Shown here: in pieces, positions 1 to 64,000 of the stretch
Layout: every line of letters starts with the position of its first letter
Numbering within the stretch: position 1 is the stretch's first letter
Assembly: GCA_006384855.1 (NCBI GenBank)
Contig: VCJN01002971.1
Span: forward strand, 99,262-163,261
DNA: 64,000 nt
From: Tetraselmis striata
Taxonomy: Eukaryota; Chlorophyta; Chlorodendrophyceae; Chlorodendrales; Chlorodendraceae
Reading direction: 5' to 3'
The notes under the pieces: model-generated
What the model saw: the letters and a program-made list of their open reading frames with translations, nothing else
What the model was told of the DNA's origin: nothing
Database searches by the model: none
Position numbers and translations under genes: made by a program

Positions 1-433
1 GCGCCCCACTATGTTTGGAGCGGATTGGGGCACCTCGACTCGGGCGGGTGCTGCAGTGTGACGAGTCGGATGAGTTCTACACCCTTACACGCAGCCGCCT
101 TGCTGAATACGCAGGGGCACCAGCAAGCGTAAATGGCTTTTCCTTGCCATCGCACATGGAGTCATTGGTCAATGGAGAGACAACTGCTAAAGACGGACGG
201 ACGGAGGGACGGAGGGGGGGGGGGGGGGGGGGGGTCCTTCAATGGTCTGCTTTAGCAATTTTCAACGACAAAACTCCTCAATTTCACGCTGCCATCAAGC
301 CCCACAACCATTGATGACACCGAGCCTGTCCCTACACTTCCGCTGTGTCCCAGAAGACGGCACAGCCATGGCGAGGCGGCAGGGTTTGTGGCGCCGGACC
401 AGCGCCATCGACCAGGCCAGCGATGCGCGCCCG
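1..433. other. 3' flank of the pyruvate kinase gene, no gene seen
   Basis: No convincing coding region was found here. The stretch lies downstream of the minus-strand pyruvate kinase stop codon. It holds a GGAC-type short repeat followed by a run of about 20 G near 214-234. Reading frames across it are short and have no recognisable domain. Confidence 0.6.
85..89 (-). terminator. possible TGTAA polyadenylation signal of the pyruvate kinase gene
   Basis: TTACA on the plus strand reads TGTAA on the minus strand, about 345 nt after the pyruvate kinase stop. TGTAA is the usual poly(A) signal of green algae. A pentamer occurs often by chance, so this is only a candidate. Confidence 0.3.
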
Positions 434-3400
434 CTACGCCATCATCTTGGCCACCGTGCTCGCGCTCCACAGCTGCATCACGGGCTCGATCTCGGTGTCG
501 GGCTCGTTGGCGCCGTGCACGACCGTGATGCTGCCGCCGCTGTAGATGCCGCTGCTCTTGGCGTAGGTGGTGGCCTGCTTGATGAGGCCGGGCAGGTCGC
601 GGCGGTCGCCCAGGAAGTCCACGAGGCAGGGGTACATGGCGAACATGATCTTAGCCCACCCGGCCACTTTGGGGTCGGTGGTGACCAGCACGATGGGCAC
701 GCTGGGCTTGAACTTGGCCAGCAGGTTGGCGATCTTGCCGGTCTCGCTGATGACGACCACCAGCTGCACGCTGCGGTCCAGCGGGCTCTTGGCCGCCGCC
801 GCCGCGACGCCCTCCTCGGTGGAGAAGGGCTTGGCCGTGACGTCGCGGATGAAGTTGTGCTGGATGGTGTAGTTTGTGGCGGCCTCGGCGTTGCGCGCGA
901 TCGCCGCGGTGGTGGACACGCTCTCCACCGGGAAGTTGCCGATCGCCGTCTCCGCGCTCAGCATGATGCAGTGCACGCCGTCCAGCACGGCGTTGGCCAC
1001 GTCCGTCATCTCGGCGCGCGTGGGGCGCGGGTTGCTGACCATGGACTGCAGGCAGTGGCGCGCCAGGATGGTGAACTTGCCCTGGATGGTCGCCTGCGCA
1101 AGCAATCGCAAAGCTCGTGTGAAGCCAATGGGAACAGTGACATCATGCAAACACATAGGCGCTAATAAACCCAATGAACAAGCGCCGCTGCGGGGGCCGA
1201 CGCGGTGTTCACAGCACTGCGAATGAGGGCCTGCCGCCCGCCCGCCAGATCGACACAACAGGCGCAACCATAGCGCAACTACAGAGAGTGTTCTTCTCGG
1301 GCTTAATGCAAGTCCATTCTCAGGCTTCTAATTCACCTATGCTAATTCTATTACAACTGAAGGATGTTAATATAACTTTCCTTAATAAGTTTCATATGAT
1401 AAAAATATAATAATAAATACAAATACATTATATAGAATATATAGTAGAAGTCAGGGTTCGTATAGGCGCGACGGCGCCCGTAGGCGTGTCCCGTGGCGCT
1501 CGGCGTTCGTCAGACACGTCGACCTCCGATATGCACAACCTCGGGCGCGGTGTTGCAAGCGGCGACGGCATGGCGCGCCGCGGTCAGCCTTGCTGTTGCT
1601 GCCTGGGGTGTGTAGGGTTTCGCCAGCGGGGAGTGGCAGCCCACCTTGGTGGTGATCATGTTCTGGGCGAGGAAGACCTTCTCGGGCGTGATGTGCGCGC
1701 CCAGGTCGCCGCGCGCCACCATGACGCCGTCCGCCTCCTCCAGGATCTCGTCCAGGTTCTCCAGCGCCTCGATCGTCTCGATCTTGGCCACCACCTTCAT
1801 GTCCGCGCCGCCCTCGTCGATGAGGAGGTCCTTGATGTACTCGAGGTCGTCCTTGTTGCGCACAAACGAGGCGGCCACGATGTCCACCTCGGCGTCGATG
1901 GCCAGCTGCAGGTCGCGGCGGTCCCGGTTGGTGAGGATGGGCAGGTTGAGCCGGATGCCCAGCAGGTTGATGCTGGTCCACGAGCGCAGCTTGGCGTCGT
2001 TGAGCACCTTGGCCTTGACCTCCGAGTTGAGCACCTGCGCCGCGGGGCACCGCACGTCTCAGCCGCCATCCATCAAAAACACGTCCCGGCACATATCGTA
2101 GAATTGAATACGTTCTGCCGGGCCAACAAATAATGCTTTCTTGCACCCTTGCGTCGGAACATTCGTGCCGTATTCGTGCTATATTCTGACTTATTCTCCG
2201 TTTTAATAGTTCTTTCCTCTTCGCGGGGTGTCAAAAAAACATTACTTATCCGCAGACCGTTTGTGTTTGTGCGGTCATCCCCATCACACTTGTTCATCGA
2301 ACCGCCTAATACAACCCCGTATTAGTACAAGCATCAGCTTGGGCTCGCATGCAGCCTAGAAGAACAGTCGCTATGCTTCCGCTGTGGTTTCGTCTGCATT
2401 TGACCTCTGGCGGGCAGGGCGGCGGGTTCTTAGTCGCAGCGCCCTCATCACCGGGCCGGCACCCGTGGGTGACGGCACTCCGCGTGATCAGATGACTCGT
2501 GTGTGTGTTCCTACAAGTTGGGCATCCGGTACTTCCCATGCTCAAGGCACAGCATGACGGGGCGGCGGGGGGAGGGATGCTCGCGCGATCGGTCGCCGCC
2601 GCTCACCTCCGTGACCTCCAGCCGGATGTCGCCGTCGTTGATGAGCACGGTGGTGCCCGGCGTCACCTGCACCGCGAGGTCGGGGTAGCTGACCGGGATG
2701 CGCGTCTCCGTGGCGGTCTTCCAGCCCTCAAAGGGCTCCGTGCCGGTGGGGTCGTGCGCGGTGAGCAGCACCGTCTGCCCCTGCTCCAGGGAGATGGTGT
2801 CCACCGGCTGCCGGGTCTCGGGCCCGTCCACCAGGTAGCAGGTGCGGATCTCGGGACCGCGCGTGTCCACCAGGATGGCCACAGTCTTATTCTTCCGCGC
2901 CGCCACCTGGGACGAGGGCAGCAACGAAAACCCCACGGTCACAAACCACAGTCCATAAACCGCACAACCCTAACCCTAAATCCTAAAATATCTACACTAC
3001 AACCCCTAGAGACATCTTGACACGATAATCCTACTAAGATTCACACCCTAAAATCCTTCAAATCCTAAAACATCTCAAGACAAAGAACCTACAAAATCCA
3101 AACCCTAAATCCATTCAAACCCTAAAACATATGAACATGAAGACCTGCAAACAAAATCTAAACCCTACAGTCTTACAATCCCTAACACCGTACCTTGCGG
3201 ATGAGCTCCGCGATGGGCTTGATCTCGTCGCCCTTCCAGAACACCATGTTGATGCGCGCCACGTCCATGCCCGCGTCGATCATCTTCTCGATCATCCCCT
3301 CGCTGCTGCACTGCGGGCCCAGCGTGGCGATGATCTTGGTCTTGCGCGGCGGGGTGCTGCTCTCAAACAGCATGGGCAGATCCACCACGGTGGAGCGCAT

Positions 3401-6400
3401 GCTCAGCGTCTTGGCCGCGTCGTGGTCCGTCTGCGCCGGGGGGAGACATGCCGGGCACGGGGATCAGCTCACAGGCGCCACCCCCAAACACTCCGCCCAG
3501 GCGCCACCGAGGCGGGTGGGCGGAGCTGCGGGCCACCACAAATCACCACAACGCCATGTCTGACCAGATACTTCAAGGTCAGAGAAAAGTAACGCGCCGT
3601 TTCGCCGGGCTCGTGGCGTTCAGAGTCTGGCAGGGCGAGGAGAGTGGGAGAGGGAGAGAGGCATTTGGGGGGGCAGAGGACGGGAAGGGCGCGAGGCGCA
3701 AAAGACGCTGCAGCACGGGGGTGGTACGGGCACACAGCATCCGCTTTTCCTCCCCCGGGGTGTGCTGTGCCACCAAAGTTTTAGCGCTGGCGGGGAGGAG
3801 GGGGGGGGGAGATAGCCCGCCCCCCCCCCCCCCTGCGCAGGTGTGCCGGTGGGAGAGCGGCCACAGACCGACGGAGCGGATCACCAGGAGCGATGTCCCT
3901 GATCAGCACGGGGCGCATGGCCCGGAGGCGGGATGTGTCCCACAATCACGCTCCGGATGTGCCACATAATACTCGTATTGACCCCCCCCCCCCCCCCTAT
4001 TAGATAGAAAAGACTCAATTCATCTGGAAACCCATTGGATTATTATGATTATTACATTCTTATATATATTTATCTCTTATCAGTATTGTAATTGTCATGG
4101 GATTATTATCATTGGAACGCGTCACAACACCCAATGTTGCGACGTTGCAATTCACTACAATTCAAAGACTCGCGATCGCAATTAAATGGCACAATATAAA
4201 ATCCCGCCACACCCAGACGATGGATTATAACATCGCAAAGCAACAGGGCATGGTGCCAGAGGATGTGAGCACCAACGACAGCGGTCGCGGGCTGCTTGCC
4301 TCATGACTCAAGGGGGTGGGGGGGGGGGGGGGGGGGAGTTACCGGTGACATCTTGCCGAGCGCGCCGCGCATGAGGTTGCCAGGGCACCGGGTGATGTAC
4401 ATGTGCCGGTTGGCGGAGCTGTCGGGCGCCGACGTGACAGTGGAGGAGAAGAGCACCACGACCTCCTTGCCGGCCACGCACAGCCCGGCGTTCTTGCCGT
4501 AGATGATGGCGTCGTGCACCGCGTCCTTCATCACCGTCATGGACGACACCGGCTTGTCCAGGATCATGGTGTACAGGCCAAACATGATCTGGACGCTGCG
4601 TGCCAGCTCCTTGTTGCTCGTGACCACCAGCACGGGCACCGAGGGGCGGTACTTGGCAACGATGCGCGCGCACTTGCCGCCCTCGCTGAACATCACGATC
4701 ATGCCGGGGTTGATGTCGTTGGAGGTTTTGGCCAGGGTGGACACCACCGCCTCCACCGTGCCCAGCGGCTTGGCGGTGAAGTTGCGGATGAAGTCATAGG
4801 CCTGGTAGTAGTTGACGCCGATCTCGGCCGAGCGGCAGATGCGCGCCATGGTGTCCACCGCCTGGGCGGGGAAAGCGCCGTTGGCGGTCTCGCCGCTCAG
4901 CATGACCGCGTCCACGCCGTCAAACACCGCGTTGGCGACGTCGGTCATCTCCGCGCGCGTGGGGCTGTAGTTGTCCACCATGCTCTCCAGCATCTGCGTC
5001 GCGCAGATCACAAAGCGGGCGGTGATGTTGGCACGCGTGATCATGTACTTCTGAGCCAGGGTGACCTTCTCCGGCGGGATCTCCATGCCCAGGTCGCCGC
5101 GCGCCACCATGATGCCGTCGGAGATCAGCAGAATGTCGTCGTAGTTCTTCAGCCCCTCCTGGTTCTCAATCTTGGAGATGATCTTCACGTTCTGCCCGCC
5201 CGCCTCATCCAGCACGCGCCGGATGAACTCTACGTCCTCCTTGCTCTGCACAAAGCTCGCCGCCACAAAGTCCATCTTATACTTGCAGCAGAAGTTCTGC
5301 AGGTCGTTGATGTCTTTCTCCGTCAGCACCGGAATGTCCACCTTCACGCCCGGCAGGTTACAGTTCTTGCGCTCGCCCAGGCTCTTGCTGTTCATCACCG
5401 TGCCGCGCAGCTCAGTGTCGTTCAGGATCTCCTCCACGCGGATGCTGAGGCTGCCGTCCGCCAGCAGGATCATGTTGCCGGCGTGCACGCTGCTGCACAG
5501 CTTGGCGTAGCTCAGCCCGATGCGCGTCTCCTCAGCGGTCTTGTAGCCCTCAAACTCGGTGTAGCGGTCGCCCACCGCCTCGACAATGATGGGCTGGCCG
5601 GCCTCGAGCGCGATGGGCTTATGGTCCTTGAGCATGGCGGTACGGATCTCGGGGCCCTTGGTGTCCAGGAAGCAGGCGGCCGGGCTCTTCTTCTCGGCTG
5701 TCACCTTGCGGAAGCGCTCCAGCACCTAATGGGGCCCAGCATGCACTCAGGGCCCAGGTCCGGCGCTACCACAGTATGCGGCTACTCATCACGATGCATT
5801 GCCAGCAGCGCCAGCAAGAGCAAAATCACTGTGACTGTGCGTTTGGCTGGGTTGTTGGCCGTACCGCCAGGTGGGCGGCATGGTCGCCGTGGCTGAAGTT
5901 GAAGCGGGCGATGTTCATGCCGGCATCCAGCAGCTTGGCGATGCCCTCCTCGCTCCAGCACTTGGGGCCCATGGTGCACACGATCTTGGTCTTGCCTCAC
6001 GATGTGCGCGTACTTCTCGTTGTCCATCAGCGTGTCCAGGCCCACCTGCGCCGTGTCGCGACCTCGTCAGATACGGCACATGGATGTTCCATGTGTGCTT
6101 GTGTGTGGGCGTAAAGGGCTTTTAGCTGTTTACCCCAACTGGGATGCCGTGATGCGCCCCAACCACCTGCAGCTCCCAAGTCCCCGCCCCCCATCACTGT
6201 GTATGTGTGTCAGTGTGTTCAAGACGTTCAAGACCAGGAGGCGGTGTCACTACTCATTTACTGCAGGTGCCGGCGCGCCTATAACCCCTTATTATATAAG
6301 CCTCAGATGACTATAATAAGCCTCGTATTGGGCTCGCATGCAACCTATAAGAACATTCGCTGTAGTTCCGTAATAGTATTGTCGGCATTTGACGTCTGGC

Positions 6401-7672
6401 AGGCAGGGCATCTTCGTTTTAGCAGCGTCTTTACGACAGCGCCGGCACCTGTACACACTTTTGTCGACATGATGCAACAATAGAGACTGTTGCTAGTTAA
6501 GGTGTAGGCGGTGCGCCCGTCAGAGTTTGGCGTCTCAGAGGCGGGGCATGCCTTGGTGGAGCGGTAGAAAATGGTGCGGTCGCCTGGGTAGAGCGCGCGC
6601 GGCACGACGACCTCGCCCGTCTCGGTGCCCAGCACAAACACGCGGAACGCCAGGCGCTGCGAGTCGTCGTTGTGGCGCTGCGGGCGGCGGGACACAAAGA
6701 CCACCTGGTCGCCGTTCTTGATCTCGATGCCCAGCATCTTGCTGTAGGCCTGCACCTGCGGGATAGCCTGAATGGCCTGCAGGACACAGCAAGGCGGAAA
6801 GAGCTGGTTAGTGGCGGCAGCGGAGCGGTAATGCGTGTGTTTAAGGGGGGGGGGGGGGGGGTTGATGGAGCATACGCACAGCTACATCCCAAGTGCATTG
6901 TGCGGCGCGACGCCGAGGCTCACCTTGGTCATGGGCTTGTCCGACAGCACGCCGTGGGTTCCGTACCAGGTGCGGCACTGCTTCGCGACCTCGGGGTACT
7001 TGGCGCACACAAACACGGGGATGCCGGGCTTGTACTTGGCCACCAACGCGGCGGAGCGGCCTGCAGCAAGCACGCGCAACGCATGCCCCCCGGGCAGGGG
7101 TCAGATGGTCTGGAGCCGGGTGCAATTAAGAGGCCAGCAGAGCGTTGCGCGTGCCCTTGGGGGACATGGCTGGAAAGTGGCTTGGCTGGATGTCGACAGC
7201 ATGGCTGACAGCCGGTAGGCTTAATGCGTAGCAATTGTGCACTCAGGGTGCTCTTGCGTCCGATGAGGCGCACCTGAGGTGGTGAGCACAATGATGGCTT
7301 TGGCGCCCATGTCCATGGCGCACTGCACAGAGGCCGAAGTGACTGCCTCCGCGTCATGCATGGGCTTGGGCGTGTTGTCATGGATGTAATTGTACCGCTT
7401 CTCAATGTCAACCATCTGCTCCGCGTTCTGGCAGATGGCCGCCATGGTGGCGACCGCGTCGACGGGGAAGTCGCCGTTGGCGGTTTCGCCGCTCAACATC
7501 ACGCAGTCGGTGCCGTCCAGGACGGCGTTGGCCACGTCCGTCATTTCGGCGCGTGTCGGGCGCGGGTTTTGGATCATGCTCTCCAGCATCTGAGTCGCCG
7601 TCACCACCATCTTGCCTGTTCCGCACCAGAAAGGAGAGGGGCACCGGGCAATGTCAGCGCCGAGATGCTTGT

Positions 7673-7710
<38 letters not shown>

Positions 7711-10700
7711 AGCAGGAGGGCATGCAGCAGGGGCGCTAAGACTGTTGGACGCATCAAAATGCTGTTACTTCCGCTGCCCTTTGCCTGCACTCTCTGTTGC
7801 TCTTCCGCTGCTCTTTGGGGAGGATGGCAAAACCGGGCGGGCGTGGGGCGGGGGGGGGCGGAGGAACGCGCCTGCCAGGTTGCACTTGGTGATCATCATC
7901 TTCTGCGCAAACGGCACCTTCTCCGGCGGGATCTCCATGCCCAGGTCACCACGCGCCACCATGATGCCGTCCGTGAGCGCCAGGATCTCGTCAAAGTTGC
8001 GCAGGCCCTCGGCGTTCTCGATCTTGCAGATGATGCTGATGTTCTTGCCGCCGTGCTCATCGAGGATCTGGCGAATGAAGCGCACGTCCCCCGCACTCTG
8101 CACGAAGCTGGCCGCTACGTAGTCCACCTTATGCTTGCAGGCAAAGTTGACGAGGTCATCGATGTCCTTGTCGGTCAGGACGGGCAGGTCCACCTTCACG
8201 CCCGGCAGGTTGCAGTTCTTGCGCTCGCCCAGCTTGGCGGTGTTGTTCACGCGGCCCTTGCACACGGTGCGGTTGACCACGGAGATGACCTCAATGCTGA
8301 TGCTGCCGTCCGCCAGCAGGATGATGTTGCCAGGCTCCACGCTGCTGCACAGCTTGCCGTAGCTCAGCCCAATCACCGTCTCCTCCTTGGTCTTGTAGCC
8401 CTCGAACTCTGTGTAGCGATCACCCACTGCGTGGATCATGATCTCCTGGCCTGCCTCCAGCATAAGGGGCTCATGGTCCTTCAGCATGGCGGTGCGGATC
8501 TCGGGGCCCTTGGTGTCCAGCAGGCTGGCCCAGTATGGCTTGCCCGCCAGCCCATGCTTCTCAATCATCTCATTGCCAACAACCTTTGCGACGCTGCGGA
8601 AGCGCTCCAACACCTGTGACGCAAGGCATAGGATGTGGGTCATCCGCACGCCGGCAATTACTTCAAGGGGACCTTGTCCAGCGTGCCTAGTAGCACTAGT
8701 CTGTCCATGGTAGCTCGTGGCAAGCTTCGATGCGCTGCGGTCTGTCTGTGGGTAGATTCCCATCACACTCCTGTGAACAAGGATGGGAGGGAGAGGACCC
8801 GGGAGAGGGGGGTCTCACCGTCTGGTGTGCCTTGTGGTCGCCATGGCTGAAGTTGAGCCGGATGCAGTCCATGCCCGCCTTGAGCAGATTTGCGATGGTC
8901 GCCTCGTCCCAGCACTTGGGGCCCATGGTGCAAATGATGTTGGTCGCGCGCGGCACCTGCAGCCAGGCAGCGTAGGACGCGCCGGTTAGGCGCAAGGAGC
9001 CTAGCCGCGCCAGCCCACATCGCTGCCGATCCCATGCACCGCTACATGTGATTCCCCAGATGATCCACCGGGGTCACGTATGGCAATTGGCAATGTGGGC
9101 CACATGGGACGCGGCCTGGGGAACACGAGGTGAGGCAATCAGACTGTAAGTCTGCCAGCAGGGAGACCGGGAGAAGGGGAGCTTACGTCCAGAGGCTTGG
9201 AGATGAGGTCCAGGCTGGTGTTGGTGGAGCGGCGGCAGGTGACCTCGCCCTTGTTGACCATGGTGGTACCTGATGCCAAGGTTCACAGAATCAGCAAGCA
9301 TGCCAAGCTCCTATAGCACTGTTCAGACACTGTCTATCATTGAGTGTGATGACGGTGGTGGTGGGTGAGTAGAGAGCCGGCTCACCGGAGGGGTGCATCA
9401 TGGAGGAGGGCCGGCGGGTGATGGAGGAGGGCCCGGAGCGGATGACGCGCACAAAAGGCTCCTTGGTCTGCGGGTCCATGCCCACAAACACGGCGCGCAA
9501 GCCCCTGGCCAGCGACACGCTGTGGCCCTGGACATTCAGGCATGCGCCCGCAGTCAGTTGTTGCTATGGAGTGACAAGATTCGTGCCCTGATCGGCCCCT
9601 ATAAGGCACGCGGTGCATTATTCTCAACTCACATCCTTCTTATGTTGCTTAGCCCAAGTGTCGCACGCTGTGGCAACAATAGCCGTAGGACATTGATGCG
9701 GTCAGCAGGCTGATGGGATGAATGAGGCAGCGGGGGCTCACCAACTTGCCCAGGTAGCGGATGCACTTGCTGACCAGCGCCGCGGGGCCCTCATTCAGCG
9801 GCACCTGGATGGGCAGCTGCCCATACCGCGCGCTCGCATGGCGCAGCACCTCAATGTTGGGCGACGCCACAAATACCGGGCAAGGCGGGCGATACTTGGA
9901 GACCTGCAGGGGTGAGCAGGGGCAAAGGGGGGGGGGGGGGGGGGGGCTTTTAGTCTCAGTTTTCAGCGCCACTGCATCATGGCCAGGGCAATGCCGCCCT
10001 GTCATGGGACACAGGGATCAACGTGCTGCATTGCGGTGGGGAACCAACCAGGTCTGAGAAGTGGCCATCCTCTGTCTGTACCACCACGATGCAGTCATTG
10101 GGCGTCTCCTTCTCTGCACGCATGGGTGTCTGGAACGACACTGCGATCTTGGATGCCGCTGAACATGTGGACTCTGTCTCGTTGAGCGCCACTGTGCCAC
10201 CCTTCACGTTCTGGTCCCTGGATAAGCGGGGCCGCCAGCAGCAGCAGATGTCAGCCGGCGGGAGCCTGGCCGTGTGAAGGCGCCCAGGCGAAGCACATGT
10301 GTGCCCCATGAAGGCTGCTAGTTGCCGTGCATCAAACAGCTCAGCAGATGCAGCAGCTACGGCTTGCACAGATTTATAACCGGCACCGTTGGGGGTTATG
10401 CAGAGGCTGCTCTCAGCAAAGGCGCAGGAGCACAGCTCATCCAGCAGCATGGTGCCCGGTGCCAGGTGCACTCCTGCCTGGCTTGCTGCCCCAACCCTGC
10501 ATACTGCCTTCAGCCCTTGACTTTACCGCAAAGTGATGCACCGCTGTAATGCTGGCCCGGCCCAAACTGGCGGAAGTGAAGGGGGATGGGGGAAGGCAGC
10601 TGCATACCTGAGGAAAGAGAACTGGGACTGGTAGTTGATGCCCATCTCCGCATTGGCCACAATGCTGGCCATGGTGCGCACAGTGATGGCGGGGAACGAG

Positions 10701-12613
10701 CCGTTGGCAGACTCGCCACTGAGCATCACAGCGTCCACGCCATCATACACAGCGTTGGCGACGTCGGTCATCTCCGCACGCGTGGGGCGTGGGCTCTCAA
10801 TCATGCTCTCCAGCATCTGGGTGGCGCAGATCACAAACTTGCCTGCGGCGCAATGGGGGCGGAGATGCCCCGCGCATCGTCAGTCAGCGTGTAGAATGCG
10901 AAGTGACAGCTATTTCGAGGCATGCCGCCTTGTTGCCGGGTGCGGCTCAGAGGGGCAGGCGGCTGGCAAGATTGGTGGCAACTCACCCTTGACGTTGCAC
11001 TTGGTGATGAGCAGCTTCTGGGCGATGGGCACCTTCTCAGAGGGAATCTCCATGCCCAGGTCGCCGCGCGCCACCATGACGCCGTCAGTGACCTCCAGAA
11101 TTTCATCAAAGTTCTTCAGCCCCTCCTGGTTCTCAATCTTGGAGATGATCTGGATGCTCTGTCCGCCCGCCTCATCCAGCACGCGCCGGATGAACTCCAC
11201 GTCTGCCTTGCTCTGCACAAAGCTTGCCGCCACAAAGTCGACCCCCTTCTTGCAACCAAAGTTCTGCAGGTCGTTGATGTCTTTCTCCGTCAGCACCGGG
11301 ATGTCCACCTTCACGCCCGGCAGGTTACAGTTCTTGCGCTCGCCCAGGCCCTTGCTGTTCATCACCGTGCCGCGCAGCTCAGTGTCGTTCAGGATCTCCT
11401 CCACGCGGATGCTGAGGCTGCCGTCCGCCAGCAGGATCATGTTGCCGGCGTGCACGCTGCTGCACAGCTTGGCGTAGCTCAGCCCAATGCGCGTCTCCTC
11501 AGCGGTCTTGTAGCCCTCAAACTCGGTGTAGCGGTCGCCCACCGCCTCGACAATGATGGGCCTGGCCGGCCTCGAGCGCGATGGGCTTATGGTCCTTGAG
11601 CATGGCGGTGCGGATCTCGGGGCCCTTGGTGTCCAGCAGAATGGCCGCATGCGCACCCCTCTGCGCTGCCACCTTCTTAAATCGATCGAACACCGCACCC
11701 TGGCCCTCATGGTCACCGTGGCTGAAGTTCAGGCGTGCAATGTCCATGCCAGCATCCATTAGCTGGTCAATCATCTCCTCGCTCCAGCACTTGGGGCCCA
11801 TCGTGCACAGGATCTTGGTCTTGCGCCTATTCCAGGCACACAGAAGCTCAGGCGAAAGAGTGGGACAGGCCCAGGAGAAGGTGGGCAGGGGGGAACCAGG
11901 GGTCTGGTAGGTCAGTCTGCAGCTAGGACATCATCAGGGCCAAACTCACATGTACTTCTTCTCTTCCAGGCACAGCGGAAGCGACACCGTGGTTGCGCGC
12001 TCGGAGACCGTGTCAATGTTGTCAGACGGAGGCTTGAACTCCTCGACCTGGTACTCCGGCGCCCACTGCGCCCGCAGGTCGTGCTTGACAGCTGCATTGC
12101 CACAGGTACAGCGCCACTGCATCAGGCATGGACCTCGGCGAGCTCGTTATCGACATCATGGCATACCTCATTGACACAAACAAGAGACAGGCAAGCAGAC
12201 ATACCCTCCAGAATGGTGTCATCCGAGTCAGCGTGGCCCCCGGCGAAGCTGGGGACCGCTGCATAGCGATAGTCCATCGAGTCCTTGGATCTGAGCATGC
12301 GCAGGCCACATCCATCCTCAACATGTGGGAACGCCCCCCTTTTCTCCAAATCGCTCAGTGGCGACTGTGATGAGCGAATGGATGGGGCCGGGGCTGGGAT
12401 GTAAATGGGGTTGGTGGGCGCTGTACACAAGCATGGGTGCAGAAAGGGTGGTAACCTGTAGTTTCCTCTAGGGGCACCACTGGGGTCGCTGTCCCCTTTG
12501 TCTGAGAAACTGACTGAGCCCCGGTCAAGCTTGGGGCCGCCCGACTTGCGCTCGAGGTTGACACCAGTGGAGCTACTGCCTGCCGGGGGCTTGCGCTTGC
12601 CAAACAGCTTCAT
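434..12613 (-). CDS. giant protein with four tandem pyruvate kinase domains
   Basis: Pyruvate kinase makes pyruvate and ATP from phosphoenolpyruvate and ADP. Modelled exons (minus): 12613-12205, 12091-11950, 11826-10987, 10842-10608, 10217-10049, 9903-9742, 9527-9386, 9269-9187, 8956-8819, 8613-7872, 7615-7274, 7060-6924, 6776-6488, 6062-5865, 5725-4343, 3430-3194, 2906-2607, 2034-1645, 1081-434. Splice phases agree throughout, giving about 2,327 residues with no stop between domains; ordinary enzymes have about 500. Domain 1 spans about 184-655, domain 2 728-1270, domain 3 1298-1803 and domain 4 1825-2327. Domains 1-3 keep the [33 protein letters not shown] and SGE(S/T)ANG motifs. Domain 4 is degenerate. 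Two one-base insertions (near 11561 and 5994-5997) break the frame inside conserved sequence. The 8613-7872 exon appears to use a GC donor. The start ATG at 12613 opens the first exon but lacks independent support. Location in the cell is not clear. Confidence 0.93.
1245..1345 (-). mobile_element. degenerate copy of a short MITE-like element (intron 18)
   Basis: On the minus strand this partly matches the copies at 6264-6451 and 48959-49126, through the GGCTTGCAT, AAGAACA and CTGTAGTTCCGC-type blocks. Its ends are not resolvable. It lies in the last pyruvate kinase intron. Confidence 0.5.
2300..2480 (+). mobile_element. MITE-like element copy (intron 17)
   Basis: It shares the TTGGGCTCGCATGCAGCCTA and CATTTGACCTCTGG blocks with the other copies and ends in a CCGGCACCC-type terminus. 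It sits in the intron between pyruvate kinase exons 17 and 18. The left end is worn. Confidence 0.65.
2943..3190. repeat. degenerate telomere-like CCCTAAA/CCCTAAAA tract in an intron
   Basis: CCCTAA, CCCTAAA and CCCTAAAA units recur at irregular spacing, mixed with near-copies such as TCCTAAA, through most of the intron between the exons at 3430-3194 and 2906-2607. The units match green-lineage telomere repeats (TTTAGGG or TTTTAGGG on the other strand). The array is too degenerate to be a working telomere. Confidence 0.6.
4319..4337 (-). repeat. homopolymer C tract (coding strand) beside a splice donor
   Basis: A G-run on the plus strand starts directly after the donor of the exon ending at 4343. 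On the transcript it reads GTAACT followed by a long C run. Similar runs sit close to many splice sites in this window. Confidence 0.8.
5314..5671 (-). repeat. near-identical segment shared by pyruvate kinase domains 1 and 3
   Basis: This stretch of domain 3 matches 11274-11640 of domain 1 at the DNA level with only a handful of differences, including synonymous sites. The flanking parts of the same two domains are clearly more diverged. A recent gene conversion or partial duplication is the simplest reading. Confidence 0.8.
6264..6451 (+). mobile_element. 188-bp MITE-like element with 13-bp inverted ends (best-preserved copy)
   Basis: The element begins CAGGTGCCGGCGC and ends with the exact reverse complement, GCGCCGGCACCTG. 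It carries no coding sequence. It lies in the pyruvate kinase intron between exons 13 and 14. Further copies occur at 24321-24473, 24937-25104, 48959-49126 and 50736-51055, with weaker ones at 1245-1345 and 2300-2480. Target-site duplications were not clear. Family assignment is open: a non-autonomous DNA transposon is inferred from size and inverted ends. Confidence 0.8.
7676..7709. repeat. (GA)n microsatellite in a pyruvate kinase intron
   Basis: An uninterrupted run of GA dinucleotides lies in the intron between exons 10 and 11. Confidence 0.95.
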
Positions 12614-14235
12614 ATGAGACCAATGCCGTGTCTGCTGTCAGCGGGGGAGGTAGCTCAAGGCCAACAGCGTTCGCCAACGGGAGCGCAGGGTTCGCTACGC
12701 GGGGCCAATCCATGGGAACCAGACAGTCAGCGCCACTAGCTCCACTGCTTCCCTTCCTCCGCTCCGATTAGGGTTTTCTGAGCGCGGGCCGAGCTTTCGC
12801 AAGGCCAACGTCGCATAGTTTTGTCCCATTTGGTCCTAGCCCGACTCCCAGGCAAGTTGCGCGCCTGTGGCTGCTTCTCGACGCGACGCTGCTCGACACC
12901 GTGGGTCGCGCGGGGGCGAAATGTGACTTGTCGGCGACGGCGTCGACATCGGTGTCGGCACGCGCGGGCGAGGGGGCTGTCAGTGTAAGGGGAAGCTGTG
13001 AGAAGGGGAGGGGGGGACATGGTGCTGGGGTGTGCATCGAAATACGGTGATGGTGTGATGGTGGGTTCGGCAGGCGCTGATACCGGAACGCGGAAGCTCG
13101 CCTCGCCGGGCTCCCGCTACCGGTGGCACAGACAATTCGCGCAGATAGTTCGCCCCACGTGACCGAAAACATGGACAGCCAAGCGGCGGCGGCCGAACGC
13201 ATATAGTCTGACGCACACGAGGCTGTGTGCGGCCACAGAGGGCTGGATTGTGGCCCAGTTGCGTTCGATGCGGCTTCGAGGCTGGGTAGGCGAGCAGGCG
13301 GGGAACGCGTGGCGGCGGAAGGTGGCGTCGATGAGGGCGTCAGCGGTCGGCTCCGATCGCCGCTCTAGTAGCGGAATTCGCCACCGGGTCGATCGCCTCA
13401 AGAAAGGATAACACGTGCAAGGCTCAGGGTGGGCACAGTACTTGTCTTGCTGACTGAGCCCGTTGTGGTGGAAATTATGAGTCAGGGTGGGGGGCGCAGG
13501 GCGCGGGTTGAGGGGCGCCCGAAAAGCAGCCCGGTACCAGCAGGCAGGGATGTGTTGATATACCGGTAGTATGAGTACCCTACGAGTATATCTATAAAGC
13601 ACACACATACCAGTACCAGAACCAGCACAGGGATGATGGTATTGTACCTGACGTATGTTCAGTGGCGGGGTTATGGGCTCGCGCAGCCGCAGGGAGGGGC
13701 TCAGGGGAGGTGCCAGCAGGGGAGATACCAGCAGAACGTTCCGTGCACCCTCTATGCCGACGCGGCGCCAGGTACCTCCCCGCCGGGTGAGATAGCAGGG
13801 ACTCGACCTTAATTGTCACTGGAGTTGGGCGGACAGAGGGGTAAGGGGTTTGGGTTGAGTTTGAGAGCGCGCCTCTCCGATATGATTCGCGCAGTGGCGG
13901 TTGGGTCCCCTGCTATAATTCATTCCGCTGTAAGGAATTCACGGGCTCAACGGGCCGAACACTAAGCTGAAGTTATTAATCCTTACCTTAAGCCGCTACC
14001 CGCCGTACACTTAGGTGTAGCAGTAGACGCTGCCGCCGCGCTGAGTTGTGCCGATCCACGCTGGCGGAGGAGCTGGCAGTCCCACGTAGTTTATGACACG
14101 GGAGCAGTTCTATCGACAGGACGCAATATATCTGTCAAATACTCGTACGCGTCTTGATCACATGCGATGTGATGAAAGGAAGGGTTTTAAAACCCTAAAT
14201 CAGCACAGCATGTCGTTATCGCTGTACTTGTGATC

Positions 14236-14425
14236 CATTAACCCGCCCTACGGCCGTCCCCTTGTAATCTGGGACGACCTTTTCGGCATGCCAGCTCGGA
14301 TCCTCCTTTCCGGTCCATATATTGCGCCGGAAATTTCTGCAAAAATCTGGAACCCCCACTGATAGCGACTAGCCACTGCTTGTGGTCAATTTTATTGATT
14401 TATTCGGGATGAGGTCCTCCGAACA
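14236..14425 (+). repeat. diverged direct repeat, copy 1
   Basis: It shares an ordered series of blocks with 15592-15785: TGTAATCTGGGA, TCGGCATGC, GGATCCTCCT, TCCATATATTGC, TTCTGCAAAAAT and TTCGGGAT. The copies lie about 1.35 kb apart in the same orientation. No coding domain is seen between them. Confidence 0.65.
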
Positions 14426-15591
14426 AGTCAAAATTCCGGTGACAGGGGTTTCCTTATCTGCGGGTGTTCCGCCTTCGGAAAATGTGCTCCTGATGGAACG
14501 AACGTCTGAATAATAACCCCGCGCGTAATCCAGTCTTGTTGCCGAACCCGGAGATTCCGATAATCCGAAATAATTATTCTAATAATTGTTTCCAATAGTG
14601 CTGGCCAATGCTTCAGTTGCCACGATTTGACCGCTTTCCGGCGGCCCAATCCCGCCCATAATTTGATCTCGGGGATTCATTTCCTCCGACGCCTCTGCGC
14701 GGCCTGGTAATATGCTAAATTTGTACCTCTTGGTGGTGCACCCCACACTTTTCCGGCTTTGTCGTTGCGCCGTTGGATCTTCATTGATTTTTAAATACCA
14801 AACTGGATATGTTTTCGTCTCCTGACTTAGTTGGGGTGGTGTGTTACCCTTCCTAGGGTTATCATACCTTGCCCTCAACTCCCGCCTCTCGCCACTTAGG
14901 CCATTGATTTGGCCCTTAAGGTGTTATGCGGTTCTCTCGCCTATTAATTGTTGATATGATCTTGCGCCGAAAATCTTTCTCGATCTTCACTATATTTTGA
15001 TTTGCATCATGTGTTGCACCTCTGCATGGCTTGGTTGGGGTCAATGTTGGTGGAGTGGCGGACGTCCTCATCGAGATCGAAGAGTAATTTAAGGTAATGA
15101 TATTCGAGCTTGTACGTACGCGACATGTAGTGTGGGTAAATGGGAGGAAAACACCACAGTGCGGGTGCGGCGTAGCGTGCAGTGCTGGTAGCCAGGTGGA
15201 GCTTGAACTGATGGGTGTGGCGTCGCACTTAATATGCTTAGCTTGCCCCGCGCTTTGTTGCTAATGTGTACCTTTTGCGTTGTCGTGCATAGCAACATTG
15301 CTTGCCACTTATGTACCCGTGCCTATTCATTCATGCGCAACGCTCCGAGCCATGTCCCCGACATCTCACGTCGTATGTATGTTGTTTTTTAGTGCATGAA
15401 TATGTTTGCTTGGCCTGGCGAGGTATCACCTTCGTCCACCTCAAATACGATGTGTCATGCCGTGATCAGTGTTAGTTGAAACTCCGCTTACTTCATATCC
15501 ATGCAAGTGTTGCGATGCACGTGCGTGCTGCTTCATATCATGTATGCAATACTATGAAGTCTCACTGCATGTCGTGGTCATTGTACTACTT

Positions 15592-15785
15592 TGCGATCCA
15601 TGCTCCCGCAGTACGGCGGTCGCCCCTGTAATCTGGGATTACATTCTCGGCATGCGGGTTGGGATCCTCCTCTCCAATAGTCCATATATTGCCGAAAACT
15701 TCTGCAAAAATATGGAATCCCCGCGCCTCTTGGTTAATGTTTTAATGTTTAATTGTGTATGTATTAATTTCGGGATAGGGTCCTC
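15592..15785 (+). repeat. diverged direct repeat, copy 2
   Basis: Partner of the repeat at 14236-14425, with the same block order. The pair may be terminal repeats of a decayed element or two independent insertions of one short repeat; the sequence does not decide between them. Confidence 0.65.
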
Positions 15786-16254
15786 GACTCGGTGGTGGTC
15801 GAGCCCACCGTGTCCCACAACCATGGCGCCCGGTTCTTATTTCTTAAGGTTTATCGGGCCCCTCCAAAACTTTCACATTCATCTTGCTTATGTAGCGGTG
15901 GCGATGCCTACTCTCCCTTCCTAGCATGGCGCTACACCTCCTCGTCCTTCGCTCTACCGCTCTCGCCTTTCGCTACAACAAGGCAAAACCAAATACATGT
16001 ACTCTACTTTCAAAAGGTTCGAAACTAGTGTATGCGGTTTCTGCCGCTCTCTATATCCACCACATGTGTGTGTGTGTGTGTGTGTTGCAGTGGTACGGGT
16101 TACTAGTTCATCACATGCTGTTGCTGTGCCCTTTCGTATGCAGTACATGCAAACATATAAACAATTGCAACAAGGAGAGCCTATCATCTTTCCGCCAGCT
16201 TTCGCTGTGATCCACAACGCCATCCCTCACTCCAATTCAGTGCATGTTGCCTGA

Positions 16255-16495
16255 GTACCTCTCTTTCATCTCGTACGCAAGAGGTCCGGGTATCGATTCG
16301 TGGCCGATGTATTTCGGCAATATCGTCTCGGCGTGTCCTGGGTTTACCCGGTTGATGCATTAGCCCTTCGGGGTTCGACTGAGGCAATGGTCTACGGGCT
16401 ATGCCAAACCTACGACTGCAGTTGGCGCAAGAGTTCAAGTGCTGGGGCGGCTTCGGCCGATGTCCCGGGGCGAACTTTACTTTTACTTTTTACCT
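16255..16495 (+). mobile_element. tRNA-derived SINE, copy 1
   Basis: A tRNA-like head (a GGTATCGATTC-type B-box region) is followed by a conserved body containing GCATTAGCCCTTCGGGGTTC and GGCGGCTTCGGCCGATGTCC. The 3' tail is CTTTACTTTTACTTTTT. The same architecture occurs at 52140-52388 (plus), 57046-57302 (minus) and 62455-62672 (minus). Head, body and simple A/T-rich tail are the hallmarks of a polymerase III-transcribed SINE. Confidence 0.75.
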
Positions 16496-18227
16496 CTCCG
16501 TTATTCGAATTCCCCGCTGCCGATTTCGGGTTCTTACCTTGAAAAACAGCCTGCGCATCATTTTGGCAGAACCAGACTGCACTTTTGAACCAGACGACTG
16601 CTGCCACTCAGTGCTACCCTACTCAGTGCTGCTGTCCCGGGGGCGAAAAAAAAAAAGTGCTGCTGCGCTGGCGGCGGTCGTCGCCAACTCGCCAACCGCG
16701 CAGCATGGTTCCCGGCGCGCTACTAGTAGCGACTAATCCTTTTTTTTTTTTTGCTGCGACGCAAATATTTTAAAAGCAGCCTACGAGGCTACGATGCTCA
16801 CGAGTGGTACTTACTGCAGTGTACTGATGCCGTTCATCGCGGCGCTGGCGCATTGGCGCGGCGGCGGCGGCGCGCGGGCGGCGGCGCGCGCTGTCGTCAC
16901 GCAGGCCTCGTGCTGATCCGCCGCTCCGCTGTCCGACTGCCGACCGCCGTCCGTCGATGGAGCGGCGGCGCGCGCACGCGGGGTGCGCCGCCGACGACCC
17001 AGCGCCGGATTCGTCTTGGGCCGCTCGTGGCGCAAAGTTGGCCCTCTTTCCGACCTCTTCTCAGCTCAGACTTCGGTCACCCTCGCTGCCCTACGCTCTC
17101 TCCAGCGCCATCTTTCGCTCCCCCCACTTCCGCAAAGGTGCGACCTTCTAGCCGTTACTGGCGTGGCGTGGACCACTGCAGTGATGTATATGAGCGCAGC
17201 AGGGTAATGCTGACCTGCTGACCTAGTTGGGCGCGGGTTCCCCACCGCGGAAAGATGGCGGCGGATCCGGCGCCGCCGGCGGCCGCTCCGTATTCAATTT
17301 CGAATCAGTTTTTTCTAGATATCTTCGTGTGTACTTCGGCTTATCCTTGTATTAGTTTCAGTGTCGTTGACCTCGTACGGAGCGTTCGTCCGTCAGTGGC
17401 GTGGCGCCACCGGCGCTCCACTCCCCGCCTCCTACTCTGCCTGCACCCTACGCCCCGTGCGCCTTGCGAGTGCTCAGTCCATATCCAGCGTGGAGCATGC
17501 TGCACTCATTTCTGTAGGTTGTCGAGCCGAGGGTGCGCTTTAGGGGTGTAAGCAATTGCGGCCCCACCACTCGTGCTGCGCCCCTCAGCACCGCCGTCTT
17601 CGTTTCTCGGCTGCCCGCTCCCTCCCTCCACCTCGTTTCGCGCTGGCCTCCTGCTCTTAGTGGCCATGCCACAGACTACATTTCCGCATTTGAATCTCAC
17701 ACCACGCCCTCTGCTTGGCGCGCACTTGTCAGCTGGCGACGCGTGCACTGCACTCAGCACCTGTCCACTCCCGCCAGTTTTTTTAAATGAGTCGGCGTGA
17801 AGCAGCCAAGTAGTCCGTCGGTATCGGTCGCGGTGTCGGCCGACCTGGAGCCAACGCCCCGTGCTACAACCTTTTTCGCAGCGCTCTCGACATATGTAAT
17901 CAGCAGTTTTCCCAACAGGCTGTACGGCTGCCACTTCTCTGCCAGCATGGCTACGACAGCTGCTTGCCGGACTCGTGGTCGATATGGCCGTGGCCCGGGA
18001 ATGGGGAGGGATATGAATGGCATACAGGCCGCGGCTAAGCATACACTGCACGTTTTTGTTCGCCCCACGCGCGACACACCTCACGCCCGCTCGGTATAGC
18101 TCGCTAGGTAGTCACTGATACGTCACACGGGTCGCACAGTGTCGACGCATGCCTTCGCCTTCTCTGAACCCTGGCCCTTCCTGAAGCCCCTATCACCTGT
18201 GCTGCTCCCCTTCTAGACTTCTTCAAC

Positions 18228-19704
18228 ATGGCTGGTATGGCTGAAGGACAGGCATTTGATGCCGGCGCTTACGACAGCAAGATGGCGGCTCTGTGAGTCC
18301 CCTCCTGGCTGTGCTGCTGCAATGCTAAGCCACGGATCTGCATACCAGCTGTCCCCTCACCATCCTGTCCCTGCGTGCGGCATCGTGCTGAGTACTGCAC
18401 GGCTAACCACCCTTCCACCCAGCGATGCCTCCAACACCAACGATGATGGAAGCCCCTTCTACACCGAGTGGGAGGAGACCTATGAGTCTTTCGACCAGAT
18501 GAACCTGCATGAGAACCTGCTCCGTGGCATCTATGCCTACGGTGAGCACATGCATCCAGCTGCGCCCCGTACCTTCACTGCATTCACATTCAGCACTCCC
18601 GCTGAGCGACCCTCGCTGTTGCTGCCCTCCCTGCCAGGTTTTGAGAAGCCGTCTGCTATCCAGCAGAAGGGTATTGTCCCATTCAGCAAGAACCTGGATG
18701 TGATCCAGCAGGCTCAGTCTGGTACTGGCAAGACTGCCACCTTCTGCGCTGGCATCCTGAACAACCTGGACTACAACACCCCGGAGTGCCAGGGCCTGGT
18801 GCTGGCTCCCACTCGTGAGCTGGCCCAACAGATCGAGAAGGTCATGCGCGCCCTGGGCGACTACCTCCAGGTCAAGTGCCACGCCTGCGTGGGTGGCACC
18901 AGTGTCCGTGAGGACACTCGCATTCTGCAGGCTGGCGTCCATGTGGTCGTGGGCACCCCCGGGCGTGTCTACGACATGCTCCGCCGCCGCTCCCTCCGCT
19001 CTGACAGCATCAAGATGTTTGTGCTGGATGAGGCCGATGAGATGCTGTCCCGCGGTTTCAAGGATCAGATTTACGACATCTTCCAGCTGCTGCCCCCGAA
19101 GCTCCAGGTGGGTGTTTTCTCCGCTACCCTGCCCCCGGAAGCCCTGGAGATCACCCGGAAGTTCATGAACAAGCCGGTGCGCATTCTGGTGAAGCGCGAT
19201 GAGCTCACCCTGGAGGGTATTAAGCAGTTCTACGTTAACGTGGAGCGTGAGGACTGGAAGCTCGACACTCTGTGCGACCTGTACGAGACCTTGGCCATTA
19301 CCCAGAGCGTCATCTTCGCCAACACCCGCCGCAAGGTCGACTGGCTCACTCAGAAGATGCGCGAGCGCGACCACACTGTGTCTGCCACCCACGGCGACAT
19401 GGAGCAGAACACCCGTGATGTCATCATGCGCGAGTTCCGCTCCGGCTCTTCCCGTGTGCTCATCACCACCGACCTGCTCGCGCGTGGCATTGACGTGCAG
19501 CAGGTGTCCCTGGTCATCAACTTTGACCTGCCCACCCAGCCCGAGAACTACCTGCACCGCATCGGTCGTTCCGGCCGCTTTGGTCGTAAGGGTGTGGCCA
19601 TCAACTTTGTGTGCGTTGAAGACCAGCGCATGCTCCAGGACATCCAGAAGTTCTACAACACCGTCATTGAGGAACTCCCCTCCAACGTAGCCGACCTTAT
19701 CTAG
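18228..19704 (+). CDS. EIF4A: eukaryotic initiation factor 4A, DEAD-box RNA helicase
   Basis: eIF4A is the cytoplasmic ATP-dependent helicase of the cap-binding complex that unwinds mRNA leaders for translation. Exons 18228-18292, 18423-18541 and 18638-19704 join in frame to 416 residues, the usual family length. All motifs are visible: Q motif [13 protein letters not shown], Walker A AQSGTGKT (residues 87-94), [12 protein letters not shown] at 192-195, SAT at 223-225, [21 protein letters not shown] and [13 protein letters not shown] (368 onward). The N-terminus ([20 protein letters not shown]) resembles plant and algal eIF4A. The start ATG opens the first exon and fits the length. Both introns lie in the first 190 bp of coding sequence. 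Codon use is strongly biased to C- and G-ending codons, as expected of a highly expressed gene. Confidence 0.98.
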
Positions 19705-21857
19705 ATTTAGTATCCCTTACAGTAGATACACGCACCCCCCTAGACAGACACCCCGCCACCGCGCTGCGAGAGCAAAAGCATAGCGAGCACCGGCAACCCT
19801 CCACGCACGCGACCTGCACGCACCTGCGCTGACGACCTGCCCGGTGAACACACAGCAATGGCGAACGCATACCAGTGTCCGGTGTCTTGTCTAGAGGACC
19901 ACAACCACGTTTTACCTGTGCCTGCTGGATATATTTTGACCGCAGCTTTGCATAAACTTTGTAAAAACATCGAGAGATGCAGACCATCAAGCTGCCTTGA
20001 TGCATGTGGGCAGGCAAGCAGCGATGTTTGCTGCCGGTGTCCATCCGCTAGTGGAGGGCTGGAGCGAGGTGCAGGAGGGGTGCTGATTGCATATGTTACC
20101 ATACTTAATGGTGCTTATGGTCATATGTGCAGGCACGGCATACTGCCAACTCAAATCCACATCAGTAGATTCCAGTGAAGGCAGACAGCATCAAGAATGG
20201 CGATTCCGCAATAATGGTGCATCATGCAGCCCAGGCAGCAATCCTCCATATTTAAACCTGTCAGCCTATGCCTCTATGGGTCTAATGTGAGTGCTGTATG
20301 TGTGTACAAACATTGCTGTGCACTATACATGCTGATTGGTCCAACGTGCTTGGTAAATGATTACTGCTGCCGAAGGTGTTTACTGTGCGCATGGCTTGGC
20401 GGTAGCCATTGAGTCACCTGTCAGGCCGAGTTCACGGTAAAAGACTACATGTATGCTGGCGCACATATAGTCGCTGGTCCTATCCTAGATGGTTCGGCTA
20501 GTTCAGGCACGCACATTACCTGCGTTTTTAGCACTACTTATCAATAGCGGTCTGCCGCACGCAAAAAAGGGTAGTGTAAGGAGTTGAGGAACATTTGTTG
20601 CTGATGCTGGCTGCAGCAGCAGATGGCGTACTTTGAGTTAAATTAGTTCTTTCGTCTGCTACCGGCTACCTGTCTGTGTTGGGAGGCGGTGGGTAACGCG
20701 CTGCTGGAATAAAGTACCAGATGGGGTAAAAAAAAATTTCCAGATAGGGTCAGTCCGCTATATGGTCATGCACGGCTACGGGATCCCCACTATTGCTGCT
20801 CTATCCAGAGGAGACTTGCCCGGGCAAGGTCGCCTGGTAGCGGACTGCTGCCGATGCCGGCACGGCAACAGGGCTCCAAAAATGATGTAGTGGTGTACTA
20901 TTATTTATACATCCCACGCATGGCCCCTGTAGCCCTCTCGACACGTCAGTATTTAAGGAAGGATTCTAAAATTCGCTAGATTCGAAAAAAATCGGCCAGC
21001 TCTTGTCTGCGTGGCGCCGCCGTTTCTCCTTGCTCATAAACATGGCACATGCAGACAACGTTCTTAGCGGGGTCGCGGCCGCGCGTGCGGCACGTGATGG
21101 TGCTCCTGCGCCTGCGTCGCGTCGCTCGTCGGCATGTGTTGCTATGACCCGGGTCATTGGCTGCAAGCGTCCTCGCCGCGGCTGATAGCCTACCCCGGGG
21201 CGGGGGTCCATTTGGTTCCTGGCAGCTAAGTGACTTCGTGGTTTCCTTGGCTCCTTCTTGGTTCTTGGCTCCCTGTCCTCCCGCTCGACCTTGGTTTCAG
21301 GCTTATGTCTCTCTTTTGCTGGCAACCCTTCTTAGTTGCTGTTAGTTCTGTTTTTAGTGCGCCTTTGTGAAAGCCCTTATCTAATAATTTCTAAAATTCG
21401 CGCTCATAAATTATAGTAGTCGCTGGTATATATACATAAAATGGGCTACTCGACGACCAGGTCGTCGACACGTCGATACTTTCTTCGATGGTCGCTGTGT
21501 CGATGACACGTCAACAGGTGCTGCGTAGTCGCGATATAATATCCGTAAGGATTAATTTACAATGCAGGTAATCCTTATTTATTTCGACCTTTCCGATTGT
21601 CCTTTTCTGGTGATTTCCTGATATCGCATTCTGCTGCTACCCTTAGCTCATATAATTATATCATGCGGGTACCGTACCTGTAAGGATTACCTCCGCGCCA
21701 AGGCGTCAACGTGAGGAGGGGTAGTAGCGAGGGTCTTGCCAACAATACCTACTATTATCTTGCCACGGATTGGAAAGCCTCGTTCGCTTCAACGCGCGCG
21801 AATTGTCCTCCTCTACCTGCCGTTTCTGTGCTGTCTCTGCATCGCGAGCGTGATACG
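19705..21857. other. 3' UTR of eIF4A and spacer
   Basis: The first 260 bp look like the eIF4A 3' UTR. The rest has no supported gene. A small open frame at 21003-21185 has no recognisable domain. The last part presumably holds the fibrillin gene promoter. Confidence 0.6.
19960..19964 (+). terminator. TGTAA polyadenylation signal of eIF4A
   Basis: TGTAA occurs about 255 nt after the eIF4A stop, followed by AAAACA. TGTAA in this position is typical of green algal mRNAs. Confidence 0.5.
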
Positions 21858-24800
21858 ATGAGCGGCGCGCCGCTGCCGCCACCGTGCCGGGCGAGCACGC
21901 TGCTTCCACCCGTACGGGCCAGTTGCACCCTTCGCTCCCCTGGAAGGTTCCTGCGGCGGTCGGCGACCCCGCGTCGGGCGACCATATATGGTACGACGGA
22001 CGCTATGGGTTGTGGCATCCTGCGCGCGTGGGGCGGCTTGCGTGGAAGATTAAAGCGTATAAGGGTACCCCGCCCTTAGCGGTGGATGTCGCAGCAGACG
22101 CTTGGAAGTACGGCGTCGCTGCTTTGTGCCCGGAGCCTGCCGGCATATCACGGTTTCGGCGTCGCACGCTATGGATTCGCGGGGGCTGCCTGCATCATGT
22201 TGCATGCGTCCGGGCGGCAAGTTGTCGTCCAGGGGGGGGGGGGGGGGGGCGGTACAAGCGCCCAGCATGCCATGCTTTGTGGGTGGCGGCAGTGCACTGA
22301 GAGAGAAGGGTGCGCTGTGATGCATGCCTTCAGCTGCCGCACAGGATCAGCAGCAGCAGCAGCAGCAGCAGGGGGTGGCAGACCTGGCCACTGCCAAGCG
22401 AGTGCTCAAGCGCAGTTGTTACCTCTCCGACCGTGGTGCGGGCTCCACGCCGGAGATCCGCGGTGTGGTGGAGGAAGCTCAGGTGAGAAGGGAGGGGGGG
22501 GAGGGGGGGGCGCAGAGGGGCACTGTGAAGCAGCGCTGCCCCACTTGCCGCGCTTGCTCCTGCTTTCGCTGGTATGTTGATGCTGTTGCAATTTGGAGGA
22601 TACCCCCCAAACCCCCTGCGACACATACATACACAAACATATTGGCGGGCGGCTGAGAAGCTGTGACTGCTGGGTGTGCCAGGTGGCCGTGGAGGCGTTC
22701 GGAGCGCCCAGTCTGGACGCATTAGAGGGGCTCTGGCGCCTCATCTACACCAATGCGTTTGATGTGGTGAGCTCCCTTCCCCCCTTTCCTACTCTCTATA
22801 GCACACACTGCGCAGCACGCCACGCTGCCATCAGCCCTCGCCCTCACCTCCTTATCTGACACTGCCTGGCGCTCCTGGGCAAATGCTGCTCTCAGACGGG
22901 GATCGTGGACTTCGGGCGGACCGCGCCGCTTCTCAAGGTAGGCGGCATCTACCAGGAGTACAGCAGCGTGCAGGTGCGCACTCAACCGCCTGCCACGTTC
23001 GGGCCATCACAAGCTCACAAATCACAGAGTCTTCCCTTTTTGAATTAGTGAGAATGAGTTTTTGATTATGAATGCGACCAAAGGGGTTGAGAATATTTTA
23101 TTCCTGTGCGTAAGAAATTGCATTGTCATAGCTTTAGTTCTCTCAAGCTTTGATCTGCTTTATCTTGGAGTATTGTTTTTATGAGACTTGGACTTGTTGA
23201 CTTTGGCCGCTTATGCATCGTTCCTTGAGCATTCAACGCAGCCTTGAATAATTGAGAACATTCAAAGTGTTGGAAATGAAATAACAAATTGTAAGAATGC
23301 TGTCTAAAGATTGCTGGGCTACAAATGTTTGAAAACGCAAGTTAAAAAGTATATGAAGAGTCCAATTTGTCAAATCTATTCATTTTGCTCTTGCGGGTAC
23401 CTCCGAGCGGCGCGACAGGGCAGGCCGGCTGCGTCCAGTGCAGCGACGGGCAGGTGTGCCCCCCCATATGAGCTCTGAGATGGGGTGCGCTGCGTGGCAG
23501 GAGGGTGTGGTGAAGAACATCGTAGACTTTGGGCTGCCGCCTTTCCTGGAGGTCGACAGGGGGCTGCGCTTCACTGTGCGGGCAGAGTAGGCGCCCCCTC
23601 TCCTCCCCTCCGCGTCGTGTCTGCAATGCCAGCAGTGTGACGCAGCGCGTACCGGTCATGGTGCGATATGGATGGCAGTCACTCTGTACATACATACCAA
23701 GGAAAGTGTCCGCTGGGCTCGATACCAAGTGTACTCATCCGGAGGCTGCTGGTGTTGTCAGCTACGAGCCCCGAAGCGGGAGCCGCATGGCGTTTAACTT
23801 CCGGAGCGCCGGACTCAGCGACCTGCGCATCAGCTCTGCGCTCGAGTCGTTGATCGCGCCAGCGCTGCTGCCGCGGGACCAGATCCAGCAGGCGGTGCTC
23901 ACTGCCCTGCAGGAGGTACATGCCCCACTTGCGCCTCGAGCCAACGCCACGCTGAGTGGCACGCCCCCACCCAGCGCTTATACCTACGCTCTATTGGAAC
24001 TCTAAGACTGGAAGACAAACACCGGAGCGGCCCCGGGGCCGTCTTGGCGGTACATGATTGGTGTATTTGTGGGGGGGGGGGGGGGGGGGCTTCTGCCACC
24101 ATCTCGCCAGCCGAGAGAACCAGTAAGCTCACCGTATAACTCCAGCGGTGTCCGTCCTTGGTGGGCATTGTGGTGTTGAGTCCGCATCTGCGTCCGCTGC
24201 TGTGTCGTCTTGGGGTTGGGTAGCTAGAGATACCAGATCGCCGCACAGTTATACCCTCGACCCTATAAACTGGTACACTTACCTGTACATGAAATCTTAG
24301 TGCACGGAAGTGCAACCTCCGGGTGCCGACGCAGTGACAAGATCACTGCGAATAACAACCCGTCCAACCTGCCAGAGGTCAGATGTAGCGGACAGTATAG
24401 TGTATGTTCTTGTAGGCTGCATGGAAGCTCAATCCGAGGCCTACCATAAGGGTTCTTGTAGGCGCGTTGGCCCCATAACCTAGGACCCGCCCCTGCCCTC
24501 ACCACCACACATACACATACACATTCATTTCTTCAGTCCCCGTGGGCCCCCTTGCCTCACTGTTGCCGAGTGCTGCAAGGTGGTTGCCTGAGCTGGTGTC
24601 CCCCATCACGCCGTGGCAATCCTGGCGCAGTTCAACATCGACGTGCCGCTGCAAACGCGGCCGCCCAGCCTGGACGGCCGCCCGCAGCGCGCACTGCGCC
24701 CCAACTTCCAGGTGACATTTGTGGATGAGGAGGTCTTCATCGGGCGCGCGCCGCAGGTGAACCCCCCCCCCCCCCCCCAACCACCACCACCACCACCACC

Positions 24801-25341
24801 CTGCTCTACCCCCCTGGGCGCCCCTGCGGTGCCTGCTCTGCTGGCTCGAGGTTGGTTCGTCGGCACAGCCTGATGAAGGAGGGGATTTACTCTTCCGTTT
24901 CGCCTTGAAAGCTCGTTTGTATGCCGTACTTGTTTTCCGGTACCGACGCATCTGTAAGAAACCTTGTCATATGCCCTTGATTGGGCTTGCATTGAGCCTA
25001 TAGAAACATTCCGTATAGTTCGCTTTAGTGCCGCTACATCTGACCTCTGACAGGTAAGGCAAGTTCTTATTCGCAGTGTTATTGTTACCGCGTCGGCACC
25101 TGTACCAATATTATACGCATGCGCAGTCGTGCCCTTTGTTGCTGGCCCAATGTGTGGCTGGTCAACCTATCTTGTCCATTGGACACATGATGTGGGCGGT
25201 CTGCTACCGCCATGCATGGACTTTGGGCTCACAGGAGTCTGAGAGGCCATGCCGTGCCCTTGATCCTGGCTGCCCCAGGGGTCGTTCATTTTCCTCAAGG
25301 AGAAGGGGAAGCCGACGGCCAGCAGTGTGGCAGCGGCGTAG
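21858..25341 (+). CDS. plastid lipid-associated protein (PAP/fibrillin family)
   Basis: Fibrillins are plastid proteins that coat plastoglobules or bind lipophilic molecules at thylakoids. Supported exons, all in consistent phase, are 22345-22482, 22683-22766, 22896-22973, 23501-23586, 23762-23915, 24631-24756 and 25279-25341, giving about 242 residues. Family marks are LEGLWRLIYTNAFDVV, VGGIYQEYSSVQ, VVKNIVDFGLPPFL, the strand VTFVDEEVFIGRAPQ and the C-terminal GSFIFLKEKGKP. The first exon is uncertain: an ATG at 21858 opens a basic, S/P/R-rich stretch (MSGAPLPPPCRASTLLPPVR) that fits a chloroplast transit peptide, but its donor site could not be fixed. A short Q-run opens exon 2. Two MITE-like elements sit in the last two introns. 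Which fibrillin subfamily this is cannot be told by eye. Confidence 0.85.
24321..24473 (-). mobile_element. MITE-like element copy in a fibrillin intron
   Basis: It begins GGGTGCCGACGC and carries, in reverse orientation, the CTGCCAGAGGTCAGATG and TGTTCTTGTAGGCTGCATG blocks of the family. It lies in the intron between 23915 and 24631. Confidence 0.75.
24937..25104 (+). mobile_element. MITE-like element copy in the last fibrillin intron
   Basis: The left end CCGGTACCGACGC pairs with the right end GCGTCGGCACC. Internal blocks GATTGGGCTTGCAT and CATCTGACCTCTGACAGG match the family. It separates the penultimate fibrillin exon from the 63-nt last exon. Confidence 0.8.
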
Positions 25342-27090
25342 CAGCAGGGCCCATGCGCCGATGACAAGTGGCGCAAAGGAAGGGCGCTGCATCGGCACAG
25401 ACACCTCGCTGGATTAGTGACGGCGCTGTCCAAGACTGAGTGAGCCCACTTCATGGCGTCAATTTACAACCACCTGCCCTTCCGAGGAAAACGAGACGCC
25501 GGCATGCTTTTTAAGCCAGTATTATAGGTGTTACAGCAGCCAGAGGGCAGACCATGACCACACACACAGCTGTGCAGCACGGGACCATGACGTAGATTGG
25601 GTGCCGCCCCGCAAGCCCTGCGCTGCAGGTACCGCAAGTACATGCGTCTGTAATCGCCGTCATGAAGGGAATATTCCAGTTTCTTGCCTCTGCATGCAAC
25701 GTATATATATAAAGGGCCGACAACGACATACCAAGGTGCCCGCCTGTGACCGCCTGAGGCGCTTATATTATATTTTGTATTGCTGACGCGCGGTGTCTCG
25801 CCAGTATACTTTTCCACAAACTAACATGATGGTCGAGGCATGGCGCTGAGACTATAATCACCGGGATAAGCGCATTTCCACCGAGGCAGCCTCATGTATA
25901 TTTGTGGTGATAGTGCTTCTGACAGAGCAGTAATGACATATAGTCACTATCGACGCGCGAGCAGTCAGCATCGTCGTCGCGACATATGTTTTTAGAAAGC
26001 TGTATTACGATTATTTCGAGTACTTAGATATGTCCGCCTTAGATATGCCGCTACCACTGGGACAAAAATACATGTTGATGCGCGCGCGCCACCACTGCTA
26101 TTTACCCCCCCCCCCCCCCCCACCCCCCCGCCGCCGCGCCCGCTTCTCGTGTTGTATGATCTCACGCGAGTCGTTGTCGTGACATCGCGGTCGTCGATGC
26201 GTGAGTCGTCGCCGATGCGATGACAAGAAGTCGTGTAAATCATACATTGACAGATTGAAATACACCCCATCGCGTGCGCTCGTGCTAATGTGCATTGCCA
26301 CCCCCGATTAGACAGGTCCGGGTCCCACCGGGCAGCCGCGTGACATTAGCAATCAATAAACGCGACATGCGGCAACCGCTTGCTGCTGCTGTGCTCAAAG
26401 GGCTCTATCCGAGTGGTGGCTCGTGGCAAATGTTGACATTATTGATTGTTGATCATGACCGCTGGTACACACCTCTGCACTTTTGCGCTGGCGAAAGGCT
26501 GGATGCACGCAGTTGATTTTCTCGACTCGGCATCTCTGTACGTGTGCATCATTGCCCCGGGGCAGATTGTTGGCGTAGCGGAAGTCCCGCTGGCCCAGCG
26601 ATGGTCGGCTGTGTGCGGCTGTTAACCGCTCCTGTCAGCGTGTGCCAATTCGATCCGCGTAATATTGTAATCTGCGTAATGTGATCCGCGTAATATAGAG
26701 ACGACTGGCAAATGCTTGATTTGTGAACTCGGGCGGGATGGCGGAAAGGGGGGTGGGGGCAGTGATTATGATACCCAATTGCTCAAAACTCTCAACATGT
26801 ATATGACATTCGCTGCAGCATGTCAAACGGCCACCTTCGGACATTCCTGCATTTACTCATGGTTAAAAATCATACCGGCCGGCAGTGCAGCAATGGAAGC
26901 AGCGCCCCGTGCATCCTCTAGCATGTACTAGATGGGAGCCTCTCCCCCTTGGTACTACATAGAGCTATGCTGCGTTATCTCCACGTCATCCCAGCACATA
27001 TTCATCACTGTAATAATAATGATAATAAAGAAAATATTTACCTAGCTGGCTAGGTAAGTGTGGGGTTTTTGCGGGCTGCCCGTATCGGCG
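25342..27090. other. spacer between convergent fibrillin and kinesin genes
   Basis: No gene was recognised. It holds a C-run near 26106-26120 and short AT-rich stretches. Both flanking genes end here, so it presumably contains two 3' UTRs. Confidence 0.6.
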
Positions 27091-30000
27091 TCAGTCATCG
27101 GGGTCGGTGTCGGTGGTCGGCGGTCGGGCATCCGCGGGCGGCAGCTCAGGCTGCACCTTGCCCACTGCGTCCTGGAGGCGCCCCAGCGACGACACCACCG
27201 CGTTTCCCGCGCCGGAGGCCGCCAGCGCGCGCGAGCGGAGGGACGCGGACGCCGACGCGGCCGGCGACGTGACGGGCGAGCCGCTGCTGGCGCGCTTCAT
27301 GCGGCTCTTGTAGTTGCTCAGCTCCGCCATCATGCGCGCGCGGCTGCTGGCCACCGCGTCCGCCGCCCCGCCGTCCGACGGCGGCGCGGCCGGGCTTGTT
27401 GGCACAGGTTGGCTGCCCGCCGCAACTGCCGGAGAGGCGCTGGACGGCGCGGCGCAGCGGGAATTTCCGTCGGGGTCCGCTGCCTGGCGGGGCGGCTTGC
27501 TGGGCGCGGTGTCCGGCCTTGCAGGCGCGGGGGCATCGGCGACGGACCGCGCCGAGGCCTCCGGCGGCCGCGACGGGAGTTGCGGCTGGCTCAGGGGGAG
27601 CGTGACGCTGAGGCCCAGGCTCTGCGACGCGGACATGACCGTGGAGGCGCGGCTGCTGCCGATCTCGTCGCGAAACTTGCGCTTCAGCTCCTTGTTCAGC
27701 TTGCGGTAGTAGTAGTTGTCCTTACTGAGCGCCTGGGGGGGGGGGGGGGGGGGGGGAGGGCACGGGTCAGGGTTAGAGATACTGTGCCGCCGAAGGGGTA
27801 AACTTTATCCCTACGTGCTTCCTCCACACAGTCTCGCATGCGTGCTTGCTATCTGGGTCCCATTAACCGGGGTGGCGCGCCAGTGCATGTTGGGTCACCC
27901 GGTGCGCGAAGTATTGCCGGGGCGGAGGGTGGGGGCCACAGCGAGTCACCTCCATCTGCTCCTTGTAGAATCGCACCAGTCGCTGCAGCTCCGCCGAATC
28001 CAGCGACGCTGCATCCGTCGGCCCTGCGCCGGACGAAGCGCGCCGCGAAGCCGCCCCGTCGGCCGGCGCCGCAGCAGTGTTGCCGCCGGCGCTGTAGCCC
28101 GCCTGCTTGAGCAGAGCCGACACCTTGTCGGCGTGATCGCGCTGCAGCTCCGTAAGCCGGCGGTCGAACTCCATCTCCTTCTGCCGCAGCCGGTAGTTGG
28201 CCTCCTGCGCCTCGCGGCTCGCCTCCGCCGCCGCGACCTCCGCCTCGGCCACCTTGGCGGCATTGGAGCGCTCCCGCTCTCGTCCCGACACCAACGTCTC
28301 CATGTATTGCGCCAGCAGGCCGCGCGCATCCGCCAGCCCCAGCTCCTGCGTGCGCTGCTGGAACGACTCCGCCGCGTCCGCTCCGTCGGCAACCGCGGCC
28401 GCCGCCTTGGAGGACTCTTCCGCGAGGTACCTGGGCCGATGGGCGGGCGGGTCGAGGAGAGTTGCGCATGTCAATAGTATAATACGACAAATTCGTATGA
28501 GCTAGCCCACTACACGCGTTTACCTGAGCCGCCCCAAGGATTCGCATTTCTGTTGCCCCCGGGATATGGATAAACGAAGCGGATAATGGATAAACGAAGC
28601 GGCACATAGAATGGATATGCGACATTTTGTCTCGGAAGGGGCAACGGCGGTGTCGCAAGTTGGTGAAGGGATGCGCACTCGAGCTCGGCGTCGAGAGCAT
28701 CTATGGCGTCGTCCATCTCGCGCATCGACGCCTCCTCCTCCGGCGGCAGGAAGTCCTGAGCCTGCAGGCGCGCCTGCAGCGCATCGCGGCGCGCGGTCGC
28801 GCTCTTCAGCTGCTCCGAGAGCGCCGCCACCTCGCCCGCGGCCCGCGACGCCGGCCCCTCCTCCGCGGCGCGAGCCCGCAGCGGCTCCAGCTCGGCCTCC
28901 AGCTCCATCATGGCCAGCGACATCTCCTTTATGTGGTTGCCGATGGCTTGCGACGCGCGAATGCGGCGCAGCTCCAGCTGGTTGCGCTGCTTGGCCTGCG
29001 CGTCGCGCTGCGCCGCCAGCAGGACGCGCTTTTTCTGCAGCCCCTTCAGCTTCTCCTCCGCCTCTCGCTTGGCGGACACCGCGCGCATCTTGGCGTCCAG
29101 CTCTGCCTTGACCTGATCATACGGGGACCACCCCGATGCAATTTGAGGCGGCACTATCAGCGGCTCGATATGGCTGACCTCACCACTCGCAAACCCGGTC
29201 GGTGCCAGAGAACTCGGAATTGGAAGTCGTCTCGAAGGCTAAATTTCGACTTTTCGATGTACATCACGTCGACAGACCCAACGACCTGACTCGAGTTAAG
29301 ATACTGAGCCACCTTTCTCTACCCATATCCACCTCCTGGTACTCATAGTCCTATGAGGAATGGACTCGCCGCCCCCTCGGCGGCGGCGGGTTGACGGCGA
29401 CGTTCTGCATGCGTCCTGGGAACAGGCGGGTTGAAGTGGGGTGGGGGTTGGCCGCACCGAGGGGGGGGGGGGGGAGGGGGGGCCGACCCACCTGCACCAG
29501 GTCCGCCGCGCCCTGCGCCTTGCTGACCGGGGCGCCCCGTGGAGTGGTGGCGCGCGACAGCAGCGCGCGCCCCCACGACTCACTCGGCGCGCTGCGCAGC
29601 TTGGCCTCCTTGGCCTCCCTCGCTGCGCGCGCCGCCTGGTCCGCGCTCTTCTTTATCGCCCCGCGCTGCCGCTCGTTGTCCGCCTCCAGCACGTGCACCC
29701 GGCGGCGCGCGTCCTCCAGCTCGTGCCGCAGCGCCGCCTGCTCCTTCTTCAGCGCCATCAGCCGCACCTCCGCCTCGCGCCCCGCCTCCTTCGCCTTGCG
29801 CCGCACCTCCACCTGCGTGTTGCGCATCGCGTCCACCTCCCGCTCCAGGCTCTCCACCTTGGCCTTGCTTCGCGCCCGCTCCTTCGCCATCTGTGGACCG
29901 GGTCACAGGGGCAGCCCTCAGCCCCCCGCCCTCTTTTTGCAACCACAGCATGAAGCTTTGCCAGGGCAATGAGGTGGCCCGCCAATGCAAACCCTCCAGA

Positions 30001-33000
30001 TGGCACATCACGAAAAAAGGAGGGACCCGCGAGGAGGTGAGAAAGGGGTGAGCCTAGAGTGGGATATGGGGTGGCAGAATGGAGGGCGGAGAAATGGTGG
30101 CCAAAGGTGCTGGAGCTCTGCGTGGTGGCGGCCGTGGTGGCAAACACAGAAGGATGGCCGACGGGCTCGCGGCTAGGGGGGCGGGGCTCCGCGCGCACCT
30201 TGGCGGCGTCCGCCTCCTTGAGCTGTGCGCGCACGGCGGCCAGCTGCTCCTGCATCCGCGCCAGCTTGGCCTCGTACTCGTCCCGCAGCCGCTGCCGCTC
30301 CTCCTCGCTCTTGGCGCGATCGCTGTCCAGCGCCTCCAGCGCGGCGCGCAGCTCCTCCACCTTGGCCTCCCGCTCCGCCACCTCGCCCTGCAGCGCCGCC
30401 AGCCGCGCCTCGTACTGCGCCGCCAGCTGCCGCTGCTGCTGCTCGTTCTCCGCCAGCCGCGCGATGAGCTCCTCCTTGGCGCCGATATTGTGCTCCAGCT
30501 CGCGCAGCTGCGCCTCCAGCCCCGCCCGCGACGCCTCAAACTCGCGCGTGGCCGCCTCCACCTCCTCCTGCTTGGCCATCACCTGCTCCTCCATCTCGCC
30601 CGCCGCCGCCACCTCCTCCGCATCCTCGCCGATCATCACGTCGTCCTGATCCTCCAGCGTCTCCGCCGCGCTGGCCGCCGACGAGGCGCGCAGCTGCGAG
30701 TCCGCCGACTCGGCCACCCCCTCCCACTGCGCCCCGTCGGCCGAGCGGCTGGGCGGCCCGGCACCGCCTGGCGGCCGCGGGATCCGGGAGGGAGGGCCGC
30801 CGCCCTCGGAGACGCGCCGCACGTTGTGCAGCTCCGCCAGGGCCGCCTTCAGGCGCTCCTCCGGTCTCCGTCTGCTGCAGCATGATGGAGTCCTTGTCCT
30901 GCTCCAGGCCGCGCATCTCCGCCAGCTTCTCCGCAAAGATCACCTGTCACGGGGTCGCCCACGCCAAGCATCAGTCCCCGGCCCCCCCTGGGACCATCCC
31001 GACGGCCCCCCCCTTCCCAACGGGCACACAGCGAAGAGCCGTCGCCAGCGCACCTCGTCCCGGCCCAGGTCGTCCTGCGCCTGCTGGAGGGCGGCCTTCG
31101 CGGCGGCGGCCTCCGCCTCCGCCGCCTCCGCGCGCTGCTCCGCCACCGCGGCGCTGCCGCGCGCCGCCTCCGCCATCCGCCGCAGCTCCTCCATCTGCTG
31201 CTCCAGGCCCGCAGGCACCTGGCGCGAGGCCAGCGCGCCCCCTGTGCCCCCCGCGCCCTGTGCCATCCCGGGCATATTTCCTCGCGTCAGTCCCTGCCGG
31301 TCGCACGCGACAGTGCCACTCACACCAAGCAAAGCAGTGCCCATCACAACAAGCACCTCAACGACCCGGCAATCCATACTCCCCCCCCGCCCACCCCCTT
31401 TCCCCATTTCTACCCTTCCTCGCTCCTCATGCTGCGGCCATCCGGTTGGCGACACATACCTGCTTTGCCTGCCACCTTGCCTGACGGGCCGACTGCAGGC
31501 GGCCCAGCGCCGCCGATGCCGGCCGCTGCCTCGCGCCGCCGGCCGCTCCATCCCCTGTCTGCGGCCGGCTGTCGGCTGCCTCCGGCGGCGCAGCGGCCTG
31601 CCCAGAAATGCCGGAGGGAGACAAAGGGGAGGGGGGGGGGGGCGGCACGGCAACTGGGGTCAGGCATTGGTGCGCCCTGGGCTGGCGCATGGGTGTGCGA
31701 TACAGGGCCTGGGGTGGCTACGAGTACAGCGTCTCACGGCCACTAATAGGCATGTCCAGGCGTCATTATCCCAGCGCTGCAGGGGAGGCGCGACCGCACC
31801 ATCGTGGCGATCTCCACCAGGCGGTCGCGCACTGAGGCCGGGATCTGGCCGGCGCGCTGCATCTCGTGGCTGAGGGCCACCATCGCGTCAAACTTCTCCT
31901 GCTGCCAGTCCGCCTGCAGCCCAGTTTAAGGTAAGGCATCAGAGGGGGGTCAGAGTAGGGGGGCCGTGGGGGGGGGGGGGGGGGGGTAAGTATGGTGGGG
32001 GGGGGGGGGGGGGGGCATCATCAGGCCGGCCCTGCCTAACCGGTAGCGGCAATGTGAAATCCCCCCCCCCCCCCCTACCCCCACCCCCGTCCTCAGTCTG
32101 CGGGCAAAAGGTGGCTGTGTTGGCTGGGTAGACGAATGAAACACCTGGACTGGCGGGCGGTGGGGCCCCATATTATGGGCAGGTGCAGAGTGTTGCTGTT
32201 AATCAGTAGGGTCGCACATGCCCTCCACATCGAAACTGGACTGGGACCCTGTGCTGGCGGATTGATGCACACAGCAGCGAGCGCGCGTGCAGGAGAGAGC
32301 GGGGGGGGGGGGGGGGGTATGTGAAGCTGCCTTGGACTACTGGCCGCACACACGCATGCACGCATGTCCAGGCGGGTGGTGGGTGTCCCCCGTACCTGCA
32401 TCTGCAGCGCCGTGTTCTGCTCCACCAGGTCCTGCAGCGAGCGCGAGGTCGCGGCGCTGGCAGCTTGCGCCTGGTGCAGGGAGGCCTTGGTCGCGGCCAG
32501 CTCCTCCCGGAGGCTCTCCACCTGGCCGCGTAGCGCGGCCACCTCGCCCTCCGCGCCGCGCCCGCCGCCGCCCAGCGCCTCGATGAGCTGCTCGCGCTCC
32601 GCGTCGGTCAGCCCCCCCAGCACGCCGTCCTGCAGGCCGCCGCCGCCGGGTTTCTCCAGCTGCTGCCGCAGCAGCTGCAGCTGCATGGACTCAATCTCGT
32701 GCTGCATTGCCTGCACACTGGACTGCTGCAGCCCGCAGCCGCCACGCATACAAGTCAGACGGACAGTCGAGCGGAGGAAAGTCGAGGGGCACAGGGGAGG
32801 TTAACGCCATTGAATAAGAGTTGTGCTTGAAAAACAATCTGATAATCTAAGAAGACGAGAAACTACGGCAGTGGTAAAAATATTGTATTCTAGGAAGACA
32901 TTCCAAGAGCGGCCAGAGTGGGTTGGTGGTGGTGTGTGTGAGGTGGAGGGGGGGGGGGAGGGCATCGCCCATCCGCTGCCAGCAGACCCCAGCCCATTGC

Positions 33001-35931
33001 CGCGCCAGGGATGCCGCCATGCGCTTTCCAGCACCGGCGTTGTAGGAGGGGCCAGGTATGGTCTGTGGTATATGGTCCAGGCAGGCATGTGGGGCGAGGG
33101 GAGGAGCATGAGGGGGTCTGGGCTTGGCGAGGGGGGAGGGGGAAGAGGGGGGGGGGAGGGGGGGGGGCTCCTCACCAGGCCCACATTGACGATGGGCTTG
33201 TTGCGGATATTGCGCGCGCGGTTGGCGTACTTTAGCGTGTTGATGGACTCGTCGATGCAGGAGTCGGACGTGCTGACGGTGGCGATCATCAGCGTGCGGC
33301 TGTTGCCGCCCAGCGAGTCCTGATGAGAAGCCCCCACGTCGCAGCGACGCACCCAGTGAGCGCATGGGAGTGTGTGACAGGCAGCGCAGCACAGCAGACC
33401 TGTACATGCCTGGACGTGTGTGTGTGTGTATGCGCTGCTAATGAACCTGCATTAAGTCATCAGCGCGCACGGCCCGCACCTGCAGCATGCGGGTGATCTT
33501 GGAGTCGCGGTACGGCACATGGGTGGCGCGCCGCCGCTCGTCGCCCAGCGCACTGATGACGTTGCCCAGCGCCAGCAGGCCCTGGTTGATGGTGACCGTC
33601 TCCTTCAGCCGCTCGCCTGCGGCGTTGCTCTTCTTCACCCGCTCGCTGCCCGCGAGGTCCACGAGGTGCAGCTGCGGGCGACCGAATGGGGCAAGGGTGG
33701 AGGAGCGGGGCAGAGGGGGGGGGGGGGGGGGGGGGGAGTCAGCCTGGGATGTCGCTCAGCTCCAGCAATCTGCCCGCAGCCACCATGCCGCACATGCTTT
33801 GCATGGCATGCCTCGGGGGTCCTAGCAAGGCGCAAGGCTAGCAGCCTGGGGGAAGAAACACTCTGGGGCGTGGAGAGTGCCATGCCCTTTTAGCGCCACA
33901 AAACCGAACCAGGTGTGCTACACTGTGCAGCATGAGCTGGGTGCCCCCTCGCTTGAGCCTCACCTCACTGGGAGGGGCTCCAGGTAGGATAGCAGCAAGC
34001 CCCCCCCCCCCCCCCCCCCCCTCCTCCCTGGTGACCCAGGTCTCAGCGCCCCAATCTTTCCCGCGCGCGCGCACCTTGGACGTCACCACCTCCGCCTTGC
34101 CTGCCTCTGCCGCCGCGAGCGGGTGCTGCTGCATGATGATGGAGAAAATGGCGTGCGAGCGCGAGGACTGCTGGTTCATGTTGGTCTCGCCCGTCACCCG
34201 CCCCACCGAGCCAATGTCCAGCAGCCGCAGACACTCCTCGTAGCCCATGGCCACCTGGGCTCCGCGGAGGGTCAGGCGGTGCTGGTCAGGGCGCTGTTGA
34301 GGGCAAGGAAGCGGGTTGGGGGGGGGGGGGGGGGGGGGGGGGGCTACCTCTTCGCAAGCGCCTGCCACGAAGATGTCGCCGTCGCCGCGCTCCCGGATTT
34401 GCAGCATGCCGGAGGGCGTGTCGGGCCGCAGGAGGTCGCGGATGCTCTCGTTGTAGACCTCCACAAACTGGCAGCGCACCGTGAAGCGCGTCTCGGCACG
34501 CTTGTCATGGATGCCCTGGAAGATGGTGCTGCGGTGCGCCAGACGGGCGGCTTTGGGGTGTGAGTCAGGTGAATTCTGGTGATGGAGGTGGAGAGACACT
34601 ACAGGAAAACAAGCTGCGGTGGGGGGGGGGGGGGGGGGGGGGGCACCGGATGACGCGGGGGATGACGCCGTGCTGGTCAATGGGCAGCGACGCATTGTTG
34701 CCGGTCCCCATCGTGTGCGTCTTGCCGCTGCCTGTCTGCCCGTACGCCAGCACCGTGGCGTTATACCCCGCGAAGCAGCCCTGCACCAGTGGCTCCACGC
34801 ACCTGCTGTACAGCTCCGCCTGCGTGTGGTGGCGCACAGCCACGGTGTCAGGCCCCCCGCCGCCCTGTCAGCGTCTGCCTGCCTGCCTGACTGGCTCGCT
34901 GCGCATACGCCCAATGTGCCCCGGCCTGGCACACCTGCGAAGACTGCGGCCCAAACACGTGATCGAACGTGAAGATGCGCTGGTTGCCCAAGCTGATCCG
35001 GGAGTGCTCCTCATCCGCGAGGATGCACATGCTGGCACGCTCCGCCCGCTCCTGCGTCCCGGCGACGCCATGCCCAGTCAGCTCAGAGCTCTTCCGGCAA
35101 CCGCACGCCAGGGGGGGGGGGGGGGGGAGAGTCTGCCGCGCTCATCCATTGCACCCATCGCAACAGCCAGCCAGCCACTCCTGCTGGGCGCATGACCCTC
35201 CCGCTGCAGCGCCCCTCCAAGCACCCCGCCCGGCTTCCAGCGCACCTTGGCCACCAGCGGCCGAGCGCGCAGCGCCACTCGCACGCAGGTGTCATCCTCC
35301 TCGCCCGCCTCCACCGCGTGGCTCTGCAGCGAGGCGCCGCGCAGCGGCCCTGCGCCCCCACACCCTATCAGTCCCAGTGTACAAGGTGTGCTCAGGATGG
35401 CGGAAACCCTCCTACCCTGCTTCCACGTCCGCCCCCTCTGCCCCCCCCTTCTCGCGCACACACAGAGGCCAAGCTGGCGGCGACCATCCTGCCGTGCTCC
35501 CGCCCCCTCTGCCCCCCCCCCCCCCCCGCCTTGCTCCCACAGGCGCGCCGTCCCCAGGCCAGTGGCTCACTGCGTGGTGTGCTCCGGCCCGACGGTGGCC
35601 TGCCTCCGCCAAGCATCCCGCCTGCCGGGAGCTGCGTGCTCCTGGTCAGAGCGCGCCGCGGCTGGCAGTGTCGAGGGCTGCGTGGGGGGGCGGCTGGGCG
35701 CGGGGCCTCCGCCGAGCAAGGGGGGCGCGCTGCGTTGCCAGCGGAGAGGCGCCCTGCGTTGCCTGTGGCTGGTATCAAGTGTTCGTCGCAGGCTGAGCTA
35801 ACTGCAGAGGTGGCGCGCTTGCGAGGCGGGCCGCGTGCTAGTCTTTTGGCCGACGGACCAGGTATGCCACTGCGAGTGGCGACGACCGCCGCGATAGGAC
35901 GGCGACCAGGCCCGCGGGATGCGGCATCCAT
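27091..35931 (-). CDS. kinesin-4 family microtubule motor with long coiled coil
   Basis: Kinesin-4 motors walk to microtubule plus ends and act in spindle, phragmoplast or ciliary transport. Exons (minus): 35931-35571, 35349-35246, 35051-34935, 34819-34647, 34528-34348, 34254-34075, 33671-33480, 33319-33176, 32725-32396, 31913-31800, 31597-31460, 31257-31054, 30943-30199, 29890-29492, 29112-28679, 28430-27950, 27732-27091; about 1,645 residues. The motor (about 140-485) shows [11 protein letters not shown]-loop GQTGSGKT (221-228), switch I NQQSSRSH (339-346), switch [10 protein letters not shown] (375-382) and [13 protein letters not shown]. The run [16 protein letters not shown] and NIRNKPIVN place it in kinesin-4. 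Long E/A/R-rich coiled coil follows, then a P/S/A-rich tail. The N-terminal extension of about 140 residues before the motor is unusual and least certain. One extra base near 30861-30864 breaks the frame in exon 13; removing it restores phase. Confidence 0.93.
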
Positions 35932-36316
35932 CACAAGGGGCGGAAACTCGCGGCGCGCGCGCTAATAAACTTTTTGGTTACAGGGAGAGCGTCCAGAGAA
36001 TGCCCGCAAAGTACTGGGGGAGGAAAAAGCCTACATAATCCTTATCTCATGCTACTGTGGTCAGCACAAAAATGAAAAATGCCCGAAAGCAGCAGCAGTC
36101 GCTCCGCGATGAATAATTTAGTAAGTCGCTGAAGTTACCCCGATTAAGAAACGAACATGCTACGAAGTAATGTCGAGACGATGCGCTACTGACGACGCCA
36201 AGGGCTGCTCAAAGAAAACGGCTTTGCGATCACACAAACCTACAACAGAGGCCCCGCCTCTGCCAATAACCACCGTGGTTATATATTGTCTGCCCATATA
36301 ACCACGACACATGTAC

Positions 36317-37050
36317 GAGTAGCCATAACAGTGGCACTTGCAACGTAAGGAGCCTCTATGTATGTATTATTCGTACGACAGCCGCATGAATAGAAAATGT
36401 TGTTGTGGAAAGATGGCATGTGGTGTTTGTCAGTTTCACCTATGTTGTCTGACATCCCTCAGATCTTCCGCCTGTATGAGAAGCGCCACCAATTTCATAT
36501 GTTGGTTAGATGAATTAAGGGGATCTAGCTAGGGTATGCCGCTATACGGAGCGCTACTACTTATATAAGGAGTTATCGTCATGTTGAGATATAGCAGTCA
36601 ATCAGCTTCTTTTATATATAGGATTACATTAATCATCTCATGCATCACTATCGTGATGGAACATGATGGCGTGTGTGGATAATAATCACCCACACCCTGC
36701 CCACTCGCCATCATAGTGATGCATCAGATGATGATTGTAATCCGTAATATAAAAGAAGGTGATTGACTCAAAAGTATATCAAAATGAAAACTCCTTATAG
36801 AAGTAGTAGCGCTCCGTATAGCGCCATACCGCCCTAGATCCCCTTATTCATCTAACCAACATTTGAAATTGGCCGCGCTTCTCATACTTGCGGAAAATCT
36901 GATGAGGGATGTCAGACAACATAAGTGAAACTGACAAACACCACATGCCATCTTTCCACAGCAACAGTTCTATTCATGCGGCTGTCGTACGAATACATAC
37001 ATAGTAGAGGCGCCTTCCATTGCAAGTGCCACAGACTGTTATGGCTACTC
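36317..37050. repeat. 734-bp foldback element with arms of about 340 bp
   Basis: The left arm (36317 to about 36655) is the reverse complement of the right arm (about 36707 to 37050) at roughly 88-90% identity by eye, with small indels. The outer ends are GAGTAGCCATAACAGTGGC and its complement; the loop is about 50 bp. Both arms keep a matching open stretch reading SDIPQIFRLYEKRHQFHMLV (left) or SDIPHQIFRKYEKRGQFQML (right) before the same stop. A foldback transposon or a long hairpin transcript locus are both possible. Confidence 0.85.
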
Positions 37051-37204
37051 GCAAGGGCATTGCTCGACATAGCGGCAGGGACCGGGTTTTGTTGTGTAGC
37101 GGAATTGCTCATTCAGTACAATTTCCCCATTAACGGCTACTTGTTTGAGCTGACATCCTTCGGTCTGCACATGACTAATGCTTGGGCCGGTGAACGTGTT
37201 TGCG

Positions 37205-37521
37205 CCATCGAACGCCTCCTCCGTTCATCCGCTCCAGTAGCTTCGCCAGCTCGCGGTTGTGCTTGCTTCCCGAAGCGCACCGCGTAGACAAGCAGACACG
37301 CCACGTAAGCTGGTACTATGTGCAGCGCCACCATGTAGTGCATCGGACGATTGAAGCCAGCCACCCATAATCAGTCGGCCTGGCCCGCGTGGCAGCACCG
37401 GCCCGAACAAACCCACCGCACCAGCCAAAAGCATGCCAGCTGGGCTGCTAGGCATCACCGTGGGCTGGGGGTATATGTAACGCCGCACTACCATACCTAT
37501 TAGGCAGGTAATATCAGCCAC
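37205..37521 (-). pseudogene. broken partial copy of the membrane-protein gene at 60336-61673
   Basis: On the minus strand the segment LWVAGFNRPMHYMVALHIVP continues into AYVACLLVYAVRFGK. It aligns with FWAAGLSYQGHYVAALHMVP and MYVACLLIYAVRFKK near the C-terminus of the gene at 60336-61673. The following residues (KHNRELAKLLERMNG against KHSGQLSEFLERNGA) are in another frame, and a stop lies just upstream. Only the C-terminal third is represented. It directly abuts the foldback element, which may have carried or disrupted it. Confidence 0.65.
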
Positions 37522-40500
37522 ACTTTCCTAATGCATGTATCAGGGGTTGGCTGATCTGATATTGTTACCCTGCTAGCAATTTAAGCTTATCGATATCCTG
37601 ATCTCAGGCCAAAAATGATCGTTTTGATATAGTATTAGCATGCTACCAAGGTTTGACATTATATCAGGTTCCGCAAACAATTAACAAACCCCACATTAAC
37701 AATTGTCAATTGGTATGCATTTGCTTATGGCGGATCATATAGTTCACTCTCATTCATTTTTGCTCGAGGTAGCTGAGTCTGCTAGCTCGGGGAAAAGGCT
37801 GTCGGAACGCGGTAACATAGTGAGCCGCCAGACTCAATGATGCGATGACCTGACCGCTTCTTCATAGTATCAAGCCCAGTTGAGTACAGGGCATATGGCG
37901 TCATTCATTACATAATACATCATTACATTTCCCGGCCATGTGAGATTTCACCACACACGGGCGGGACCCGTACCAACTAATGATATGGCCCATCGTCTGT
38001 GATGCTGATTACATGTACTAGAAGTAGCGACACATAATGCCATCGGAGTCGCCAAAATACACAATAATCCAAAACGAACCAGCGGAGCACATGAAGACAA
38101 GAGCCAAGAACAACGGAATTGAACCCAGAAGAGAATCCATCGGCCATCAATCAGTCCAGCTTGCCACATCATGCGTGATCCGATTATTAATAGGACGTGA
38201 TATGCAACAACACCGACCGACGACTTACTGCCCAGCATGTTCCGAAACTAGCCGCAGTCGGCGGCGTCAAAGGACCCTACTGCTGCGCTGTGCGTTGATA
38301 CAAGTTTCGTGGCAAGATACTATTTCACCGTTGACATGTATTCATGAGCTCACCAGTCTATTAGGACTCATGCTTATCGGGCAAATAGAGTAGAATAAAA
38401 TAGATACTGTGTTGATAGTTTGCCTTTTACTGAAAGAAAACTGAGATACATCTGAGTCGTGTCGCGAATCGATTATTTCAGGTACCTGTACAACTAATGA
38501 CAGTTTTATTGTGTACTTCCCATACATTATGAATATAAATTACACAATACTTCTCCAAATTAGATGAACTTATAGGACTGCGTATACTAATGCACAACGA
38601 TAAAGATGCAAAATTTGTATCAGCCATTCGATGATAACGGTGAGCGATCACCCTAGGTCGTGACCTTCCTGGTACTCGCACCAATACTATTTAGATTTAC
38701 ATTACCGGATGAATCTTGCAACTTCTAATAATCGGTACTACGGCTAGAATTCCTCGTGCCGTTGTGCTACAGGTATATATACGAAAAGAAACTTCCATAA
38801 ACGCGTTATATATATATGTATGACTATATATCTATGACTATATTATATATGTGACTTTTCTTGTGCGTTTTATCACTAGTACGAGACCACGACCCTTTAA
38901 AGATGAATATAGAGTAGTACTACGAGACGACGGAGACTTTTTTGAAGATAGTTACATGCAGAAATGCAGATGTACAGACAAAATGCGCCAGTGTATGTGA
39001 CGAGCCACTAGACTTGATCATTCTTCCATGTGTTATGTTGGCGAATTTACCTCCACAAAAGTCTCGCCCCCCAAAATCACACAACACGCGGGAACTCACT
39101 GTTACGCGGGATACGGCAATAGTATTGATTGATGGTTGATGCCATTCAACCAACCGCAGGTACATTATTTATTAATACTGGGTGCCTCGTCTTAAATTGT
39201 TAATTACATGTCGGTTATTTTGGCGCGGAGATGTGTGCGATAAGTGGTAGAACAGCTGCAACAGTACCCCATTTTTAGCATTATAAGCGGGTTCGGAGCA
39301 TACAAATAAGGTTTTTGGAAAGTATAGGTCCGATTCTCTTCCAGATTCGCCGACATAGTGGTGTCATGCGACCACTCCGTATTTTTTTAATTAGTAAAAA
39401 TGAGTTTCTCCGCAAGGGGGTGCATGAATCTGAGGCCCCTCAATGTCGGAAAAATGCTGCAATTGCAGCTTTGGGAGGTGTGCCAAGAGGCATATTTTCG
39501 TGGAGCGGTGTCGGATTGAGGCGTATGAGATCGCGTTGTAAAGCGCGTGTCAAAAGCGATTTCGTGACAGTCAAGGGACTTGTCTTGCCCGGATTTTCGG
39601 GCTCAGAATTGCCATTTGATAGCGTTCAAGGGGTCTGCGAGCCCAAAAACATGTTTTCAAACTTTGGAGCCCAATGTTAGGCCCTGTAACGGGTACCTTG
39701 GTGCAACCCAAAGTGCCTCAGGCTCGAGCCTATTATAGATCTCGAGTAAACAAGCAACCCTTCATTAGAGCGTTTCCCCAAATTAGCAAACACTTTTGTT
39801 GCTCATCACAATGCGTAGAAATATCTGCGATTTCGCAGTATTTGGTGCTTTGGCACAATGCCTATCCTTCCTCCCAAACCTCCTGCGCTGCGTGGTGGCA
39901 GTAGTGCATCGGAAGGACTTTGATATTGGCTATCCACATGGTGAAGCCTGTGCCATATAGCACGTCGCGTGTTGTGCTACCAATGGACTGCAATTTTAGG
40001 CCCTTTCGAGCACTGACATAACTGAAGGGGTTGTGGCGCGTGCACGGCTGCGATGCCACGTCATCATCCAAATGCCACGACACTCCCACAGTTTATTCAT
40101 TTACTATCATATTATCCGCGCGTAAAAGCTTGGGGGCATGCGCACCCCCATGAAGCAAAAACGCGTGCCATCGCATTATGCATTTTCCGGCATTTTTCAG
40201 TGTGAGCAGAAAAGAGCACTAAAGAAAATGATGCATCAGCGCGGCGTTATTTCGGAGGGTGCGCTGCAACCAAGGTCATGGAAGCTAGGCTTCGGTATGG
40301 GCAAAAGACCACATGCAGATTCGTGTAGGGCTAAACTTTTGTGGGAAAGTGTGCGTACATGACTGCGAGCATCATCGCTTCTTTACCGGTATTAGCTTAC
40401 GCTAGAAGAGTGGGAAAACACGGCTAGGCACCTCGTTTCAAGTTTTTGCCACCTACGCGCTAGTATATTACATTCCACCGCATCCTCAGTATACCGGTAT

Positions 40501-41247
40501 AGATACACCAGTGCACAAATACCGCCCGTTCATATAATATCCCTGTACGACTACTACTCGCATATCTTGATATGTTATCGTGATATGGACTTGTGCTGCT
40601 CTAACGACCATAGGTATGAGATACGAGCTATGCATCTATCCTGCACCATTGCTGCTGAGCGAGTCATATTTTGGGACGCCCGAGCTACTGTTGTCGATAT
40701 AGGATTTTCTTGAACCGACTTGCTCTGCGCTTCCATTTGATAGTGATCACATAGTCTCACCATCACTGGTTACATCACCCCGAAGGGCGGCGCTCTGGGA
40801 TGAGCGCGGTACCCAAAGCAGATTAGGCTGAGAAATCGGAAGTGTGTAATTTGATTGCAAATGATCCCCGTTACGCTGCCGCTTCCTTTCTCGCCTGCAT
40901 GGCTGTGAGAACCTTACTAGCCTGGGAGCCTTGCCGGAATGAAACTTACTGTAGTGCTCAACCTCACGCTATGCATTCACACCGCCAACATCACAAAAAC
41001 ACGGCCCGCTACTGCCCTATACCCAGTAGAGGAATAAGCACGTGGGAGACGATGATGAAGAGCGGGAAAAGACAAGATGAATTTGAAATCAAATGTGAAT
41101 TTGAAGTTATTCATGAAGAACCCGCATAACATATGGGATCGGCTGGGCCCGAGTGGACGGCCCTGAATCAGGAAAATGGGGGTTCAGTGACTCCCTGAAC
41201 ACCGACTGCCGACTAGCTAGGGTGGCTGGTTGATGTCTGTGCGTTGG

Positions 41248-44200
41248 CTACTGGCTGATGCCACCATCGAGCCAGAGGCCAGGCATGGCCTCTCTGAGCT
41301 GCTCCACACTGCACTTGGAGACCACAGCGTCCGCCAGGGACTGGACAGCCTCGTCAGCAGCGGGGGATGCTCCCGCCAGCCCTGCTGCCTCTGACACGCC
41401 TTGCTCTGGGTCGTCGCTGGTGATGAACACTGCGCGGATATGGACGGCGGCAATGTCACTCCACGTGAGTGTCAGCCCATGGTGGGCACTACGCGCTCCG
41501 TTGCCGCCCGGTGCCAGCTAGGCGCCGCCATCGCTCGATCGTGAGCATCATTTGGCAGTGGCAAGCATACACCATCACCTCTCTCACCTGTGCCCAGCCC
41601 GAGCTGCCGGCATGCGGCAATGTTCTTCAGGCTGTCCTCAAACATGACGCTCGTGTCTGCGGAAGCCCCGATGTGAGACAGCACCTGCGCGTGGCGCCAT
41701 GGCGGCACGGCGTCGTGCAGCCATCAGCGAAAAGCCTTCATGGGATTCTGCGCACGGATTGAGCACCCATATCGCAACCTTGAAGCCGTCACTTGGCACA
41801 AGTGTACTACTAGTAGTATTTAAAACGTCCGGCCCATATGGGGACTCGGCAAAGGTGACTAACGAGTTCCACCGAGCCCCAAACACGGGTACTTAAGCTC
41901 TGGCTTGCCAAAAAATAGCGGCTACGATAAGCAATAGGGCATACAGTGAGTCAACAACGGTATCGTGAGGGAGCCAGGGGAGAACCCCCCCTCTCCTGGC
42001 ATAGGGTTGGGTACTGATACGATGCCCTCAGGGTAAGGGCGTATTTGCATTGGTCAGGACCCCCCCCCCCCCCCCCCCCCGTCTTGCCCTCACTCACTTG
42101 AAAGGGGGGAGGGGTGTTTAAACCTGGCACACCTTCTCGAAGGCCTCGAGCTGCGGCTTGGCCATGTCGCCCATGAAGGTCGCCCCCAGCACGCCATCAA
42201 AGTGCTCCGAGATCCCGAGCAGCTCCAGAGCGCGCCGCGCTGACGCCTGCAGCATGAGAGGCAGCCCGGCGCCATTCCACCAGGGGCCAGGCGGACCGAT
42301 CGTGTGGCGCGCAATGTCACGAGACGGCGCAACCAGAAGGAACGTTTCGTGCGCGGCACAACACGAAAGGATGGAAAGTCCTCAGCAGGGCAGGTGCTGC
42401 TTGGCGTGCTTTGGCAGCGTAAGGCTCCACAGGTGTTCACCCGCCTATAAAGTGAGTTATGTCAGCCCCTTTCATGTCATCAATTGTAGCTGACACCTGT
42501 TACCAGTACTTATCAATGATCACAGTACCTTCAGTAGCCGCGTAAAATTACAAGCCGATATGGATGATATAGGTATGTGTGAGTAACACGTATCGGAAGA
42601 CATGCTTGATGAAGGTGGTACTTACGGGTATTCAACTACGAAAGTAGGCAGGACGGCCTTCATGGGACGGCGCCATAGTAATAAATGACATCGCCACCCT
42701 TCCCCCCATCCCCTTCCCTATTACTCAGTACCACCCCCTTCCCTGCCCCCCGTGTCTCTCTCGCTCTCTCCACATCTGTCTGCCAGTAGCCGGCAGGAAG
42801 TCACGACTCCCTGGCTGTGCTCGGCATTCAGCCCGGGGCGCCTTCACCCCACGCACCTCTCCGGTGTTGGTGAAGATCCACTTCGGTTGCGGTAGGCTGC
42901 TCAGCAGCTCCTGCGGCAGCCAGCGCGTCTCAGCCCACTAGCTCAGGAGCAGACGTATCCCGGCCTCAATCATAAGGTACCCCCCCCCCCCCCCCCACCT
43001 CCGCCCCCCCCCCCCCCCCCCCCCGCCCCCCCCGCGCGCGCGCGCTTGAAACATCTCCCGTCATTGCCGACCCGCTCTCGCCCCAGTGTTGAGGCACGGC
43101 CCGGAGCCTTCACAGGATGGACCACCTGCGGCGCGCACCTGCACCTCAGGGTCGGGCTCCATGAACAGCTCCTCCCCGCTGCGCATGTAGGCCATGAACT
43201 CGGCCACGTCAAACTCGTAGCCCTGCAGCCGCAGGCCGCGCACCGTCTGGTTGGCCATCGCCAGCGCGCGCTTGCGGACCGCCTGGACCTCGTCCTTGGG
43301 GATGCCTAGCACCTCGTGCATGTAGCGCTCCGCGTTGCCGCGGATGTGGGCGACGTAGCTGCGGGCGGGCCGGGGCGGGGAGCGTATTGGTGGCCAGCCC
43401 TACCACATACCCTAGACCATGCCCTAGCAGGTGATCATATGGACCCACCCACTGACTCGGGGGCTGCACCTCTGCGCAGTACGGGCTGAAGCCCGGCTGT
43501 ACCAAGGGCGCATTGAATGCGGACATCAGCTGTAGGTGGGCTGGTTTTGGAGCATGCCTTAATTGCAGTATCGACCATTTTGCGGGAACTGCTCACCTGA
43601 AAACCGACGACGGGGAGAGCGCAATTGTGAATGTGTTCCACGATGATAGAGCGTGCAGCTGTACACATATAACGCATATGAGTGCTTAAAAATGTGCCCT
43701 CATGACATTGGGTTATCTGACTCTTTACTAACCTCTTTACTAACCCTGAACAATGACATGCACACATGTGGCTCTTACAACGGAGCACAACAAACGCCAT
43801 ACAGGGCTGCCTCCACGCATGATATCATGTTCACGTATGGCGCATGGAAGGGCGCGGCTGGAAACGAAGGCGGGTGCTGACAATGAGCCAATCTACAACT
43901 GACGCTCGATATGGGGGCAAGACTTTTGTGGGCAGGTGTAATTCAGAATCAGAATCAGAACCATAATCATCCAGCATCAGAATTCAGAATCAATTCCACA
44001 ATAACAAAGAAACCTTCCGATAGTATTGACTCTGCTGAAAGCTGCATTCGCTTTAATCGTTTACGATTTTAGGATTTGTTAGCTGACAAACAGGGTGAGA
44101 CTTTCTAATTAATATTCCGCGATGGAAAAAGGTGGGGCGTCACCGCGTCAGAGTCGTGGGGGAATTCTTGAGCCATAGAGGGCGGGGACCGGAGGAACCG

Positions 44201-44639
44201 GGGGGGGAGAGGGGGGGGGGGGGTCCCCACCACCAACTACTCTGTATATGTGCATCACGCTATGCTGATGGCGGTGCCTGCGTGCGTGTGTTGGGGGCCG
44301 CCCTCACCCGTTGTCGTTGGGGTAGAGCGTGCCGTCCAGGTCGAAGATGAGCGTCCTCGCCTCCCTCTGGCCCCGAGCAGCCCTCTCCTCCTCCGACGCG
44401 CTATCTCCGGCCGCCCCACCCCGAGCGCATGCTCGGAGCGTGGGGCGCGGTGGTCTAAGGTGAACCGGACAGGGGTGCTCGTAGCGGTGCCACCTGGCGC
44501 TCGTGGCCGTCAGTGATCGAACGGCGACAGGGGGCGTCGCGCACGGCCCCCTCGCCCTCCAGGTGCTGGTGGTGCGATAGAGGTACGCCGAGTCACAGGA
44601 CACCGCCGGCCCGCCTGCTGGCGCGTTGCTCACCGCCAT
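41248..44639 (-). CDS. HAD-superfamily pyrimidine 5'-nucleotidase-like protein
   Basis: The family (SDT1/pyrimidine nucleotidase type) removes phosphate from pyrimidine nucleoside monophosphates; some members clear non-canonical nucleotides. Exons (minus) 44639-44308, 43358-43139, 42910-42857, 42246-42133, 41684-41588 and 41429-41248 give about 332 residues in consistent phase. HAD motif I is IFDLDGTLY with the nucleophile D100 and D102; motif II is FTNTGE (T198); the motif III lysine is in AKPQLEAF (K232); motif IV is FEDSLKN (E256, D257), a pattern common in this subfamily. The cap region contains GNAERYMHEVLGIPKDEV. The first 95 residues are poorly conserved and could include an organelle-targeting peptide; the ATG at 44639 is the best start but not certain. 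The exon 4 donor could instead lie 8 bp downstream in an alternative reading. The gene is head-to-head with the UvrC-UvrB fusion gene. Confidence 0.88.
42060..42081 (-). repeat. homopolymer tract in the nucleotidase intron
   Basis: A run of about 20 C on the plus strand lies in the intron between exons 4 and 5. Further runs occur at about 42978-43027 and 44200-44222 in this gene. Confidence 0.85.
43940..43995. repeat. (AGAATC)n-like short tandem repeat
   Basis: Imperfect units such as CAGAAT and CAGAAC repeat in the first intron of the nucleotidase gene. Confidence 0.6.
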
Positions 44640-45018
44640 GATTGGGAAAGCTAAGGGATAGCGGAGCTCGCGCGCGCGGGGGTGGGAAGGGGGGGGCAGA
44701 GGTGGCGGATGTGGCAGAGACACCGCGCGCTGATTTTGGCCGACGAAGGGCGGAAGATGCTATGTGGGCTTTTCGGCATGCAGGTGGTGAATCACTCGCG
44801 GGAGTACCAGTACCCTTTCCCTTCCCCCGCCTGCGGCATGGTTATTTGCGAAGTGGCTCCGCGCTGCTCCGAAACCAGTCGTCTCCCAGCGTAGTCGTCC
44901 ATAGCGCTAGTACTAAGAGCGGCGGGACTCGCGGAATGTCGTCGTCGTCGCTTTGATCGCCACCTGGTGGTGCTATCCGCACAGCAGCACCCGCAGTGAT
45001 GATCGACGGGACTCGGCA
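44640..45018. promoter_or_regulatory. probable shared promoter of two divergent genes
   Basis: This 379-bp gap separates the predicted start codons of the nucleotidase (minus) and the UvrC-UvrB fusion (plus). It must hold both promoters and 5' UTRs. No TATA box or clear operator was recognised. It also limits upstream coding space: no GIY-YIG-like sequence is found here in any frame. Confidence 0.55.
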
Positions 45019-48000
45019 ATGACCACATCCCGCTCAGCGCACGCACGCTGCACCGCAGCGTCCGGGATCAGCATGCCACGCGTGGACTCTGCCGCCGCCC
45101 CCTTGCTGCGGCCCCCTTGGGCGACGGGCCCCCGGCGGCCGCCGGCGGTTTGGCGGCCTTCGGCAGCGCGGCCGCTGCCTCGTCCGCCCCCCAGAGAGCC
45201 GCCCCACCGACCGAGAGTCGGCCTGCGGTGCCTCACCTCCCTGACGACACAGAGCCCCGTGATACCCCGGGACGATCCCGTCGCAGCGAAAGCGGTGGAC
45301 TGCTTGGGGCTGCAGCGAGCTGCCCGGGCGGTTGAGGACACGGCGCTGGCGGCGCTAAGTGGCTCCGTGCCGACGCCCACTGCGGCAGCGAAGGCCTCAG
45401 CGCGCGTGGCGGCGCCCTTGGCTTCCACGCACGGGGGATATCGGCTCCAGCAGGCGCTGGAGATCGGGGACGCGGACGCTGTGGCGGCGCTGCTGGCTGG
45501 CGGGGGTGCAGGCTGGACGGACTGGGCGGTGGCAGCGTCGGAGGGGCTTCGCGCAGCGGCGGAGCGGGCGGCCGCCCTGCGAGGGGTGGCGGCCGCGCTC
45601 GGCCTGCGCCGGCCTCCGTGGCACCTCGAGGCGCTGGACATCAGCCACCTGGCGGGCGAGGGCACAGCGGCCGGGCTCGCGGTGCTGCTGGCCGGCCGCC
45701 CTGCGCTCTCGGAATACAACTGCCTGGCAGTCGATGCAAACGTGGCCGCGGGCGACGACTGCGGCGCGCTGAGACAGGCGGCGTCGGCTCGGGTGGCCCT
45801 CTTTGAGGGCGGGCCGACCGGCGCGGGGGGCGCTGCAGCCGCGCGTCGCAGGCCGGACCTCATCCTCATCGACGGCGGGCGCGGGCAGCTTGCGGCGGTG
45901 CGCGAGTGCTTCCAAGGTAGTATCTCACTTGCAGCCAGGGATCCCCATGCAGCGCGCCCCTTCGGCCCGCCATGTCACACAGCGCTCAGCGGTGCAGCCG
46001 AGGAGGGACAGGCGCAATCTGGCAGCGTCTTTCTGCCCCTTTGTTGCATCACCGGCAAACCGGGCGCTGTACCATATTGTCTGGGCCATGCACATCGCTC
46101 AGACCTTATCCCCCCCCCCCCCCCCCCCCCCCCCATCCTAATTCCCTGCGTGCAAACTCCCTGGACTGCCCGGGCCGCAGGGACTGCGCTGGAGGCAGTG
46201 CCGCTCGTGGCGCTAGCCAAGCAGCAAGACCACATCTACACAGTGGGACGGCCGCACCCGCAGACGCTGCCAGACGCCTCCGCGCCGCTGCGGCTGCTGC
46301 GGCAGGCGCGGGACGAGGCGCATGCCACCGCCAACCTGGGCTACAGGTGTGACACCGCAATTGCGACGTGCCGCTGGGGAGGCGCAGCCCCTCTGGTGAA
46401 GGACTGCCGAGGGGGAAGGGGGGGGGGGGGGGGGGGGGGGCATCCGTCTGTGATCTACGTGCACGTGCGTTGCAGAGGGGACTGAGGGGTATCGGCGGTG
46501 TTCATCTATACCAAGCTGGTCGCATATACTCTGTCCAGAAGAGCGTGAGAGCGTGTTTTCACGGGAGTGCAATTGCCCCCCCCCCCCCCCCCCCCTAAAC
46601 CCCCCCGCTTGGCACCCACTGCGCCTGCCCGCCTCCAATCCCTCAGGTCCCTTGCCCGCCAAAACCTGTGGGTCAGCTGCCTGGACGGCGTGAAGGGCCT
46701 GGGCACCGCGCGCCGCGCCGCACTGCTGCTGCAGTTCCGGACGGAGGCGGCGCTGCGGGCGGCGACCGCCGCAGAGCTGCGCGCCGTGCCGGGCGTCGGG
46801 GCGCGCCTGGCGGATGCCGTAGTACAGCACCTGCATGCCAGCGGCGCGGCGGTGTCGCCCAGCCGTGTGGCGGAGGGTGAGTCGGTGCGCTGGGCTGTCC
46901 TGCCTACCTCGCTGGGCTGTGATGGGCTGCCGCAGGGTGCTCTGCCTTGCTTTGGGGGGGGGAGAGGGGGGTGGTGTATATATGAGGGCGCTGCCTGCGT
47001 CTGAGGCGGTCTGTGGTGGCGGCAGGCGGCGCTCTCCTGGACATCCGCGGGCGGCTGGCGGCATTTGAGAGCGCGCAGCACGCGTTCAAGGCAGACGGGG
47101 CCCCCAACGCGAACCGCGGCCCGGCGGACGAGGTGCGCGGCGCGGTGCAGTGGTGGGAGGACCGGCGCCCCTTCCACGCGGCCGCAGCCGCCTCGCCGCT
47201 CCACCTCGCGGCACTGGCGGCCACGCTGGCCGCGGCCTTCCGCGTGTCGGCGCAGCGGGGCGCGGACGCGGCGGAGCTGGAGGTTGCCCTCGAGCTCTTC
47301 CTGCCCACCAGCAGCCAGCCTGCCGCAGCCGGCGCGACCGCCTCCCAGATAGGGCGCAGCGGCGGCGCCCCCGAGCGCGCCAACAAGGTGAGCGCTGTGT
47401 TGCCCGCTGCCCCCCGCCGGCGGTAACATTCTTCTGCCAGCTGGAACCCGGCTAACCTCTGCGTGGCGCTACAGGCTGCGTCGGGCCTGCTGAGCGCGCA
47501 CGCCTTCGACCTGGTCGCGCCCTTCGCACCGACGGGCGACCAGCCCAGCGCGATCGCGCAGCTGGCGGAGCAGGCGGGGACGTTGCGCTTCCAGACGCTG
47601 CAGGGCGCCACCGGCACGGGCAAGACCTTTGTCATGGGGCAGCTCATCCAGCGCTGCCAGAAGCCGGCGCTGCTGCTGGCGCCCAACAAGGTCCTGGCGG
47701 CGCAGCTGTTCCACGAGCTCAGCGAGCTGTTCCCAGCCAACCGGGTGGAGTACTTCGTGAGCTACTATGACTACTTCCGGCCCGAGAGCTACAACTCATC
47801 CTCCGACCTCTACCTCGAGAAGGTCAGCCAGGTCAACGCGGACATCGACCGCATGCGGCACTCCGCCACGCGCTCCCTCTTCGAGCGGCCCGACACCATC
47901 GTGGTCGCCAGCATCAGCTGCATCTATGGACTCGGCATGCCTGAGCACTACCTGCAGCAGGTGAGGCGCGCACACTGCAATGCAATATACGACAATGCAG

Positions 48001-50056
48001 TGCAATGCAATGCAATCACGCACAATATAACAATGCAATGCAAACCACATCACACTCAATGCAATGCAATCCAACACAATCCAATGCAATGTAATCAAGC
48101 ACAATATAACAATCCAATGCAATACAATATACAACAATACAATGCAATACAATACAATGCAAAATGCAATACCACAACATAACACAACTCAACACAATAC
48201 AATACCGCAACATAACATAAGGCAACGCAATGCAAAACCACAACGCAAGACAATGCAATGCAATTCCATACACATCATTCTGTGTGATATCCATTTTGTT
48301 ACGAACACCCATGTTGACCACCACCGCCCTCTTCCATTAAAACAACGACCGCCATGATTCCGCAGGCCAAGGCGCTCCAGACCGGCAATAGCCTGCCGCT
48401 GCAGCAGCTCGCAGCCATGATGCAGATGCTGCAGTATCAGTGCGTCCCCGCCAGCGCGGAGCGCGTCTCCCCGGCGCGGCTGGAACGCGGCACGTTCGCC
48501 CTCGCACTGCCGGCGGCGCGCGGCGACGACGCGGTGGTGCACGTGTCCCTGCCGCACCAGGAGAGTGTGCTGCGGCTGCGGTTGTCCCCCTCCCCACCAG
48601 GTCACTCCCTTGCCCCACCTGCCGCCAAACAACATGTTTTCCATTTGTTCTGGGCTCGGAATTAATGTACCCGCGCCAGCAAGTCTTTTGTTTATGGATT
48701 ACAGCATCATGCCAGGGTAATCCACATAAACCCGCGCTACTGTTGTCCTCATGTGCAGTACAATTACGACCGGTATGATGAATACGTATGTCATCCGCTG
48801 TATCTGTGTTGAGCATCTGTGCCGATACTGCCGAGAAAGAAACTGCGTGGAAAATGTCCAGATTGTCAGGATGATTGTTATGGGCCGACATAAATATGCG
48901 AGGAGGTGTCTTCATCACACACACATACACACACACACGCGCGCGCACACATACATACGGGCGCCGACGTGCCTGTAAGAACCCCTTAGTATAAGCCTTA
49001 GATTGGGCTTGCATGCGGCTTATACGAACATTTCCTGTAGTTCCGCCATAGTTTTGTCTCCATCTGACCTCTAGCAGGCACGGCAAGTTTATATTCGCAG
49101 TGTTCATGTTACCGCGCCGGCACCCATATGTTTCGGGACAAAGAAACCGTATATAGAACTGTAGGTGGTTGGAGGGCATCACGGCATCCCAGTTGGCATA
49201 ACAGCTAAGCCCTTCCGTATATGTATGTGGGTATATATGTATACATACATGTATATATACACATATTCATATATATTGATACGCTGCCTGAGTCCGCAGC
49301 ACCTTGTCCCGTGCCTCGGTGTGCGTCGCAGCTCTGACTCGCCCCGCTCTGTCCAGACAAAGACCTGCGGGGCGAGTGCGAAACCGACGCAGACGACCTG
49401 TACTCCATCGCCTCCATGGAGCTCCTGCACACAGGTGAGGCCTCCGTGCTGCCAGCCAAGGGAGGCGCCACTGTCCCCGCTGCGGCGCTGTTGAACCACA
49501 GCATGTAAACAACCGTGTTATTAACGTGCCAATACTGTAAAGCACGAAAACCATACATACACATGATCATGAGATGACATTCACCTGATACCATCCCGAC
49601 TCTCAAGTGCCGTGTGATTTGCCCAGCGGCACTTCCGCTGCCCACTGCCACAAGCCCTATGAGGAACCCCCCTGTGGTCGCGCCGATGTTGTGGTGGCAG
49701 GCAGCAAGAGCAGCGGCAGGTCGGACGAGGGTGCGGAGCCCGTGGAGGGTTTTGTTCTGTACCCGGCCAGCCACCACGTGATGCATCCGGAGGAGCGGGA
49801 GCGCATCCTGGCGGACATCGAGGCCGAGATGGTGGCGGGCGCGGAGCAGCTGCGGGGCGAGGGGCAGCCGCTGGCGGCGCAGCGCCTGGTGGCGCGCACC
49901 CTGCGCGACCTGGAGCAGCTGCGGGCGGAGGGCTTCTGCAGGGGTGACTCTTCCCCCCTTACCACCATCACCACCTCCCTCCCCCCTGAGGTTGACTGCC
50001 TCTTCCTTGTGCCAGACACGCCTCCAGTCCGTCCCTTTTCTAAAGGGGAGGCCACA

Positions 50057-50095
<39 letters not shown>

Positions 50096-53000
50096 CTTAT
50101 GTGTGCTGCCACGTGGGCCATGACTATGCCCTGTTAAGCCAGTGAAGCGGGAGGGACAGGGGGGGGGGGCGGGGGGGCATTGTCTGAGGCTGAAAGTTGT
50201 GACAGAACCAGAGCAGCAATCTGGAATTAGGAGCGTCCACAGCGTGGGAGAAGTCGCAGTCGAGAAGGTTTCACTGTTTTTTTATTGGGATACTGTATTA
50301 AGCTGAGGTTGTAAAATCTTACATCTAGCTGCAGCCACCCACGCAACAAGGCTGGTTGGTCCCCTTTGGCACTCCGCCTTGTCTCCCCCCCCCCCCCCCC
50401 CCCTTCCGTGGGTGGTTCGGCTAGCGACGGCAGTGCGCTTGGAGCTCACTTGCTGCGCTGGCGCGCTGGCTGCGCAGGCATCGAGAACTACTCCCGCCAC
50501 CTGTCTCAGAGGGCTCCGGGCGAGCCGCCGGCCTGCCTGCTGGACTACTTCCCCGCGGACGAGTGGCTGCTGCTGGTGGACGAGTCGCACATCACCGTGT
50601 CGCAGCTGCGCGCCATGCACGCCGCCGACCGCCGCCGCAAGGCCACGCTGGTGCGCCCCGCCCCAACGCTGAGCATCAACATCATCCTTATAGACGTCAC
50701 AGCAGCAGCAGCAGCGGTGACACGCATACCAGTGCGGGTGCCGGTGCGCCTATAGTCGCACATGTCAGAACCAGTAATGTAAGCCTCAGATCGGGCTATG
50801 CGCGGGCCGACGCGATATTAAAACACTGCAAATTTTAAGCTGCCCTACCTGCCACAGGTCAATTCCAGATGAAACTATAGCGGAGCTATTGCGCATATGA
50901 ACGGGGTGCCGACTATACGGGTGCCGACATGGCAATAAGAACAACGCGAATGAGAAGCTGCCCTGCCTGTCAGAGGTCAAATGCAGACCAAACTATAACG
51001 GAAGTACAGCGGAGGTGCTCATAGGTTGCACGCAAGCCCAACTGTACACGAGCGCCCCTACGGACAACGTGATGACGAGGCCGCACCTGCTCGCCAATGC
51101 CTGCGATCCATGCACCTGCGCTGGCAAAACTTGGCGAGCCTCTCTTGTGGGGCCGTGTCTGTGCCCTCAGAAGAGCCCCTCCCCCCCCCCCCCCCCCCCC
51201 CATCCCCGGCGCGTTGCTTGCTCCCTTTTGCTCCTCTCCGCCCTTGCCCACAGGTGCAGCACGGCTACCGGCTGCCCAGCGCGCTGGACAACCGCCCGCT
51301 GACGGAGGCGGAGTTCTGGGAGAGGGTGCCGCGCTGCGTGTTTGTGTCCGCCACTCCCGGCCGCTTCGAGGCGGAGCACGTGCGGCCGGAGCACGTGGTG
51401 CCGCTCGTCCAGCGGCCGACGGGCATCCTGGACCCGCGGGTGGAGGTGCGGCCGCGCAGCGGGCAGGTGGACAACCTGCTGGCGGAGGTGTACACCCGCA
51501 TCGCCCGGGGGGAGCGCTGCCTGGTGGTGACGCTGACGAAGAAGATGTCGGAGGAGCTGAGCGGCGTGCTCAACACCCACGGCATCCGGTCCCAGTGGCT
51601 TCACTCCGGCGTGAAGGTGTGTCCCCCACGATGGATGCGCCCCCAGTTATCATATGTGCCCAAGGGATGCCGGAAGTCCGCTACATGTACACCACAAAAT
51701 GTGCTGCCGAGTTGGAATTGTCATGCCGATGCGCGGGAGACTGTCCATAAATTGCACAAGATGCTAGCCTCTGCGCCCCTCCAAAACCAAAGTTCTCCAT
51801 GCCCATTCCTGCCAATGAGCTGGCGCGCCAACTCCACAGCTGTCGCAACTCAAAAGCGCCGATTATTTCCGATCCTTGGCTGCTTTCTGCATCAGTGATT
51901 CCTCCCATTTCCTCGCACATTTAGTGAAGGCAGCATGAGGTTGTTGCTCCTGTTGTCGCACGTCTTGCTCGCACAAGACATGCGGGTGCAGAGGAGCCCC
52001 TCATGCAAGACAACCCGGCGGCGCTGCGCAAGTCGGGCTGTCAGCAGCCTACCCGGCGACGGGTGAACCGTAGTCCCGGATGACCCGGAATAATTCGGTT
52101 ACATATTAGCGCATATTCCGCAATGCCAGCGGTCGTACATCCCTTTTCCGCTCGGTTGAGCGGTCGTCTCGTACGCGAGAGGTCCCGGGATCGATTCCTC
52201 GCCAATACATATTCGGCAATATCGTCCCGGCATGTCCTGGGTTTCCCCGGTTGATGCATTAGCCCTTCGGGGTTCGAATGAGGCAATGGTCTGCGGGCTA
52301 TGCCAGACATACGACTGCGGTTGGCGCAAGAGGTCAAGCGCTGGGGCGGCTTCGGCCGATGTCCCGGGGCGAACTTTACCTTTTACCAGCGGTCGAATAA
52401 AACGTGTTACTGACAACCTGTCAGGACGCCAATCACGGATGGCGAGCCATGCAAATATACACAAACTCTGTGGGATATTACAGCTCGTCTAACAGTACTG
52501 TCAAATGAGGCTACAATGCGCAGCTACTGCGGATAATCCGTGCTGAATGACCCCCCCCCCCCCCTTCCCCCCAATTGTCCCCCTCGTTCTGCCTTCCCCC
52601 TCGTTCTGCCTGCGAACACCCAGCCCATGCAGCGGGTGCAGATTCTGAACGACCTGCGCGACGGGCGCGTCGACGTGCTGGTGGGAGTCAACCTGCTGCG
52701 AGAGGGGCTCGACCTGCCAGAGGTGACGGCGAGCGCGAGAATGGCCACGCGCCGCCGCCCGCCCCTGCCGTCCTGCTCTCCACCACCGCTGAGCCGGCAG
52801 CTGAGGCCCATGCTCCACTGCGTGCCTGTCTGCAGGTGTCTCTGGTCGCTGTGCTGGACGCCGACAAAGAGGTTCGAACGCCTGCATGCCCAAAGGGCTC
52901 ACCCGCGCGTTCGTTGTGAGTGAGGGAGCGGCCGTGTTTGTGGAGAGGAGTAGGGGGAGGGGGGGAATCTTGGTGGTGGCGTCACCCCCTTTGATGTCGC

Positions 53001-54053
53001 GCCCGCAGGGCTTTCTGCGCAGCAGCACCAGCTTGATCCAGACCATCGGGCGCGCGGCCCGGCACGTGTCCGGCATGGCCATCCTGTATGCGGACAAAGT
53101 CACGGATTCCATGCGGGTGCGCCAGCCAAGCTTAAGCGCATCGATGACTTTGTCCTTGCGGGGCCCGCCACCGTGCTGACACCCTCCCCCCTCTCCAGAG
53201 AGATGTTCTTTGATGCCTGCACTAATGGCCCCCTGACTTGCCGTTCACTGGTGCCTTATTTGCGGGCGTTGTGCCATGGCTGGGCGTTGAGTGTAAACTT
53301 GAAGAGAGCCATGATGCGGATGCTGACACCGCCCTCCCTTTCTTCTTACCCCCCCCCCCCCCCCCTTACCCCCTTCCCAACTGTTCCTTCATTGGGAAGG
53401 CTGCGATGGACGAGACGCGGCGGCGGCGGGAACTGCAGCAGGCGCACAACGCGGCGCACGGCGTGGTGCCCACGCCCATCGTGAAGAAAACCGCTAACGT
53501 GCTGCTGGACGCCATCCAGCAGGAGGCGGGCGGCGCCGGCGGCAGCGGGGCGACCCGCCCGCGCGGCCCTCCGCCCGACCTGACGAATCAGCAGCTGCGG
53601 GTGTACAACGCCGTCTACGCCTGGCGCTCCTCGGAGGCGGCCAACCAGCGGCGGCGACCCTTCAAGATTCTGCAGGTCCAGCCCCCAGCGGAACCACCCG
53701 GACAGCAGCATCGTTTTTTGTTTTCTATCAGCTAGCCCCCCCCCCCCCCCCACCACCACCACCACCACCACCATCACCACCCCTGCAGCTATCCGCCCTC
53801 CTCCCGTCGTGGCTTAACGCGAGTCGGGCGTTATTGTCGGGTCGCGAGCCGGGCGTTATTGTAGCTCAACGCACTGGTGCTGGCGCGGCAGGCACGCACC
53901 ATGGCCGAGCTGGCCAAGAACCTGCCGCAGACGCCCGAGGAGCTGCGAGCTATATTCGGGATCGGCCCAGTGAAGGCGGAGCGCTACGGAGAGCTCCTGC
54001 TACGGCTCACTGCCGGTGCAGCCGCGTCTGGGGATGCGGATGAAACTGAGTAA
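45019..54053 (+). CDS. UvrC (C-terminal half)-UvrB-HRDC fusion, bacterial-type excision repair protein
   Basis: UvrB verifies DNA damage and UvrC cuts beside it in bacterial nucleotide excision repair. Exons: 45019-45916, 46181-46346, 46647-46876, 47026-47387, 47475-47960, 48366-48600, 49357-49434, 49701-49943, 50478-50650, 51254-51616, 52624-52722, 52836-52871, 53009-53116, 53400-53675, 53892-54053; phases agree throughout, 1,304 residues. Residues 1-40 ([16 protein letters not shown] onward) look like an import peptide. UvrC homology starts near 175: LDISH (D207), GDD (D247), LILIDGG (D285) and RDEAH (H347) match the four 5'-nuclease residues. Helix-hairpin-helix repeats span about 358-420, then an unassigned linker to 552. 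UvrB has GATGTGKT (K602), beta-hairpin [15 protein letters not shown] (D934), [27 protein letters not shown] and QTIGRAARH. The C-terminus is an HRDC domain (about 1215-1295; [20 protein letters not shown]). GIY-YIG and UVR regions are absent. Plastid repair is inferred, not shown. Confidence 0.94.
47975..48275 (+). repeat. degenerate CAATG/CAATA pentamer array in intron 5
   Basis: Units CAATG, CAATA, CAACA and CAATC repeat across about 300 bp with little G or T on the coding strand. The array fills most of the intron between the two UvrB exons ending at 47960 and starting at 48366. Confidence 0.85.
48959..49126 (+). mobile_element. MITE-like element copy in intron 6 of the UvrC-UvrB gene
   Basis: It starts GGGCGCCGACG and ends GCGCCGGCACCC. 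The body carries GATTGGGCTTGCATGCGGC and CATCTGACCTCTAGCAGGC, as in the other copies. Confidence 0.8.
50060..50094. repeat. (TG)n microsatellite in intron 8
   Basis: An uninterrupted TG run in the intron after the exon ending at 49943. Confidence 0.95.
50736..51055. mobile_element. two adjacent MITE-like copies in intron 9 of the UvrC-UvrB gene
   Basis: The end motif GGGTGCCG(G/A)(T/C) occurs three times (50736, about 50905 and about 50919). Family blocks GTAAGCCTCAGATCGGGCT (plus sense), then CTGCCACAGGTCAATTCCAG and CTGTCAGAGGTCAAATGCAG (minus sense) follow. This fits one copy inserted beside or into another. Confidence 0.65.
52140..52388 (+). mobile_element. tRNA-derived SINE, copy 2 (intron 10 of the UvrC-UvrB gene)
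   Basis: The head CCGCTCGGTTGAGCGGTCGT resembles a tRNA D-arm region and GGGATCGATTCC a T-arm/B-box. The body and CTTTACCTTTTACC tail match the copy at 16255-16495. Confidence 0.8.
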
Positions 54054-54912
54054 ACCCGTCACGAAAAAATCTAGGTAGATTCATTTCTTTTGTGCTTTAT
54101 ATCAAATAGATGACTGGTGAAAGTGGTGATACACGTCATACATAGTAGGATTGGCCGCGTCATAGAGAGTAGTGATAAGTTAAGGGCGCACGAGATGGTA
54201 GTCGTGGCAAACGATCGCACGGATTAGTGTATATTGCTTCAGATGAGTTGTGATTGACGCATGCGTTTCGTCAGCATATGTATAATTTGCGCACTTGTCG
54301 CTATCAATCTGCGCGAAATCATTCATCCATGGAACCCTGCTGGCTACATATAACATGCTTTATGGCATCTCCCGCCAAGAGAAAAGGGAGTAGGGTAATA
54401 AATGCAAGGAGCAGCAGGGATGACATGTATTGTAAATTGTAGTAGTGCTGAGGATCAGCATCGCCGGCGGAACCCCCCCCCCCCCCCCACCTCCCCCCTG
54501 GGCGGGTGGCAGATGCAGTCACGGCGCGTTCTTAAACATGTTCTTGCAATATAGAGGCGCGAGGCTGGCTGGTATTACTGGCGGCACGGCACGTTCGTAT
54601 TATTGGGGCGCGGTAGTAAGGGTATTAGACCTGAATCTTAACTACCATATATATATATTCATAAAACAAGCAGAAGAAGAAATGCTGTTCCATATACATA
54701 TGATCGGATGTAGACACCTAGAGTCGTGCCATTTTGTTGTTCTGCGCACGACGATCTACGGGTGCGGCATGCCGACGCAGGGACCAGGTATAACGCTCCA
54801 TAGTTCCCTACTGCTGGGGCCCACCCCAGGCACCGGCACTCTGCTTTGCGCTCGCCAGCACGGCTCGCGCATGCATCATACGGTACGCTGTTATTTACGT
54901 TCCTACTTAGCT

Positions 54913-56995
54913 ACGCCCCTCCACATAAGTATGGGGTTTGCGAATTCGATCCACATGCCCATGCGCGGCTAAACTGAGACCGTGCGCGCGTGCATGCATG
55001 TTACTCAGGGTCGAACGGCTGGCGGGAAATGCCGCGATAGCGCGATACCCCCGCTATTGCCACGCAGTAGCCGTTGCCGTCAACACTTTTCATGTAGGCA
55101 AAAGCAGGGCTTCTGGCGCCGGCGCTTCAAAATTACAAACTGCGCCACTTGTGTGCATACATAGGCATGGGCATACATAGGCATGGACACCACTGCCCCC
55201 GTACTCATACCACATCACCCTTGGTATGGTAACTGTCCACCATACACGCAGGGCATTGAAATTAGGTCATTCACGACCTGGACCAAGCCCTACGTGTCGA
55301 TGACGATGGTCTATGGGCAAAATCATCGACAAAATGCGGCTGTGATCGTTGCACGCGCAGGCGGGAGAGAGTTGATTCTCGCGGCCTCCTTGCTGTAACT
55401 CATCGTATCATTGTGTTGGACCCGCCAATAATTGCTGATTTTGGTCCGCCAATCCCAGACGATGTATTGTAAAACAGATGGCCGTATCGTCACCCATCAG
55501 CGAGCGCCATTCGTCGATTTGTAAAATAATAACAATGGAAGTGTAGTGCTCTGATTATTCTTCTCCAACGAACGCATTTGCAGTACGTTCGATATTAAAT
55601 CACCGGTATTGGGTTAATGCCGGAATACACCATCAGCCCCCCGAAGAGCGCGGGCATGAGGGTGTACCGGCCGTGGCGGGAGCCTGTACGGGATAATCAT
55701 CCGAGCGTCTCCCGCCGCGGTCGCTACCGGTGAAAAGTCCCTTTTTGGGAGGGGCTCGGCCACATCTTTTTCTGAGATGTAAACACAATGTATTACAGTG
55801 TTTGCTCGAAGTGGCCCCTGCCGCACAGTACAGGTAGTCTTAGCCGGCTATAGCTTCATCGACATGCGATATTATCGAAGAGCAGCCAATATTATACCTG
55901 AGACCCGACTCCTACTCCTCTCGCTTAATTGCGAGAGGGTTTATTTGTGGTGGAGGCCATTATTAATCAAGGGCGAGGTGGGCGGGAGCGATTAAAAAGC
56001 CGGAACTGAGCCGGATGCCCGGATCGTGCAGACCTCCTAACTATTTGTATAGTGGATTAGCCGAGGTTCGTACGACTTCAGTTCGGATAGGAACTGCGTG
56101 ATAGGAAAAAGACCCCGTAGGGCAAGGTTTCTAAAGTAGTGCATGGCCGCATGCTTATAGCGCGCCATGGTGAGCCCAGTGGGACGGCAATGGCGTGCAC
56201 CTTGATGCGTCGGTGTTGGCGGAAATAATGTTGTGAAAGGGGGGGATCCGGCATGGCGGCCGTGGGTATCGCTCAAGGGGGCATGTGCCAAGTATGAGTG
56301 GTCCGCGCACGAGTACGCGCAACATGCTATCCCGCCACCGTGTATCAGGTTTTGAGATCCACTTGGCGTAAAGTTCCACGCCAATGTGTTGACCACACGC
56401 TGACACAGATCTATTATTTCTTAAAAAATTCAAAAGTGCCTAAATGACCTCAGATGACCGTGCCGGATATACTGAAATTGTAGCCCTGCTCGCGTAGATT
56501 TTAGTGGTATTTTTATGAAAATTTTCTCACGCTTCCTCGCAACGCATCGACCGATACCGCGAGTTTGAGAGCTGCACCACAAGGCAACACTGAAGTGGCG
56601 ATGATATCGCGCCACATCGTGCACAGGCGCACGCCACTATGGCCCCACCCCACCCAAACCTCTCCTAGCCTCTTTGCTGACATGTTTCCTCGCCCACCCA
56701 TGACCATCCCACCATGCAATGGTCTATGCATGCGCGCGCGGCGGGACGTGCGGGGCACCAACCTAAGTTGTTGTGGGGGTACTTACTGGAAATAACGCTC
56801 AGTGTGGCGCAAGTGACACTCGTGCAAGACACTTGTTAGGGCCAAAGGGCTTGTTTACGCCCTATGTTGATAAAGCTGAGCATAAATGTGCTACATTCCA
56901 GGATTTCAGGTCATACACCCTAGATTCAGCTGCCCTACTATTCGTAAGCTCGGATTTGGCGAGAAAGGGGCCTGGGACTTATGTGGAAGGGTGTA
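54913..56995 (+). mobile_element. non-autonomous TIR DNA transposon, copy A
   Basis: The ends are inverted copies of a (CC)CTCCACATAAGT-type terminus (54918-54930 and about 56979-56990). Parts 54990-55397 and 56130-57000 match 59400-59750 and 58590-59400 in reverse. About 720 bp at 55399-56118 have no partner in copy B and look like a later insertion. No transposase was recognised. Confidence 0.75.
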
Positions 56996-57045
56996 TTATC
57001 GCGCCCATGCTCGTACTACCGGCGCATCAGGGGTGTTTACTATAC

Positions 57046-57302
57046 GCAAGTAAAGTAAAAGTAAAGTAAAGATCGCCCCGGGATATCGGCAGAAGCAGCC
57101 CCAACACCTGACCCCGTGCGGGAACTGCAATCGTAGGTCCGGCAGAGCCATCGGACCGTTGCCTCATTCGAACCCTGAAGGGCTAATGCATGGCAAACCC
57201 GGGATACGGGCCCGGTCGATATTGCTCTGAAATGACAGAGCCGGGAATCGATCCGGGGGGCTCCTGAGTGGGAGACCACAGCTCTACCGAGCGGACAAAC
57301 GA
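57046..57302 (-). mobile_element. tRNA-derived SINE, copy 3
   Basis: Read on the minus strand it has a tRNA-like head (GCTCGGTAGAGC, then CGGATCGATTCCCGG), the conserved body and a TTTACTTTTACTTTAC tail. It lies about 50 bp beyond copy A of the TIR element. Confidence 0.8.
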
Positions 57303-58509
57303 GTCATGTATGTTATAAGTATCCCTATACATATAAGGATTAGCACTCGCCATCGTCCCGCCGGAATATATGATTACCTCATGCGAGTATACCGCCGGGC
57401 GGGTGGCGGATCCGATTACAGACGAAAATTATGTACATGCATTATTGTACAAGCTGGACAAGAAAATGCTAAATCACCCGGGTATTGTTGGCAGTGGCGA
57501 ACTGTTAGGCGAGTCAGATTAATTAGTTGTTTTTAGGTAGACCTCCCTGTTTTTTGGCCCCCCATTTGAAAAACTCCTTTGTCCCCAGGCACTACAAAGT
57601 ACTGTCATTTCCATGTTTTGAGGCACCTGGCGCATCAGCTACGGCTACAGCAATGCCACCCATCAAGCAGCAACACATAGCAGCAATTATGCATGCAGCA
57701 GAGCAGCAAATGGCAGCAAATATAGTGTGTAAATATCTGAGAAGATTGCAGGTTTTAGTTGCTACGCCCCTGACCTTCCCTGCCTCACGACCAACCATCT
57801 AGCTGACTGCTGACTGATGGTTGTCTACTACTCACGACGTAATATCAATATGCTGCATACTGCCCGGTGAAACTCCTCACAAATGGTTGCTTGCTGATGC
57901 TCCGCGGCGCCCTGGTGGCCCGCCGGCTGCGTTGATGTTGCGATGTATTACGCGGCTGCGCCTGTGCTGGCTCTTGCGCATGTGCTGCAGTGACCCGCTC
58001 CTTGCATGTCGCTGCCTGCCTCTCACGAGCAACACTCTTATCGGCAGCAGCCACTCGCTCCGCGCCCATCCTCTTCCTAGCACGCACAAGCGACTTGACT
58101 GCTTGCCCCGAGCACTCGCCGCACACATGCAGAGCACAGCCCGCCACTCTGCCTGCAAGGAAGTGGGTATCACACCCGGCTGGCTATAGCATGCCAGCGC
58201 AACATGTACACAAGTTAGCGTCGAACAAGACAGTTGTCTTGCGCCTAGTGCGGCGACCTAGCTTGCGCAATGCCGTCGCTGCCAGCGGTTCCCGACCGAC
58301 GGCAGGCGATACAGATAGCTGGATGACGTACGGTGTCGTCGCGGTGATGATTACAGTACTTTAAGCAGTGTTAAACTGAAAAGGAAGTATTGATCGAAAA
58401 AGGAAGGACCCCCCCCCCCCCCAAGGGGGCGGTAAATCCGCTACCAAAACTACTAATTAAATCTGACTCGCCTTTTAAAAGTATACATGTGACATACGGC
58501 CTAGCGACT

Positions 58510-60256
58510 ATACCTATCCACATAAGTACCAGGCCTTTTTCTTGCCGAATCCGAGATTACGAGTAGCAGGGCAGCTGAATCTGGGAATTATGACCTGAAA
58601 TCCCTGAGTGTTGCACTTTTATGTTCAGATTTTATCATCATAGGGTGAAAGCAAGCCCTTTGGCCCTAAGACGTACCCGACACGAGTGGAACTTGCGCCA
58701 CATTGAGCGTTTCCAGTTCTCCCACAACAATGGGGTCTGGCGCCCCGCACGTCCCGCCGCTCATGCATAGACCATTGCATGATGGGATGGCCATGGATGG
58801 GTGTGGAAACATATGTGAGCAAAGAGGCTAGGCCAGAGTGGCGTGCGCCCGTGCGCGATGTGGCGTGATACGACCATCGCCACTACTACAGTGCTCCCTT
58901 GTGGTGTAGCTCTCAAACTCGTGGTATCGCTCAGTGCGTTGCGAGGAAATGTCGTTTTTCTATGTAATACACAACTAAAAATATACGCGAGCATGGCTAC
59001 AATTTCCCAGTGTCAACACGGTCGTCCGACGAGGTCGTTTAGGCAATTTTCGAGTTTTTAGACAGAATATGTCGAAATCTGATGTCTGTGACAACAACAT
59101 GTGATGGTCACCACATTGGTGTGGAACTTAACGCCAATGTGGATATCAGAATCTGATGCACAGTGGTGTGACAGGGTTTTGCGTGTACTCGTACACTGTC
59201 CACTCATTACACTTGCCACATGCTCCCCTTGAGCGATGCCCACGGCCGCCATGCCGGATTCTCCCTTTCACAATATTATTTCCACCAGCATCGACGCATT
59301 AAGGTGCACGCCATTGCCGCGACACTAGGCTCACGATGGCGCCCTATAAGCAGCATGCGCGGCCATGCACTACTATGAAAAATAAGTTTTGCCCCACAGC
59401 AAGGAGGCCGCAAGAACCATCTCCCGCTTGCGCATGCAACGATGATCACAACATCGTTTTGTCCACAATTTTGCCCGTAAACCAGCGGCGGCATCAACAC
59501 GTAGGATTTGTCCACATACCGAAACTGTCCTAATTTCAATGCCTTGCGCGCATGGTGGATAGTTATCATACCATTACGGGGGGCAGTGGCGCTGTTCCAT
59601 GCCTATGTATGCACACGAGTGGTGCAATTTGTGGTTTTAAAGGACAAGCGCCATAAGCTCTGCTTTTGCCTAAATGAAAGTGTTGACGGTCGCGTGTACC
59701 AGTGCATCGGACTATCTTGCCATTGCCCCAAAGCCGTACGACCCTGAGTAACATGATGATGTGACGAGAAGGGTGAGTCCTTGTAGGGTCAAGCACGCAG
59801 AGTAGGCCGGCAAGGCTGAAAGATGGAAAGTTGTGGAAGTTTTTATTTTTAGGAAGGCTTCTGTAAAATGAATACACGGCGTGCTGCGGGGGGGGGGGGG
59901 GGGGGGGTATTTGTTTGGACAATCGAGTGACAATGCACATTGAGTGACAGGTACCCGGGTAGTCATGTATTGAATTATACAATAAGATCTACAGGGTTTC
60001 AGATTTGCAGGGTTTCGGATTTGCACGGTTTGGTTAGTCGCTCACACATGCTTATTACAGAATGCTTCGGCAATTTGCTTGATGACTGTAACGGAGCGTC
60101 GCCTATCCTGGGCTTTTCGTAACTGGACTGCTGCCTAAACGGCCGTCGTAGAGACGCTGCAAGGGTTATTTCACTGGTGCCAGTCCTGTCCCGGGGGCGG
60201 GAAAAAATGTCGATCGAATTCGCAAACCCCATACTGTACTTATGTGGGAGGGTGTA
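58510..60256 (-). mobile_element. non-autonomous TIR DNA transposon, copy B
   Basis: An inverted relative of copy A: TATCCACATAAGTACCAGGCC-type end at about 58514 and ACTTATGTGGGAGGGTGTA at 60238-60256. The region 59750-60240, which includes a G-run at 59890, is longer than the matching part of copy A. TA may be the target duplication. No transposase was recognised. Confidence 0.75.
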
Positions 60257-60335
60257 GTATTCGCTGTCTGGCATGATATATGTTATAATGATGCTCGTCG
60301 CGTAATATATCATATATGTATGAGCGCGCGCAAAT

Positions 60336-61673
60336 ATGATTCGCGGCCCGTACTTAGCGCTATTAAGCAAACGACCACGTGCTGTAGGGATTTCGCGCAG
60401 CGTGCAGGCTGGCTGCTGCATTCGAAGATTTTGCGACTTTTCGCGGCGCAGAGTTCCCGTCCTCGCGTGGTGGAATCACCCTGGCGTGTTGCTCATAGCT
60501 ATGCTGCCGCTCTTCGACCTCTACGCACCGCTATACGTGGGCAGCGAGCTGCAGGTGGTGGCCTCCATACTGCACGGGGCCACCGTCCTGGTGGCGCTGG
60601 TCGCGACGCCGGTGCTGTGTGCTTTCTGCCATGTGGAGACGGAGCGGCTGGAGGCGCAGGCGCAGGCGGTGCACCCAGCTTTATCGCTGTCCGCTGGCCT
60701 GATGCTGGACCCCGCCAGCGTGCGGCAGCTGCAGCTTGATGCGCTGCGCAAGGCAGACACCTGGTGGGGCTGGCGGGTTCGGGCGCTAACGTGTTTAAAC
60801 GTCCTGGTCATCGTGAAGCTGTCGTGCAAGGTGGGCCGCCCCTCGCCCGCTTGACCCCGAGCGCGGCGAGTGCCGACTGCGGTTGCCAATCACGCGCGCA
60901 ATCTCGCTCGTGTGTTGACAGAGTACTGTTGCTGTGAAGAATGCCAGTGAGTCCCTTCTGCCTTGGGAATCGATTCCCCACTCATACAATGGAGCACCCT
61001 CATGTCCTTGATCAATATTGACATATCCCAGGGGTGCTACTAAAAAACTTGGACCCTCCCTCCTCGGTCAGTGTGAGCTGTCTTGACACACCCGCCCTGC
61101 GTGCTCCAACAGGTATGGTACCACAACCTCCCCCAGTGCTGGCCGCTGCTGGCAGGGTCGCTTCTGCTGCTGTGCATTCGCGTGGGCATCAACGTGCTAA
61201 GGCAGAGCAGGAAGCAGGACCAGCTCTGGCAATGGCGCGCCAACACGTGGGAGCTCCTCCTCCTGTGGGCTATCACACATATTATGGGCGGGCGCGAGGC
61301 GGAGACGTGCCTGGCAAGGGTGGCAACGGACTCCAATCTAGCGGGCACGATCATGAAGTCCATGGCCGCCACCATAGCTTTTCACTCTTGGTTTCCAGTG
61401 GCGATGGCAAACCTGCCGCACATGCTGGCGACGGGCGCGTGCTGCTTCCTGGTGCGGGTCATCCAAGGCTTCCGCGGTCTGGTCGCCACCGGCGAGGCGG
61501 AGTGGTTCTGGGCGGCCGGCCTGTCGTATCAGGGCCACTACGTGGCGGCGCTGCACATGGTGCCGATGTATGTGGCGTGCCTGCTGATCTACGCTGTACG
61601 CTTCAAGAAGCACAGCGGACAGCTGTCAGAGTTTCTGGAACGGAATGGAGCGCGCATCCGATCCTGCCTCTGA
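60336..61673 (+). CDS. multi-span membrane protein of unknown function
   Basis: Two exons (60336-60830 and 61113-61673) join in frame to about 351 residues. Hydrophobic segments include VLLIAMLPLFDLYAPLYV, ILHGATVLVALVATPVLCA, WPLLAGSLLLLCIRVGI, TIAFHSWFPVAMANLPHML and VPMYVACLLIYAV, suggesting six or seven membrane spans. No known family was recognised and no function is proposed. The start is uncertain: the first 45 residues are basic and overlap sequence close to the end of TIR element copy B, so the true N-terminus could be missing or lie in another exon. A related broken fragment lies at 37205-37521 on the minus strand, so this belongs to a local gene family. Confidence 0.7.
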
Positions 61674-62454
61674 GGGCTATGACGCAGCTCTGTCATGCTG
61701 CTATCATGCTATGATGCAGAACTTCCGCACACCGATGCGGCGCACGGCAGGCCAGGCGTGGCTGTGCGGTGCTAGACCTTGACCGACCCAGGCACTGTGA
61801 AACCTAGCATTCATCATTGCGCCATCTCAGGCCGCCAGACTGTCTACCATCTGGATGAGCGCATAACACCAGGACGGACACAGCGGTGCCGTTATCGCGT
61901 TCGCGTTTTGGGCCCAGTGCGGCCACCTATAGCCTATTGCCCTTGCCACCCACCGCCTTCCTGCTTGATCCACAGTAAGTGCCCATTTTACAATGCCTGC
62001 CGACTGCACAAGCAATACTTCTGCTAAATGTGAGCAAAATTTGGGTGAAAGTAACATAAATTGACACTCGTGAGGCCCATGCCATGCTCCACTCTATTGC
62101 CCTGCTGAGCGTCACCGCACAAATGTTTATGTATGAGTAGGAGTCCGGCTTTTTTGCCGGTAGATTCAGTGTGTAGTGATGATTACTTTTTTCTAGAATA
62201 AGCGGCACAGAAGCATAAGAATCGCGTAGATATACAATAGTTCAAGAAAAAACAGCCTAAAGAGATTAAGGAGTCTAAACGGCATTGCTTGAATCCACGA
62301 GCATCAGCCGAGCAATAAATCTTTTGAGTTCATGTCCGGTTTTGCAGTGGCGCGCTGAGGAAAATCTGTACGGTACTGGTAAGCAATGCTGATTGCATAC
62401 CGCAGCGCTACTAAGAGTGAAGGTCACCCGCCCGGGTAGTCAGGGCGGAAGCCG

Positions 62455-62672
62455 CCCTACACTCGGTCCTTTTGCGCCAACTGCAGCCGTAGGTCTGGCA
62501 TAGTCAATAGACCGCCGCCTCATTCAAACCCCGAAGGGCTAATGCACCAACCAGGTAAATCCGGGACACAGAACCGGTCGATATTGCCCCATTGGAATGA
62601 CAGAGCCGGGAATCGATCCGGGGACCTCCAGAGTAGGAGACCACCGCTTACCTGACAGACAAACGAGGCATG
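62455..62672 (-). mobile_element. tRNA-derived SINE, copy 4
   Basis: The minus strand shows the GGATCGATTCCCGGCTCTG head region and the GCATTAGCCCTTCGGGGTTT body shared with the other copies. Its 3' tail is less clear. Confidence 0.75.
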
Positions 62673-62691
62673 TTTGTAGCGCTACTACTCG

Positions 62692-62698
62692 TAGAGAG

Positions 62699-62729
<31 letters not shown>
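62692..62729. repeat. (GA)n microsatellite
   Basis: A near-perfect GA run directly beyond the SINE. Confidence 0.95.
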
Positions 62730-62733
<4 letters not shown>

Positions 62734-63515
62734 TTACCATATGGAGCTGTAGGTATGGTAGCTACTCGTATTATCATTACCACGGTACCTGTACAGCATG
62801 CGTTTAATTGGATGACTAACGATTATATATATGTGCTGCCTGGATTGTACCTTTGTGCACGTACTCGTAATTTACTTTATTCGAAAATACTCGTAGTTTA
62901 CTCGATTTTTTCTTACAGATTATTCCTGGAAAGGAATTCGACATTCTGTTAGGACGCAAGTGCGTCAATTAGAATAGATAGAACACAATATAAACGATGT
63001 ACGAGAAAAGCTCTTGATGCTTTTATAATTTGAAATCTTACCTTAATACTACAAAGTTGAAAGTCGTACTAAACAATTAATATTATGGAATTTTGATATT
63101 GCATTTCACACGTTTTTCATTTCTTAGGTGTAGCAAGTTCTCCACTTTAAATTTGTTGTAGCAGGCATGCGCCCCATCTCTCCCTCCTTGCTTGCAAGCT
63201 CCCAATCTCCCCTCGCGAAGCTTCCTCCGCAGCCTTACCAGACCAAGTGGTTGGCGCGCACATGCAGGAGGCCCTCAGGCAGGATAGCATTAGGAGGGCG
63301 GGGCGGCTCGGAGGACGTGCAGGCGCAGCGCTGTGCCAGGTCGGTGCCCTCTCACCCCCTTCACCCCACCTCATCCCACCCTATATTATTAGTATTGCCC
63401 TTTCATGTGGGAAAATTCAACCTGGATTCTTTCAAATTACATACCAGTAGCGATCACTATCGCGATTACTACACAGGTACGGCGGGACCGCGGAAATCCG
63501 TATCCTATCTATTTC

Positions 63516-64000
63516 TACACCTCTCCACATAAGTCCTAGGCCCCCTTTTCGCCGAACACGAGCTTACGAATTACTAGTAGGGCAGCTGAATATAGGATTT
63601 ATGACCTGAAATCCTGGAATATTGCACATTTATGCTCAGCCTTTATCACCACAGGGTGTAAGCAAGTCCTTTGACTGTAGGACGGTAACAAGTGTCCTAC
63701 ACGAGAGGCACTTGCATCACACTGAGCGTTTCCAGTACCCCCACACCAACCGGGGTTGGTGCCCCGCACGTCCCACCGCGCATGCATTGACCATTGCATG
63801 GTGGGATGGCCATGGGTGGGAGAGCCGGCGAGGAAACATGTCAGCAAAGGGGCTAGGGTATTTTTGGTTAGGGTGGGTCCCAAGTGGCGTGCGCCCGTGC
63901 ACGATGCGGCGTGATATATACCATCGCCACTGCGGTGCTGCCTTGTGGTGCAGTTCTCAAACTCGTGGTATCGCTCAGTGCGTTGCGAGGAAACGTCAGA
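63516..64000 (-). mobile_element. non-autonomous TIR DNA transposon, copy C (cut by the window end)
   Basis: It begins TACACCTCTCCACATAAGT and continues with the same order of blocks as copy B (GGGCAGCTGAAT, GACCTGAAATCC, CCATTGCATG, GTGGTATCGCTCAGTGCGTT). The other end lies outside the window. Confidence 0.75.

Follow-up and report, generated by a model that had tools for sequence, protein, structure and literature searches.

A spliced gene of Tetraselmis striata predicted to join the UvrC 5'-incision nuclease half, a UvrB core and an HRDC domain in one protein

In bacteria, UvrB and UvrC are separate proteins. According to PMC7835731, contact between their UVR motifs is required for 3' incision, the 3' cut is made first, domain 4 of UvrB is auto-inhibitory, and domain 2 binds UvrA, the last being stated for the homologous module of Mfd. 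Partial relatives of UvrC are also described, such as Cho, which according to PMC1564403 keeps the GIY-YIG domain and lacks the EndoV/RNase-H-like domain and the helix-hairpin-helix (HhH) motifs. For flowering plants, a 2020 review (PMC6981420) states that the genomes encode no homologues of UvrA, UvrB or UvrC and that NER is seemingly absent from organelles.

The locus described here lies in a window of 64,000 nucleotides of Tetraselmis striata (contig VCJN01002971.1, positions 99,262 to 163,261) and encodes a partial UvrC that is the reverse of Cho and is joined to UvrB. The predicted protein resembles bacterial UvrB (TIGR00631, NF003673) in its helicase motifs, Walker A and beta-hairpin, but it carries the UvrC C-half in front, an eroded domain 2 and an HRDC domain instead of the UVR motif. 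With bacterial UvrC (PF08459 C-half; PDB 2nrt, 3c65, 8b0q) it shares the RNase-H-like D-D-D-H residues and the HhH pair, but lacks GIY-YIG and UVR. The HRDC domain is similar by sequence to those of RecQ (1wud, 2ma1), whereas the RecQ helicase body is absent and the domain is attached to UvrB.

Independent reconstruction of the exons gave one gene on the forward strand at 45019-54053, with 15 exons and a protein of 1304 aa (Table 1), as in the original prediction of a single spliced UvrC-UvrB gene. All 14 introns have GT-AG sites, every splice phase fits as had been claimed, the coding length is divisible by 3, and the frame contains a single stop codon, at 54051-54053; assembly gaps are absent from the window (N count, 0). 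The start of exon 1 was placed at the first in-frame ATG downstream of a stop. The 5' end of the gene is unsure because the first 136 codons have a non-coding-like codon-usage score of -0.157. The pentamer TGTAA, a possible green-algal-type polyadenylation signal, occurs downstream of the gene, and this copy is weak as a signal because seven further copies lie at 48090-53292.

Table 1. Positions in the window of the exons and predicted domains of the UvrC-UvrB gene.
Feature	Position	Strand	Remarks
Exon 1	45019..45916	+	Codons 1 to ~136, a putative presequence rich in Arg, Pro and Ala; UvrC RNase-H-like domain begins
Exon 2	46181..46346	+	UvrC RNase-H-like domain ends; catalytic His347
Exon 3	46647..46876	+	UvrC HhH pair
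Exon 4	47026..47387	+	Linker, ~120 aa, without Pfam match
Exon 5	47475..47960	+	UvrB begins; Walker A (aa 596-603); beta-hairpin
Exon 6	48366..48600	+	UvrB domain 2 (UvrA docking), eroded
Exon 7	49357..49434	+	UvrB domain 2, eroded, carries insertions
Exon 8	49701..49943	+	Domain 2 ends; UvrB helicase
Exon 9	50478..50650	+	UvrB helicase; motif II DESH
Exon 10	51254..51616	+	UvrB helicase; SATP motif
Exon 11	52624..52722	+	Uvr[11 protein letters not shown]
Exon 12	52836..52871	+	UvrB
Exon 13	53009..53116	+	UvrB; QTIGRAAR
Exon 14	53400..53675	+	UvrB C-terminal end (to aa ~1197); HRDC starts (from aa 1224)
Exon 15	53892..54053	+	HRDC continues to aa 1290; stop codon
UvrC RNase-H-like domain, aa 192-350	45592..46332	+	Across intron 1; D207, D247, D285, H347
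UvrC HhH (HHH_5), aa 367-417	46681..46833	+	Pfam
UvrB, aa 563-1197	47505..53513	+	Profile positions 2-597 of 658
UvrB domain 2 (UvrA-docking), aa ~707-836	47937..49753	+	Most diverged part
HRDC domain, aa 1224-1290	53592..54008	+	Occupies place of bacterial UvrB's UVR motif
TGTAA, possible polyadenylation signal	54431..54435	+	Motif match, weak

The domain matches of the spliced protein to Pfam and NCBIfam models are far beyond chance. The UvrC nuclease half and HhH motifs named in the original prediction were recovered as UvrC_RNaseH (PF08459; E = 1.3e-26) and HHH_5 (E = 1.1e-8), and the four catalytic residues aligned to those of the solved UvrC C-halves 3c65, 8b0q and 2nrt. The UvrC profile match begins at position 384 of 591. 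The match to TIGR00194 was confined to positions 362-573 of 574 and scored far under the cut-off for the whole protein (89.8; cut-off, 285.45), and that to NF001824, at 126, is below the whole-protein equivalog cut-off of 451. No credible GIY-YIG 3'-incision N-half was found when the six frames of the window were searched with the UvrC profile: besides the gene's own exons, only four hits at E >= 0.71 were returned, on which grounds it was dismissed that an N-half lies hidden upstream of the gene or in another part of the window. Profile searches of the fusion also found no central, UvrB-binding UVR motif of UvrC.

The UvrB part passed the cut-offs of both TIGR00631, the UvrB equivalog (753.2 bits; cut-off, 750.1), and NF003673 (762.3; cut-off, 743), with Pfam E values of 4.4e-9 for ResIII, 1.6e-19 for Helicase_C and 7.1e-20 for UvrB. 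The motifs GATGTGKT (596), SYYDYF (648), VDESH (933), SATPG (989) and QTIGRAAR (1134) are kept, and the beta-hairpin region around SYYDYF is largely retained. The profile match stops short of the C-terminal UVR motif (domain 4), which is missing; the bacterial UvrB rows printed in two alignments (four and seven rows) continue into a UVR-type end. In its place stands an HRDC domain (Pfam E = 7.5e-18) related to that of RecQ (PDB 1wud, 6.4e-5; RecQ model positions 522-587). The original list of a UvrC half, HhH motifs and a UvrB core thus stands but had overlooked this domain, and the description of a complete UvrB helicase has to be withdrawn, as the UVR motif is missing and the UvrA-docking domain 2 is eroded. 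Judged by its sequence, the fusion apparently lacks most of what bacterial UvrB and UvrC use for mutual docking.

The erosion of domain 2 was gauged on columns conserved in at least 90% of 34 bacterial rows, each bacterial row also being left out in turn. The fusion keeps 10 of 20 such columns in domain 2, compared with 65 of 78 and 136 of 153 in the helicase parts; the lowest left-out bacterial row keeps 0.77 in domain 2 and 0.88 and 0.90 in the helicase parts. Because the fusion also keeps a smaller fraction of the helicase columns than any bacterial row (0.83 vs 0.88; 0.89 vs 0.90) and has a long branch in the UvrB tree, part of the erosion reflects general fast evolution. Fully invariant columns of the helicase parts are mostly kept (41 of 43 and 94 of 98), and an invariant R, N and R of domain 2 are replaced at aa 748, 749 and 759. 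Counted on the alignment, the lost arginines correspond to residues 183 and 194 in the chain of B. caldotenax UvrB, which presumably have a UvrA-contact role; a literature search on such a role of these two arginines found no paper. The RGD of domain 2 is retained in a stretch where the alignment contains insertions. Against 22 rows of the cyanobacterial phylum, mean identity in domain 2 was 25.6% for the fusion and 39.1-46.8% for 12 other bacterial rows, some pairs within the cyanobacterial phylum being only 38.0% identical there; in the helicase parts the fusion reached 62.0% (controls, 62.8-72.9%) and 57.2% (59.2-66.5%). On these comparisons, domain 2 is the most eroded part of UvrB, eroded rather than gone.

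In favour of a model that wrongly merged two adjacent genes, one for the UvrC C-half and one for UvrB-HRDC, a Pfam search of the translation of exon 4 gave no match. Modelled alone, exon 4 was predicted as helices only, with low confidence (mean pLDDT, 49.7). However, the protein contains no Met between Met19 and residue 606, past the UvrB Walker A, so that a separate UvrB would lack an in-frame ATG before that residue; the five ATGs at 46181-47633 all fall outside the frame of exon 5, and a stop at 47424 closes that frame on its upstream side. Exons 4 and 5 are only 87 bases apart, with GT-AG sites and continuous phase, the codon usage of exon 4 fits the gene (+0.245 per codon in the predicted frame; <= -0.027 in the five others), and TGTAA is absent between 44700 and 48089. 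With start codons, phase and codon usage all against it, the two-gene reading was dismissed as extremely unlikely, in agreement with the original prediction. Most exons tested show the codon bias of the gene, and exon 15 scored only 0.003 although it encodes HRDC. Bacterial contamination, already discounted on first reading, was dismissed on the introns and on the eukaryotic setting, as the neighbours in the window are kinesin-type coding pieces.

In a UvrB tree with 48 hand-picked bacterial rows, the UvrB part grouped with Cyanobacteria (100/99). Another UvrB tree comprised 65 of 114 rows (26 of 37 from the cyanobacterial phylum, 38 of the other 76, plus the fusion); viral loci and the partial locus L208 were dropped from the UvrB trees. 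The branch of the fusion measured 2.21 in the UvrB tree and 3.41 in the UvrC tree. The latter, with 44 hand-picked bacterial rows after exclusion of the seven longest-branched ones, gave no placement of the UvrC part; L175 (short) and L179-L181 were excluded from the UvrC trees. The UvrB trees suggest a cyanobacterial source for the UvrB part, for which the plastid ancestor is the simplest candidate. The endosymbiotic origin, first proposed as one possibility for the gene, is supported for its UvrB part only, the UvrC part not being placeable.

Similar fusions were sought in four UvrC searches, in which some genomes were counted twice. UvrC matches were present in all nine genomes or records of one search and, in the others, in 97 of 98 genomes of the cyanobacterial phylum, 27 of 30 genomes and 115 of 121 Chloroflexota-phylum genomes, and the longest reported frames holding them were 717, 807, 888 and 1210 aa. 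Each of the eight Chloroflexota regions with frames reported at 831-1210 aa contained a complete UvrC without any UvrB match, and in three of them the frame was only 637-669 aa in the retrieved DNA; other UvrC frames were judged by length or retrieved locus rather than individually. UvrB matches occurred in 58 of 59 cyanobacterial-phylum genomes, weakly in a few. The sole frame above 736 aa with a strong UvrB match (L208; 1172 aa reported) was rejected as a fragment at a contig edge whose UVR end is ordinary, and L052, with its UvrB match over 3.1 kb, is no intron-bearing algal gene but the uvrB of a cyanobacterium, interrupted by a long in-frame insert. None of 1901 ORFs of at least 150 aa from 211 loci matched both halves, and the HRDC domain had no blastp match at E <= 1 among them; the scan of genome contigs used the best 80 of at least 586 stretches. 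No prokaryotic UvrC-UvrB fusion was thus seen in the genomes sampled. Viruses scanned with the fusion protein gave no match, and with the UvrB alignment as query 31 viral loci were found, at none of which a UvrC match accompanied UvrB. The earlier statement that no such fusion had been described is consistent with a literature search by fusion names, covering few subscription journals, in which no paper was found.

We propose, with slightly less than even confidence, that the product is a self-docked translocase-nuclease, cyanobacterium-derived in its UvrB part and probably organelle-targeted, that makes the 5' cut only and perhaps acts without UvrA. A single nuclear gene would yield one protein composed of the UvrC 5'-incision nuclease (RNase-H-like and HhH), a linker, the UvrB core and HRDC, and this product probably goes back to an organelle; its first 83 residues include 13 basic and 2 acidic ones. 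Covalent linkage would replace UVR-UVR docking, and loss of the auto-inhibitory domain 4 may free the UvrB ATPase. With the DNA held by HRDC and HhH, the hairpin of UvrB would scan and stall at a lesion or unusual structure, and the tethered RNase-H-like domain would cut once, 5' of the lesion; UvrA would be little needed or dispensable, and other enzymes would complete the removal. Since the bacterial 3' cut comes first, a 5'-only enzyme would depart from the known order. That the protein performs UvrA-independent organellar excision repair as one polypeptide, whose de-repressed UvrB motor finds lesions unaided, which brings its own 5' nuclease and which no longer has the 3' nuclease or most of the docking surfaces of bacterial repair, is offered as a tentative suggestion.

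The fusion could instead be a component of a canonical organellar UvrABC system, loaded by a UvrA encoded elsewhere in the nucleus and complemented by a separate GIY-YIG protein for the 3' cut. Its UvrB core, domain-2 RGD and 5' nuclease residues are retained, and Cho, as described in PMC1564403, is a bacterial example of a UvrC-like GIY-YIG protein without the C-terminal nuclease half. This reading is nevertheless doubtful, as two of the three lost fully invariant domain-2 residues are arginines, the UVR motifs of both UvrB and UvrC are missing, and six-frame searches of the window found no GIY-YIG part. The kinship of its HRDC with that of RecQ might also point to RecQ-like action of the HRDC and nuclease on recombination or replication intermediates rather than lesions, which appears improbable given that the damage-probing beta-hairpin region of UvrB is largely retained. 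Long branches in both trees and the eroded domain 2 would also be expected of a fast-evolving or decaying relic with no repair role. However, the frame open over 15 exons, the codon bias, the kept invariant helicase columns and the intact catalytic residues indicate selection, and a relic is therefore very unlikely.

In the preferred reading as a self-docked translocase-nuclease, the fusion is a natural separation-of-function construct, in that the parts known for 3' incision and UVR docking are missing, and it bears on the arrangement of the UvrB-UvrC-DNA complex. With a cyanobacterial-type UvrB retained in a eukaryotic gene and fused to a 5' nuclease, excision repair in organelles becomes open to direct test. 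If true, the UvrA-independent reading would give plastids a cut-down form of NER.

The spliced gene comprises 15 exons with 1304 codons plus a stop and is predicted to encode UvrC- and UvrB-derived regions in one polypeptide. Exon boundaries were placed manually, read from the sequence, and the window contains 0 undetermined bases. The rebuilt model has GT...AG borders in 14/14 introns and a continuous, fully compatible phase, in agreement with the original prediction of one 15-exon gene. Degenerate CAATG/CAATA repeats make up most of intron 5, and long stretches of poly-C or poly-G are present in several of the others. All Pfam hits on the spliced protein exceeded the curated cut-offs. The NCBIfam UvrB model (658 long) matched aa 563-1197 over positions 2-597 with 753.2 bits, slightly over its cut-off of 750.1, and the UvrC model (574 long) matched aa 180-397 over positions 362-573 with 89.8, far under the whole-protein cut-off of 285.45.

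Features of the fusion gene, its predicted protein and its neighbours
Feature	Position	Strand	Basis
Fusion gene	45019-54053	+	manual model
Intron 5	47961-48365	+	manual model
UvrC_RNaseH	aa 192-350		Pfam
HHH_5	aa 367-417		Pfam
ResIII	aa 574-685		Pfam
Helicase_C	aa 1033-1142		Pfam
UvrB	aa 1149-1189		Pfam
HRDC	aa 1224-1290		Pfam
DEAD-box helicase	18217-19701	+	single 495-aa open frame
KIF21A-like coding piece	29761-30939	-	2.4e-12
Kinesin motor coding piece	33841-35010	-	2.2e-21
Short open frame	44304-44759	-	no Pfam family

The possibility of two neighbouring genes was weighed at the junction of exons 4 and 5, which are separated by 87 bases. The exon-5 frame is shut on its upstream side by a stop at 47424, and five ATGs between 46181 and 47633 are all out of this frame; a separate UvrB would therefore lack an ordinary start. 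The next Met after Met19 is residue 606, which falls within UvrB, beyond the Walker A motif. Exon 4 matched no Pfam family even at E <= 1, and its codon usage, scored with the exon excluded from the training set, was +0.245 per codon in the predicted frame, like other exons, and at most -0.027 in the remaining five frames. On the predicted gene model, the claim that these are not two adjacent genes is thus upheld. Codons 1-136 have a non-coding score (-0.157), which leaves the 5' end and the existence of an upstream exon unsure, and exon 15 scored 0.003 despite carrying most of HRDC. The short open frame beside the gene ends in TLIFDLDGTLYPNDNG, reminiscent of how a HAD-type phosphatase begins; were this frame real, it would be a divergent neighbour leaving little space for upstream exons. 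When 19 window frames were compared with Pfam, 3/19 showed a family over the cut-off. The two kinesin-type pieces probably belong to one large kinesin gene and, together with the introns, argue against bacterial contamination, which had already been doubted on the grounds of introns and green-algal style. The attribution to a green alga was itself made from style.

Bacterial UvrC cuts 5' with its C-terminal half and 3' with its N-terminal GIY-YIG half, and a UVR element between them binds UvrB, as described in PMC7835731 (section 6). The predicted fusion lacks both the GIY-YIG half and this UVR, since its match to a UvrC HMM built from 63 UvrC frames starts at position 384/591. A six-frame search of the whole window with this HMM recovered the gene's own exons, including the short HhH exon at 0.013, and otherwise four hits with E >= 0.71. 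When aligned to solved UvrC C-terminal halves, the fusion conserves the catalytic positions D207, D247, D285 and H347. The title of Lin and Sancar 1992, cited in PMC7835731, names Asp, Asp, Asp and His, and by our own residue mapping these would be the same four.

The UvrB half was claimed to be a complete helicase, which holds for the helicase motifs, all intact, but not for the C-terminal UVR motif or for domain 2. The bacterial UvrB sequences displayed terminate in the UVR motif, whereas the fusion terminates in an HRDC domain, whose closest solved relatives are RecQ HRDC domains (1wud, 6.4e-5). Domain 2 is the most diverged part. Its mean identity to 22 cyanobacterial-phylum sequences was 25.6%, compared with 39.1-46.8% for 12 other bacterial sequences, and the lowest pairwise identity within the 22 was 38.0%. 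The corresponding values were 62.0% (controls, 62.8-72.9%) N-terminal of domain 2 and 57.2% (59.2-66.5%) C-terminal of it. Among columns conserved in >=90% of 34 bacterial sequences, the fusion retained 65/78 (0.83) before, 10/20 (0.50) in and 136/153 (0.89) after domain 2, and the lowest bacterial sequence, each being omitted in turn as a control, retained 0.88, 0.77 and 0.90. These comparisons indicate faster evolution across the whole UvrB half, an effect far stronger in domain 2 than elsewhere. Three of the eight fully invariant columns of domain 2 are altered (R to V748, N to S749 and R to A759), and 41/43 and 94/98 are retained outside it. Counted on the aligned chain, the two arginines fall at 183 and 194 in Bacillus caldotenax UvrB, and we take both residues to contact UvrA; a literature search for a paper on this contact found none. 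The domain 2 alignment contains insertions, and the RGD after the eroded stretch is retained. A splicing error was ruled out as the source, because the erosion is present within the uninterrupted exon 6 alone (27.8% versus 40.7-48.2% for eight controls).

The UvrB half grouped with the 22 cyanobacterial-phylum sequences against 26 others in a careful tree of 49 sequences (support 100/99), and likewise in a quick tree of 65 (99). Uniting the cyanobacterial sequences with the fusion outside was weakly rejected (p-AU 0.033), and placing it with crown Cyanobacteria was not (0.407); its exact position is unsure because the branch is long (2.21) and the composition odd. The UvrC half joined all cyanobacterial-phylum sequences at 89/81 and the crown ones at 85/79 in its best tree, neither starred, and placements with non-cyanobacterial (p 0.478) or deep (0.49) sequences were not rejected. 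It fell among long branches in a wider quick tree, and its closest single match was a Chloroflexota-phylum genome (41%; top cyanobacterial-phylum match, 40%). This half is too diverged to place, and the suggested endosymbiotic origin is supported for UvrB only.

UvrC matches were found in 9/9, 97/98 (cyanobacterial-phylum), 27/30 and 115/121 (Chloroflexota-phylum) genomes or records, some counted twice as the searches overlap. No UvrB was seen inside a UvrC frame across these 9, 98, 30 and 121, with unfetched frames assessed by length; the eight longest Chloroflexota frames, which were fetched, each held a whole UvrC and no UvrB. None of 202 matching plasmid records covered 80% of the query, and a literature search under the fusion names tried found no paper. 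Flowering plants lack UvrA, UvrB and UvrC according to a review (PMC6981420). Relatives of the fusion may well exist in other algae, perhaps already annotated. Among the 211 loci listed, only a bacterial contig titled Deltaproteobacteria (L037) carries both uvrB and uvrC, one frame following the other. A cyanobacterial uvrB (L052, 964-4071; one open frame of 1113 aa) carries a ~1.3 kb in-frame insert directly after GATGTGK of Walker A that looks like an intein. Five Chloroflexota-phylum UvrC frames (L212, L213, L218, L220 and L221; 831-1000 aa in total) extend ~170-350 aa upstream of the profile match, and UvrB of an IMG/VR contig (L097) has a ~215 aa open frame ahead of the match and a 216-aa tail.

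The missing parts, namely the GIY-YIG nuclease, both UVR elements and much of the UvrA dock, form a coherent set. As described in PMC7835731 (sections 5-7), UVR-UVR contact serves pre-incision complex assembly, the 3' incision and a further 5' cut that does not depend on damage, domain 4 auto-inhibits the UvrB ATPase and translocase, UvrA binding by domain 2 is stated for the homologous module of Mfd, and the UvrC HhH pair, retained here, serves 5' incision. The main rival, which seems to us somewhat less likely, is a canonical system in which UvrA and a distinct 3' nuclease act alongside the fusion. We prefer to read the fusion as a self-docked translocase-nuclease that would make the 5' cut only, given the coherent missing set and a covalent link that would render UVR docking dispensable. 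Loss of domain 4 would leave it de-repressed, and it is perhaps UvrA-independent. The domains, the retained residues and the affinity of UvrB are direct sequence results, and UvrA independence, the single cut and targeting follow by inference. Residues 1-83 include 13 basic and 2 acidic residues, and this putative single-incision enzyme may act in an organelle.
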